Part shown: positions 1 to 50,606 of the stretch, piece by piece
Position numbering within the stretch: the stretch's first letter is position 1
Layout of the letters: each line of letters starts with the position of its first letter
From: Oscillospiraceae bacterium
Lineage (GTDB): Bacteria > Bacillota > Clostridia > Oscillospirales > Acutalibacteraceae
Reading direction: 5' to 3'
DNA length: 50,606 nucleotides
NCBI GenBank assembly: GCA_015065645.1
Contig: SVPW01000013.1
Coordinates: 1 to 50,606, forward strand
Notes under the pieces: model-generated
What the model saw: only the letters and a program-made list of their open reading frames with translations
The model's database searches: none
Told to the model about the DNA's origin: nothing
Program-made: the position numbers and the translations under genes

Positions 1-1
1 A

Positions 2-145
2 TTTAATGGCACATTGAATATTCCATACAATGGTGTGTGGGAAGATGTGTTTGAGTTGGAATCGGAATTCAAACGATATGTGACCGATGACCCTAATTTG
101 AAAATTATTATAACAAGCGTATCTGGAAAAGCAAAATTTAAATAA
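2..145 (+). CDS. 3' end of an unidentified gene (partial)
   Basis: An open frame enters from the left edge and runs 47 codons to a TAA at 143-145. The visible tail contains YNGVWEDVFELESEF and ends SVSGKAKFK. No motif identifies a family and no signal or membrane segment is visible in the remaining part. It is followed by hairpin-rich DNA, not by an obvious terminator with a T-run. It could be the C-terminus of a real protein or a remnant cut by the mobile-element debris downstream; the left flank would decide. Confidence 0.5.
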   Translation, partial: FNGTLNIPYNGVWEDVFELESEFKRYVTDDPNLKIIITSVSGKAKFK

Positions 146-216
146 ATCTTCAGTTTTCAGGGCACATTTTATTCGTGTCATTAATTTCGAACTACCCAAA
201 AAGACTTTGCTGAAAA

Positions 217-262
217 GTGATATGCACCCCAAAAGTTAGACGCTTTTGGAGGTGCATATCAC
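217..262. repeat. Long near-perfect hairpin, possible IS3-type end remnant
   Basis: The arms at 217-235 and 243-262 (starting GTGATATGCACC) are reverse complements over about 19 bp apart from a single bulged base, around the loop TTAGACG. There is no T-run, so it is not a classical terminator. The string CACCCCAAAAGTTAGAC resembles terminal inverted repeats of some IS3-family elements, so this may be two abutting IS ends or a miniature derivative. That identity is recalled from pattern only. Confidence 0.5.
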
Positions 263-304
263 ACGTGAGCGGCTGTCCGAAATTGTAATGCGTAGCTAAA
301 CTTT

Positions 305-384
305 CAGTGCCCCTTTTAGGGGTTAGGCCAGTAGTCACCACTTATAGGGGTGGTGCATACCACCGGTTTACCGGTGGTTATGAT
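305..384 (+). mobile_element. Hairpin cluster resembling an IS200/IS605 right end, no transposase
   Basis: Three compact hairpins follow each other: CCCC-tttta-GGGG (310-322), CACCAC...GTGGTG (336-355) and a perfect 8-bp stem ACCACCGG-ttta-CCGGTGGT (359-378). This run of small stable stems, ending a few bases from a gene 3' end, is what right ends of IS200/IS605 elements (which also carry the 3' part of TnpB guide RNAs) look like. No tnpA or tnpB is present, so it would be a solo end or a miniature element. It abuts the stop codon of the leftward deacetylase gene and may act as its 3' end structure. The assignment is inference. Confidence 0.35.
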
Positions 385-385
385 T

Positions 386-1246
386 TTATATTTTAAGCGT
401 TTCGCCTGAATTTATCTTGTAAAGTGTATTATCAACGGTAAACCATACGGTTATAAGTGATGGGTTATAAATTATAGAACTATCAGCGCTAAAAATAAGA
501 GAATTATATGCATTAACATAATCGTATATTTCGATGTTTGTTGCATACCATGTATCATCATTACCGCCAAGCTCACTGCAGATTTTTTCAAGATGCTCCC
601 AGTTATTCTTTTGGTCAAATTCATAGCTGTGACCCCAAATATAAAACAACTTAGGTATTCTGCGGGCTGCGTATAAGTCGTTTGGATTATATTTTACAAA
701 GGTTTCAATATAATCCATAATTTTAGGATTGTCGTGATGTGCGGAAGGCATCCATTGGTGCCAATCTGCGGGCAGGTCAAACTTGTCATTATCACCTGCT
801 AAAGTGCGGGAATAAACAATATCAAGCTCCTTTAGATATTGGGATATACTTTCGATTGTTGCACCGTTTTGCATCTGGCATATTCCCGAATCGGGATATG
901 CCATACCCCTGACAATAAGTCCAAATTCCTTTTCAAGCCCCAATCGGCAATTTAAAACATCCTGAATACCGTCAATGGCACGGAGATTGCCGTTTGCACG
1001 GTGATATTCGCCGTGTACTGCTATTTCGTGACCTGTATCAATAAGATATTTTTTGATTTCTTCCTTTGTTAAATGCCAGTCATTTTCATCCTTACCAAGC
1101 CAGGCAGAGTTAATATTAAAGGTGCATTTTATGCCATATTTATTTATGGTTTCGGAAAGATTGATATCATAACGGCAACCATCATCATAACTGAATGTAA
1201 CAGCCTTTGGTTTGCCATCGGGAAATCTTAAAAAACGGTATCTCAT
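386..1246 (-). CDS. Polysaccharide deacetylase (NodB/CE4-like)
   Basis: A 286-residue protein with the NodB-type layout: motif 1 TFSYDDG (residues about 17-23) carries the paired Asp, motif 2 HGEYH has the two metal-binding His, and RGMAYPDSG fits motif 3. Family members remove acetyl groups from polysaccharides or their fragments with a bound divalent metal. No signal peptide is visible, so it probably acts in the cytoplasm on imported material. The start at 1246 is chosen because AAAGGAAA lies just upstream; an in-frame ATG 27 codons earlier would overlap the AraC gene and lacks such a site. It sits 31 bp after the AraC gene on the same strand and is likely co-transcribed with it. An acetylated oligosaccharide as substrate is inference. 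Confidence 0.82.
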   Translation of the reverse strand: MRYRFLRFPDGKPKAVTFSYDDGCRYDINLSETINKYGIKCTFNINSAWLGKDENDWHLTKEEIKKYLIDTGHEIAVHGEYHRANGNLRAIDGIQDVLNCRLGLEKEFGLIVRGMAYPDSGICQMQNGATIESISQYLKELDIVYSRTLAGDNDKFDLPADWHQWMPSAHHDNPKIMDYIETFVKYNPNDLYAARRIPKLFYIWGHSYEFDQKNNWEHLEKICSELGGNDDTWYATNIEIYDYVNAYNSLIFSADSSIIYNPSLITVWFTVDNTLYKINSGETLKI

Positions 1247-1277
1247 AAAATATTTCCTTTCTTTTTTAAAAATTTTA

Positions 1278-2171
1278 TCAATGGCGGTCAACCTTGAGAT
1301 CAAAGGGAAGATTTTCCGCTTGTTCAATAAGAAATTTATTGTTAATATTAGATTTGGTTAAATGACTGTTTGTGTTTAATTTACGGTATTGTTCGGGAGA
1401 AACGCCCATAATTTTTTTGAAAGCATTTGAAAAATAGGGCTGATCCGAATAATTAAGCAATTCGGCAATTTCCTTTATCTGCATATTGGAATTGAGCAGT
1501 AAGGTTGCGGCAATTTCAATTCTTTTTCTTGCAAAATATTGATAGGGCGTCATATTAAATGTGCGTTTAAAAATACTGATAACCTGTGCTTGTGACATAC
1601 AAAGCTTATTTGCAATATTTTTAAGCGAAACATCCTTTTCATACAAACTTGAATCCAGCATACTTTTTATGGTGTTTACATTGCTGTTTAGTATGTTTTT
1701 CTGCTTTAGTGCATAAAGACGCTGAATAATTATATGAAACTGAATTGCGGCAGAAAGCATAATATCCTTTGCCGGAGCCTGGCTGTTTGTGATTTTATAA
1801 AAATCCTCAAACATTTTTTTATTATTAAAATTTTTGAAAACGATAGTATCATTAAGACCGTAGGAATAAAGAATATTGGATACCAATGTTCCGTCAATGT
1901 TAAACCAAATTTTATCCCATGCTTTATCGGGAAAGTATTTATGACAGCTTCCCTTTGGTAAAAGGTAAACATCACCCTTGCTAACATGGTACTCCTTGCC
2001 ATTGCAAAAAATAGTACCCGAACCCTCACATATATATTCAAGTATGTAGCAATAACTGTTTTCACGGTAAATTTCATACTGACTGTCACAGCTGGTTAAC
2101 CCTGAAATTTCAATATTGAACGGAAATTCTGTTGGATTAAACGGGAAGGAATTTATTTGTTCGTTATTCAT
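1278..2171 (-). CDS. AraC-family transcriptional regulator
   Basis: A 297-residue regulator. Residues about 20-100 look like the cupin-type AraC sensing domain (CEGSGTIFCNGKEYHVSKGD...PKGSCHKYFPD). The C-terminal hundred residues form the double helix-turn-helix: VSLKNIANKLCMSQAQVISI for the first and MQIKEIAELLNYSDQPYFSN for the second, followed by the family signature FKKIMGVSPEQYR. Such proteins bind a sugar in the N-terminal domain and activate catabolic genes. It is transcribed away from the large GH16/ABC operon across a 320-bp gap with two good promoters, which makes it the likely regulator of the locus; that link is positional inference. The ATG is preceded by AAGGGAG. Confidence 0.9.
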   Translation of the reverse strand: MNNEQINSFPFNPTEFPFNIEISGLTSCDSQYEIYRENSYCYILEYICEGSGTIFCNGKEYHVSKGDVYLLPKGSCHKYFPDKAWDKIWFNIDGTLVSNILYSYGLNDTIVFKNFNNKKMFEDFYKITNSQAPAKDIMLSAAIQFHIIIQRLYALKQKNILNSNVNTIKSMLDSSLYEKDVSLKNIANKLCMSQAQVISIFKRTFNMTPYQYFARKRIEIAATLLLNSNMQIKEIAELLNYSDQPYFSNAFKKIMGVSPEQYRKLNTNSHLTKSNINNKFLIEQAENLPFDLKVDRH

Positions 2172-2223
2172 ACGGTTCTCCCTTTTTAAAAAGTGAAACG
2201 CAAATATTATGTATATGTTAAAT

Positions 2224-2251
2224 ATTATACTATATTATTAAAATAATTCAA
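2224..2251 (-). promoter_or_regulatory. Putative sigma-A promoter of the AraC/deacetylase pair
   Basis: Read on the minus strand, TTGAAT (2251-2246) is followed after 16 bp by a perfect TATAAT (2229-2224), some 50 bases upstream of the AraC start codon. It is the best match in the gap for leftward transcription. Confidence 0.6.
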
Positions 2252-2287
2252 GATTAAATATGTAGTCAACCCCTTTTTATTGCCGTT

Positions 2288-2309
2288 AAGTGGTGCAAAG
2301 TGCGAAGTG
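2288..2309 (+). promoter_or_regulatory. Three AAGTG direct repeats, possible activator site
   Basis: AAGTG occurs at 2288, 2298 and 2305 between the two divergent promoters, within AAGTGGTGCAAAGTGCGAAG. AraC-family activators often use short direct repeats upstream of the -35 box; here they lie about 80-100 bp from the GH16 promoter. The 10- and 7-bp spacing is irregular, so this is only a candidate. Confidence 0.25.
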
Positions 2310-2389
2310 TTAAACAAAAACAATTTATTTTTTTGGTAAAATCAACAAGTAAAATTTAATTTTTTACATCATCTAATAAATTATTCACA

Positions 2390-2418
2390 TTGTCTTGAAA
2401 AATAGCGTGTGATATAAT
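2390..2418 (+). promoter_or_regulatory. Putative promoter of the main GH16/ABC operon
   Basis: TTGTCT (2390-2395), a 17-bp spacer and TATAAT (2413-2418), with the extended -10 TGA just before the hexamer. Transcription would begin near 2425, giving a leader of roughly 70 bases before the GH16 start. Confidence 0.65.
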
Positions 2419-2492
2419 TATAAGGCAGAATAATCGGAGGGATTTTAAAACTTTAAATGTATATAAAAATCAATTTTGGGAGGCAGAATATT

Positions 2493-3839
2493 ATGTATCC
2501 TTTTAAAAGGCTTTTAGCTGTACTTATTTGTATTGCCGTTTGCATTTGTGTTGTGGGTTGCACATCGGGCGAAAATGATAAATCTTCAGATGAATATCAT
2601 ACCGATCGTTATGTTCCTACCGATTCTGATAGTGATGAAATATATGATGAGGCGGACAACGAACAAAAAAACGAAACCGTATCTTGGGACGGTCCAAAGG
2701 ATTATACAATAGTAATACCTAAGGATAACGAAAATTTAAAAGAAGCGGCCAAGGAGTTAAAGGCTTGGTTTAAAACTGCGGCTGATGTGGAGCTTGCAGT
2801 GGTTACAGATGATACCCCAAAAAAAGAAAAGGAAATAGTAATCGGAAGTACAAACCGCTACAGCTATAACGCTAAAGAGGGTGAGTATTTTGCGCTTGTT
2901 TCGGAAAATAAGCTGATTTTTGGCGGAGGACATGATGTTACCGTTAAAAAAGCGGTGCAAATATATACCCGTTTAAAATATGAGGCAGGAAAGGCTTATA
3001 CATATAACGGAAACTCTGATTTCACCTCGCAAAAACTTGGTTACAGCTATGTTTGGGGTGATGAGTTTGAGGGAACGGCGCTTGATACCATAAGATGGAA
3101 CCGTGCAACTAAAATGGGCGCTACTGCTGAGGCGGCTCTTGATAATACCGAGCTTACCGTAAAAAATGAAAACGGTTATCTTAAAATGCACGCTTTAAGA
3201 TATTGGGATCCTAAGAAAAAGGGTGTTGAATATATAGTTCCGTGGTCGGTTACAACAATGGAAACTATGAGCTATATGTACGGATATGTTGAGATTCGTG
3301 CTAAAGTACCCTTTATTCGTGGAGTATGGCCCTCTTTCTGGACTTCAAGCTCGGGTGCACTTAACAATAAGAGTAAATTTGATTATTCGATAGAGGTAGA
3401 TATTTTTGAGGTATTCTCAAGTGAGAATAAATTATCTCCGAATATTCATAAATGGTATGGCAGCGGGGAACACACCATGTGGGCAGTTGATGAGGGTAAC
3501 AGCCACGAATGGTATCAGTTTGAATCTGACAATCTTGTGAATGAGTATCATACCTACGGTTTTGAGTGGACTCCTACCAAAATGACGATGTATATAGATG
3601 ATAAGCCTTATTATACATACGATCTTACCCATAACTTTGATAACGGAGAAAGCGGAATGGGCGGATTTGCGGCTCCTATATACCTTATATTTAACAACCA
3701 CCTTTTTACCGATTCCAGCAGTTATAAGCCCTATTCAGGCTGTGAGGTAAACTCTCAGGATTTGCCTGCGGAATATTATATCGATTGGGTTCGTCTTTAT
3801 CAGAAGCCGGGCGAGGGTGAGCTTAATTTAGCCAAATAA
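2493..3839 (+). CDS. GH16 family glycosidase, lipoprotein
   Basis: A 448-residue surface lipoprotein. The signal peptide ends in a lipobox VVGC (Cys23), so it should be lipid-anchored outside the membrane. After an acidic linker, residues about 65-160 (YTIVIPKDNENLKEAAKELK, IVIGSTNR) resemble the small alpha/beta N-terminal domain of GH20/GH67-type enzymes. Residues about 180-445 are the GH16 jelly roll: GDEFEGTALDTIRW, YGYVEIRAKVPF, WPSFWT and the catalytic EVDIFE motif with E301, D303 and E306 (nucleophile, helper, acid/base). GH16 enzymes cut beta-1,3/1,4-glucans or galactans; the exact specificity cannot be read here. The start at 2493 is chosen for GGGAGG at 2478 and because it places the signal peptide at the N-terminus; an in-frame ATG 12 codons upstream has poorer spacing. 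First gene of the operon. Confidence 0.85.
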   Translation: MYPFKRLLAVLICIAVCICVVGCTSGENDKSSDEYHTDRYVPTDSDSDEIYDEADNEQKNETVSWDGPKDYTIVIPKDNENLKEAAKELKAWFKTAADVELAVVTDDTPKKEKEIVIGSTNRYSYNAKEGEYFALVSENKLIFGGGHDVTVKKAVQIYTRLKYEAGKAYTYNGNSDFTSQKLGYSYVWGDEFEGTALDTIRWNRATKMGATAEAALDNTELTVKNENGYLKMHALRYWDPKKKGVEYIVPWSVTTMETMSYMYGYVEIRAKVPFIRGVWPSFWTSSSGALNNKSKFDYSIEVDIFEVFSSENKLSPNIHKWYGSGEHTMWAVDEGNSHEWYQFESDNLVNEYHTYGFEWTPTKMTMYIDDKPYYTYDLTHNFDNGESGMGGFAAPIYLIFNNHLFTDSSSYKPYSGCEVNSQDLPAEYYIDWVRLYQKPGEGELNLAK

Positions 3840-3853
3840 ATTACGGTAATTTT

Positions 3854-3875
3854 GCCGCCAAAGCGTTTTGGCGGC
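3854..3875 (+). other. Intercistronic hairpin without T-run
   Basis: Perfect stem GCCGCCAAA (3854-3862) / TTTGGCGGC (3867-3875) with a 4-base loop between two GH16 genes. No T-run follows, so it is more likely an RNA-stabilising or processing structure than a terminator; it would allow different expression of the two enzymes. Confidence 0.55.
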
Positions 3876-3906
3876 TGATTATAAAAAATGTAAAGGAGAA
3901 ATTTTT

Positions 3907-6900
3907 ATGGCAAAAAAACTTTTAGCATTTCTTTTGACATTTGCTTTGCTTTTGTCAAGCGTAACAACTGCTGCTGTTTTTACAGCTTCGGCAGAAGTTG
4001 ACGCATGGGACGGCTCTATTGCTACAGCTTTTGCGGGCGGTAGCGGTACAAAAGATGATCCGTACCAGATTTCTAACGGTGCTGAGCTTGCTTATATGTT
4101 CAACGCTGTTAATGTAACAACAGGTAGTTCATTCAGTAACGGTAAATACTTTAAGCTTACCGCTGATATTTACCTTAATGATGTTACAAAGGACGATTGG
4201 AAAGAAAACAATCCTAATCCTTGGTACGTTTCGGTTTCTACCAACGGATACCGTTTTACCGGTAACTTTGACGGTGCAGGTCATACCGTTTACGGTATGT
4301 ACTATTCGGGTGAGTCGGGCAATGTAGGTCTTTTGCCCGTAATGGATACATGGAATCAGGATACAGTTGTTAAGGATCTTACAATTTCTGATTCTTATAT
4401 TTCTACTTCCGGCAATATTATAGGTGCTGTTTCTGCAAGACTTTACAGCGATAATAAAAGAACCGCTCACTTCTATAACATAAATGTTAAGGATTCTGTT
4501 ACAATAGAATCCAGCAATAAGGACGCTTATGTTGGCGGTATTTTAGGTTTCTCAAACTGTAATGCAAACTCCTACTATCAGTTTTCAGGATGTGTAGTGC
4601 TTGCCGATATTTCTTCGGACCATGCACTTATAGGATACGGTACAAATGCAACAGTTGCAAAGGTTGTTCAGAGTTATACAACCGCTTCTGACTGGTATCC
4701 CACAAACAGCACAACAAGTGCTACTGCATATTTGATTTCTGATGCTTCTGCAATTAAGGGCAAGGAAGCAGCTATGGAAGCAATGCCCGGTCTTGACTGG
4801 TTAAGAATCTGGAACTGCTCTGCAACAGGTTATCCCTATCCTATGAGCTACAACACCAATAATGTCGCAGGCCGTGTTTGGAATGGCTTCTTGGCAGCTA
4901 CTTATGCAGGCGGCAGCGGTACTGCTGAAGATCCTTACATAATTGAAACTGCTGAACAGCTTGCAAGAATGGTTAAGTTCAGCGGCAGAGAAAACGGCTA
5001 TTATAAGATTGTAAAAGATATTTATCTTAACGATGTTTCAAAGGCTGATTGGGCAACAAATTCACCCAACAAATGGTTTGACAGAGCGGCTATCAATAAC
5101 ACTGCATTTGTAGGTAATATTGACGGTACGGGACATACTGTTTACGGTCTTTACTATAATGGTGGCAGCATATTTGGTTTATTGCCGCAGGCAAGCGAAT
5201 CCAGCATTGCAAATCTTCGCATAAGCAATTCTGACATTACTTCTACCGGTGCTATTGCTGCATTAGTAGGTTTTGGTCAGGTTAAGGTAAGCTTTTCTAA
5301 ATGTATGGTTGATGAAACCGTTAAAATTACAGGTAGCGGTGACACAGCAGGCTTTGTTGCATACGGTACACCCAGCGTTTATATCGACAGCAGCGCTTCG
5401 ACCGCTAATATTACAGGTGCTACCAATGTCGGTGCGTTTATCGGCGACTGCTGGTACGGTACAAGCACCGCTTCTGACGGTTCGACCGTTTATACAAAGC
5501 ACGTAATCAACAATAGCTACGGTATAGATCATCCGTTAGATGCTAAATTAGGATATACTTCTTCTAACTGTTATAATACGGTTGCAGAAACTCAGAGCTT
5601 CACCGCAGGTGAGGTTGTAAATCTTGGTGACAAGGCTTTAATGCAGGGGGCGGATGCACTCAAAAATATGCCCGAGCTTGATTTCTTCGGCACAACAGCT
5701 ACCTATCCCGTAATTTATCAGCAGGGAACAAAGGGTGCTGTATGGTCAGGCTCTGTTGCTACTGATTATGCGGCAGGTAGCGGTACAAAGGCAGATCCTT
5801 ACATAATCGAAACTGCTGAACAGCTTGTAAAGCTTGTGCACGATGCAAACACAGCAGGCAAATATTATGAAATCACTGCAGATATCAAATTGAATGACAC
5901 TGCTGCTGAGGATTGGACAGCAACCGCTAAGCAGTGGTTTGCTTACAATGCTGCTTCTGAGTTCCCCGGCACATTTGCAGGTACTCTTAATGGTGCAGGC
6001 AATACCATAAGCGGTCTTTATTACAATGGTGATAAATTCTATGTTGGTTTGTTTGTTTCCTCAATGAATGCTGCATTTAATGATATTGTTGTAAGCGAAA
6101 GTGTGCTCACAAGCAGTAATACAGGCGGTTCTGTTTCTGTATTTACAGGATATGTTGGCGGAGCTATCAATTACAGCGGATGCGTAGTTGATGATAGTGT
6201 AAGCGTTACCGGTGCTCACGCTTCCGGCTTTGGTAGCTATGGTAGCGGTAATATCACTGTTACAAATAGTATTTCTGTTGCCGGTGTAAGCGGAACTAAA
6301 TACGCAGGCGCATTCTTTGCCGATGTTTGGAGCAGTACACTCAAGGTTTCCAATAGTATCGGTTTGGCACAGTTCAGCCCCAGACGTTCTTATACCGGTT
6401 CTAACAACTACGGTACAGTAGAAGATGCTTATGGTGTAAATGTTGTAACAGCTGATCAGATGCAGGGCGCAGATGCACTTGAGAATATGCCTAAGCTTTC
6501 AGGTTACTTCGCAACAGCTTCTTATCCTACACGCTATAATAACGGTACAGCAGGTGCTGTTTGGTCGGGTGCAGTTGCTTCTGATTTCGCTTCCGGTTCA
6601 GGAACTGTGGAAGATCCGTATGTTATTGAAACAGCAGAGCAGTTTGCAAGAATGCTTAAAGTAGCTTCAAAGGGTAATAATTATGTACTTGGTGCTGATG
6701 TTATTCTTGGTAACACAAGCGTTGCAAACAAATGGTTTGATTCATCTAACTCAAATGTATTCGCAGGTCACTTTGATGGTAACGGCTATATCGTAAGCGG
6801 TCTTGAATATACCGATACTGCAACAGGTGTTAAGTATGTTGGACTTATTCCTACCGCAAACGGTGCTTATATTAAGAATGTAATACTTGAAGATGCTTCC

Positions 6901-8424
6901 TTTAATATGACATCAAATTGTATAGATGCTACTTATGTTGGCGGTATTGTTGGTTATATTACAGGCAAAACCAATATCTATAGCTGCTATGTTGCAGATA
7001 GCGTAACCCTTACTAACAAGGTTGCTGACGGTGTAGAAACCATTAAAACCGTTGTTGGTGGTATCTTGGGAGGCGGTAGCGCACCGTTTGAAATTGACGG
7101 TTGCTCCTTCTTCGGAACTATCGATAGCTCCAATTACAGATACGGCGCTGTGTTCGGTGATGTTTGGAGTGGCACAACTGCTGACAGAATAATTAAGAAC
7201 ACAATGGTTGATAAGTATACTCCTTCTTCTCGTTGGGGCTTCAAGGGTATCAATAATGTTTCTACCGTTGCTCCTTCCGGTACTACCGATGAAAACGGCA
7301 GCTTTACCGTACTTGAATCGGTTAAGGGTGAAGATGCAGTGAAGATTGCAAACTGGAACGATAGATACTTTGCTACTGAAAATTATCCTGTTCTTTCATT
7401 GCTTGGAGCACGCTTCAGTGATGTTGATGGTGACAGGGATTGTAATGCAGAAGACCTTGTTGCTTTAAGAAAGAAGCTTCTTGGAATTACAACACTTGGA
7501 TTTGCTGATATTAATGGTGACGGTACCAAGAACGTTAAGGACTTGGTTTCGTTAAAAAAAAAATGTACTGAATTAAGCGGTGCTTACAGATTAGTTTGGT
7601 CTGATGAGTTTGACGGTGCTTCACTTGATGAAACCAAGTGGAACACCGCACAAACCCGTATGGCAGATACAACCGAATTGGCACAGTCAAGCCTTGGTTC
7701 TGTAAGAACTGTGGCAGATGGTAAGCTTCAGCTTAATGCTAAGGTTAACCCTTTCTATAGTGCTGCATCGGAAACATACTTTGAACAGCATAAGTATATA
7801 ACCACAGGCTCTATCACCACAGAGAAAAAGATGAGCTATCAGTACGGTTATCTTGAAGTTAGTGCAAAGCTTCCTTATAAAGAGGGCTGTTGGCCGTCAT
7901 TGTGGCTCAGAAGCCATAATTCTACAGGCAAACAGGAAAACCCAAACTTTGAGGTTGAAGTTGATGTATTTGAAGTATTTGGCAATAAGATTGCTATGGC
8001 TTCAAACCTCCATCAGCAACAGTATAACGGTTTAAGCTATAACACAAACACATCTGAAATAAATGAAGCAGAGGTTCACACCTTTGCCGATGCTTCAAAT
8101 CTTGTAAATGAGTATCATACATACGGTTTTGAGTGGACTCCCGAAAAAATGGCTGTTTATGTAGACGGCGTTTTGCAGTGTGAATGGCTGCTTGATGCAG
8201 AAAGCCTTGAAAGCTACGGTTTAAAACCGGATGCTTCCGGCTTTGATACCACACTCAATATCCTTATAAATAATCATCTCTTTACAAATTCTTCAGCTTA
8301 TAAGCCGAGTAACAACAATATTATTGAAAACTATGAAAGCAACCTTCCCGCTGAGTATGATATAGAGTATGTTCGTCTTTATCAGAAAAACGATGGTCTT
8401 TCAAGGCTTATCCTCGGCGAATAA
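3907..8424 (+). CDS. Secreted four-module beta-solenoid / dockerin / GH16 protein
   Basis: A 1,505-residue secreted protein. Signal peptide at residues 1 to about 30 (ends TASAEVDA). Four related solenoid modules start at Trp34, Trp325, Trp613 and Trp886, each opening WxGxxAxxxAGGSGTxxDPY and rich in GLUG-like turns. Residues about 1169-1224 form a type I-like dockerin with two calcium loops (DVDGDRDCNAEDL and DINGDGTKNVKDL). Residues about 1227-1500 are a GH16 domain with EVDVFE (E1351, D1353, E1356). The dockerin is internal rather than at the C-terminus, which is unusual. The start at 3907 follows AAAGGAGAA; 13 upstream in-frame codons are unlikely to be translated. The modules probably bind glycan or extend the enzyme from the cell; that is inference. 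An A10 tract lies exactly between dockerin and GH16. Confidence 0.85.
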   Translation: MAKKLLAFLLTFALLLSSVTTAAVFTASAEVDAWDGSIATAFAGGSGTKDDPYQISNGAELAYMFNAVNVTTGSSFSNGKYFKLTADIYLNDVTKDDWKENNPNPWYVSVSTNGYRFTGNFDGAGHTVYGMYYSGESGNVGLLPVMDTWNQDTVVKDLTISDSYISTSGNIIGAVSARLYSDNKRTAHFYNINVKDSVTIESSNKDAYVGGILGFSNCNANSYYQFSGCVVLADISSDHALIGYGTNATVAKVVQSYTTASDWYPTNSTTSATAYLISDASAIKGKEAAMEAMPGLDWLRIWNCSATGYPYPMSYNTNNVAGRVWNGFLAATYAGGSGTAEDPYIIETAEQLARMVKFSGRENGYYKIVKDIYLNDVSKADWATNSPNKWFDRAAINNTAFVGNIDGTGHTVYGLYYNGGSIFGLLPQASESSIANLRISNSDITSTGAIAALVGFGQVKVSFSKCMVDETVKITGSGDTAGFVAYGTPSVYIDSSASTANITGATNVGAFIGDCWYGTSTASDGSTVYTKHVINNSYGIDHPLDAKLGYTSSNCYNTVAETQSFTAGEVVNLGDKALMQGADALKNMPELDFFGTTATYPVIYQQGTKGAVWSGSVATDYAAGSGTKADPYIIETAEQLVKLVHDANTAGKYYEITADIKLNDTAAEDWTATAKQWFAYNAASEFPGTFAGTLNGAGNTISGLYYNGDKFYVGLFVSSMNAAFNDIVVSESVLTSSNTGGSVSVFTGYVGGAINYSGCVVDDSVSVTGAHASGFGSYGSGNITVTNSISVAGVSGTKYAGAFFADVWSSTLKVSNSIGLAQFSPRRSYTGSNNYGTVEDAYGVNVVTADQMQGADALENMPKLSGYFATASYPTRYNNGTAGAVWSGAVASDFASGSGTVEDPYVIETAEQFARMLKVASKGNNYVLGADVILGNTSVANKWFDSSNSNVFAGHFDGNGYIVSGLEYTDTATGVKYVGLIPTANGAYIKNVILEDASFNMTSNCIDATYVGGIVGYITGKTNIYSCYVADSVTLTNKVADGVETIKTVVGGILGGGSAPFEIDGCSFFGTIDSSNYRYGAVFGDVWSGTTADRIIKNTMVDKYTPSSRWGFKGINNVSTVAPSGTTDENGSFTVLESVKGEDAVKIANWNDRYFATENYPVLSLLGARFSDVDGDRDCNAEDLVALRKKLLGITTLGFADINGDGTKNVKDLVSLKKKCTELSGAYRLVWSDEFDGASLDETKWNTAQTRMADTTELAQSSLGSVRTVADGKLQLNAKVNPFYSAASETYFEQHKYITTGSITTEKKMSYQYGYLEVSAKLPYKEGCWPSLWLRSHNSTGKQENPNFEVEVDVFEVFGNKIAMASNLHQQQYNGLSYNTNTSEINEAEVHTFADASNLVNEYHTYGFEWTPEKMAVYVDGVLQCEWLLDAESLESYGLKPDASGFDTTLNILINNHLFTNSSAYKPSNNNIIENYESNLPAEYDIEYVRLYQKNDGLSRLILGE
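4006..7410 (+). repeat. Four solenoid modules in the dockerin-GH16 protein
   Basis: Module starts (conserved Trp codon) at 4006, 4879, 5743 and 6562. Each contains the GSGT..DPY opening, an EQLA helix-like stretch, a KYYKLTADIYLND-type strand, a DGxGHTxxGLYY turn and several GLUG-like VGGIxG turns. The third module is strikingly close to the first module of the 2,075-residue protein downstream, including the shared strings FTGYVGGAINYSGC and AFFADVWSSTLK. Confidence 0.8.
7554..7563 (+). other. A10 tract at the dockerin-GH16 junction (possible slippage site)
   Basis: Ten consecutive A residues form the codons TTA AAA AAA AAA TGT at the last helix of the dockerin. Adding one A gives ATG TAC TGA and removing one gives AAT GTA CTG AAT TAA, so a slip in either direction ends translation within a few codons. 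The product would be the four modules plus a C-terminal dockerin, without GH16. Runs of this length are known to cause RNA-polymerase slippage in bacteria; whether it is used here is inference. Confidence 0.5.
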
Positions 8425-8437
8425 TTTATAATTTCGG

Positions 8438-8510
8438 TTCGGCAAGGCAAGAAATTGTCTTGCCGAATTGAGAGCATCCGTTAAAGGTCGGGTGTTCTCA
8501 ATTCGGCAGG
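8438..8510 (+). promoter_or_regulatory. Two overlapping, mutually exclusive hairpins
   Basis: Hairpin A pairs 8438-8450 (TTCGGCAAGGCAA) with 8455-8467. Hairpin B pairs 8459-8480 with 8489-8510, a 22-bp stem with a few G-U pairs and the loop TTAAAGGT. The two share 8459-8467 and cannot form together. Neither is followed by a T-run, so this is not a plain terminator; it may be a conformational switch, a processing site or a barrier to exonucleases between the secreted enzyme and the import genes. Confidence 0.5.
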
Positions 8511-8568
8511 AACAGCCTAAAAACTATGATATATATCCGTTAAAATTCATCAAAAGGAGTAGGATTTT

Positions 8569-11415
8569 ATGCGTAATATACTTAAATTACGGTTATTTTC
8601 TTTAGTGATGTCTGTTGTTATGCTTTTTGGCATTTTTTCAATAGGTATTACTGCTTTTGCGGAAAACTCACAAGATACGATACCGCAGGGGATAACTGCA
8701 AATTCTTACGGTGAGTATTTGCTTTCTATGCCGATGGTTGAGCCTGCTTGCGATGATATAGTTTTAAATGCCGAAAACGCACTTTTTACTGCAAATGATG
8801 ATATTTCCTTAAATTTGGAGGATTCTTCACTTGTTTGGAAAGAAGGGTCGGCTGATGCGGCTTGGAGCTTTGAGGTTTCAAAGGATGCTTATTATAATAT
8901 AAAGCTTTCTTATAAATCTCTTGATACAGGTGTAAATTATGATTTTGGCTTTATGATTGACGGTGTTTATCCCTTTGATGAGGCAAAATTAATTTCTTTT
9001 CCTCGTATGTGGAAAAATACTTTAAGTGAATTCAAAGAGGATAATATTGGAAATCAGCTTACTCCTGAACAGATGGAGGTTGAGGGATATTCGGTTAATT
9101 CAGCACGGGATATTAACGGTGTTGTTATTGAACCTTACAGGTTTTATCTTACCGCAGGAACACATACCATTACCGTTAAAGGACCCGGGCAATCGGTGGC
9201 TTTATCTAAGGTTATACTTTCTGCTCCAGAAGAGGTTTTGAGTTATAAAGAGCTTCTAAAATCCTATGATAAAAAGGGTGATTCAGGTAAGAAAACGATA
9301 GTTATTGAGGCGGAAAATGCAATATTAAAATCCTCTTCAAAGCTTATTCCAAAATCTGATAATTCCAATGCGGGAATGTCACCTCAGGATGTTCTTTATA
9401 CCAAGCTTAATTATATAGGCGGTACATCTTGGCAGGAAGCAGGACAGTACCTTGAATGGAAATTTAATGTTGAAAAAGCAGGTTATTATTCATTTGGATT
9501 CAGATACCGCCAAAGTGATGTTATAAATGCCGAAAGCTGGCGTTGGCTTAAAATTGACGGTAAAACCCCGTTTGAAGAAGCAAAGGGTATTCGTTTTCCA
9601 TACGGTGCAGAGTGGCAGTATTTGGAGTTCGGTTCTAAAAATCAGCCCTTTCTTGTATGGCTTGATAAGGGTGAGCATACCGTATCGTTAGAGGTTACAA
9701 TGGGGGCTATGTCGGAGTATTATGACAGGCTTTCAGGTGTTGTTTCAAAGCTTGGCGATAAATATATTGAAATTGTTAAAATAACGGGTGCCACCCCTGA
9801 TATAAACCTTGATTATGAGCTGTTTAATCAGATTGCCGATTTGAATTCCACATTCCAAGAATGTTTGGAGGAGCTTGAAGCTTTATCGGGTGATTTGAAG
9901 GACTTTACGGGAAAACGAGGAAGTCAGTATATAGCTGCAATCAACAATATGTCCCGTGTGCTTGACACCATGATAGAAAGCCCTTATATTGCGCATCAGT
10001 ATGTTACCGATTATTATACAAACTATTCCTCATTAAGCTCATGGCTTTATGATATGAAGAATATGCCGTTGTGCCTTGATACAATTCAGGTTGTTCCCGA
10101 AAAGGGAGAATTTGATAATGAGGAAGTAGGCTTTTTTGAGGATCTTTTTTATACGCTTGAAAGACTTTTAATGTCCTTTGCGGATGATTACATAATTGAA
10201 TCAAAAACCGAAAGTAAGAATTCTCTAACCCTTTGGGTAAATTGGGGCAGAGATCAGGCAACAGCTCTTGATACTCTTATAAGGGATTCTTTCACACAAG
10301 AGCATAATATTCCTGTTAATGTGCGTATTACAAACGCTTCTCTTATAAACGGTTTGCTTTCGGGTAATTTCCCCGATATGGCTTTGCATCTTGCAAGAAC
10401 TGAGCCGGTAAATCTTGGTATCAGAGGGGCACTTGTTGACCTTAACGAAATGCCCGGTATTGAAAATATTTTAGAGCGTTTTCAAGATGGTGCACAATCG
10501 CCATATTCCTATAATGGTAAGCTTTACGCATTGCCTGATACTCAGAATTTCCAGCTTATGTTCTACCGCACGGATATTTTTGAAAGCTTAGGTCTTACAG
10601 TGCCTGAAACATGGGATGAATTCCTTTATACTGCGGCAATTATTCAACGAAACAATATGAATGTGTATATTCCTTATACACAGATTGTTGCTTCCACCAC
10701 AATCAATGCAGGTATAGGAAGTCTTAATCTTTTCCCAACTCTTATGACACAACACGGTCTTTCTTTGTATAATGATGAGCTTAATGCAACATCTCTTAAC
10801 AGTGTTGAGGCAACAAATGTATTTGATTATTGGACAGATTTGTATACTAAATACGATTTCCAAAAGGAAGCCGATTTTTATAACCGTTTCCGTGTAGGAA
10901 TTATGCCTTTGGGAATTGCTCCTTATTCAACATATTTAACCCTTTACAGTGCGGCTCCTGAAATTAAGGGTAGATGGGCGGTTGCTTGTATCCCCGGTGT
11001 TGAGGGCGGTAATAACTATGTTGCAGGAGCAGGTACAGGCTGTGCCATAATTAAAAAATCCAAAAACCGTGATAACGCTTGGAAGTTCCTTGATTGGTGG
11101 ACATCTGCTGAGGCTCAAACCAGATATTCAAATAATGTTGAGTCCCTTATTGGAATGTTAGGACGTCAGCAAACGGCTAATATTGAAGCTCTTGAGGATT
11201 TGGCTTGGGATAAAAATGACCTTGAGGTTATAATGGAGCAATGGTCCAGAGTGAAAGAAGTGCCTGAGGTTCCGGGAAGCTATTACTTTGGCCGTGCTCT
11301 TGATCAGGCATTTTGGTCGGTTATAAATGACGGCACAAATGCTAAGGATGCAATTTCAAAATGGAGCGAAGTTGCCGATGATGAAATTGAACGCAAAATA
11401 AAAGAATACAGTTAA
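8569..11415 (+). CDS. Solute-binding protein fused to two N-terminal CBM-like domains
   Basis: A 948-residue secreted protein. Signal peptide residues 1 to about 31 (ends ITAFAENS) without a lipobox Cys, unlike usual Gram-positive binding proteins. Two similar beta-sandwich domains follow (about 58-220 and 245-405), opening LNAENALF and IEAENAIL and containing GTHTITVKGPG and GEHTVSLEV; they look like CBM35/CBM6-type galactose-binding-like domains. A helical linker (about 420-545) leads to a family 1 extracellular solute-binding domain (about 550-945: LTLWVNWGRD, GNFPDMALHLA, YALPDTQNFQLMFYRTDIFE, PETWDEF). It lies 12 bp before its two permease genes, so it should feed an ABC importer for oligosaccharides. 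How it stays at the cell without a lipid anchor is not evident. Confidence 0.8.
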   Translation: MRNILKLRLFSLVMSVVMLFGIFSIGITAFAENSQDTIPQGITANSYGEYLLSMPMVEPACDDIVLNAENALFTANDDISLNLEDSSLVWKEGSADAAWSFEVSKDAYYNIKLSYKSLDTGVNYDFGFMIDGVYPFDEAKLISFPRMWKNTLSEFKEDNIGNQLTPEQMEVEGYSVNSARDINGVVIEPYRFYLTAGTHTITVKGPGQSVALSKVILSAPEEVLSYKELLKSYDKKGDSGKKTIVIEAENAILKSSSKLIPKSDNSNAGMSPQDVLYTKLNYIGGTSWQEAGQYLEWKFNVEKAGYYSFGFRYRQSDVINAESWRWLKIDGKTPFEEAKGIRFPYGAEWQYLEFGSKNQPFLVWLDKGEHTVSLEVTMGAMSEYYDRLSGVVSKLGDKYIEIVKITGATPDINLDYELFNQIADLNSTFQECLEELEALSGDLKDFTGKRGSQYIAAINNMSRVLDTMIESPYIAHQYVTDYYTNYSSLSSWLYDMKNMPLCLDTIQVVPEKGEFDNEEVGFFEDLFYTLERLLMSFADDYIIESKTESKNSLTLWVNWGRDQATALDTLIRDSFTQEHNIPVNVRITNASLINGLLSGNFPDMALHLARTEPVNLGIRGALVDLNEMPGIENILERFQDGAQSPYSYNGKLYALPDTQNFQLMFYRTDIFESLGLTVPETWDEFLYTAAIIQRNNMNVYIPYTQIVASTTINAGIGSLNLFPTLMTQHGLSLYNDELNATSLNSVEATNVFDYWTDLYTKYDFQKEADFYNRFRVGIMPLGIAPYSTYLTLYSAAPEIKGRWAVACIPGVEGGNNYVAGAGTGCAIIKKSKNRDNAWKFLDWWTSAEAQTRYSNNVESLIGMLGRQQTANIEALEDLAWDKNDLEVIMEQWSRVKEVPEVPGSYYFGRALDQAFWSVINDGTNAKDAISKWSEVADDEIERKIKEYS

Positions 11416-11427
11416 GGAGGAGTAAAA

Positions 11428-12342
11428 GTGAGAACAGCAAAAAAACTTAAAACCGTAAAAAACGGCAATTTACGTGAACAATTACCCATGATTATGCTGG
11501 TAGTACCTTTTGCTACCTTCTTTCTTGTGTTTACCATAATACCGATTATCTCCTCAATGGTGCTTAGCTTTACCTCCTATGATATGCTTTCAATGCCTAA
11601 GTTTGCCGGAATAGATAATTATATGAGAATGTTTATTCAGGATGAGGTTTTTGGTACGGTATTAAAAAACACCGTGGCTTTGGCTGTTGTGGTAGGGCCG
11701 ATTGGCTTTATGTTAGCGTTTCTTTTGGCATGGCTTGTAAATGAGTTTTCAACCGGGCTCAGAACCTTATTTTCATTTATGTTCTATGCACCGTCACTTG
11801 TGGGTAATGCCTATTTTATTTGGAAAATTGCCTTTAGCGGTGATGCTTACGGTTATATAAACAGCCTTTTGCTATCAACAGGCATTACCACTGAGCCTAT
11901 AGTTTGGCTTAAAGACCCCAATTATTTGTTTACCATAATAATCGTGGTTCAGCTTTGGCAGAGTATGGGTGTTTCCTTCCTTTCAAATATTTCAGGTTTG
12001 CAAAATGTTAACCGTGATCTTTATGAAGCAGGTGCTATTGATGGTATCAGAAACCGTTGGCAGGAGCTTCGTTATATAACACTGCCGTCAATGTCTCACA
12101 TGCTGTTGTTTTCGGCAGTAATGCAGATTCAAAGCAGCTTCTCTATCAGTGCGGTTGCTGTGGAATTGGCAGGCTATCCCAGCGTTCAGCATTCGGTTGA
12201 TACCATTGTTACACATATGGCTGATATGGCAACCGTTAGATATGAACTCGGTTATGCTTCATCTATTGCAGTTGTGCTGTTTTTACTTATGGCAGGCACT
12301 CGTGCTGTAATAGGTAAAGTGCTGAATTTTGTAAGTAAGTAG
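11428..12342 (+). CDS. Carbohydrate ABC transporter permease (LplB/MalF type)
   Basis: A 304-residue membrane protein with about six hydrophobic segments. The cytoplasmic EAA loop that docks the ATPase reads LYEAGAIDGIRNRWQELRYI followed by TLPSM, matching EAA---G---------I-LP. Start is GTG, 12 bp after the binding-protein stop, behind AAGGAGGAG. It pairs with the next permease. No ATPase gene is present in the window, so a shared MsmX-like ATPase is inferred. Confidence 0.9.
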   Translation: MRTAKKLKTVKNGNLREQLPMIMLVVPFATFFLVFTIIPIISSMVLSFTSYDMLSMPKFAGIDNYMRMFIQDEVFGTVLKNTVALAVVVGPIGFMLAFLLAWLVNEFSTGLRTLFSFMFYAPSLVGNAYFIWKIAFSGDAYGYINSLLLSTGITTEPIVWLKDPNYLFTIIIVVQLWQSMGVSFLSNISGLQNVNRDLYEAGAIDGIRNRWQELRYITLPSMSHMLLFSAVMQIQSSFSISAVAVELAGYPSVQHSVDTIVTHMADMATVRYELGYASSIAVVLFLLMAGTRAVIGKVLNFVSK

Positions 12343-12356
12343 GGTGGGTGAATATT

Positions 12357-13256
12357 ATGCTGAAAAAACTTTATTATAAATTTCGCTTAGCAAACCCTAA
12401 AAAACCAAATGCAAATAGATTTACCCGTTCAAAATTCGGCAATTTTATGTGTATGCTGCTGATTGTAAGTGCAGGTCTTTTTACAATGCTTCCGCTTATT
12501 TATTCGGTGGTTACATCCTTTAAGCCTATAGATGAATTGTTGATTTTTCCGCCCACATTCTTTGTTCGCCGTCCCACAACGGTAAACTATGTGGCACTTC
12601 CGGGTCTTCTTTCAAGCCTTTCGGTACCGCTTTCCCGTTATATTTTCAATAGCTTATTTATAACTGTTGTTACATCTGTGCTTAATATAATTTTTTCGGC
12701 AATGGCGGCATTTTCTCTTTCAAAGGGAACCTATAAGGGCAGAAAGATATTCTTTTTGGTGATACAATTTGCCCTTATGTTTAATGCATATACACTTTCT
12801 ATTCCGCAGTATCTTATATTTTCAAAGCTTAGAATTGTTGATACATATTGGGTGTATATTTTGCCTCAGCTTGCGGGAACCTTGGGCGTTTTCCTTATAA
12901 AGCAGTATATAGAGGGATATGTTCCCGATGCTTTAATGGAAGCTGCAAAAATTGACGGTGCGGGATATATCAGAATTTTTTGGAAGATAATAATGCCTAT
13001 TATCAAACCTGCTTGGCTTACTGTTGTGCTTTTTGCATTCAGGGATATATGGGCGGCAATTCCAAACGGAACTATATTTAATGAGGAGCTGAAAACACTT
13101 CCTCAGATAGTTACCCAAATAACTGCCGGCGGTATTGCCCGTAACGGTAGTGCAATGGCTATTACAACAATAATGATGATACCACCTATTATTGTATATT
13201 TTATTTCTCAAAGCAATGTTGTGGAAGCGATGAGCAGTGCAGGTATCAAAGAATAA
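12357..13256 (+). CDS. Carbohydrate ABC transporter permease (MalG type)
   Basis: A 299-residue permease with six predicted membrane spans and the EAA loop LMEAAKIDGAGYIRIFWKII followed by MPIIKP. It forms a heterodimer with the preceding gene. The ATG at 12357 sits behind AGGGTGGG; a GTG nine bases upstream lies inside that site and is unlikely to be the start. The C-terminus VVEAMSSAGIKE is typical of MalG-type partners. Confidence 0.9.
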   Translation: MLKKLYYKFRLANPKKPNANRFTRSKFGNFMCMLLIVSAGLFTMLPLIYSVVTSFKPIDELLIFPPTFFVRRPTTVNYVALPGLLSSLSVPLSRYIFNSLFITVVTSVLNIIFSAMAAFSLSKGTYKGRKIFFLVIQFALMFNAYTLSIPQYLIFSKLRIVDTYWVYILPQLAGTLGVFLIKQYIEGYVPDALMEAAKIDGAGYIRIFWKIIMPIIKPAWLTVVLFAFRDIWAAIPNGTIFNEELKTLPQIVTQITAGGIARNGSAMAITTIMMIPPIIVYFISQSNVVEAMSSAGIKE

Positions 13257-13278
13257 ACACAAGGAGCGATAAAGTTTT

Positions 13279-15396
13279 ATGCGTAATAAAATTATGCGGT
13301 TTGCTGCAGTTTTCTTGAGCATTATTTGTCTTGCCTCCTGTGGACTTACCGCAACAGCATATTCAACAACAAATCAAATTCCCTATGAAAGCTATACATA
13401 TTGGACCGATATAAGCGAAGAGCGAAAAGCGGTATATTGCCGCCCCATGTATGAGGTTTCACAGGAGCTTAACGCACTTAAAATAGGGGTAAAGAATTTT
13501 GATACTATAAATGATGTATATAGTGATGATAAAAATATATACATTCTTGATAAATCATGCAGAATTGTAATTCTTGATAGTGAATATAGGCTTGTAAAGG
13601 AAATAGGTAAGATTGTGGATGCAAACGGTGCTACCTATGATTATTCGGGTGCACAAAGCCTTTATGTTCATTCAGATGGTACAATCTTCATTTCCGATAC
13701 TGATAATCAGCGGGTTATGCGTGTTACTGCTGACGGTGTGCTTATTGATATTTACGGTTTACCAAAATCCACTTTGATTCCCGAAAACTTTATTTATAAG
13801 CCGTTAAAAGCGGTTATGGATTCGCATGGGTATCTTTATGTTTTAAGTGACGGCTCATACTACGGTGCACTTTTATATGCACCGGATAAAAGCTTTACGG
13901 GTTTTTACGGTGCAAATAATGTTACAACAGGTATTGCAACGGCTTTTCAAAATGTTTTAAAAAGAGTATTTTCAAATAATAAAAAGCAGAGTGCAAGTGT
14001 AAGAACATTACCGTATTCATTTGTTGATATTGTTATTGATAATAATGATTTTATCTACACCGCAACCGGTAAAACCGATACCTATGACCGTGTGGGTCAG
14101 GTAAAGATGCTCAATCCCGGAACGGGTAACAATATTCTTGATTCGGAAGAGGTAAACTTTACCGATGATGCCTTTAATACTACATTTAAAAACGGTACCC
14201 AGCTTGAGCAGGATATTGTTGGTATTGAGGTAACGGATAACGGATTTGTTTTTTGTATCGAATCTCAGTTTGGCAAGGTTTTCCTTTATGACCGTTCTTC
14301 AAGAATGTTAACGGCATTTGGCGGAGGTTTAGGTCAGGGTAAACAGGAGGGTACATTTGTTGCCGCAACTGCAATAGCCCTTAACGGAACCGATGTTATT
14401 GTAAGTGATAAGCTGAAAAATACTATTACAATATTTAAGCCCACTGAGTATGGCAAAAAGGTAATGGGTCTTATTGATATTACGCTTGATGGTAATTATC
14501 TTGAGGCACGTGAAGGCTGGGAAGAGGTTATTGCTCTTGACCGTAATTTCCAGCCCGCATACAGCGGACTTGCACGTGCTTATCTTGCGGAAAATGATTA
14601 TGAGAACGCAATGGAATGGGCACAAGAGGGTTATGACAGAGAAACATATCAATTAGCATTTGAATTTTACCGCAAAGGTATTTTAGAGGATTATTTCTGG
14701 CTTATTGCTTTGGTTGTAGTTGTATTGGTTGGCGGTATTATTGCTTTAAGGATATTCTTTAAGAAAAAGAATATTACTATCATTAAAAATAAACAAGTAA
14801 AGCTGATGCTTAAAACCCTTATACATCCTGCCCTCACATTTGAGGAAATAAAGGAAAAGAAGCAGGGCTCTGTTACAATTTCTTTAGTTCTTATTGCCTT
14901 GTTTTATGTTACAGCGGTTATTCAGGTTATTTGCGGTGGATTTATGTTTACTCAGTATGACCCCGCAACCTTTAACTCATTGTGGGTGTTTGTAAGAAGT
15001 GCGGGCTTGGTTGTGATTTGGATATTGAGCAACTGGATGATTTCCACCCTTATGCAGGGAAAGGGTACTATGCGTGAAATTTGTATAGTTACCTGTTACA
15101 GCCTTACACCTATTATAATAGAGCGCTTTTTGCGTCTTTTATTTACAAATATTCTTATTCCCACAGAAGCAATGTTCCTTACCGGTATGGATGCTTTGGC
15201 GATTGGATATGCGGCAATATTGCTTATAATAGGCCTTATAAAAATTCACGATTACAGTATGTCAAGGCTTGTGGGAACAAGTGTGCTTAGTATTGCATGG
15301 CTTGCAATATTGGTTTTTCTTATGATTTTTGTTGGAATGTTAGTACAGCAAATCGGTGGATTTGCCGTTACGGTATTTCTTGAATTAATTTCTTAA
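13279..15396 (+). CDS. Beta-propeller / TPR / Yip1-like membrane protein
   Basis: A 705-residue mosaic. The N-terminal signal carries a lipobox-like LASC (Cys21). Residues about 60-390 contain NHL-type blades (IYILDKSCRIVILDSEY, GTIFISDTDNQRVMRV, DVIVSDKLKNTITIF). Residues about 400-465 look like TPR helices (AREGWEEVIALDRNFQPAYS, ARAYLAENDYENAMEW). A membrane span at about 472-495 and a C-terminal Yip1-type domain with about five spans follow. Proteins of this kind are, from memory, found next to sugar ABC importers in Paenibacillus-like bacteria; their function is not established. Here the gene lies between two complete permease pairs. A role in organising or sensing the import machinery is inference. 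ATG follows AAGGAG at 12 bp. Confidence 0.7.
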   Translation: MRNKIMRFAAVFLSIICLASCGLTATAYSTTNQIPYESYTYWTDISEERKAVYCRPMYEVSQELNALKIGVKNFDTINDVYSDDKNIYILDKSCRIVILDSEYRLVKEIGKIVDANGATYDYSGAQSLYVHSDGTIFISDTDNQRVMRVTADGVLIDIYGLPKSTLIPENFIYKPLKAVMDSHGYLYVLSDGSYYGALLYAPDKSFTGFYGANNVTTGIATAFQNVLKRVFSNNKKQSASVRTLPYSFVDIVIDNNDFIYTATGKTDTYDRVGQVKMLNPGTGNNILDSEEVNFTDDAFNTTFKNGTQLEQDIVGIEVTDNGFVFCIESQFGKVFLYDRSSRMLTAFGGGLGQGKQEGTFVAATAIALNGTDVIVSDKLKNTITIFKPTEYGKKVMGLIDITLDGNYLEAREGWEEVIALDRNFQPAYSGLARAYLAENDYENAMEWAQEGYDRETYQLAFEFYRKGILEDYFWLIALVVVVLVGGIIALRIFFKKKNITIIKNKQVKLMLKTLIHPALTFEEIKEKKQGSVTISLVLIALFYVTAVIQVICGGFMFTQYDPATFNSLWVFVRSAGLVVIWILSNWMISTLMQGKGTMREICIVTCYSLTPIIIERFLRLLFTNILIPTEAMFLTGMDALAIGYAAILLIIGLIKIHDYSMSRLVGTSVLSIAWLAILVFLMIFVGMLVQQIGGFAVTVFLELIS

Positions 15397-15411
15397 AAAG
15401 GAGGAATTGCT

Positions 15412-17649
15412 TTGAAATTACGCAGAATAATTGCTTTGGGCTGTGTGATTGCTTTGTTGGCTACATGCCTGTTTGGCTGTGATTCAACAACCCAAGCTAA
15501 AAAGAATTCCTTTAATTCGGAAATTGAGTCAACAGATATAACCGATACATTTATTGCAGAAAACCAAAATTATACACTCTCAATCAACAGAACAACTAAG
15601 GGTGTTACCCTTACAGATAAAAAAAACGGTGAGGTTTTTGGCACAAATCCTTCGGGTGGGGAAGAAATACAGTACGATGAATTGGGTATGCCTATAAAGA
15701 GGCATCCGCAGATTGAATCGGTACTGATAATTGAATATCTGAATGTTGAGGAAAATATAACCTCAAAGGCACTTTCCTATACCGCAGTTGTAAGTGACGG
15801 ACGCACTGTTTTAGAAAAGGTTAAAAACGGTATTAAGATTAGCTATTATTTTGATGAAGCACAAATAATGGTACCCGTAACATTTACCTTGCGTGAAAAC
15901 GGCGTGGCACTTTCCATTGACCCAAAGGAAATTGAAGAAGATAAAAATATGCTTATATCGGTTTCTGTAGCACCGTATTGGTGTTCGGTTAAAAATACCG
16001 ATAATGGCGGATATCTTTTATATCCATCGGGTTCGGGTGCGCTTATTTATGCTAAGGAAATTTCCCAGCCCGGTGAAAGCTATTCATCTGAGGTTTACGG
16101 TGCTGATATTGCAAAGGAAATGACCGATAAAATCTCCACCGAAAAGAGTATAAGACTTCCTGTTTACGGTGCAACCAATGGTAAAAAAGCAAGCTTTGCC
16201 ATAATAGAATCAGGGGCAGAGTCGGCTTTGCTTGATACAACTGTTGGCTCAACCTCAATAGGTTATTCCGCAGTATATGCCACATATCAGCTGAGAGGTT
16301 ATACCAATAATTTAAAAGAGCTTTATAATAACCGTTTTTATGAGGGCTTAGTTTATTCGGATAATATGATTGACACCCCCTTAACAATAGGCTTTTATCC
16401 ACTTACGGGTGAGGGCGTGGGTTATGCTGAAATGGCACAAAGTTACCGTGAGTATCTTAATAAAATAAACGGTAAGGCAGAGTGCAGCAATAACTCAAAG
16501 CTTGATGTTACATTTGTTGGCGGTGCAATGATTTCAAAATCATTTTTGGGTATTCCTTATAAAACGCTATATCCTACCACAACACTTGCTCAGGCAAAGG
16601 ATATTTTATCTGATTTAAAGAAAAACGGTGTGGATGTTTCAAACATTAATTTATACGGCTTTGGCGAAAACGGTATAGATTCAAATGAATTGGCAGGCGG
16701 CTTTGTTATTGATAGCGGTTTGGGTGATGAGGATGATTTAAAAACGCTTACCGAAGCTGCGGGTAAAACGAATATTTACTTTGATTTTGATACCGTTACC
16801 TTTACCGATTCTGCAGATGGCTTTGATAGCTATTTTGATAGTGCTACCCGTGCAAACAGAAAGCCTGTAAAGCTTTATAATTACAGCATTTCAGTACTTG
16901 GTAAGGAAACTGACGGTGCATATTCCGTGCTTTCACGTGATAGAATTTTGTCGGCGGTAAAAATGCTGAATGAAGAAACCGAAGAATGGAGCATGGATGG
17001 TATAGGCCTTTCGGCTCTTTCAAGCATAGCCTATTCTGATTATACCGATAAGTCTAACAGTGAGTATTATGCAAAGGCAGGTATGGCAAATCAGGTTTCA
17101 AAGGCAATTAAAACCGTTAAAAACAGAAAGGTTTTAACAAGTGATGCTAATGCTTTTGCGGCATTGCAGTCAGATCTTGTAATTAATGCTCCCACAATTT
17201 CTTCAAAGGCAAAGCTGTTTGATGCGGAAATTCCATTCTATTCAATGGCTCTGCGTGGAAGGGTTGCACTTTCGGCAGAAAGTATAAATTTGGCAGTTGA
17301 TTCCAAATCACAGCTTTTGCGTGCAGTTGAGGGCGGAATGGGAATTTCGTATACGGTAAGCAACAGTTATTCAACAAAGCTTTTGGAGAGCAAATCAACT
17401 GTATTTTATAACAGCCTCTATAAAGATATTAAGGATGATATAATCTCTGATTATAAACTTGTTTCTGATTATTATGAAAAAATATCCAATGCCTTTATAG
17501 TGGATCACAGGATACTTGATTCGTCATTGCGTGAAACTGTTTTTTCAAACGGTGTTAGCGTGTTTGTAAACTATTCTGATGAAGAGATAGTATCTTCTGC
17601 GGGTAATGTGCCTGCAAACAGCTTCTTGGTATGGGAGGCAGATGTATGA
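15412..17649 (+). CDS. DUF5696-like lipoprotein
   Basis: A 745-residue lipoprotein (lipobox LFGC, Cys23; TTG start behind AAAAGGAGGAA). After a beta-rich N-terminal half (SINRTTKGVTLTDKKNGEVF, VSVAPYWCSVKN, YLLYPSGSGALIY) the second half has the feel of a TIM-barrel hydrolase (FYPLTGEGVGYAEMAQSYRE, DVSNINLYGFGENG, FDFDTVTF, MDGIGLSALSS). Genes of this size beside Yip1-domain and sugar permease genes are annotated DUF5696 in related genomes; I recall this and cannot verify it. No catalytic residues can be named. It overlaps the next permease by ATGA, indicating translational coupling. A surface glycan-binding or cleaving partner of the importer is a guess. Confidence 0.6.
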   Translation: MKLRRIIALGCVIALLATCLFGCDSTTQAKKNSFNSEIESTDITDTFIAENQNYTLSINRTTKGVTLTDKKNGEVFGTNPSGGEEIQYDELGMPIKRHPQIESVLIIEYLNVEENITSKALSYTAVVSDGRTVLEKVKNGIKISYYFDEAQIMVPVTFTLRENGVALSIDPKEIEEDKNMLISVSVAPYWCSVKNTDNGGYLLYPSGSGALIYAKEISQPGESYSSEVYGADIAKEMTDKISTEKSIRLPVYGATNGKKASFAIIESGAESALLDTTVGSTSIGYSAVYATYQLRGYTNNLKELYNNRFYEGLVYSDNMIDTPLTIGFYPLTGEGVGYAEMAQSYREYLNKINGKAECSNNSKLDVTFVGGAMISKSFLGIPYKTLYPTTTLAQAKDILSDLKKNGVDVSNINLYGFGENGIDSNELAGGFVIDSGLGDEDDLKTLTEAAGKTNIYFDFDTVTFTDSADGFDSYFDSATRANRKPVKLYNYSISVLGKETDGAYSVLSRDRILSAVKMLNEETEEWSMDGIGLSALSSIAYSDYTDKSNSEYYAKAGMANQVSKAIKTVKNRKVLTSDANAFAALQSDLVINAPTISSKAKLFDAEIPFYSMALRGRVALSAESINLAVDSKSQLLRAVEGGMGISYTVSNSYSTKLLESKSTVFYNSLYKDIKDDIISDYKLVSDYYEKISNAFIVDHRILDSSLRETVFSNGVSVFVNYSDEEIVSSAGNVPANSFLVWEADV

Positions 17650-18557
17650 AAAAGAAAAAATACCGTGGAATAGAACAGATTAAAAGCCGTTACGGCTGGT
17701 TGTTTATTTCCACTTGGCTTGTGGGCGTTGTGCTGTTTTTTGCAATTCCCATAATACAATCCGTGATATATTCTTTTTCTCAGGTTTATTTTGCAGAAGG
17801 TGCTGATGGCACTATGCAAATGCAAACCGATTGGATAGGAATTAAAAATTACAATTACATCATTAATGAGCATACCGATTATCTTTCCTGGCTGGGCAGA
17901 TCTGTTACAAACTTTTTGTATTCTTTGCCCGTAATTGTACTCCTTAGCCTTATATTGGCACTTTTGCTTAATCAAAAGTTCAGAGGTCGTCTTTTCTTCA
18001 GAGCACTCTATTTTATGCCTGTTATAATCGCAACGGGAGTAGTAATTAATCTTGTTGACGGTATGGCGGGAACCGATATGACATCTTCTTCGGTAAATGA
18101 GTCGGTATCGGGGGGAATGTTTAGTGTTCAGGATGTAATTTCGGTGCTTGATTTACCGGTTCAGGTGGCGGAATTTGTTCAAAAAATTATTGGCGATATT
18201 TTTGATCTTATTTGGAACAGCGGTATACAAACTGTTCTGTTTTTGGCGGGCTTGCAGTCAATTCCGTCAACTCTTTATGAGGCAAGTAAGGTTGAGGGTG
18301 CCACCAAATGGGAGGAGTTTTGGTTTATAACCTTCCCAATGCTTTCAAATGTTACTTTACTTGTAATTGTTTACACCATGGTGGAAATTTTGGTAAGTAA
18401 TAACAATGTAATGGTATCGCATATTTACAGCCTTATGAATGCTGCAGTTTATGATACAACATCCGCTATGATGTGGTTCTATTTCTTGGCAATAGGTGCC
18501 GTGATGGGAATTATAGTGGTGCTTTTCAAAAAGCTGCTGCAAAACAGATGGTCTTAA
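17646..18557 (+). CDS. Carbohydrate ABC transporter permease (second importer, MalF type)
   Basis: A 303-residue permease. The EAA loop is LYEASKVEGATKWEEFWFIT followed by FPMLSN. An extended periplasmic-side insert with VDGMAGTDMTSSSVNESV lies between spans. The ATG at 17646 overlaps the preceding stop codon (ATGA), with GGGAGGC seven bases upstream; a further ATG at 17631 lies on the wrong side of that site. It partners the next gene. Confidence 0.88.
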   Translation: MKKKKYRGIEQIKSRYGWLFISTWLVGVVLFFAIPIIQSVIYSFSQVYFAEGADGTMQMQTDWIGIKNYNYIINEHTDYLSWLGRSVTNFLYSLPVIVLLSLILALLLNQKFRGRLFFRALYFMPVIIATGVVINLVDGMAGTDMTSSSVNESVSGGMFSVQDVISVLDLPVQVAEFVQKIIGDIFDLIWNSGIQTVLFLAGLQSIPSTLYEASKVEGATKWEEFWFITFPMLSNVTLLVIVYTMVEILVSNNNVMVSHIYSLMNAAVYDTTSAMMWFYFLAIGAVMGIIVVLFKKLLQNRWS

Positions 18558-18572
18558 AAAGGGGGATTTAGA

Positions 18573-19565
18573 TTGAAAATTGCAAATATTGAAAAAAATC
18601 CCCTTGTAAACAGTAAAAGAATTGAAGGATTAAAAAAATCTCTTCCCTCAAAATTTGGGTTTATATTCCGTTTGGTAATGCTTATATCCATTGGTTTTGT
18701 AATCATTTATCCTCTTCTTTATATGATTGTAACATCACTTGTAAGCCGTAACGGATTTTTCAATTCCACCCGTGTTTGGATTCCTGAAGCTATAAGCCCT
18801 GCATTTAACTATAAAATAGCATGGGAGCTTTTGGAGTATGGCACATCACTTTTATCAACAGTTAAGTATGAGATAGTAAGTGCATTGATTCAGGTTGCAA
18901 CCTGTGCTGTTACGGCATACGGCTTTGCAAGATTTAAGTTTAAGGGTAAAAACCTGCTTATTGGTGTGCTTTTCCTTACAATTCTTGTTCCGGATATGAT
19001 GGTGCTTATCCCAAGAATGGCCAATTATTCAAAAATGGATTTTTTGGGTATCCTGGGATTGTTTAACCGCCTGACGGGGATTGATTTAAGACCCAATATT
19101 TTGGAAAGTGTTGCAGCATTTTATTTGCCTTCACTCTTTTCAATCGGTCTTAGATCGGGTATAATGATATTCATATACATACAGTTCTTTTCAAGCTTCC
19201 CTAAAGAGCTTGAGGAGGCTGCTTGGATAGACGGTGCGGGACCTATAAAAACCTTTTTAAAGATTGCAATACCATCTTCCGGCGTTGTTATAACAACAGT
19301 TTTGGTATTCTCACTTATATGGCACTGGAATGATTATCTGCTTTGTGCAATGTATCTCGATGAAGATACCACCTTGGCTATAGCACTTGATCAGTTGCCT
19401 GATACCCTTACAACGCTCGGTTACAGGCTTAACCCCGAAACCCCCGAAACACTTGCTTTCCAGATGGCGGGTTGTGTACTTTTTGTGGCACCGATGCTTA
19501 TAGTATATATGTTTTTACAGCGCAGGTTTATAGAAAGTATTGACCGTGTTGGTATTACGGGATAA
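18573..19565 (+). CDS. Carbohydrate ABC transporter permease (second importer, MalG type)
   Basis: A 330-residue permease with a TTG start behind AAGGGGG. The EAA loop is LEEAAWIDGAGPIKTFLKIA followed by IPSSG. The C-terminus FIESIDRVGITG is typical of MalG-type subunits. Its 35-residue N-terminal cytoplasmic extension is slightly longer than usual. Together with the previous gene and the downstream binding protein it makes a second importer, again without its own ATPase. Confidence 0.88.
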   Translation: MKIANIEKNPLVNSKRIEGLKKSLPSKFGFIFRLVMLISIGFVIIYPLLYMIVTSLVSRNGFFNSTRVWIPEAISPAFNYKIAWELLEYGTSLLSTVKYEIVSALIQVATCAVTAYGFARFKFKGKNLLIGVLFLTILVPDMMVLIPRMANYSKMDFLGILGLFNRLTGIDLRPNILESVAAFYLPSLFSIGLRSGIMIFIYIQFFSSFPKELEEAAWIDGAGPIKTFLKIAIPSSGVVITTVLVFSLIWHWNDYLLCAMYLDEDTTLAIALDQLPDTLTTLGYRLNPETPETLAFQMAGCVLFVAPMLIVYMFLQRRFIESIDRVGITG

Positions 19566-19620
19566 AGTTATTTATTCGGTTTTTATGCCGATAAAATAAA
19601 TTTGTAAAGGAGAAAAAATT

Positions 19621-20949
19621 ATGTTTGAAAAAACGGTAAAAATTTGCACTAAGTTTCTTTGTCTTTTATTGGCTGTTGTAATGGTAGCAGGTTGCTCCGG
19701 CGACTCCGATAAAACCGATAAAGGCTCAGGCAAAGATCGCCCTACTAACACCACCACCGCAAACGGTGTTAATCCGGAAGAATTTCGCGGTACAACGGTT
19801 GTTTACGCAACCTGGAAGGATCCTTATAAGAATGAGGATGGCAAAGTAATTGATAAATTCAAGAAGAAATACGGTATTGATGTAAAGATTGATATGGTTC
19901 CTCAGGATACCTATGTACAGGAAGTTGCTGCTAAAATTGTGGCAGGAAATTCTCCTGACGTATTCTTTGATAACTGCTTCTTCCCGGCATCCTTGGCAGT
20001 TCTTCAGCCGCTTGAGGCAATGAAGCTTGATACTAATGATGATATTTGGGATCAGGGTATGTTTGAGATGTCTACTTTTGGCGGAAAACCCTTCTTGGCA
20101 AATACCGTTGGTAACATTTGGGCAGAGGTTGACTGTCTTTTCTATAACAAAAAGATATTTAAGGATAATAACATCACCACTCCTGAAGAGTATTATGAGG
20201 CAGGCAAGTGGAACTTTGCAGCTCTTACAAAGGCTATGACCGATGTTAAAAATGCCGGATATATCGGCGGTTATATTGATGTTCAGTCACTTTTGGCTTC
20301 AACAGGCTCGGGTTTCTATAACTTCAAAGATGGAAAGTTCTCCAATGGCGTTAACGAAAAGACCACAGCAGTTATAACCCAGATTTCTCAATGGGTAAGT
20401 GACGGTCTTATTAAAGACCCAAGAGAGTATAACCTCCTTAACAACTTCATTAAGGGTAACTGCGGTATTGCTATAACCAATGCATACGGTATGAAGGCTA
20501 CAGGTTATTTTGCTGATATGAACCCCAATGATATAGGCTTTACCTATATTCCAAAGTTTGATGATAACACAAACGCTTACACCACAGGTCTTTTCCGTGG
20601 TTGGGGTCTTGTAAAAGGTGCTAAGAACCCTGTTGCTGCAGGTATTTTCTTGCGTTATTATCTTGATGTAAGCAATTATGACCTTGATTCTGCTTTCATC
20701 AATAAGGATGCTCAAAACTTCTTCTTCAAGCTTACAAGCGGTGTTGATACCAATGAAAAGAATCCTTATATGCTTTTGGGTATTACCCAGCTTTGCAGTG
20801 AAAAGGTTAGTGATTATACCGGTATTTCCGGTATGGCTCCCGGTCAGGTAAGCACACAAATTTCAAGTATTTCTCCCAAGATTACAAACAATGCAAATGT
20901 TGTAAATCAAGAGATTGAGAAGAATTTGAAGGCATTAGGTCTTAACTGA
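19621..20949 (+). CDS. Extracellular solute-binding lipoprotein (family 1)
   Basis: A 442-residue binding protein. Lipobox VAGC (Cys25), followed by a Ser/Asp/Lys/Thr linker, then the family 1 fold: TTVVYATWKDPYKNEDGKVI, GNSPDVFFDNCFFP, ECDCLFYNKK-like region WAEVDCLFYNKKIFKDNNI, and ISGMAPGQVSTQISSI near the C-terminus. It follows its two permeases (55 bp gap) behind AAAGGAG. It is ordinary in size, unlike the 948-residue binding protein of the first importer. The substrate is presumably an oligosaccharide released by the GH16 enzymes. Confidence 0.88.
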   Translation: MFEKTVKICTKFLCLLLAVVMVAGCSGDSDKTDKGSGKDRPTNTTTANGVNPEEFRGTTVVYATWKDPYKNEDGKVIDKFKKKYGIDVKIDMVPQDTYVQEVAAKIVAGNSPDVFFDNCFFPASLAVLQPLEAMKLDTNDDIWDQGMFEMSTFGGKPFLANTVGNIWAEVDCLFYNKKIFKDNNITTPEEYYEAGKWNFAALTKAMTDVKNAGYIGGYIDVQSLLASTGSGFYNFKDGKFSNGVNEKTTAVITQISQWVSDGLIKDPREYNLLNNFIKGNCGIAITNAYGMKATGYFADMNPNDIGFTYIPKFDDNTNAYTTGLFRGWGLVKGAKNPVAAGIFLRYYLDVSNYDLDSAFINKDAQNFFFKLTSGVDTNEKNPYMLLGITQLCSEKVSDYTGISGMAPGQVSTQISSISPKITNNANVVNQEIEKNLKALGLN

Positions 20950-20974
20950 TAATAATTTTTAAAAAAATATTTTT

Positions 20975-21005
20975 CTTTCCCAAGCCGTTTAACGGCTTGG
21001 GAAAG
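20975..21005 (+). other. Strong intercistronic hairpin
   Basis: CTTTCCCAAGCCG (20975-20987) pairs perfectly with 20993-21005 around a 5-base loop. No T-run follows, and a second imperfect hairpin (ACGGAT...ATCCGT, 21022-21046, followed by TTGTTTT) lies just behind. Together they may end or dampen transcription before the giant surface-protein gene. Confidence 0.55.
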
Positions 21006-21105
21006 GTTAGGCTTAAAAGAGACGGATTGTGTTTTTATAAATCCGTTTGTTTTCAGCTTAATCTGAATTTTACATATATTTTCTTAAACCGAAAGGAGTA
21101 CAAAA

Positions 21106-24100
21106 ATGAGAATTATGCGTAATTTCTCTATTAAAACGGTTTCGTTAATACTTGCTGTTTGCGTTTTGCTTTCTGCATTAACGGCAGGTGTAACGTTTAC
21201 CGTAACCTCGCAAAATGATGAGGTTGATTCTTTGCAGCCGCAGGCTTTGGAGTATTGGTCAGGTGATATTGCTGCAAATTATGCATCAGGTAGCGGTACG
21301 GATAGTAATCCATATATTATAGAAACTGCCGAACAGCTTGCAAAATTGGTAAAGGAAGCTGATACCACAGGTAAGTTTTATAAGTTGGCTTGTGATATTC
21401 ATATCAATGATACTTCTAAGGATAATTGGAAGGATACAGCTAAACAGTGGTACGGATATAATAAAGCGGCTGAATTCCCCGGCACTTTTGCAGGTACTCT
21501 TGACGGTGCAGGTCATAAAATAATAGGCCTTTACTACAATTCAAACCATTATTATGTGGGTTTGTTTGTGGCAATGAAAAATGCAACGGTTAAAAATATT
21601 ACCTTGAGCCAAAGCTATATGGCAACCTCCAATGCATCAGGTAATATTTCTGCCTTTACAGGTTATGTTGGCGGTGCCATCAATTACAGCGGTTGTGTTT
21701 TGGAAGAAACCGTAACCATTTCCGGTGCTGAGGCTTCGGGATTTGGTAGCTGGGGCTCCGGTAATATTACTGTCAGCAACTGTGCATCTGCCGCAAAGAT
21801 AATAGGTACTGTTCACGCAGGAGCATTTTTTGCCGATGTTTGGAGCAGTACACTTAAAATTTCAAATAGCTTCGGAACAAGTGCTTTCAGCCCAAGAAGG
21901 GCAATCACCTCTACAAATAACTATTCCACAGTTGGCGATTCTTATGGAACAAATGTGGTAACGGTTGATAAGATGAAGGGTGAGCTTGCAAAGGATAATA
22001 TGCCAAACCTTAATTGGAGCACCTGGAAAACCACCCAATCTTTCCCTGTTGTTAAAATTTTGGATCCTAACGGTACCAAGGGTGAAGTATGGTCGGGCGA
22101 TATTGCTTTGCAATATGCAGGAGGAACAGGTACGCAAGGAGATCCGTATTTAATTGAAACACCCGAACAGCTTGCTCGTATGGTAGGCTATGATGTTCTT
22201 ACCAAATACACCGCAAATATACAAAATAATTCGGTTAATAAGTATTATAAGCTTACTGCCGATATTTATCTTAATGATGTTTCAAAAGATAACTGGTATA
22301 ATTTAAGCGGACTTAATAAGTGGTATTCTTCTAATGCCAGCCGTTTTTGCGGTTATTTTGATGGTAACGGCTATACAATTTACGGTTTATATACCGATTC
22401 TTCGGCTGATTATGCAGGTCTTATTCCTGTGGCAGATGCTTGGTCTGCCGATAGAGTTTTTAAAGATATAACCATTTCTCATTCCTATATCAGCGGTAAA
22501 AGCTATGTGGGAGGTATTGTGGGAAGAATATACTCCGGCAATAATAAAACCGTTTCCTTTAATAACTGTTATGTTACAGAAACGGTTGTATTTGAAACAA
22601 AGAGCGCATCTGCATACTGTGGAGGAATAGTTGGTTATGAGCATCCAAACTCATCATCTTTCTTCTCCTTTACAGGTTGTGCTGTATTGGCAAATGTACC
22701 CACAGGTAACGGCTTTGCAGGAGCTGAGCCTGCAAGCGGCACATTAAGCATTTCAAACAGCTTTACGGTTAATAATAAGTGGTATCCAAAAAGCGGTGCT
22801 TTATCGGATTCATATTTGGTATCGGATTTAGCGTCTATCTTTGGAGCTGAGGCAAAGGATACTATGCCCGGTCTTGCTTGGAGCTATATCTGGGCTATAA
22901 AGCAGGATGGTTATCCCGTATATTACAGCAGAAACTATGATCTTAACGGAAAAATCGGTGAAGTTTGGTCAGGTCTTACAGCATTGGAATATGCAGGCGG
23001 AAAGGGAAGCGAAAACGACCCTTATAAAATAGCAACCGCCGAGCAGTTTATTAAAATGCTTAAAGATACTGCAAATGAGGGTAAATATTACGAGCTTATT
23101 TCCGATATAAGATTTAATGACACCTCCTTAGAAAATTGGAAAGAAAATGCAAGAAAATGGTCTTCAATAACCAATCGTTTTAAGGGGAATTTTGATGGTA
23201 ATGGTCACACAATAAGCGGAATTTATTATGACGGCTCAGAGAATAATGTGGGTCTTTTCTGCGTGGCTCAAAATGCGAACATTGAAAACTTAATTTTGAA
23301 TAACAGCTATATCAAATCAAGCGGATTTGCTATAGGTGGCGTTTTGGGTCAGGCTATAGGTACTGTTAATCTTAACGAATGTTATGTAGGGGAAGATGTT
23401 TATATTGAGTCTACATATAATGTAGGCGGTGATGCAGGAGCTGGCGGTATTGTAGGCTATGGCGGTGCTACCGTAAAGATAAACGGTTGTGCATTTTTGG
23501 GCACCGTTAAAGCACCTCGCTTTGCAGGTTCAATAGCAGGTAACTGTTGGTCAAAGGTTATTATTACAAATACATTCTCAACCGCTGATATGCGTTTCTG
23601 CTCAAAGATGGCTCTTGATTCAGCTTCTGATAATAACTATTCGGCATATTCTACCGGCGAAAACTGCGTTATTTATATTTTAGCTGATAAGATGCTTGGC
23701 GTTAATGCCATGGAGAATATGTCCGGTCTTGATTGGGGCAGAATTTGGAAAATCGATGCAAACAGCTATCCTGCTTGCCAATTTGCAGAAGACCCCGGTT
23801 GCGCTGAAGGTGTATGGTCGGGAGATATTGCCGAAAGCTTTGCAGGCGGAAGCGGAACTATGGAAGATCCGTATCAAATATCAAACGGCGAACAGCTTGC
23901 TTTGATGGTTACAGGCGGTGACAGTGCAGGTAAATACTATAAGCTTACTGCGGATATTCGCCTCAATGATACCACGGATAAAACATGGAGATTTTTTGCA
24001 AGGCAGTGGATCTGGACATCAAATATTTTTGAGGGCAATTTTGATGGTGCAGGTCATAAAATAACAGGACTTTATTACAACGGTACAAAATCAAAGGTTG

Positions 24101-27100
24101 GCTTGTTCTCTTATACAAAGAATGTTAATATAAGCAATTTAATTATAGATGAAAGCTATTTACATTCTTCGGGCTATGGTGTTGGCTCTGTAATAGGCGA
24201 TGCAAATGCCGGAACAGCTAATATTACAGAATGTTATATCGGCGAAAAGGTGGATATTAAGTCTACCTACAATAAAGGCGGAGATGCAGGAGCAGGCGGT
24301 ATTATCGGTTACGGAAGTGCTGTAATAACGGTTAAGGGTTGTGCATTCTTAGGCTTGGTTGATGCACCAAATAACGCAGGTGCAATACTTGGTAACTGCT
24401 GGGCAAAGGATGATTTAGGCAAGCCCGCAAATGAGGTAGGCAATTCCTTTACTACCTCATCACATAAATTCTGCACAAAGCAATATTTAAAGGGAATATC
24501 AAATAATAACTACACAGCTTCTGAAAAAACAGAAGCAGGGGTTGTAAATATTGATATTTCAAAAATGCAGGGCAATGGTGCAGCTGCTAATATGTCTAAG
24601 CTTGATTGGGGCAAGTATTGGAGGATTAATTCAAACGGCTTCCCGATTCCTCGTTTTGGGGATGTTGTTGCAACAACTGCCGGTTGTTGGTCAGGTGAAA
24701 TTGCAACCGAGTTTGCAGGCGGAGACGGCACTAAAGATAATCCTTATTTAATTGTAAACGGTGAACAGCTTGCTTTAATGGTTATCGGTGATGATACTGC
24801 AGGTAAATACTATAAGCTCATAGCTGATATTCGTCTTAATGATACCTCTTTAGCTAATTGGAAACAAACCGCTAAAAATTGGGTTTGGAGCAATAATATT
24901 TTTGAAGGTAACTTTAACGGTGATAATCATTCAATTACAGGTTTTTACTTTAATACAACGATGTATAAGGTTGGTCTTTTCTGTTATGCCTCTAATGCTA
25001 CAGTGAGAAATCTTATTATTGATAATTCATACATTCATTCAACCAACTATGCTACCGGTACAATAATCGGTGATGCTAACGGTGGATTGGTTGTTTTAAG
25101 TAGCTGTTATGTGGGTGAAGATGTTTCGGTTGAATCCACATTTAATGCCGATCAGAATGTTGGAGCAGGCGGTCTTATAGGCTATGGTTCTGCAGAGATT
25201 ACAATAGAAGGCTGTGCATTCTTGGGCAGTGTAAAGGCTCCCAAAAACGCAGGTTCATTCCTTGGTAACTGTTGGGGTAAGAATGTTGAAAAAACTTCGG
25301 GTCTTACCGTTAAAAATTCATATACCAATTCCACCCTTAAATTCTGTTCAAAGCAGGGACTAAGCGGTTTGTCTGCCGATAACTATTCTGCTTGCAGTGA
25401 AACTGAATACGGTGTATACAGCATTAAGGCTCAGCAGATGAAGGGTGCTGCTGCAAAGCAGAATATGAAAGCTCTTAATTGGTTTAGATATTGGAAAACC
25501 ACATCAGGTTATCCAATGATAAACGGCGGTTATTTTAACGGTGTTAAGGGCAAGGTTTGGTCAGGTAAAATTGCAGAAAGTTTTGCAGGGGGCAGTGGTA
25601 CAGAAAACGACCCGTATCTTATTGCCACCGGTGAACAGCTTGCAAAGATTTTGGATAAATTGAGTGATACCAAGGGTAAATATTATAAGCTTACTGCTGA
25701 TATTTATCTGAATGATGTAAGCAAGACAAATTGGTATGAAAACAGTGATAACCGCCCTTGGTTCTGGGTATCTACTGCCCGTTACGGTAACTTTAACGGT
25801 CATTTCAATGGTGATGGCCATGTAATCCACGGTTTGTATCTTGATTTGGAGCAAAATGCAAGTGTTGTTTATGCAGGACTTTTCCCAACCGTTTCTGATG
25901 GTACTGTTGTTGAAAAAACAGGTATTGCAAATTCTTATATGAAGGTTTATACCGATAATATAGATTGGCAGTCATATGTGGGCGGATTTACAGGTCTTGT
26001 ATTCTTCAATCAGGCCGATGAAGATACCGATATTAATAATATAGCCCGTTTCTCACAATGCTTTGGTGACAGCACCGTATTGTTAGAGGGTAGATATACA
26101 GCAGGTATTGTTGCAGGCGGACCTAGACCTGTAAATATTGATAACTGCTACTTTATCGGAAAAATAAGCGGTGAGCGTATAGGCGCTATTATCGGTAATA
26201 CATGGAACACACTTGAGGGAGGCACTGTTACAAAGAGTTATAGTGCAACCATGGAAGAGGATATATTCTGCGGAGGTAGAGCAGGTGTTCAAAACTCTTC
26301 AACTCCGTTTAAGTATTTTGATAACTATACCAATGCTTCGGGTTCGGTAAGCGGTCACGCAGAACAGATAAGCCTTCTTATGATGAGGGGCGATTCTGCA
26401 AAGAAAAATATGAATGCGCTTGATTTTGATAAGATATGGTATGCTGTGCCAAACGGTACACCTGTACTCAGAATTTTCGGAACAAGTGATAAATATTCAA
26501 ACACATCTGATCCTAAGCCTATAGAAATCTCCTTTGCAAGTAATGGCGGAACAGAGTGTGAAACCCTTTATGGTAATCCCGAAGAAAAATTGGAGCTTCC
26601 CACCCCCACAAGAAAAGGCTATAAGTTTGGCGGTTGGTATGTTTACAGAGAATTGGATATTCCGTTTACATTTGATTATTTCCCATATTTTAACCAGGTG
26701 CTCTATGCTAAATGGATACCACTGGGAATAATTATGGATTTTGAGGAATATCCCAACACTATGTATGATTTAGGCGTTGATTACGAATACTTTAAGCCGG
26801 GTGCTAAACGCTATGATGCTGATTATGTTAAAAGTGGTATGGCAGGAATGCACCGCTTAGGTCTTGAGGATAAGGAAAGCGATTTCCTTGTTAATTATGA
26901 AGATAGACTTACTATAGGCAAAAAGTATAATATGTCATTATGGGTAAACACCGATACTGACGGTACGGATGTAACATTATCCCTTGTTCATGAAAATTGG
27001 CCTGATGTATATGATACAGATTCAGGTGTGGAAAAAATTACCGCCCTTTCAGATATGAAGGATGGTAAGTGGGTAGAGGTTCAGTATTCCTTTATTGCAC

Positions 27101-27333
27101 GCAGTGAATGGGTTGCTATCCGCACTTCGGGAGGAGCAAGCGTTTACTTTGATGATATAATGATTGTAGCTGATTCAGATAAGATTTATTCTGTTGAGGG
27201 TATTTCAGATGAAGATTCTGCAAATAACGCACTTATGTGGTGGATTATCGGTGCGGCAGGGGCTGTGATTTTGCTTGCAGGCTCTGTTACGGCTGTAATA
27301 TTGGTGAAAAAACGCAGTCGCAAGAATAAATAA
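21106..27333 (+). CDS. Membrane-anchored six-module beta-solenoid surface protein
   Basis: A 2,075-residue surface protein. Signal peptide residues 1 to about 30. Six solenoid modules begin at Trp51, Trp329, Trp621, Trp904, Trp1195 and Trp1485; modules 3-5 are the closest to each other (all share GGDAGAGGIVGYG-like and CAFLG strings). Residues about 1807-1873 are an InlB/Listeria-Bacteroides-type repeat (ISFASNGGTE, RKGYKFGGWYV, LYAKW). Residues about 1880-2025 look like a CBM4/9-type sandwich (GKYNMSLWVNTD-like, GGASVYFDDIMI). A single span at about 2040-2064 and the basic tail KKRSRKNK anchor it. No catalytic domain is seen. It closes the first operon and shares modules with two dockerin proteins, so a glycan-holding or scaffold role is inferred. 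ATG follows AAAGGAG. Confidence 0.8.
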   Translation: MRIMRNFSIKTVSLILAVCVLLSALTAGVTFTVTSQNDEVDSLQPQALEYWSGDIAANYASGSGTDSNPYIIETAEQLAKLVKEADTTGKFYKLACDIHINDTSKDNWKDTAKQWYGYNKAAEFPGTFAGTLDGAGHKIIGLYYNSNHYYVGLFVAMKNATVKNITLSQSYMATSNASGNISAFTGYVGGAINYSGCVLEETVTISGAEASGFGSWGSGNITVSNCASAAKIIGTVHAGAFFADVWSSTLKISNSFGTSAFSPRRAITSTNNYSTVGDSYGTNVVTVDKMKGELAKDNMPNLNWSTWKTTQSFPVVKILDPNGTKGEVWSGDIALQYAGGTGTQGDPYLIETPEQLARMVGYDVLTKYTANIQNNSVNKYYKLTADIYLNDVSKDNWYNLSGLNKWYSSNASRFCGYFDGNGYTIYGLYTDSSADYAGLIPVADAWSADRVFKDITISHSYISGKSYVGGIVGRIYSGNNKTVSFNNCYVTETVVFETKSASAYCGGIVGYEHPNSSSFFSFTGCAVLANVPTGNGFAGAEPASGTLSISNSFTVNNKWYPKSGALSDSYLVSDLASIFGAEAKDTMPGLAWSYIWAIKQDGYPVYYSRNYDLNGKIGEVWSGLTALEYAGGKGSENDPYKIATAEQFIKMLKDTANEGKYYELISDIRFNDTSLENWKENARKWSSITNRFKGNFDGNGHTISGIYYDGSENNVGLFCVAQNANIENLILNNSYIKSSGFAIGGVLGQAIGTVNLNECYVGEDVYIESTYNVGGDAGAGGIVGYGGATVKINGCAFLGTVKAPRFAGSIAGNCWSKVIITNTFSTADMRFCSKMALDSASDNNYSAYSTGENCVIYILADKMLGVNAMENMSGLDWGRIWKIDANSYPACQFAEDPGCAEGVWSGDIAESFAGGSGTMEDPYQISNGEQLALMVTGGDSAGKYYKLTADIRLNDTTDKTWRFFARQWIWTSNIFEGNFDGAGHKITGLYYNGTKSKVGLFSYTKNVNISNLIIDESYLHSSGYGVGSVIGDANAGTANITECYIGEKVDIKSTYNKGGDAGAGGIIGYGSAVITVKGCAFLGLVDAPNNAGAILGNCWAKDDLGKPANEVGNSFTTSSHKFCTKQYLKGISNNNYTASEKTEAGVVNIDISKMQGNGAAANMSKLDWGKYWRINSNGFPIPRFGDVVATTAGCWSGEIATEFAGGDGTKDNPYLIVNGEQLALMVIGDDTAGKYYKLIADIRLNDTSLANWKQTAKNWVWSNNIFEGNFNGDNHSITGFYFNTTMYKVGLFCYASNATVRNLIIDNSYIHSTNYATGTIIGDANGGLVVLSSCYVGEDVSVESTFNADQNVGAGGLIGYGSAEITIEGCAFLGSVKAPKNAGSFLGNCWGKNVEKTSGLTVKNSYTNSTLKFCSKQGLSGLSADNYSACSETEYGVYSIKAQQMKGAAAKQNMKALNWFRYWKTTSGYPMINGGYFNGVKGKVWSGKIAESFAGGSGTENDPYLIATGEQLAKILDKLSDTKGKYYKLTADIYLNDVSKTNWYENSDNRPWFWVSTARYGNFNGHFNGDGHVIHGLYLDLEQNASVVYAGLFPTVSDGTVVEKTGIANSYMKVYTDNIDWQSYVGGFTGLVFFNQADEDTDINNIARFSQCFGDSTVLLEGRYTAGIVAGGPRPVNIDNCYFIGKISGERIGAIIGNTWNTLEGGTVTKSYSATMEEDIFCGGRAGVQNSSTPFKYFDNYTNASGSVSGHAEQISLLMMRGDSAKKNMNALDFDKIWYAVPNGTPVLRIFGTSDKYSNTSDPKPIEISFASNGGTECETLYGNPEEKLELPTPTRKGYKFGGWYVYRELDIPFTFDYFPYFNQVLYAKWIPLGIIMDFEEYPNTMYDLGVDYEYFKPGAKRYDADYVKSGMAGMHRLGLEDKESDFLVNYEDRLTIGKKYNMSLWVNTDTDGTDVTLSLVHENWPDVYDTDSGVEKITALSDMKDGKWVEVQYSFIARSEWVAIRTSGGASVYFDDIMIVADSDKIYSVEGISDEDSANNALMWWIIGAAGAVILLAGSVTAVILVKKRSRKNK
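21256..26500 (+). repeat. Six tandem solenoid modules in the giant surface protein
   Basis: Conserved Trp codons at 21256, 22090, 22966, 23815, 24688 and 25558 mark modules of about 280-300 residues. Modules 3, 4 and 5 look like recent tandem duplicates; module 2 matches the single module of the secreted metallophosphoesterase (shared RMxGYDVLT, WYSS.ASRFCG), and module 1 matches the third module of the dockerin-GH16 protein. Confidence 0.8.
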
Positions 27334-27342
27334 ATTAAAGGA

Positions 27343-27377
27343 GGACAGGGGATAAACAGATTATTCTCTGTCCTTTT
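27343..27377 (+). terminator. Rho-independent terminator of the first operon
   Basis: GGACAGGGGATAA (27343-27355) pairs with 27361-27373 through mostly Watson-Crick pairs around ACAGA, followed by TTTTA and a T-rich stretch. It lies ten bases after the giant surface protein and before a new promoter. Confidence 0.65.
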
Positions 27378-27387
27378 ACGTATTTTC

Positions 27388-27415
27388 TTGACTAAAATAA
27401 AATTAATTATAAAAT
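27388..27415 (+). promoter_or_regulatory. Putative promoter of the second operon
   Basis: TTGACT (27388-27393), 16 bp, TAAAAT (27410-27415). It would start transcription near 27422, about 60 bases before the beta-helix gene. Confidence 0.6.
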
Positions 27416-27483
27416 ATTATTTAGAAATGAAAATATCCCTTTTAGGAGATATTGAAAAAATTGGATGAAAAGGATAAAGCTTT

Positions 27484-28545
27484 ATGTTAAATGTATTTGA
27501 TATTACTCAGTTCGGGGCTGTTGGTGATGGTGTTACCGATTGCACAAGGGCAGTACAAGCAGCATTGGATGTTGCAAGTAAGTGTTCGGGTAAGGTTGTG
27601 GTACCGCCCGGGAAATATATGGTTGCAGGTCTTAAAATGTATGGAGAGGGCGTGTGTTTGGAGGGTTGTTCTTCCTGGAGCTTCAGAAATCCGGGTTCAA
27701 GTGTGTTTGTACTTAACCGTGATGATGTTGACTGTCTTATAGATATCAGCGGTGCTTTTGGCTGCACGATTAAGGGTATGAGTATGATAGGCAGTAAAAA
27801 GGGTGAAAATATTCATGGCGTAAAGCTTTATTGGCCTGCATATAACGGCGGCGGTCAGGAGGACACTCCAACTATTGATGACTGCCGTATAGGTGAATTT
27901 TCGGGTGACGGACTTCACTTTGACCATGTTTGGTGTTTTTCTGTGAGACATTCTATGATATATGGTAACGGCGGTGCAGGACTTTTGATTTCAGGCTGGG
28001 ATGCGTTTATTATTGATAATTGGTTCACCAATAATAAAGGTGGCGGTATAAAGAATTGTGGTTATGTGGCCTCAATTACTGCAACAGGCAACCGTGTTGA
28101 ATGGAACAAAACAGGCGGATTTATATTTGAGCGTGGGGATAGCTTTAATTTCACGGGTAATTTCTTTGATAGAACCTTTGGCCCTGCATTGGAATTAGGT
28201 AGTGATGAAGGTGTGGTTAATTTAGCTACCTGTACGGGTAATATTTTCCGCAGGGGCGGTGCTTATGAAACCGAACCCCATTCAGATAAATTCCGCAGTT
28301 GCCATATGATGTTGAATCATTGCACAGCCTGCGTATTTACAGGTAACACAATGAAGGTTGGTGAAGGTGACGGCGCTGTGCCGCCAATAAGCCCTGATTA
28401 CGGTGTTATTATGAAAAATTGTGAGACCTGCATTTTAAAGGATAATGTGATGCGTGACGGCTCTTTAGTGGAAAATCTTATTCTTGAAAATAATGAAAAT
28501 TGCAGTATTGAAAATAATATAGGTTATCTTTTTGTGAAGAAGTGA
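27484..28545 (+). CDS. Right-handed beta-helix protein (pectate-lyase-like fold)
   Basis: A 353-residue protein. The N-terminus FDITQFGAVGDGVTDCTRAV is the signature of the pectate lyase 3 / GH28-related beta-helix superfamily, followed by VVVPPGKYMVAGLKM and then parallel-helix rungs (CTIKGMSMIGS, FSVRHSMIYGNGGAGLLISG, ASITATGNRVEWN, CVFTGNTMKV). No signal peptide is visible, so it is probably cytoplasmic, unlike most relatives that act outside. Catalytic residues cannot be assigned. First gene of the second operon; it is followed after 12 bp by an SGNH esterase. A role as glycosidase, lyase or epimerase on imported fragments is possible. Confidence 0.75.
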   Translation: MLNVFDITQFGAVGDGVTDCTRAVQAALDVASKCSGKVVVPPGKYMVAGLKMYGEGVCLEGCSSWSFRNPGSSVFVLNRDDVDCLIDISGAFGCTIKGMSMIGSKKGENIHGVKLYWPAYNGGGQEDTPTIDDCRIGEFSGDGLHFDHVWCFSVRHSMIYGNGGAGLLISGWDAFIIDNWFTNNKGGGIKNCGYVASITATGNRVEWNKTGGFIFERGDSFNFTGNFFDRTFGPALELGSDEGVVNLATCTGNIFRRGGAYETEPHSDKFRSCHMMLNHCTACVFTGNTMKVGEGDGAVPPISPDYGVIMKNCETCILKDNVMRDGSLVENLILENNENCSIENNIGYLFVKK

Positions 28546-28557
28546 GGTTTGAAAAAA

Positions 28558-29334
28558 ATGGATTTAGAAAAATTATTGTGGGAAGAAAATGAAAAGCCAT
28601 TAGACCGTATTGTATATGACGGCGGTTATGCAAGGGTTTTCAGAACAATAGGCTGCATTGGTGACAGTCTTTCATCGGGTGAACACGAATCCCGTGATGC
28701 CGAGGGAAATCAGGGTTATCATGATTTTTATGATTATTCTTGGGGTCAGTATATAGCAAGAAACGCAGGAATAGATGTATATAATTTTTCAAAGGGTGGT
28801 ATGACTGCTAAATGCTTTATGGAAAGCTTTGGTGAAAAATGCGGTGCTTGGACAGATGCAAAAAAATGCCAGGCTTATATACTTGCTTTGGGTGTAAATG
28901 ATATTTACACAAAGCAGGTTGAATTGGGCGCTGTTTCCGATGTTGATTTGGAAGATTATAATAACAATAAGCCCACATTTGCGGGTTATTACGCAATGAT
29001 AATTCAAAAGCTTAAAGCTATTCAACCCGATGCTAAGTTTTTCCTTGTAACACTTCCAAACGGTGTTGAAAATCTGCGTGGTGAAGAGCATGCGGCACTG
29101 CTTAAAGAAATGGCAGAGCTTTTTAGCAATACCTATGTTATTGACCTTAGAACATACAGCCCCAAATACGATTCTGATTTTAAGAGCAAGTTTTTTGTTG
29201 GCGGTCATATGAATGCGGCAGGATATATTCTTACCGCCCAAATGATAACATCCTATATTGACTATATTGTGCGCCATAACTTCAAGGATTTTGCTCAGGT
29301 TGGTTTTATAGGCACACCCTATAAATATATTTAA
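28558..29334 (+). CDS. SGNH/GDSL-family hydrolase
   Basis: A 258-residue esterase-like protein: block I GDSLSSGE (Ser37), block III GVND (Asn114), block V GGHMNAAGY with His217. An oxyanion Gly is plausible in FSKGGMTA. The family removes acyl groups such as acetyl from glycans. No signal peptide, hence cytoplasmic. The ATG at 28558 is ten bases after GAGG; the TTG at 28549 gives three extra residues but leaves no room for a ribosome site. Together with the beta-helix protein it fits clean-up of decorated oligosaccharides. Confidence 0.82.
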   Translation: MDLEKLLWEENEKPLDRIVYDGGYARVFRTIGCIGDSLSSGEHESRDAEGNQGYHDFYDYSWGQYIARNAGIDVYNFSKGGMTAKCFMESFGEKCGAWTDAKKCQAYILALGVNDIYTKQVELGAVSDVDLEDYNNNKPTFAGYYAMIIQKLKAIQPDAKFFLVTLPNGVENLRGEEHAALLKEMAELFSNTYVIDLRTYSPKYDSDFKSKFFVGGHMNAAGYILTAQMITSYIDYIVRHNFKDFAQVGFIGTPYKYI

Positions 29335-29345
29335 GAGGCTATAAA

Positions 29346-30563
29346 ATGGAAGGTACAAAAAAGTTATCATATTACAAGGTTGTGGCATTGGGCTTCTTGG
29401 TGTATTTTTTCAGTTATGCTATGAGACTTGATTATTCTGCAAGCTTGGTTTCAATAATATCCGATCTTAATATAACCAAAACAGCGGCATCGGCTGCCGT
29501 TACGGGAAGCTTGATTACATACGGTGTAGGGCAGGTAATATGCGGTATTATAGGTGATAAAATTTCACCTGTTAAAATGATAAGTGTTGCAATGCTTGGC
29601 ACAGTGCTGGTTAATATTTTGGTTTCATTCTGCACAAGAATTGAGCTGATTACAGTGCTTTGGTGTATTAACGGTGTATGTCAGGCAATGCTTTGGCCAC
29701 CGCTGTGTCGTTTTGTTTCGGAGCAGGTGGGTACAGAAAAATATTCCAATGCCGTAACAATAGTGGGGCTTTCGGCTTCTATTGGTACAATATTTATATA
29801 TCTTTTTGTACCTGCTGTTCTTGAAATCACAATTTGGCGTAATGTTTTCAGGTGTATGTCGTTTTTTGGTATAATTATGATTTTGGTGTGGCTTTTTGCA
29901 ACACGGGGCATAAAAATGGGAAAAGCGGCAGTGCAAAAGAAAAAGGAAGAGAAAAAAATATCACTATTTGGTATGATTGCTCTTGCAGGACTTATTCCTA
30001 TTTTCATTATCATTATATTGCAGGGTATATTGCGTGATGGTATACAAACTTGGCTTCCATCGTTAGTAAAGGAAGAATTTAAGTTTGAAGAATCAACATC
30101 AATTTTAAGCACCGCAGTACTTCCGGTTTTAAGTATGGTAAGCGTTATTATTTCAAATACAATATATAATAAGCTTAAAAATGAGCTTAAAACAGCAACA
30201 ATAATGTTTTCTGTTGCGGCTTTGGCAACATTCCCAATGGCTTTGGAAATTAAAACACCGCCGCTTGTTTCAATATTGCTTGCCTCCCTTATTTCAGGAT
30301 GTATGCACGGTGTAAATCACATGCTTATTTCTCTTATTCCAAAGCATTTTTCACGCTATGGAATGGTATCAACATTCTCTGGAATTCTTAATAGCTTTAC
30401 CTATGTGGGAGCTTCGGTGGCATCGTTTGGATATGCCTTTATTTCGGATAATTTTGGTTGGGCAGCTGTTCAGATAAGCTGGTGCGTAACGGCAGTTGTT
30501 GCAAGTATTATATGCCTGCTCAAAATCAAGGGCTGGACTTCGTTTATGAAAGAAAACAGGTGA
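29346..30563 (+). CDS. MFS transporter, organophosphate-antiporter-like
   Basis: A 405-residue transporter with about twelve hydrophobic segments. GLITYGVGQ-like SLITYGVGQVICGIIGDKIS matches the loop 2-3 region of major facilitators, and NGVCQAMLWPPLCR resembles the conserved segment of the GlpT/UhpT organophosphate:phosphate antiporter branch. That branch imports sugar phosphates or glycerol phosphate. Its place among phosphoesterase genes makes a phosphorylated substrate attractive, but other MFS substrates are possible. ATG lies 11 bp after the esterase stop. Confidence 0.75.
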   Translation: MEGTKKLSYYKVVALGFLVYFFSYAMRLDYSASLVSIISDLNITKTAASAAVTGSLITYGVGQVICGIIGDKISPVKMISVAMLGTVLVNILVSFCTRIELITVLWCINGVCQAMLWPPLCRFVSEQVGTEKYSNAVTIVGLSASIGTIFIYLFVPAVLEITIWRNVFRCMSFFGIIMILVWLFATRGIKMGKAAVQKKKEEKKISLFGMIALAGLIPIFIIIILQGILRDGIQTWLPSLVKEEFKFEESTSILSTAVLPVLSMVSVIISNTIYNKLKNELKTATIMFSVAALATFPMALEIKTPPLVSILLASLISGCMHGVNHMLISLIPKHFSRYGMVSTFSGILNSFTYVGASVASFGYAFISDNFGWAAVQISWCVTAVVASIICLLKIKGWTSFMKENR

Positions 30564-30567
30564 TTAT

Positions 30568-31731
30568 ATGAGTTATACAATTAAAGAAAAGTTTGATATT
30601 ATTGATAAACAGATTAATGATGTGGGGAAAAGAAGCTTAAATTATGTTTTTTTGGCAGACCCACATGTTGATGAGTATTTAAAAAAAGATGAAAACAAAG
30701 AATTAAGGATTTATGAGGCAGAAGAAATAGTTGAACTGCGCCTTACAAGACTTGTAAAGCATCTTGAAGAGGCTGTGAAGTTTGCTGAAAATAACGAAAA
30801 TATAGATTTTTTGGCGGTTGGCGGTGATGTGCTTAATGCTTATAGCATAAAGGGTAAACAATCGGTAATTGATACATATAACCGTTCGCTTGCACCCCTT
30901 TTAAGCTGTAAAAAACCTGTTCTAATGGCATTTGGCAATCACGATGATAATGCTTTTCAAACACTTAATCCCGATGTTCCTGAGATTAAAAAGGAGTGGG
31001 TAATAAGCGATAAGGATTGGAAGGAAAAGGTTTTGGCACTTTATCCCTTTGCCAAAAAGTGTGTTTTTGATAAGAATTATGAATATTCAAAATATTTTTA
31101 TTTTGATATAGAAAATAAGAAAACAAGGGTAATTGTGCTTGATACAATGGATATGCGCCGTCCGTTTGATGAAAACGGAACTGTTACCGAAATCGTAAAT
31201 AGATTACCGAGATTCTGGTATACATATGAACAGCTTGATTGGCTGTGTAATCAGGCATTAACTGCAGGAAATGGTTGGAATTATACCTTTATTTCACATA
31301 TGGGTATTGATTACGATACCAGCTGTAACTGCAAAAACGGTGAGATGCTTCGTGATATATTTAAGGCATTTAACAAAAGAGAAAAGTATTCTTATAATTA
31401 TACCGATATGAACGGCAATGAGGTTACGGTTAATGCCGATTTTACCGGTATAAAGGATAGTAAACTCCTTTTGTTTAACTTTGGCCATCAGCATTCAGAG
31501 CTTGTTCATTACAGTGAGGATATTAACCTTTGGCAGGTTGCAACAGGTTGTGAAAATGCTTGGGGCGGCTGGGGAGGTCCTGCAGGAATTAAGGATTTGC
31601 CGTGGGTGCTTATGAAGGACCGCACCGAAGGCACTGAAAATGAAACCTGTATGGATGTATTTTCCCTTAATGAAAGGGTTGGTTATAAATACAATGTTGG
31701 TCCCGGCATGGATGCCGTAATGAAATATTAA
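30568..31731 (+). CDS. Cytoplasmic calcineurin-like metallophosphoesterase
   Basis: A 387-residue protein with the ordered metal-binding motifs of the calcineurin-like superfamily: DPH (Asp31, His33), GGDVLN, GNHDDN, ISHMG and GHQH. These bind two metal ions and hydrolyse phosphomono- or diesters. No signal peptide. The ATG overlaps the end of the transporter gene region with only 4 bp between, so the two are tightly coupled. It is not closely similar to the secreted metallophosphoesterase next door beyond the motifs. Confidence 0.82.
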   Translation: MSYTIKEKFDIIDKQINDVGKRSLNYVFLADPHVDEYLKKDENKELRIYEAEEIVELRLTRLVKHLEEAVKFAENNENIDFLAVGGDVLNAYSIKGKQSVIDTYNRSLAPLLSCKKPVLMAFGNHDDNAFQTLNPDVPEIKKEWVISDKDWKEKVLALYPFAKKCVFDKNYEYSKYFYFDIENKKTRVIVLDTMDMRRPFDENGTVTEIVNRLPRFWYTYEQLDWLCNQALTAGNGWNYTFISHMGIDYDTSCNCKNGEMLRDIFKAFNKREKYSYNYTDMNGNEVTVNADFTGIKDSKLLLFNFGHQHSELVHYSEDINLWQVATGCENAWGGWGGPAGIKDLPWVLMKDRTEGTENETCMDVFSLNERVGYKYNVGPGMDAVMKY

Positions 31732-31744
31732 AAGAGGAAATTAA

Positions 31745-34700
31745 ATGAAAAAATTTGCAAGAATTATATCTTTATGCTTAGCAGCTTCGATATTGGTTTC
31801 TTCTCTTTTTGGGCTTAATATCGCTGCTGTAACAGTAAATACGGTGGAAAATCAATCGTATATTTTAGGCGATGTTCTTTATTCAACCGATTTTGAAAAC
31901 GAAACTGTAGGAAGTATGCCGAGTGGCTGGGAAATAGCAAATACTTCATTTGGCTATAACGGCGGCGGTAAGTCAGAAGGCTCTGTTACACAACTCGGTT
32001 CAGCAGGTAAGGTATTTACCTATTCGTCCACAGGTATTGATACCTGGGTTTCCATGCCCGAAATTAAAACCCGTAATTATGTATTTGAAGCAACATTTAT
32101 AACTGCTGCAACCACATCATCGGGTTCTTTTGGTATTGCCAACGGCATGTACGGCGGTATAAAAGAAGCAGGCGGTGCAGTGTTTACATCCATACCTGTT
32201 AAAAATGCGGCAGGCTCCGGTGGATATTACCGCAGTAAGGGTACTCCAAGTGTTCAAAAGGTTGATTTTGTATCTCCCATAAAAACTCCGCCCGGAACAA
32301 CCGTTAAAATGAAGTTTGTAAGCTTTAACGGAATAAACTATTATTATATAAATGACTATTATATGGGTGCTTTTGCTCAGGGTGATAGTAAAAGTGCAAG
32401 CGATTGGGCAGGATTTTATACCTATAACGGAACCTTCCACGTAACAAATGTTACGGTTACCGAAATTGCCGATACAAAGGTTAAAACAGATACCGTTAAT
32501 CTTAAAACAGATGGTAATAATGTACAGCTTGTTGCAAATTTAAGCTTTGATAAGGCGTCAACTCTTTATAAAAACAATGTTTCGGGTGAATACGAATACA
32601 GCGATAATGCACCCTTTAAAATTGGCGTTTTAACTGCTGTTTCGGATGGCTCTGCCATAACCGAACTCAAGGAAGGGGATGCAGGTGTTGTAAGCACTGT
32701 TTTCACATCTAACACAAGTGATTACGCAAAGCTTTATTTTGAACACACTATAAATATAGAAAAATCAAACCTTGATAAATTCTATATAATACGCCCCTTT
32801 TTACTTGTTGGAGATAATTATTTCTATTCTACTGCGGTAAGCTATTGCCCCGCAAAAATTGCTAATCTTATTTACGCTTCAAGTGATGATGAAACAAAAT
32901 CAAAACTGCAAAGTGCATTTAAAGATTCCAATGTATTTAAGGGTACAAGTGCAAATTCAATAACCTTTACCCTTTTCTCTGATTTCCATTATGAACAGGA
33001 TATGTATATTGGTTCTATTGAGGATTTGAGAACAATTTTGAAGCGTGCAGATACAAGCGGTTCATCATTTATTATGAGTGCAGGCGACTTTTGTAATAAT
33101 TTTGCAGGTTCTCCTGAGCTTACGAATACATATTTAAACTATAAAAAAGAGGATGGAACAATCCTTACAGCTTATAATATTTACGGAAACCACGAGCTTG
33201 AGTCTGAAGGTAACTCAATGGCTAATGTTACACCTACCCTTACAAACAACAAGAATGTTGTTTGGGGTACGGCTGACGGTAGCTTTGACAGTAATATAGG
33301 TTATTACTATTTTGAAGAAAGCGGATTCAGAATAGTTTGTATTGATACAAACTACTCAAAGAATTCTTCAGGTGTGTGGGAGCATAACAAAGCTAATTCT
33401 TACGGTCCTCCCTCCGGAAACACAGCCTCTAACAGCTTAGGCGATGTACAGCTTGCTTGGTTTGAGAATGTTCTTACCGATGCTGCTAATAAGGGAATAC
33501 CTTGTATTGTTGTAGGTCACGCAGGATTTTCAGGCAAGTTTGCAACCTCATCATACGATGCTGAGACAGTAAGAGCAATATATGCAAGAGTTAATGCTAT
33601 TAAGGCAGGAACCGTTATTATGTCTATTAACGGTCATGAGCATACAAATAACCAAGGCTATGTAGACGGCGTATTCTATTTTGATACCAACACTGTTTTT
33701 AACGGCCGTTGGGTAGAAACAGGCGGTTCAAGCTATCATTATTCGGGTTATACTTACAGATATGAGAATTATGACGATAACGGTAATCTTATAGAAGTAT
33801 ATGACAAACCAATTACAAGCCTTTATCAAGGACGCAATACTTGGTTCTTTGAAGACCCGTTAAGTGCAGTTATTACCGTAGATGAGTTCGGTACTGTTAA
33901 GGTTGACGGTATGGAGACTACCTGGAAGTATAACATTGTTCCTACAAATCTTCCTGCAGGTAAGATGCCCAGCATTACATCCGGTACCTTCTGGGATTGT
34001 GATAGTTTGGGTCATATTTGGAGTGATGAGTGGGAGCACAACGATACTCACCATTGGCATATCTGTGAAAATCTTGGTTGCCCTACAGCTAATGTTACCG
34101 AAAACAGCGGTTATGCAAAACATAATTTCACCGAGGTTGTGGATGATAAGTATTTAGTTGAGGGCGCTACAGATGTTTATTATAAATCCTGCATTTGCGG
34201 TGCTGTAAGCGATAAAACCTTTGGAGATGGGGCGATTCCCCCAAACATTGATGTTTGGGATGGGAGTATTGCTTCTTCTTATGCCGGCGGTAGCGGTACT
34301 GCTGATAATCCTTATCTTATCAAAACACCGGAGCAGTTAGCCCGCATGATAGGCTATGATGTGCTTACTAATTATACAGGCAATACCGCTAATGGTTCAA
34401 CCAATAAGTATTATAAGCTTATGAGCGATATTTATATTAATAATATCTTTGCAGATGAATGGTATAACAATACACAGCTTAATAATTGGTATAGCTCAAC
34501 AGCAAGCCGTTTTTGCGGAAGTCTTGATGGTAACGGTTATACCGTTTACGGACTTCACTTTGCGGCCGATGCTACAAATGCGGCACTTATTCCTGTAATC
34601 GATGCATATCACGGTGAAAGATATGTTAAAAATCTTACAATATCGGATTCTTACATTAAAGGAACTGCGATGTCGGCGGCGGTTACTACAAGAATGTACG

Positions 34701-35290
34701 GCGGCACAACAAAAGCATTAACCATTGAAAACTGTTATGTAACAGATTCGGTAATTATTGCCGCAACAGATGGGTATATCGGTGGTTTATTGGCTTTTTC
34801 TTCTGTAAATACCACACCGACCTATATTAATATAAAAAATACCGCCTGCCTTGCTTCAAAGGAAGACGGTAGCCCGCTTGAATACGGTGCAGTGGGAATT
34901 TGGCTGAGCTTTTCTGCAACCAATTATCTTAATGTAACCGATAGCTTTGTATATGCCACATCTTGGGAGGGTATCACCAATAAGGGTAGTATACAAAATT
35001 CCTATCTTATAAACAATTTAGCATCTGTAAAAGGGAATGCAGCCCGGAGTACATTGTCGGGAATAGACGGTTTTGCATTTACTGAAAGCTATCCTGTAAA
35101 CATTAGAATAAGTCAGTTTATAGGTGATGTTACGGGAGATAGGGTAGGCAATGCACTTGACCTTACCGCTTTGAGGGCATTTTTGCTTAAAGGGGATAGC
35201 GTTGTTGTTTCCGATATTAATGCAGATGGTGCTTCAAATGTTAAAGATATTGTAAATCTTAAAAAGAAAATTGCCGCAGCAACGGCATAA
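31745..35290 (+). CDS. Secreted metallophosphoesterase with LamG-like, solenoid and dockerin domains
   Basis: An 1,181-residue secreted protein. Signal peptide 1 to about 28. Residues about 38-240 look like a LamG/concanavalin-type sandwich (LYSTDFENETVGSMPSGWEI, YYINDYYMGAF). Residues about 405-690 are a calcineurin-like phosphoesterase: SDFHYE, SAGDFCNN, YGNHELE, VVGHAG and NGHEHTN. A His/Cys-rich linker (WEHNDTHHWHICENLGC, CICG) leads to one solenoid module from Trp838, and residues about 1125-1181 form a dockerin (DVTGDRVGNALDL, DINADGASNVKDI). So the enzyme is aimed at a cellulosome-like scaffold or dockerin partner outside the cell. Substrate unknown; a phosphodiester on the polysaccharide is a reasonable guess. 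The gene overlaps the GH30 frame region only upstream of its true start. Confidence 0.82.
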   Translation: MKKFARIISLCLAASILVSSLFGLNIAAVTVNTVENQSYILGDVLYSTDFENETVGSMPSGWEIANTSFGYNGGGKSEGSVTQLGSAGKVFTYSSTGIDTWVSMPEIKTRNYVFEATFITAATTSSGSFGIANGMYGGIKEAGGAVFTSIPVKNAAGSGGYYRSKGTPSVQKVDFVSPIKTPPGTTVKMKFVSFNGINYYYINDYYMGAFAQGDSKSASDWAGFYTYNGTFHVTNVTVTEIADTKVKTDTVNLKTDGNNVQLVANLSFDKASTLYKNNVSGEYEYSDNAPFKIGVLTAVSDGSAITELKEGDAGVVSTVFTSNTSDYAKLYFEHTINIEKSNLDKFYIIRPFLLVGDNYFYSTAVSYCPAKIANLIYASSDDETKSKLQSAFKDSNVFKGTSANSITFTLFSDFHYEQDMYIGSIEDLRTILKRADTSGSSFIMSAGDFCNNFAGSPELTNTYLNYKKEDGTILTAYNIYGNHELESEGNSMANVTPTLTNNKNVVWGTADGSFDSNIGYYYFEESGFRIVCIDTNYSKNSSGVWEHNKANSYGPPSGNTASNSLGDVQLAWFENVLTDAANKGIPCIVVGHAGFSGKFATSSYDAETVRAIYARVNAIKAGTVIMSINGHEHTNNQGYVDGVFYFDTNTVFNGRWVETGGSSYHYSGYTYRYENYDDNGNLIEVYDKPITSLYQGRNTWFFEDPLSAVITVDEFGTVKVDGMETTWKYNIVPTNLPAGKMPSITSGTFWDCDSLGHIWSDEWEHNDTHHWHICENLGCPTANVTENSGYAKHNFTEVVDDKYLVEGATDVYYKSCICGAVSDKTFGDGAIPPNIDVWDGSIASSYAGGSGTADNPYLIKTPEQLARMIGYDVLTNYTGNTANGSTNKYYKLMSDIYINNIFADEWYNNTQLNNWYSSTASRFCGSLDGNGYTVYGLHFAADATNAALIPVIDAYHGERYVKNLTISDSYIKGTAMSAAVTTRMYGGTTKALTIENCYVTDSVIIAATDGYIGGLLAFSSVNTTPTYINIKNTACLASKEDGSPLEYGAVGIWLSFSATNYLNVTDSFVYATSWEGITNKGSIQNSYLINNLASVKGNAARSTLSGIDGFAFTESYPVNIRISQFIGDVTGDRVGNALDLTALRAFLLKGDSVVVSDINADGASNVKDIVNLKKKIAAATA
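34256..35118 (+). repeat. Single solenoid module in the secreted phosphoesterase
   Basis: Opens WDGSIASSYAGGSGT, then ARMIGYDVLTNYTGN and WYSSTASRFCG. Its nearest relative in the window is module 2 of the giant surface protein, which suggests exchange of modules between neighbouring genes. Confidence 0.8.
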
Positions 35291-35303
35291 AACGGAGGCT
35301 ATT

Positions 35304-36677
35304 ATGATAAATAACGGTTCTATTAAAAAGATAGAAACCCGTCCTTTGGAGGGGGTATTCTTTAAAGAGCAGGAAATCAAAGCTAACGATTTTTCATCAA
35401 ATACCGAATGGGGAATAGTAAATGTTTTTGATGATGTTGTATATCAGGAGATTTTAGGCTTTGGCGGTGCTTTTACCGAATCTGCGGCTTACATTTATTC
35501 TCTTTTGAGTGAAGCTGATAAAAAGCGTTTTTTGGAGCTTTATTTTGACCGTGAAAAGGGAATTGCCTATAATTTCGGCAGAACACATATAAATTCCTGT
35601 GATTTTTCTTTAGGTATTTATTCCTCTGTTGAGGAAGGGGATAAAACCCTTGAAAGCTTTAATCTTGAAAGGGAAAAGAAGTATATTCTTCCCTTTTTAA
35701 AGGATGCTTTGGCATACAGTAAGGAGGAAATAGTGCTGTTTGCTTCTCCTTGGAGTCCTCCTGCATATATGAAAGATAATAACGATATGCTTCACGGCGG
35801 AAAGCTTTTAGAGGAGTATAAGTCGGTTTGGGCACATTATTATGCCAAGTATATAAAGGCAATGGCGGCTGAGGGTGTTAAGATAAGTGCAATATCAGTT
35901 CAAAATGAGCCTAACGCTACACAAACTTGGGAAAGCTGTAACTATTCTCCCGAAGATGAAGCACAGTTTATTGAAAAATATCTTATTGATGCTTTGGATG
36001 AAGAGGGTCTTTCAGATATTAAAATAATGATTTGGGACCACAATAAAGAATGTGTTTATGACCGTGCAAAGAAAATACTCAGCAGTAAAAAGGTGAACGA
36101 AAGGGTTTGGGCAGTAGCTCACCATTGGTATTCGGGTGATCATTTTGAGGGACTTCGTCTTGTTCACGAACAGCTTAAAAAACCTGTAATAACAGGTGAA
36201 TTCTGCGGTCCTATTACCGATGATGTAAATGTTGTTGCCGAACGTTATGGTATTGAAATTTGTGAAAACTTTAATAACTATAATATTGCTTCTTGCGATT
36301 GGAATTTAATGCTTAACCAAAACGGCGGACCCTTCCATAACAGAAATGCCAAAACCGAGGGTGAACTCAGGGAAAATAAAGAGGACGGTTGTTATGCACC
36401 TATTCTTTACGATACCGAAAAGCAGGAACTGCAGGTTACACCTATTTACTATTACATAGGTCATTTTTCAAAGTATGTAATGCGTGGTGCAAAAAGGGTG
36501 GCAACCACAAAGCACCATAAGGATTTATATACCTGTGCTTTTGTAAATCCCGATGGCAGTAAGGTTTGTGTGGTTATAAATACATCAGATAAAGAACTGT
36601 ATGCAAACCTTAGATATAACGGTGGATGTACTAAAAATATATTAAAACCTCACTCAATAATAACACTTGTATTTTAG
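35304..36677 (+). CDS. GH30 family glycosidase
   Basis: A 457-residue enzyme. The N-terminal motif QEILGFGGAFTESAAY is the GH30 signature. The acid/base is Glu202 in SVQNEPN and the nucleophile Glu299 in ITGEFCG. The C-terminal beta domain ends with ALVI-type strands (CVVINTSDKELYANLRY). GH30 includes beta-glucosylceramidase, beta-1,6-glucanase, xylanase and related activities. No signal peptide, so it should act on imported oligosaccharides in the cytoplasm. The start at 35304 follows CGGAGG; the open frame extends 11 codons upstream into the dockerin gene but has no site there. With GH16 outside it fits a beta-1,3/1,6-glucan diet, which is inference. Confidence 0.85.
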   Translation: MINNGSIKKIETRPLEGVFFKEQEIKANDFSSNTEWGIVNVFDDVVYQEILGFGGAFTESAAYIYSLLSEADKKRFLELYFDREKGIAYNFGRTHINSCDFSLGIYSSVEEGDKTLESFNLEREKKYILPFLKDALAYSKEEIVLFASPWSPPAYMKDNNDMLHGGKLLEEYKSVWAHYYAKYIKAMAAEGVKISAISVQNEPNATQTWESCNYSPEDEAQFIEKYLIDALDEEGLSDIKIMIWDHNKECVYDRAKKILSSKKVNERVWAVAHHWYSGDHFEGLRLVHEQLKKPVITGEFCGPITDDVNVVAERYGIEICENFNNYNIASCDWNLMLNQNGGPFHNRNAKTEGELRENKEDGCYAPILYDTEKQELQVTPIYYYIGHFSKYVMRGAKRVATTKHHKDLYTCAFVNPDGSKVCVVINTSDKELYANLRYNGGCTKNILKPHSIITLVF

Positions 36678-36686
36678 GAGATTGAA

Positions 36687-37619
36687 ATGAAAAGACAGCA
36701 GGCATTTACCAATAATAATAAAAAATTTTTAAAGGGTGGGCTTCATTGCCATACCACCCGTTCTGATGGTCAATTAACCCCTGAGGAAACCTTAATATAC
36801 GCGAAAAACCAAGGATATGATTTTATGGCTATTACCGATCATCAGGTGTATAATCTTGTGCAGTTTGCTCCTGAAACGGGTGTTTTGGTAATACCGGGTA
36901 TGGAATACGGTAATGACCTTGTAAAAGGAAATGGTTTTCGTTGTTTTCATACCGTTTGCTTAGGTCCTTCCAAGGAGGATGGCAATGGCTATGAACATGA
37001 TCAAGAGTTTGAATGGGGATGTGCACCCAATTCGGAAAAATACCAGCCATTTCTTGATGATGCACACAATAAAAAGAATTTAACAATTCTTTGTCATCCT
37101 CAGTGGAGCAATACCAGCGCAAAGTATTTTGAAACCCAAAAGGGAAATTTTGCAATGGAAGTTTGGAACAGTGGCAGTGCAATAGGTGCTGATTGTGATG
37201 ATGATGCCGCATATTGGGATGAAATATTAGGTCAGGGCAAACTGCTTTACGGAGTGGCTACTGATGATGCCCATTCCTATGCTAATCTTTGTAAAGGTTG
37301 GGTAATGGTAAAGGCTCAAAAGGATATAAATTCCATTCTTGAAGCACTTAAAAACGGTGAGTTTTATTCCTCCTGCGGCCCTGAGATATACGATTTTTAT
37401 GTGGATGACGGCAAGGCTTGTATTGATTGCTCACCTGTTGCAAGAGTAAGGCTTCACAGTGATATGCATCCCAATCGGGTTACGGTTGATGAAGAGGGCA
37501 ATATTACCCATGCTGAGTTTGATATTGAAAACTATTGGGCAGGCGCTTATGATTATGTCAGAATAAGCATAGTTGATAAGGAAGGCAAAAAAGCCTGGAC
37601 CAACCCGATATTTTTGTAA
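36687..37619 (+). CDS. PHP-domain metallohydrolase (CehA-like)
   Basis: A 310-residue protein with PHP motifs HCHTTRSDG, AITDHQ, PGMEYG, LCHPQW and TDDAH, which bind two or three metal ions. PHP proteins of this size are often phosphoesterases or carbohydrate-linked hydrolases (CehA/McbA group). No signal peptide. Nine bp after GH30 and last in the second operon. It is the third possible phosphate-releasing enzyme in this operon. Confidence 0.8.
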   Translation: MKRQQAFTNNNKKFLKGGLHCHTTRSDGQLTPEETLIYAKNQGYDFMAITDHQVYNLVQFAPETGVLVIPGMEYGNDLVKGNGFRCFHTVCLGPSKEDGNGYEHDQEFEWGCAPNSEKYQPFLDDAHNKKNLTILCHPQWSNTSAKYFETQKGNFAMEVWNSGSAIGADCDDDAAYWDEILGQGKLLYGVATDDAHSYANLCKGWVMVKAQKDINSILEALKNGEFYSSCGPEIYDFYVDDGKACIDCSPVARVRLHSDMHPNRVTVDEEGNITHAEFDIENYWAGAYDYVRISIVDKEGKKAWTNPIFL

Positions 37620-37651
37620 GCAGGATATAACTGACTGGTCTTTATAAAAGT

Positions 37652-37689
37652 AAAACTATCCGCCCGAAGTAATTCGGGCGGATAGTTTT
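37652..37689 (+). terminator. Strong rho-independent terminator closing the second operon
   Basis: A 17-bp perfect stem (37652-37668 with 37673-37689, loop GTAA) whose 3' arm ends in TTTTA. It marks the right edge of the polysaccharide locus. Confidence 0.88.
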
Positions 37690-37759
37690 AACTGTTGTAA
37701 TTTAGAGACTTATATAATAAAATTAAAAAAGAATTTTAAATAGAAACGGACGAGTGCGT

Positions 37760-38437
37760 ATGAAATTGAAAAAACATTCAAAAAATATTGTTGATGTTGA
37801 CAGTTGGTATAATGAGTGTCCTCCTAAAAAGGGCGAAAAACAGTGGGCGGATGGTCGTTCCGCAAAAGAATTGGCAAAATATATTACCAAAAGCCTTCCC
37901 AATGTTCCTGCAGAAATTGAGAAAGCGATAAATACAATTGTCCCCGCGGATGCTGAATTTGATTGGGATGCAGAGTATGTTACCAGTCTTCCCGGTTATG
38001 GCGAAGGCAGAAATCACGATGCTATACTCTTCAATGATGATATTGTAATTACAATAGAGGCAAAAGCTGATGAAACACTTGGTGATTTTATTGGTGAAGA
38101 AATAAAAAATGCTTCTGTGAACAAGCTATATCGTATTAGCAACTTGCTTGAATATATTTTTAAAGGTGGTTTTAAAAACTACCAAAACTTAAGGTATCAA
38201 TTGTTAACTGCATCGGTAGGAACGTTGTTAGAAGCTCAAAAAAATGATTGTGATACGGCCGTTTTGATAGTTTTGGTATTCAAAAGCAATGGTAAAGTTA
38301 CGGAAGAGAAGGTTGCTTCCAATCACAGAGATGTTGAAGCATTTTTGAATGCTACAGGGGCATACGAAGAAAATGGTTTATATATTGTTCCGAATAACAC
38401 AGATATAAAACTTTATTTCAAGGAGATTGTATTATAA
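37760..38437 (+). CDS. DUF6946-like protein, possible PD-(D/E)XK nuclease fold
   Basis: A 225-residue soluble protein. The N-terminal half contains VDSWYNECPPKKGEKQW and GRSAKELAKYI; the middle has RNHDAILFNDDIVITIEAKA, where Asp followed by Glu-x-Lys (EAK) fits a PD-(D/E)XK nuclease core. The overall pattern (Trp-rich start, Asp and EAK/EGK pair) recalls DUF6946 proteins, from memory. It stands alone after the terminator, with TATAAT at 37713 as a possible -10 element. Start at ATG 37760 is preferred; a GTG six bases upstream is possible. No methylase or restriction partner is adjacent, so a defence role is unproven. Confidence 0.5.
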   Translation: MKLKKHSKNIVDVDSWYNECPPKKGEKQWADGRSAKELAKYITKSLPNVPAEIEKAINTIVPADAEFDWDAEYVTSLPGYGEGRNHDAILFNDDIVITIEAKADETLGDFIGEEIKNASVNKLYRISNLLEYIFKGGFKNYQNLRYQLLTASVGTLLEAQKNDCDTAVLIVLVFKSNGKVTEEKVASNHRDVEAFLNATGAYEENGLYIVPNNTDIKLYFKEIVL

Positions 38438-38495
38438 TTTTCAGCCTTTGCATACCGAATTTTAAATATTACAAGAAGAATTTTTGTTTCGTTAT

Positions 38496-39689
38496 TTAAT
38501 CAAAATAACCCTTATAGGTAATTGTATAATCTTTTTCGGGGAAAAGATGTACGTACAGGTCAACGAAATAATCATCGGTCATGCTCGCTATGTAGTCAAC
38601 CACAATTTGATTGGGCTCCGTTTGCTCATACGGTATATCACGACTGTAATGTGCCGCATTCACAAATTCTATATGATGGGTGAAAATAGGGGAAGTGCGG
38701 TTATTTGCCTTTAAATCTGAAAGCAGTTTTTCATATAAATCCTTCATCATCGGCTTTACGGTAGTTTCAAGCTCGGTTTTAACCGAATCGTTTTTGTAAA
38801 TAAGGGAATAATTATCCTGTTTTGATTTTGAAAGAGCCGCAAAATGTGCATCATCCATTTTAATGTAAGGCTTATCGTAGCTGTTTTCAATTATATTTAC
38901 AATAAGATTATTTATTATTTCGGCATTATGCTTTCCAATGGTGCTTTCTTCAAAGCTGTTAATTTCAATTCTTGCCCTTTCGGCGTCCTGCCTGTCTTTT
39001 CCAAGATATGCAATAATATCTGAAATCCGTACCACACAGCCTTCTAATGTGCTTGGAATAAGCTTTTTAACATTTGCTTTGTCAATATAACACCCCTCCA
39101 TCAAGCGGTCAAATTCCTCAAAGCTTTTAAGCTCACACGGGCAATACTGTGAAAGCTCTAATTCACCGTCATGTGCGGCAATTCCGCTAAGAGTTTGAAG
39201 TGAAATATTATAAGGGAAAATACCGTCAAGCACCCGTATTGAATGGATATTGTGACTGAAATGCCTTTGTGTATGTGAAAACAAAAGCTCATCAAGAAAG
39301 CTTTCGCCTGCATGACCGAATGGTGTGTGACCTATATCATGCCCCAAAGCTATTGCTTCAATTAAATCAAGATTAAGCCCCAAAGCTTTACCAATGGTGC
39401 GTGCAATTCTTGAAACTAACTGAACATGAAGTCCACGGCGGGTTATATCGTCATTTTTATAAAACGAAAAAACCTGAGTTTTATCGGCATAACGGTTGTA
39501 GTAAGGGCAGTGCATTATTTTGTCTACATCCCTAATAAAAGCGGTTCGCCAAACGGTAGCCTTATCGTGTAAGTGGTTTCTTCGTATAACATCTTCGTCC
39601 GGAAAAGCAAATTTTGAACCACTGGGGCAATTTTGTGCACGGCTTATTTTTTCGCTTATTTCATTACTTAATTGTTCATATTTAAGCAT
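38496..39689 (-). CDS. dGTP triphosphohydrolase-like HD-domain protein
   Basis: A 397-residue protein of the deoxynucleotide triphosphohydrolase family: TAFIRDVDKIMHCPYYNR, LHVQLVSRIARTIGKAL and the HD motif ALGHDIGHTPFGHAGE, then SGIAAHDGE and VVRISDIIAYLGKD, typical of Dgt-type enzymes that split dNTPs into nucleoside and triphosphate. The start at 39689 is chosen because GGAGTG precedes it; 25 in-frame codons upstream run into the divergent promoter of sigK. A TGC-TATAAT extended -10 (39713-39708 on the minus strand) lies just upstream. Confidence 0.85.
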   Translation of the reverse strand: MLKYEQLSNEISEKISRAQNCPSGSKFAFPDEDVIRRNHLHDKATVWRTAFIRDVDKIMHCPYYNRYADKTQVFSFYKNDDITRRGLHVQLVSRIARTIGKALGLNLDLIEAIALGHDIGHTPFGHAGESFLDELLFSHTQRHFSHNIHSIRVLDGIFPYNISLQTLSGIAAHDGELELSQYCPCELKSFEEFDRLMEGCYIDKANVKKLIPSTLEGCVVRISDIIAYLGKDRQDAERARIEINSFEESTIGKHNAEIINNLIVNIIENSYDKPYIKMDDAHFAALSKSKQDNYSLIYKNDSVKTELETTVKPMMKDLYEKLLSDLKANNRTSPIFTHHIEFVNAAHYSRDIPYEQTEPNQIVVDYIASMTDDYFVDLYVHLFPEKDYTITYKGYFD

Positions 39690-39757
39690 ATCATCACTCC
39701 GTTTTTTATTATAGCATATACTCATAAAAAATGGTAGATTATTTTGTTGACAAGCAA

Positions 39758-39785
39758 CTGACATGCCTTTTAAAGCATATATAAT
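39758..39785 (+). promoter_or_regulatory. Candidate promoter upstream of sigK
   Basis: CTGACA (39758-39763), 16 bp, TATAAT (39780-39785), 26 bases before the sigK ATG. It looks sigma-A-like. In well-studied spore formers sigK is sporulation-controlled, so the match may be misleading or overlaid by another site. Confidence 0.4.
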
Positions 39786-39811
39786 ACAAAAAAAGAAATG
39801 AGTGATTGTAT

Positions 39812-40495
39812 ATGTTTTTTAATATGATATTAGAGCTTATAAGCAGTATTTATTATTTTGCACTTCATGTAACCGGGGCAGGGTCATTTCCGCCACCGCT
39901 TTCAGCCGCTAAAGAAAAGGAACTTCTTATTGAATGTAGAAACGGAAGTATTGAAGCCAGAAACAAGCTTGTTGAGCATAATTTAAGACTTGTGGCGCAT
40001 ATTGTAAAAAAATATTATGCAGGCGGCTGTGAGCAGGATGACCTTATATCTATCGGAACAATAGGTCTTATTAAGGCGGTTTCAACCTTTAATTCTGAAA
40101 AGGGCAGCCGTCTTGCAACTTATGCCGCAAGATGTATTGAAAATGAAATATTAATGTATTTCAGAAATTTAAGGAAAACTTCACAGGATGTTTTTATTGG
40201 TGATCCAATAGATACCGACCGTGACGGAAACACATTAACTTTAAGTGATGTGATTGCTGATGAAAGGGATATTTCAGAAGAAATTGATACAAAAATTCGC
40301 TTGGAAAAGCTCAAGTCAATATTTAATGACACGCTTGAAAGCCGTGAAATTCAGATAATAGAAATGCGTTACGGGCTCTGCGGAAAAAAGGAACTTACAC
40401 AGCGTGAAATTGCTAAAAAGCTTAAAATTTCAAGAAGCTATGTCTCACGCATTGAAAAGGCGGCTTTGGAAAAATTACGAAGCAAAATGGGGTAA
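39812..40495 (+). CDS. sigK: Sporulation sigma factor SigK (pro-sigma-K)
   Basis: A 227-residue sigma factor very like pro-sigma-K. The hydrophobic N-terminal pro-segment (MILELISSIYYFALHV) precedes FPPPLSAAKEKELL, where the membrane protease SpoIVFB would cleave in the mother cell. Region 2 reads HNLRLVAHIVKKYY, DDLISIGTIGLIKA and TYAARCIENEILMYF; region 4.2 is LTQREIAKKLKISRSYVSRI. The gene is uninterrupted, so no skin-type prophage splits it in this strain. ATG at 39812 follows GAGTG weakly; a TTG two codons earlier is possible. Divergent from the dGTPase-like gene. It implies a spore-forming lineage. Confidence 0.9.
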   Translation: MFFNMILELISSIYYFALHVTGAGSFPPPLSAAKEKELLIECRNGSIEARNKLVEHNLRLVAHIVKKYYAGGCEQDDLISIGTIGLIKAVSTFNSEKGSRLATYAARCIENEILMYFRNLRKTSQDVFIGDPIDTDRDGNTLTLSDVIADERDISEEIDTKIRLEKLKSIFNDTLESREIQIIEMRYGLCGKKELTQREIAKKLKISRSYVSRIEKAALEKLRSKMG

Positions 40496-40518
40496 TATGT
40501 AATTGATTTAAAAAACTA

Positions 40519-41060
40519 TTATTTTTCATCCGAATTATTTGCTTGGGTATCAACCGCAGGAGCTAATCCTGCAACATCAGAAACAGGTAGTGCAAAAACA
40601 ATGCTCTGCGCTTTTTGCTGCATACCCATTTGCTGATAAATTGCATGAAGCACTTCATCACGAATTTTCTTTTCAACCACAAGCATTAATATCTCTTTTT
40701 CTGCATGAATGGTTATTCCAAAAAAAGCAGCTTCCTTTTCTCTTGCAACACCGCCTGAATCAAAAGACATTGGTAACAGGTCAAGATTTTCGTTGACTGA
40801 TAATAACAATGCCAAAGAAAAAAGCAGCATATAAAAAAACATCAAAAAGTTAGAAAGCCGCCGCTTAAATACAATACGCAAAATTGCGATAACTAAAAAG
40901 GAACCTACACCAAAGCCAGCAATACAGCACCAACGGTAAAGCTTATTATTTCTCCATGATTAAAGGAAAAGTTGGGAGGCAGAGCAATCAGATAAACAAT
41001 GAGTGTAATAGGCAGTGCTGAAATCAATGCCTCTCGAATCTTAGTCCATAACTCTTTCAA
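40519..41060 (-). pseudogene. Collapsed DUF1538 / P-II regulator remnant
   Basis: On the minus strand a TTG start at 41060 behind AGGTGA encodes KELWTKIREALISALPITLI, the N-terminus typical of DUF1538 membrane proteins, but stops at TAG 40907-40905. In another frame the sequence continues as a later DUF1538 part (AGFGVGSFLVIAILRIVFKR ... LLPMSFDSGGVA), skipping the middle. It then jumps directly into a P-II-like C-terminus (EAAFFGITIHAEKEILMLVV, RDEVLHAIYQQMG, SIVFALPVSDVAGL) and ends at 40519. In intact genomes DUF1538 genes precede a P-II gene. At least two deletions and one frameshift are needed, so this is a decayed operon; a new small fusion of 120 residues (40519-40881) could still be made. 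Confidence 0.75.
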
Positions 41061-41211
41061 TTAATTTCACCTGCCAAATTTTAGAAAATATATAAATAAT
41101 AATTATTGAATATAATATATTAAGTATATCATAAAAAAGTATACCGCAAGAAAAAATATATATTTTTTCACACAAGCTATAATGTTTATATGAAACAGAG
41201 TAAAAAAATGC

Positions 41212-41240
41212 TTTACTTTTTAAAAGCTTTGTGCTATAAT
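41212..41240 (+). promoter_or_regulatory. Putative promoter of rpsO-pnp
   Basis: TTTACT (41212-41217), 17 bp, TATAAT (41235-41240), giving a leader of about 100 bases before rpsO. Confidence 0.7.
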
Positions 41241-41246
41241 TGGTAA

Positions 41247-41340
41247 GCTACCGTGTTCTGCGCTTTGGGCGGCTGCCGCTTTGCGGATCACTCAAGGCCT
41301 TTGGCTCGGTTCACGGCGGACAAAAAAATTTTAAGGAGTG
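41247..41340 (+). ncRNA. Structured 5' leader of rpsO (possible S15 autoregulatory element)
   Basis: The leader is GC-rich compared with its surroundings. CCGTG (41251-41255) can pair with CACGG (41312-41316), enclosing GGCGGC-TGCCGC (about 41269-41280) and GCC-TTT-GGC (about 41298-41305) hairpins, which makes a three-way junction. Ribosomal protein S15 represses its own mRNA in many bacteria through unrelated leader folds, so such a role is likely here, but the exact fold is not proven. Confidence 0.5.
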
Positions 41341-41348
41341 AAATGAAA

Positions 41349-41612
41349 ATGACAGCTGAGAAGAAGCAACAGATCATTGCTAAGTACGCTACTCATGAGG
41401 GTGACACCGGTTCTCCTGAAGTTCAGATAGCATTGCTCAACACTCGTATTAACGAGCTTAACGATCACCTTCGTGTTCATCCGAAGGATAACCATTCTCA
41501 CCGTGGTCTGCTCAAGATGGTAGGTCACCGTAGAAACTTGCTTGCTTACCTTCAGAAGACTGATATTGAGCGTTATCGTTCAATCATCAAGAGACTTGGT
41601 ATCCGTAAGTAA
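41349..41612 (+). CDS. rpsO: 30S ribosomal protein S15
   Basis: An 87-residue protein with the whole S15 signature: [50 protein letters not shown] and IIKRLGIRK. It binds 16S rRNA and starts assembly of the platform. AAGGAG is 10 bases before the ATG at 41349; the ATG at 41343 (two more residues) sits only four bases behind it and is less likely. Followed by pnp, the classical order. Confidence 0.95.
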
Positions 41613-41621
41613 AACTTTAAG

Positions 41622-41660
41622 GCAGATCGGTTGCAAAAGCATCCGGTCTGCTTTGTTGTT
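41622..41660 (+). terminator. Hairpin between rpsO and pnp (partial terminator or processing site)
   Basis: GCAGATCGG (41622-41630) pairs with CCGGTCTGC (41643-41651), one G-U pair, followed by TTTGTTGTT. The weak T-run suggests partial read-through into pnp; a similar spot in other bacteria is cut by RNases. Confidence 0.5.
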
Positions 41661-41784
41661 GAAATTGATGTGGCTTACGAGCTTTAGCGGTAAATCGAGT
41701 GCCGTAAAAAATGCGGTATTGGATTTATTGCTAACCGTAAGTCAGTCAGAAAAAATGAAAGAAAATGAAAAAAGGAGTATTTGT

Positions 41785-43980
41785 ATGTTTGAAAACTACA
41801 AGGTTTATGAAACCACTATCGCCGGTCGTCCGTTTAAATTAGAAACCGGCAAAATGGCACAGCTTGCAAACGCAGCATTTTTGGCAAGCTATGGCGAAAC
41901 CACCGTTCTTTGTACCGTAACAGCATCCGATAAGGCTCGTGAGGGTGTGGATTTCTTCCCGTTATCGGTTGATTATGAAGAAAAGCTTTATTCTGTTGGC
42001 CGTTTCCCGGGCTCTTTCCAGCGCCGTGAGGGTAGGGCAAGTGAAAAGGCTATTCTTGCAGGTCGTTGTATTGACCGCCCAATTCGTCCTCTTTTCCCTA
42101 AGGATATGCGTAATGACTGTTCAGTAGTTGCTACTGTTATGTCGGTTGATCCCGACTGCTCACCTGAGGTTACAGCCGCTATCGGTATTTCTGCCGCTAT
42201 TGCTGTATCTGATATTCCGTGGGATGGTCCTATTTCCAGCACAAATGTTGGTCTTGTTGATGGTGAAATCGTTATCAACCCCACACTTGAACAGCGTGCT
42301 AAAACCGAACTTACCCTTACAGTTTCTTCTACTGCCGATTTGGTTGCTATGATCGAAGCAGGCGGTAATGAAATTGAGGATGACCTTATGTTTGAATGTA
42401 TTATGGCAGGTCATGAGGTTAATAAGGAAGTTGTTAAGTTTATTAACGGCATCGTTGCCGAAATAGGTAAAGAAAAGTTTACCTTTGAATCAAGCGATCC
42501 CGATCCTGCTATTTTGGAAGAAATTGAAAATTTCTGCATTGAAGATGTAAAGAAGGCTCTTGATACAGACGATAAGAACGTTCGTGATGCTGCTCTTCTT
42601 CCTGTTTATGATGCTGTTCATGCAAAATTTGATGAGCGTTTTGAGGGTAACGAGGGTAAGATAGACGAAATTATGTATCTTATCCAGAAGCACGTTGTTC
42701 GTGCTTGGTTAAAGGACGAGCATAAGCGTGTTGACGGTCGTGGTATTGATGATATCCGTCCGCTTGCGGCTGAGGTTGATCTTCTCCCCAGAACCCACGG
42801 TTCAGGTATGTTTACCCGTGGTCAGACACAGGTTCTTTCTGTTGCAACACTTGCTCCAGTAAGTGAAGCTCAGAAGCTTGACGGTCTTGATGAGGATACC
42901 GTTAAGCGTTATATCCACCACTATAACTTCCCGTCTTATTCTGTTGGTGAGACTAAGCCCTCCCGTGGTCCCGGTCGTCGTGAGATAGGTCACGGTGCTT
43001 TGGCTGAGCGTGCTTTGGCTCCCGTTATTCCGGATGTTGAGGATTTCCCCTATGCAATCCGTGTAGTTTCTGAAGTTCTTTCTTCCAATGGTTCTACCTC
43101 TCAGGGCTCCATCTGCGGTTCCACATTGGCTTTGATGGCTGCCGGTGTTCCGATTAAGGCTCCCGTTGCAGGTATTTCCTGCGGTCTTATCACAGGTGAT
43201 GACGGCGTTTATGGCGACTTTATGACTATGGTAGACATTCAGGGTCTTGAGGACTTCTATGGCGATATGGACTTTAAGGTTGCAGGTACTCATAAGGGTA
43301 TTACCGCAATCCAGATGGACTTAAAGGTTCATGGTCTTACTCCCGAAATTATTAAGGAAGCCTTTGCTAAAACACGCAAGGCTCGTGAATACATCCTTGA
43401 TGAGGTTATGCTCAAGGCTATTGCTGAGCCACGCACTGAGCTTTCCAAGTACGCTCCCAAGATGCTCACAACCGTTATCAGCCCCGATAAGATTGGTGAT
43501 GTTATCGGTAAGCAGGGTAAGGTTATACAGTCTATTCAGGAGCAGTGTGCTTGTGAAATTACCATTGAAGAAGATGGCCATGTATTCGTTTCAGGTCTTG
43601 ATATTGAAAAGGCTAAGCAGGCAGTTTCTATTATTGACCTTATTGCAAATGATCCTGAAATCGGTGCTATCTATTCAGGTAAGGTTACCCGTCTTATGAC
43701 ATTCGGTGCTTTTGTTGAGATAGCTCCCGGTAAGGAAGGTCTTGTGCACATTTCCAAGCTTGATGTTAAGCGTGTTGAAAAGGTAGAGGATGTTGTAACT
43801 GTTGGTGATCAGGTACTTGTAAAGGTTACCGAGATTGACGATCAGGGCAGAATCAACCTTTCAAGAAGAGATGCTTTGGTTGAGGTTAACGGTGCTGTTG
43901 TTGAGGACGATGCCGATGAAGAGCCTCGTCAGCGCAAAAACGGTGGTAGAGACCGCCGTGGCTTTAAAAAGCACGATTAA
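41785..43980 (+). CDS. pnp: Polyribonucleotide nucleotidyltransferase (PNPase)
   Basis: A 731-residue PNPase. Two RNase PH-like domains (first: GETTVLCTVTAS, FPGSFQRREGRASE, DRPIRPLFP; second: RTHGSGMFTRGQTQVL, TSQGSICGSTLALM and the catalytic-site segment DMDFKVAGT with QMDLKV) followed by KH (about 560-620: IGDVIGKQGKVIQSI) and S1 (about 627-700: GKVTRLMTFGAFVEI, EGLVHISKLD), then a basic tail (RKNGGRDRRGFKKHD). It degrades RNA 3' to 5' with phosphate. The start at 41785 follows AAAGGAG; 81 in-frame codons upstream belong to the rpsO region. Confidence 0.96.
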   Translation: MFENYKVYETTIAGRPFKLETGKMAQLANAAFLASYGETTVLCTVTASDKAREGVDFFPLSVDYEEKLYSVGRFPGSFQRREGRASEKAILAGRCIDRPIRPLFPKDMRNDCSVVATVMSVDPDCSPEVTAAIGISAAIAVSDIPWDGPISSTNVGLVDGEIVINPTLEQRAKTELTLTVSSTADLVAMIEAGGNEIEDDLMFECIMAGHEVNKEVVKFINGIVAEIGKEKFTFESSDPDPAILEEIENFCIEDVKKALDTDDKNVRDAALLPVYDAVHAKFDERFEGNEGKIDEIMYLIQKHVVRAWLKDEHKRVDGRGIDDIRPLAAEVDLLPRTHGSGMFTRGQTQVLSVATLAPVSEAQKLDGLDEDTVKRYIHHYNFPSYSVGETKPSRGPGRREIGHGALAERALAPVIPDVEDFPYAIRVVSEVLSSNGSTSQGSICGSTLALMAAGVPIKAPVAGISCGLITGDDGVYGDFMTMVDIQGLEDFYGDMDFKVAGTHKGITAIQMDLKVHGLTPEIIKEAFAKTRKAREYILDEVMLKAIAEPRTELSKYAPKMLTTVISPDKIGDVIGKQGKVIQSIQEQCACEITIEEDGHVFVSGLDIEKAKQAVSIIDLIANDPEIGAIYSGKVTRLMTFGAFVEIAPGKEGLVHISKLDVKRVEKVEDVVTVGDQVLVKVTEIDDQGRINLSRRDALVEVNGAVVEDDADEEPRQRKNGGRDRRGFKKHD

Positions 43981-43999
43981 TTCATAAAAGAATATAAAA

Positions 44000-44036
44000 G
44001 AACAGGGTGGTAATTACCGCCCTGTTCTTGTTTTTT
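44000..44036 (+). terminator. Terminator after pnp
   Basis: GAACAGGGTGGTAA (44000-44013) pairs with 44014-44027 (one G-U), followed by TTGTTTTTT. It reaches into the stop codon of the convergent XRE gene, so it may also end transcription from that side. Confidence 0.85.
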
Positions 44037-44247
44037 ATCGTTTCGGTGGTTTAGGGTCATTTGTAAGACCTAAAATATAATCTGCTGATACATTATAAAA
44101 TTTTGCCAATAGTATAAGCTTTTCGCCACTTATATCCGATTTTCCGGTTTCGATTTTGCTGTATTGTTGCTGTGTGGTTTTAATTATTTTTGCAATTTTT
44201 TCTTGGCTCAAATCTTTATCTTCACGCAAATCTCGTATTCTGTACAT
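44035..44247 (-). CDS. Small XRE-family helix-turn-helix repressor
   Basis: A 70-residue protein that is nearly all one HTH domain: IRDLREDKDLSQEKIAKIIK, TTQQQYSKIETGKSDIS, EKLILLAKFYNVSADYILGL. Such stand-alone Cro/C1-like proteins bind palindromic operators as dimers. It diverges from a promoter with a perfect palindrome at 44319-44341, its probable target. ATG is preceded by AAAGGAG (minus strand). Confidence 0.88.
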   Translation of the reverse strand: MYRIRDLREDKDLSQEKIAKIIKTTQQQYSKIETGKSDISGEKLILLAKFYNVSADYILGLTNDPKPPKR

Positions 44248-44302
44248 CTCGGTACTCCTTTAATTGTATTAGCTATATTTTAATTCACATCAAAAAGTTG
44301 TA

Positions 44303-44341
44303 TTGACAATTACATAAATTAGGTGTAAAATATACACCTAA
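44303..44341 (+). promoter_or_regulatory. Strong promoter overlapped by a palindromic operator
   Basis: TTGACA (44303-44308), exactly 17 bp, TAAAAT (44326-44331). The -10 box sits inside a perfect 9-bp inverted repeat TTAGGTGTA (44319-44327) / TACACCTAA (44333-44341) with a 5-base centre. This is the classic layout of a repressed promoter; the divergent XRE protein is the obvious candidate repressor. Confidence 0.75.
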
Positions 44342-44362
44342 AAATTGTAAGGAAGTAAAAAT

Positions 44363-44671
44363 ATGAAAAATCTTTCAGAAACAGATGCATGGAAAAATTT
44401 AGTGAGCAATATCATTTTTTTTGCGTAAAAAATACGGGATTAAGAAGAATGAAATGGCTGAAATTTTGGGCATTGGAACGTTAGATAAAATACAAGACGG
44501 AGAGCTACCACTAAGATTAAGCTTAAAATTGTATTTAATATACATAGGTATTTTGGTATTGAACCAAAAAATATAATGGACGAACAATTTACACAAAACA
44601 ATAACCTCTCTTGTGAAAGGGATGTGGGTTTGCGAAGCAAACTCGGAGGGATTCATAATACTGAAAAATGA
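44363..44671 (+). pseudogene. Frameshifted HTH protein gene
   Basis: ATG at 44363 (behind AAGGAAG) opens MKNLSETDAWKNLVSNIIFF and hits TAA at 44426 just after a run of eight T (44415-44422). Dropping one T would continue FLRKKYGIKKNEMAEILGIG ... DGELPLRLSLK, a recognisable XRE-type HTH. A second shift near 44521-44536 restores the first frame (FNIHRYFGIEPKNIMDEQFT) to TGA 44669-44671. The C-terminal part lies in a palindromic repeat. It is read from the operator-controlled promoter just upstream. It could be a decayed gene, or the T8 run could allow some slippage product. Confidence 0.65.
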
Positions 44672-44760
44672 TATAAACCTATATGGAAATTAAATAAAAT
44701 TTGGTTCTTTGAATCCCCTCGCCACGCAGATGCGTGGCCCTCTCCCCTTTAACAAGGGGC
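44605..44760. repeat. Inverted pair of small palindromic repeats
   Basis: Copy A (44605-44654, minus orientation) and copy B (44711-44760, plus) share GAATCCC at one end, a central hairpin (GTTTGC-gaa-GCAAAC in A at 44628-44642; GCCACGC-agat-GCGTGGC in B at 44721-44738), then CCC and CTTTnACAAGG. The two face each other and could form a large cruciform. Similar short elements scattered between genes are common in gut Clostridia. Copy A supplies the C-terminal codons of the frameshifted HTH gene. Confidence 0.6.
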
Positions 44761-44807
44761 GTTATTCACAGTATAATTAATTTTCGTAACATATTAAAAT
44801 TTCCCAC

Positions 44808-44836
44808 TTGACAAAATGGGTTTTAAATTGTATCAT
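44808..44836 (+). promoter_or_regulatory. Promoter of the thrS T-box transcript
   Basis: TTGACA (44808-44813), 17 bp, TATCAT (44831-44836), so RNA should begin near 44843. Confidence 0.75.
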
Positions 44837-44850
44837 TAAATGGATAAAGG

Positions 44851-45096
44851 CAGTAATAAAGGATAGTAGTTTTTAAATACCTTTTCAGAGAGTGCGTGCC
44901 GCAGGCTGTAAGCCGCATAAGGGATTTTGAAAATGAACACCACCTTTTAGCCACCGTGGGTAAAAAACACGGTCGTAAACCTGCGTTAAAGGTGTCGAGT
45001 GCCGTTTGTTTTTTTAAAAAACGGAAATCGGGTGGAACCGCGGAGTTTTTTTAACAGCTTCGTCCCGCATTTATTGCAGGACGGGGCTTTTTTATT
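44851..45096 (+). ncRNA. T-box leader controlling thrS
   Basis: A typical T-box riboswitch. Stem I carries the AGAGAGT region near 44888 and a specifier-loop segment GAACACCACC (44935-44944) in which ACC, a threonine codon, is at 44939-44941. The conserved T-box bulge region CGGGTGGAACCGCGG is at 45029-45043. The terminator hairpin pairs 45056-45069 with 45075-45088 and is followed by TTTTTT. Uncharged tRNA-Thr would bind codon and T-box and let transcription continue into thrS. The specifier assignment agrees with the gene downstream. Confidence 0.92.
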
Positions 45097-45126
45097 TTCC
45101 GTTCTGAAAAATGAGGAGGAAAGATT

Positions 45127-47073
45127 ATGATTAATGTTACTTTAAAGGATGGTTCGGTTTTAGCTCTTGAAAACGGACTTACCGCACTTGATGCCGCAAA
45201 GGCTATGAGTGCAGGTCTTGCACGTGTTGCCTGTGCCGCAAGGGTGAACGGTGAAAACTGCGATCTTCGTACCGTTTTGTCTGAGGATTGCACTCTTGAA
45301 ATTCTCACCTTTGATGATGAATACGGCCGTTGGACCTTCCGTCACACCGCATCTCATATTTTGGCTCAGGCTGTAAAGCGCCTTTATCCTGCCGCAAAGC
45401 TGACTATAGGCCCTGCTGTGGATGACGGTTTTTATTATGATTTTGATGTTGACGAAAAATTCACCCCCGATGATCTTGAAAAGATTGAGGCGGAGATGAA
45501 GAAGGTAGTTAAGGAAAATATTGAGCTTGAGCGCTTTACAATGACCCGTGATGAGGCTATTGCTTACTTTAATGAGAAGAATGAGCCTTATAAGGTTGAG
45601 CTTGTAGAAGCTCTGCCGGAGGGAGAGGAAATAAGCTTTTACCGTCAGGGTGACTTTACCGACCTTTGTGCCGGCGCCCACCTTATGTCTACAGGTATCG
45701 TCAAGGCATTTAAGCTTACCTCTGCAACAGGCGCTTATTGGCGTGGAGATTCAAATAATAAAATGCTTTGCCGTGTTTACGGTACTGCTTTCCCAAAAGC
45801 TTCTGAGTTGGAAGCACACCTTGCCGCTTTAGAGGAGGCAAGAAAGCGTGACCATAATAAGTTAGGCCGTGAGCTCGGCTATTTTACAACTGTTGATGTT
45901 ATCGGTCAGGGTCTTCCTATCCTTTTGCCAAAGGGCGCAAAGGTAATTCAGCTTTTACAACGCTTTGTTGAGGATGAAGAGGCAAGACGTGGCTGGCTTC
46001 TTACTAAAACTCCTTATATGGCTAAGCGTGAATTGTATAAGCTTTCAGGTCACTGGGATCATTATCTTGACGGTATGTTCGTTTTGGGTGACCCTGAGGA
46101 TGAAACTAAGGAGTGCTTTGCACTTCGTCCTATGACCTGCCCGTTCCAGTATCAGGCATATCTCAATAAAGCACGCTCTTATCGTGACCTGCCGCTTAGA
46201 TATAATGAAACTTCAACCCTTTTCAGAAATGAGGATTCGGGTGAAATGCACGGTCTTATCCGTGTTCGTCAGTTCACCATTTCGGAAGGTCATCTTATGT
46301 GCCTGCCTGAGCAGTTGGAGCAGGAGTTCCGTTCCTGCCTTGAGCTTACCACCTTTATGCTTAAAACCTTAGGTCTTTATGAGGATGTTTCCTACCGCTT
46401 CTCACAGTGGGATCCTGAAAACCGTGAAAAGTATATCGGCACTGCTGAGCAGTGGGATGAAGCACAGGGCGTTATGAAGAAGATTCTTGATCACCTTGAG
46501 ATTCCCTATAAAGTTGGTGTTGGTGAGGCTGCTTTCTACGGACCTAAGCTTGATATTCAGATAAAGAATGTTTTTGGTAAGGAAGATACCCTTATCACCA
46601 TTCAGATAGACCAGATGCTTGCCGAAAAATTCGGTATGGAATATGTTGACCGTGACGGTACTAAGAAGAACCCCTATATCATTCACCGTACCTCTATCGG
46701 TTGCTATGAGAGAACGCTTGCACTTCTTATCGAAAAATACGCGGGTGCTTTCCCGCTTTGGCTTGCTCCCACTCAGGTTGCTATTCTTCCTATTGCCGAC
46801 CGTCATCACGATTATGCTTATGAGCTTAAAGCTAAGCTTGAACAGCTTGGTATGCGTGTTGAGGTTGATTGCCGTAACGAAAAGATTGGTTATAAGATTC
46901 GTGAAGCAAGACTTGAAAAACTGCCGTATATGCTCATTGTTGGTGACAGTGAGGTTGAAAATGGTGCAGTAGCTGTTCGTGAAAGAGGGGAGAACGGCGA
47001 CCTTGGCACAATGCCTGTTGATGATTTTATCGCCCGTGCGGTTGAAGAAATTGAGAAAAAGGTAATTAAATAG
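45127..47073 (+). CDS. thrS: Threonyl-tRNA synthetase
   Basis: A 648-residue class II synthetase: N-terminal TGS domain (about 1-62), editing domain with HTASH (His73, His77), catalytic core with motif 2 FRNEDSGEMHGLIRVRQF and motif 3 IHRTSIGCYER, and anticodon domain from about 550 (PTQVAILPIADRHHDYAYEL). The zinc ligands Cys338 (RPMTCPF), His389 (SEGHLM) and His520 (IHRTS) are present, although the usual NCP-G/H-H context is altered to TCPFQYQ. ATG follows GAGGAGG. Controlled by the T-box upstream and ended by the terminator at 47100. Confidence 0.96.
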   Translation: MINVTLKDGSVLALENGLTALDAAKAMSAGLARVACAARVNGENCDLRTVLSEDCTLEILTFDDEYGRWTFRHTASHILAQAVKRLYPAAKLTIGPAVDDGFYYDFDVDEKFTPDDLEKIEAEMKKVVKENIELERFTMTRDEAIAYFNEKNEPYKVELVEALPEGEEISFYRQGDFTDLCAGAHLMSTGIVKAFKLTSATGAYWRGDSNNKMLCRVYGTAFPKASELEAHLAALEEARKRDHNKLGRELGYFTTVDVIGQGLPILLPKGAKVIQLLQRFVEDEEARRGWLLTKTPYMAKRELYKLSGHWDHYLDGMFVLGDPEDETKECFALRPMTCPFQYQAYLNKARSYRDLPLRYNETSTLFRNEDSGEMHGLIRVRQFTISEGHLMCLPEQLEQEFRSCLELTTFMLKTLGLYEDVSYRFSQWDPENREKYIGTAEQWDEAQGVMKKILDHLEIPYKVGVGEAAFYGPKLDIQIKNVFGKEDTLITIQIDQMLAEKFGMEYVDRDGTKKNPYIIHRTSIGCYERTLALLIEKYAGAFPLWLAPTQVAILPIADRHHDYAYELKAKLEQLGMRVEVDCRNEKIGYKIREARLEKLPYMLIVGDSEVENGAVAVRERGENGDLGTMPVDDFIARAVEEIEKKVIK

Positions 47074-47099
47074 TTTTTTGCAATCGTTGATTTATAAGT

Positions 47100-47134
47100 A
47101 AAACCGGATGTCTGCATTAAAGACATCCGGTTTT
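47100..47134 (+). terminator. Terminator after thrS
   Basis: AAAACCGGATGTCT (47100-47113) pairs perfectly with 47121-47134 around GCATTAA; the arm ends TTTT. Confidence 0.88.
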
Positions 47135-47168
47135 ATGCGTTTATATAATTTGAAGTGATTGCTAAGAT

Positions 47169-47268
47169 AAATTGTTGTTTAGCAGATTATCTATTGACAG
47201 CACTTTTAGCCTTCCCCCTGGTGGGGAAGGGGGATGTATTAAATAGATGAGCTGCTAAACAATAATTT
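47169..47268. repeat. 100-bp palindromic element (MITE-like)
   Basis: Outer arms AAATTGTTGTTTAGCAG (47169-47185) and 47252-47268 are reverse complements with one mismatch. Pairing continues weakly inward (ATTATCTATT / AATAGATGAG), and an apical hairpin CTTCCCC-ctggt-GGGGAAG lies at 47211-47228. No coding frame is inside. The design is that of a miniature inverted-repeat element; it lies between thrS and the LRR gene. Confidence 0.65.
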
Positions 47269-47300
47269 ACTAACTGTATTTTACAATATTGAAATTAATG

Positions 47301-47329
47301 TTGTTTTTACTGTGATTCGGTGGTAAAAT
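47301..47329 (+). promoter_or_regulatory. Putative promoter of the Ig/LRR/dockerin gene
   Basis: TTGTTT (47301-47306), 17 bp, TAAAAT (47324-47329), 44 bases before the start codon. Confidence 0.5.
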
Positions 47330-47372
47330 ATGTTTACTGCACAAGTTAAAAAATTTAAGGGGAGAATTGTGA

Positions 47373-50300
47373 ATGAAAAATTTCAAAAAACTCGTTTCGC
47401 TAATACTGTCTGTTATTTTAATGCTGTCGGTTTTACCAATAAATGTATTTGCTATGGAAGAAAATTCTATCGTTAGCATTTCTATTTCAGATACTTATGT
47501 TTGTGACGGAACTCAGGATATGAATGGAAAATTCGTACAATTTAGCTTTATGCTGACCCAAAATTATGATGGCGGCGCTGTAGGTTCAAGTATGACAGTT
47601 GATAGAAATAGTGCTATAAACGGCATAGATACCGAATTTGGAACATTATATCTATCCGATAACCAAGATGATGAACCTTGGGAAGTAGGGAATACTTATC
47701 AGGTTGCAGCTACGGTAGGAAACCTTAGCACAACGTTTAATGTTACCGTTCTTGAAATAGAAAGTATAGAAGTTGAGGATGTTGAGCTTGTTGAAAATAA
47801 CAACGGATATATGGAGGGTTATTGGGATATAGATAATAACTATTCAGAATGGTTCAGATATTATGTAGAACCTGATAATATAACTGTAAATTTCACAAAC
47901 GGAATGTCTGTATCAGGCTATACATCTGAGATCCAAAATTTTATTGGTGTATATCCACAGTGCTATTCGGACCAATCTTTTGAAAATCAATGGGGAATTG
48001 GTGAACATAGCGCAACTCTTAAATTGGCAGGCTTTGAAGTAGAATATACTGTTATTATTAAAGAATCTCCGGTTAGAAGCATAGATATAAAAGATGTAAC
48101 CGTTTATGAGAATATAGGCGGATATAAAACGGAAAACGGATACTATTATTATATAAATCCGTTTTTTGACGTTACTTTTGCCGATGGTTCAAAGCTTGAA
48201 GGTTGCCAACACAATGTTTACTATGATGGTAAATTATTTTGGTTTGATGTGGAAACTAACCAATACAATGAACCTTGGAGCGTGGGTAATACATATACAG
48301 CAACAGCAGTTTTTGCCGGAAAAAGTTATAATTTTAATGTAACCGTAGCCGAAAATCCGATAGAACGAATTGATATTAAAGATATAACACTTTATGACGG
48401 AATTCATAACAGTTATGGTGAATATAACTTAGATCCGAATTTTGATGTGGTTTTAAAAGACGGTACAGTCTATAAAGATGATAAACAGGGTATTGATATC
48501 AATGGCACATTCGTTTCTTTAGAATGTACCTATGATCAGGAAAATTGGAAAGTGGGGAATACATACAGTATTTCCGGTGAATTAGCAGGCGTTACTGATA
48601 CCTTTAATGTAACTATTAAGGAAAATCCTATAGAAAGCATTGAGTTTACAAAATTACCGAAAACCGAATATATTACCGGTGAATTTTTTAATATGCGCCA
48701 TGCAGAGCTTAGAATAAATTATAAAGATGGCGAGTATGAAGATATAATTATAGATGAATGTATGTATGATTTTGATTATATTTATATTACAAGCAAATAT
48801 TTAAAAATGTCAGACTATCTTACCTGGTATGAATTTTCTCATGAAATCGGCAAACAAACGGTCACATTAAATTGTTTCGGTACAGAATTAGAAATAGATG
48901 TTAATGTTTCAAAAAACCTTGCCGAAAGTGCAGAGCTTAAGGTAGATAATGATGATTTGGTGATAACCGTTAAAAATTCTGACGGTAGCTCTTATGACCT
49001 TAAAATAGTACAAAGTGACATACGCTTCGGCGGTGACAACGTTATAGGAGGTTGGTTTTTTGCCGAAAATATGATTTTTGAAGCTGCAGTATACTGTGTT
49101 TATGATGAGGACAGCAAAACCTACACAGACGTAAGCTTTGAATTGATGAATTTTGCTGATGAAGCTTTAAAAACAAATAAAGTTGAAACCAGCGAATGGC
49201 TAAAAATGTATGATAAAGCAAATAATATATATTGGGGAATATATTGGGGAAGATATTTTGGCGCAAACAACGAATTAATCTATTACACGGGTGAAGTAAC
49301 TAAAGAAAATATTAATGTCATAATGTCAACTGCGGCTTATCTTGAATATGGTTATTATATGGCTGATATCGAGCTGGAAGACGGTAATTATTACGGTGAA
49401 TTTACGGCAGATGAAATAAGAATTGCTGTTTATAAGCATTATGATATTGATTATATTGATCTTGCTTTAAGCGACAAATATGACAGTGAAAAGGATATAG
49501 TATATGTAAGTAGCTTGGATGCTGATGGTAGCCTGAGAAGAACATTAAATAAGCATGCAAATAATTGGTATATGGAGTTTTTTTCGTATGATAATCCGAA
49601 ATATTATGTTTTATGCGGTGAAGATGGCAGGATAAAGGCTTTTGATACTAAGCCTCTTATTGATCCAAAGTATGGCTATATAACAGACAGCGGCGAATAT
49701 GAAAATATATATTGGCAGTATTTTGAAGAAACAGAAACTCTTAAAATATCAGGCAAGGGTGAAATCCCATCATTTACAAGTTCGTATCTTGCACAACCGT
49801 GGTATCTTTATAAAAATAAAATTAAGAAGCTTGTTATAAATGGTGATTTTACTGCGGTTGGGGAAAATGCTTTTTCTAAATTAACAGCACTATCAAATGT
49901 TGAAATGCCCGATAGTGTTCAGTTCATTAAAAGCGGAGCATTTGCAGATTGCGTGGCTCTTTCTGAAATTGTTTTACCTAAAAACATTAAAGAAATTTAT
50001 GATAATTCTTTTGACGGATGTAAAAAGTTATCTTTGGTAAAAGGACTTGAAAATGTATTAAGTATAGGAGAAAATGCCTTTAAGGGATGTGCTTTATCGG
50101 GAACAATATGCCTTAATAAAGCACTTTATGTTGAAAGCAATGCTTTTAGCGGATGTGATAATATTGAAGCTGTAAAATATGGATTTAATACATATACAGA
50201 TATTTCATCCGATAATCTTGGCGATCATAGTTCTTTGGTTTATATAACCTATGGCTCTCCTGTATTTTACAATACCGTTTTTGATAATATAACATATTTT

Positions 50301-50474
50301 CTTATCGGTGATCTAAGTGGAGACGGTGATCTTTCTGCTGATGATATAGTTGGAATAAGAAAAAATATTTTGGGTATATCAGTTGCAAACGAAAATATTG
50401 CTGACCTTAATTTAGACGGTAAGAGTAATGTAAAAGACCTTGTTAAACTTAAAAAAATAATTTCAGGTATATAA
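47373..50474 (+). CDS. Secreted Ig-like repeat / BspA-type LRR / dockerin protein
   Basis: A 1,033-residue secreted protein. Signal peptide 1 to about 27 (VLPINVFAMEE). Four to five Ig-like repeats follow (starting near residues 29, 127, 233, 329 and 419); several end with TFNVTIKENPIESI-like strings and contain WKVGNTY. Residues about 515-760 are an unassigned domain with DGEDGRIKAFD-like ends. Residues about 829-943 are BspA-type leucine-rich repeats (GENAFSKLTALSNVEMPDSV, IKSGAFADCVALSEIVLPKN). A dockerin closes the protein (about 977-1032: DLSGDGDLSADDIVGIRKNI, DLNLDGKSNVKDLVKL). It has its own promoter and shows no module in common with the polysaccharide locus besides the dockerin. A binding or adhesion role is inferred. 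ATG follows AAGGGGAG. Confidence 0.82.
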   Translation: MKNFKKLVSLILSVILMLSVLPINVFAMEENSIVSISISDTYVCDGTQDMNGKFVQFSFMLTQNYDGGAVGSSMTVDRNSAINGIDTEFGTLYLSDNQDDEPWEVGNTYQVAATVGNLSTTFNVTVLEIESIEVEDVELVENNNGYMEGYWDIDNNYSEWFRYYVEPDNITVNFTNGMSVSGYTSEIQNFIGVYPQCYSDQSFENQWGIGEHSATLKLAGFEVEYTVIIKESPVRSIDIKDVTVYENIGGYKTENGYYYYINPFFDVTFADGSKLEGCQHNVYYDGKLFWFDVETNQYNEPWSVGNTYTATAVFAGKSYNFNVTVAENPIERIDIKDITLYDGIHNSYGEYNLDPNFDVVLKDGTVYKDDKQGIDINGTFVSLECTYDQENWKVGNTYSISGELAGVTDTFNVTIKENPIESIEFTKLPKTEYITGEFFNMRHAELRINYKDGEYEDIIIDECMYDFDYIYITSKYLKMSDYLTWYEFSHEIGKQTVTLNCFGTELEIDVNVSKNLAESAELKVDNDDLVITVKNSDGSSYDLKIVQSDIRFGGDNVIGGWFFAENMIFEAAVYCVYDEDSKTYTDVSFELMNFADEALKTNKVETSEWLKMYDKANNIYWGIYWGRYFGANNELIYYTGEVTKENINVIMSTAAYLEYGYYMADIELEDGNYYGEFTADEIRIAVYKHYDIDYIDLALSDKYDSEKDIVYVSSLDADGSLRRTLNKHANNWYMEFFSYDNPKYYVLCGEDGRIKAFDTKPLIDPKYGYITDSGEYENIYWQYFEETETLKISGKGEIPSFTSSYLAQPWYLYKNKIKKLVINGDFTAVGENAFSKLTALSNVEMPDSVQFIKSGAFADCVALSEIVLPKNIKEIYDNSFDGCKKLSLVKGLENVLSIGENAFKGCALSGTICLNKALYVESNAFSGCDNIEAVKYGFNTYTDISSDNLGDHSSLVYITYGSPVFYNTVFDNITYFLIGDLSGDGDLSADDIVGIRKNILGISVANENIADLNLDGKSNVKDLVKLKKIISGI

Positions 50475-50532
50475 AAAAACAGTCCGTAGCCATTGCACAA
50501 GTCCAGTAAAAACGAACAATAGAAAAAACAGA

Positions 50533-50569
50533 CCCCCTATGGTAGAATAAAACAAACTACCATAGGGGG
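50533..50569 (+). promoter_or_regulatory. Hairpin covering the ribosome site of the edge gene
   Basis: CCCCCTATGGTAG (50533-50545) is the perfect reverse complement of 50557-50569, with loop AATAAAACAAA. The right arm contains AGGGGG, the ribosome site of the ATG at 50577, so the folded RNA would hide it. Such structures protect insertion sequences from transcription entering from outside. Confidence 0.6.
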
Positions 50570-50576
50570 AATTTTT

Positions 50577-50606
50577 ATGCCAAGGGAATATCGACATATA
50601 CAACAA
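50577..50606 (+). CDS. Start of a probable transposase-type gene (partial)
   Basis: Only ten codons, MPREYRHIQQ, are present before the right edge. The ATG is well placed after AGGGGGA. The N-terminus recalls the small HTH first protein of some IS3-family elements of Clostridia (MPRxYRxIxxYExEI...), and the hairpin in front supports an insertion sequence. The identity is weak because so little is visible. Confidence 0.4.
   Translation, partial: MPREYRHIQQ

Follow-up and report, generated by a model that had tools for sequence, protein, structure and literature searches.

A recurrent seven-component gene module with two permease pairs, a Yip1 protein and a DUF5696 lipoprotein in Bacillota, and its possible role in carbohydrate import

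The uptake of long glycans by Gram-positive bacteria is less understood than the SusCD systems of the Bacteroidota, in which surface binding proteins deliver to a dedicated importer encoded near glycoside hydrolases. A locus in an Oscillospiraceae bacterium raises the question of why two ABC permease pairs and their binding proteins should be encoded around a Yip1-domain protein and a DUF5696 lipoprotein, with no ATPase among them. The first-pass annotation of this DNA inferred that the two middle proteins are a platform or sensor handing over long oligosaccharides. The window analysed here is the whole stretch of 50,606 nucleotides (contig SVPW01000013.1, assembly GCA_015065645.1), and it comes from a draft genome assembly of 1.86 Mb with a completeness of 85.7%. 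With slightly less than even confidence, we tentatively favour a composite carbohydrate ABC import module whose seven components are kept together and which would operate by the mechanism proposed below.

Layout of the locus

All eight genes lie on the forward (+) strand between positions 8569 and 20949, where they had first been annotated. SBPbig (8569..11415), a binding protein of 948 aa, has about 550 N-terminal residues ahead of its SBP domain (Pfam SBP_bac_8, 85 bits, residues 573-875); CBM_35 or Golvesin matches under the cut-off were found in 6 of 8 relatives scanned, and the window's own protein gave neither in the same scan. The permeases P1 (11428..12342), which has an EAA loop and is the best-conserved gene of the module, and P2 (12348..13256) follow, both with Pfam BPD_transp_1 matches. 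The two middle genes encode YIP (13279..15396), which combines an NHL propeller, TPR-like helices and a Yip1 domain, and a lipoprotein (15412..17649) with a predicted GH129/GH101-like fold. Previously called DUF5696-like, the latter belongs to DUF5696 itself, at 429 bits against a cut-off of 25.6. The second permease pair, P3 (17646..18557; BPD_transp_1, 28.9 bits) and P4 (18573..19565; 44 bits), precedes a small binding protein, the small SBP (19621..20949; SBP_bac_8, 47 bits), a probable lipoprotein with a cysteine in its signal region. The P3 frame was listed from 17631, and the likelier ATG at 17646 produces an ATGA overlap with the DUF5696 gene (17646-17649). Spacing is 5-22 bases between core genes and 55 bases ahead of the small SBP gene, so that order, strand, spacing and overlap bear out the tight eight-gene operon described earlier. 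Promoter and terminator scans returned signals no better than in shuffled sequence. Two GH16 proteins identified by Pfam are encoded upstream on the same strand (2457..3839, and 3868..8424 with a dockerin); they lie outside the core module and are its likely glycan context.

By CUT1 we mean the carbohydrate ABC importers that share an MsmX/UgpC ATPase. As in that class, one operon here combines two BPD_transp_1 permeases with an SBP_bac_1/8 binding protein, and by sequence the locus resembles CUT1 importers in its binding protein, its MalF/MalG-type permeases with EAA loops and an ATPase encoded elsewhere. Carbohydrate uptake is a putative function, indicated by neighbouring GH genes. It differs in having two permease pairs, two extra retained proteins and the roughly 550 additional residues of SBPbig. 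The EAA loop is the motif that couples a permease to a MalK-type ATPase, and it is present in the consensus of all four permeases; the strict pattern was found in 70/70 modules for P1, 47/70 for P2, 32/70 for P3 and 54/70 for P4, the low P3 count being a point against the import module proposed here.

Conservation and duplication of the module

Among 398 genomes of the phylum, with at most three candidates scored per genome, DUF5696 matched in 46, exceeded the cut-off in 39 and exceeded 400 bits in 37, while among 14 control genomes matches were weak in two and over the cut-off in none. Scoring two candidates in each genome, we found the full YIP (>100 bits) in 38 of the 398, namely these 37 and one further genome (G243) with a YIP fragment only. 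The Yip1 domain by itself is widespread, with matches in 7 of 14 control genomes, and the idea that the middle genes are generic was rejected on the confinement of the full YIP to this set. Around strong DUF5696 matches outside the window genome 55 loci were fetched; 54 of them include YIP and 53 include P3, the three that lack one of these genes (L055 for YIP, L053 and L086 for P3) lie at contig ends, and SBPbig with P1 lies within the stretch in 36 and is absent in 19, some of them clipped. The middle genes are thus not found mostly away from permease genes, the outcome against which the first-pass annotation had staked its proposal.

A scan of named genomes anchored on P1 yielded at least 591 relatives. 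The best 80, chosen by P1 similarity, came from Paenibacillus, Lederbergia, Neobacillus, Gracilibacillus, Halalkalibacter, Cohnella, Acholeplasma and many Clostridia, and in these the gene order is the same as far as the contigs extend. Exact order is seen in 69, with the Yip1 half encoded on its own (about 210 aa) in 50, from many lineages, and fused in 19; of the other 11, two (L156, L157) keep the order but carry additional or broken pieces, and nine are cut by a contig end. Strains carrying a module include Paenibacillus xylanexedens DSM 21292 (L164) and Clostridium sp. KNHs205 (L148). Order variants place YIP after P4 (L175) or SBPbig-P1-P2 after P4 (e.g. L059, L073).

In the window genome the DUF5696 profile gave 11 matches, nine at 399-533 bits, one at 150 bits and one under the cut-off, whose frame we named by eye as a glycogen branching enzyme. 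All nine strong genes are within modules of the same type. DUF5696 was given up as a perfect module marker, since one of the ten above-cut-off matches in this genome (L029) falls outside any module. One of the genome's own modules (L024) has P3-P4 upstream and YIP split into two genes, and all seven components are kept; in another (L028) a 2235-aa gene separates P3 from a P4-type frame, which is clipped at the edge of the fetched stretch. The module pairs L025-L026 and L021-L023 recur in all seven gene trees, and Mantel tests of all 21 gene pairs gave correlations of 0.74-0.95, reached by at most 4 of 2000 permutations, with 8 or 9 modules each. Since the trees agree and all 21 distance comparisons correlate, the module has been inherited and duplicated as a unit. 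Chance clustering was rejected on the nine copies, the kept gene order and the agreeing trees.

No ABC ATPase is encoded on the window contig, as first claimed for the operon: none of the 30 ABC_tran matches of the genome falls on this contig (C8). Walker A and LSGGQ motifs served as ATPase search patterns and occurred together in six ORFs of 166 loci, one at a locus fetched for its ATPase (L030) and five in flanking sequence, for which reason an ATPase hidden inside the module was rejected. For nine modules the draft genome has one OB_MalK protein, a stand-alone frame of 389 aa that passes the NCBIfam UgpC model at 488 bits against a cut-off of 432. This UgpC-type protein is the natural candidate for the shared ATPase, with draft incompleteness as a caveat, and its singularity lends support to the MsmX-type sharing proposed at the outset.

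Separable halves

Module-type P1 is present in all 37 genomes with strong DUF5696 and in six others (43 in total); in eight genomes compared, other permeases reached at most 188 bits, against at least 377 bits for the module P1. Two of the six (G080, G154) are contig fragments with SBPbig-P1. The other four belong to family f18; their stretches contain P1-P2 but no YIP and no DUF5696. A Pfam scan of one of these four (L187) identified two MalK-type ATPases and CBM-like proteins downstream. The remaining three f18 genomes had frames of similar size to those of L187.

The module also occurs as halves. One genome (G062) has ten strong DUF5696 genes against four module-type P1, the surplus copies being YIP-DUF5696-P3-P4. 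At least one stand-alone SBPbig-P1-P2 locus was found in each of five genomes inspected (L169-L173), and a sixth genome with a split module (G240) has one half in L074 and the other in L193. Thus module-type P1 is still in the genome where the halves separate, retention of the SBPbig-P1-P2 half being judged through P1 only. A small SBP gene lies no more than 3.5 kb away and in the same orientation at 18 of 27 loci that have no SBPbig-P1-P2 in the stretch, a few of which are merely clipped by contig ends, and 12 of the 13 with clean flanks. The same was seen for 83 of 125 full modules and for 31 of 42 with clean flanks; no small SBP was found near the other 11, a point against the proposed module. 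These data indicate that YIP and DUF5696 accompany P3-P4, often together with the small SBP, while SBPbig-P1-P2 is retained in the genome and may be shared. With SBPbig-P1-P2 elsewhere and YIP-DUF5696-P3-P4 together, YIP and DUF5696 belong first to the second importer. The tight two-importer unit of the first-pass annotation is loosened by the half modules, in which SBPbig-P1-P2 is separable.

Two ordinary importers, co-transcribed for two products of one polysaccharide and never touching, with YIP and DUF5696 serving the second only, could account for much of this. Families f65 and f50 carry YIP-DUF5696-P3-P4 without SBPbig-P1-P2 nearby, and the DUF5696 and P3 genes touch or overlap in 54 of 72 cases. 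Conserved order can be explained by co-regulation alone, and importers merely side by side explain separable halves equally well. We nevertheless hold this reading to be unlikely, as module-type P1 is present in all 37 strong DUF5696 genomes, the rearranged module L024 retains all seven components, and under substrate pairing alone the permease pairs would be swappable.

Over 70 modules, mean pairwise identity was 0.60 for P1, 0.55 for P2, 0.41 for P3, 0.41 for P4, 0.36 for YIP and 0.30 for DUF5696; SBPbig had 0.41 as a whole, no more than P3 or P4, its SBP domain reaching 0.49 and the residues ahead of that domain 0.35. Because the 80 loci were retrieved with P1 as search key, selection accounts for part of the high P1 identity. 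With this caveat, the sequence identities fit a common side (SBPbig-P1-P2) and a tuned side (P3-P4).

Predicted folds and a possible mechanism

The predicted fold of DUF5696 has an N-terminal beta-sandwich, a barrel and a C-terminal beta domain, as in GH129. By this model DUF5696 would be a GH129/GH101-fold protein that may bind or cleave glycan. It shares the predicted fold with the glycosidases NagBb, ZgGH129 and EngBF, and differs from them in being membrane-anchored beside permeases and in candidate catalytic acids that vary by clade. In NagBb the catalytic role presumably falls to D330. The variant ZgGH129 D486N is named in the title of structure 8rzk, and GH129 glycosidases are treated in excerpts of PMC8106489 and PMC6923384. 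For DUF5696 itself no paper was found in the open-licence literature.

If DUF5696 were an active glycosidase, it could trim chains between the two importers. Several acids are retained in the window's own clade (n = 15), D423 and D458 in 14/15, D543 in 15/15 and E640 in 13/15, so the protein may cleave glycan, and the notion of a plainly dead enzyme was given up. Yet no candidate acid is common to all 74 DUF5696 members compared (an acidic residue at 423 in 21/74, at 534 in 6/74 and at 535 in 53/74); an acid at 534 or 535 is found in just 6/15 of the window's clade, the window protein having S and A, and residue 423 varies among the nine modules of one genome. We consider such trimming distinctly unlikely.

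The YIP model consists of an N-terminal helix, an NHL propeller (39-388), TPR-like helices (390-450), a long helix (454-497) and a helical Yip1 domain (505-704), predicted to be a membrane domain. The Pfam Yip1 match (PF04893) scores 51.2 bits against a gathering score of 28.6, and the TPR match is weak (20.2 bits, below the cut-off of 25). A YIP that senses bound glycan and reports it across the membrane to regulate expression is very improbable, given a model in which no kinase or other signalling domain was found, a Yip1 half that is so often (50/69) a separate gene, and constant partners that are permeases rather than regulators.

The composite import module that we prefer may work as follows; protein folds, family membership and gene neighbourhood suggest the roles in capture, chain presentation, Yip1 assembly and ATPase drive. 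Secreted glycoside hydrolases would release oligosaccharides, and SBPbig and, where present, the small SBP would capture them. The membrane-anchored DUF5696 protein would hold or present the chain, more likely than cut it. The propeller/TPR part of YIP would stand outside the membrane and the Yip1 part within it, where, by analogy with YknW, it might bring P1-P2 and P3-P4 together as a single unit. One UgpC/MsmX-type ATPase would power all modules, with P3-P4 and the small SBP as the substrate-tuned side and SBPbig-P1-P2, with its more conserved permeases, as the common partner. In excerpts of PMC4887032, YknW, a Yip1-family protein, is reported to modulate complex assembly of the YknXYZ exporter; a Yip1 protein thus appears to serve an ABC transporter in both systems, contact in ours being assumed by that analogy. 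YknWXYZ differs in exporting a peptide toxin with another class of permease, and those excerpts do not mention a propeller or TPR part. The excerpts of PMC4765114 do not name Yip1.

A stronger form, one super-complex of seven proteins in which two coupled ABC importers, a propeller/Yip1 scaffold and a GH129-fold chain-threading protein share one ATPase, is rather doubtful. If it were true, the Bacillota would have a functional counterpart of SusCD, with one ATPase serving many glycans. Both systems would have surface binding proteins and an importer beside glycoside hydrolase genes; the module has no SusC or SusD, and inner-membrane ABC permeases of a Gram-positive type instead. If two permease pairs were conserved partners, such loci would be annotated differently, and the module lends itself to testing directly whether ABC importers are able to function as coupled pairs.

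The marker genes are found in 37 of 398 phylum genomes and, in nine modules, in the window genome, beside hydrolases for several polysaccharides, and this seven-gene kit, which recurs in many bacteria of soil and gut, probably serves to bring long sugar chains into the cell. No description of the module as such was found in the open-licence literature, among the matches listed. A possible likeness, compared by description from excerpts of PMC6484121, is to beta-glucan clusters of Acholeplasma and Paenibacillus with permeases and no ATPase, one reportedly without a binding protein, beside GH16 and GH3 genes; no Yip1 or DUF5696 protein is named in those excerpts. Neighbours of the module, among the matches listed, include GH26, CBM65, GH10, GH30, GH28, GH16, GH35, GH36, GH43 and GH31, from a scan that covered 72 of 78 proteins on the upstream side and 66 of 70 on the downstream side, with 25 of 43 families listed in its second table. 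Such variety speaks against a module dedicated to a single glycan, and in Acholeplasma laidlawii its neighbours are GHL10 and the exo-muramidase NamZ.

Relatives of module genes in other settings

Relatives of P1 and P2, the importer 1 permeases, were found at 369–376 bits in four loci (L187–L190, in genomes G127, G054, G093 and G007), and the large binding protein, Yip1 and DUF5696 were all absent from the fetched stretch in each. In L187, the locus covered by the Pfam domain scan, the permease pair is followed downstream by two different MalK-type ATPases and by CBM35/CBM6-like and CBM4_9-like proteins, and the frames in L188–L190 are similar in size to those of L187. A short solitary DUF5696 relative in the window's own genome (L029:7871-9580, minus strand) also matches DUF6259 and, under the cut-off, Glyco_hydro_101; surrounded by GH36-, rhamnosidase- and esterase-like genes, it is perhaps of the enzymatic type.

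Two individual modules

Acholeplasma laidlawii (L113), a wall-less bacterium, has genes for the exo-muramidase NamZ and for a GHL10 protein near its module, a hint that foreign peptidoglycan may be scavenged there. The large binding protein, P3 and P4 of the L156 module are each split into two overlapping frames, reflecting either decay or sequencing error.

Neighbouring genes in the window

Giant secreted proteins with repeated GLUG-like units are encoded at 3868-8424 and 21106-27333; the latter, of 2075 aa, directly follows the operon and seems to carry a C-terminal membrane helix. A second gene run (27484-37619), encoding a beta-helix protein, a GDSL esterase, an MFS transporter, a phosphoesterase, a 1181-aa protein, a GH30 and a PHP protein, is perhaps a separate glycan locus.
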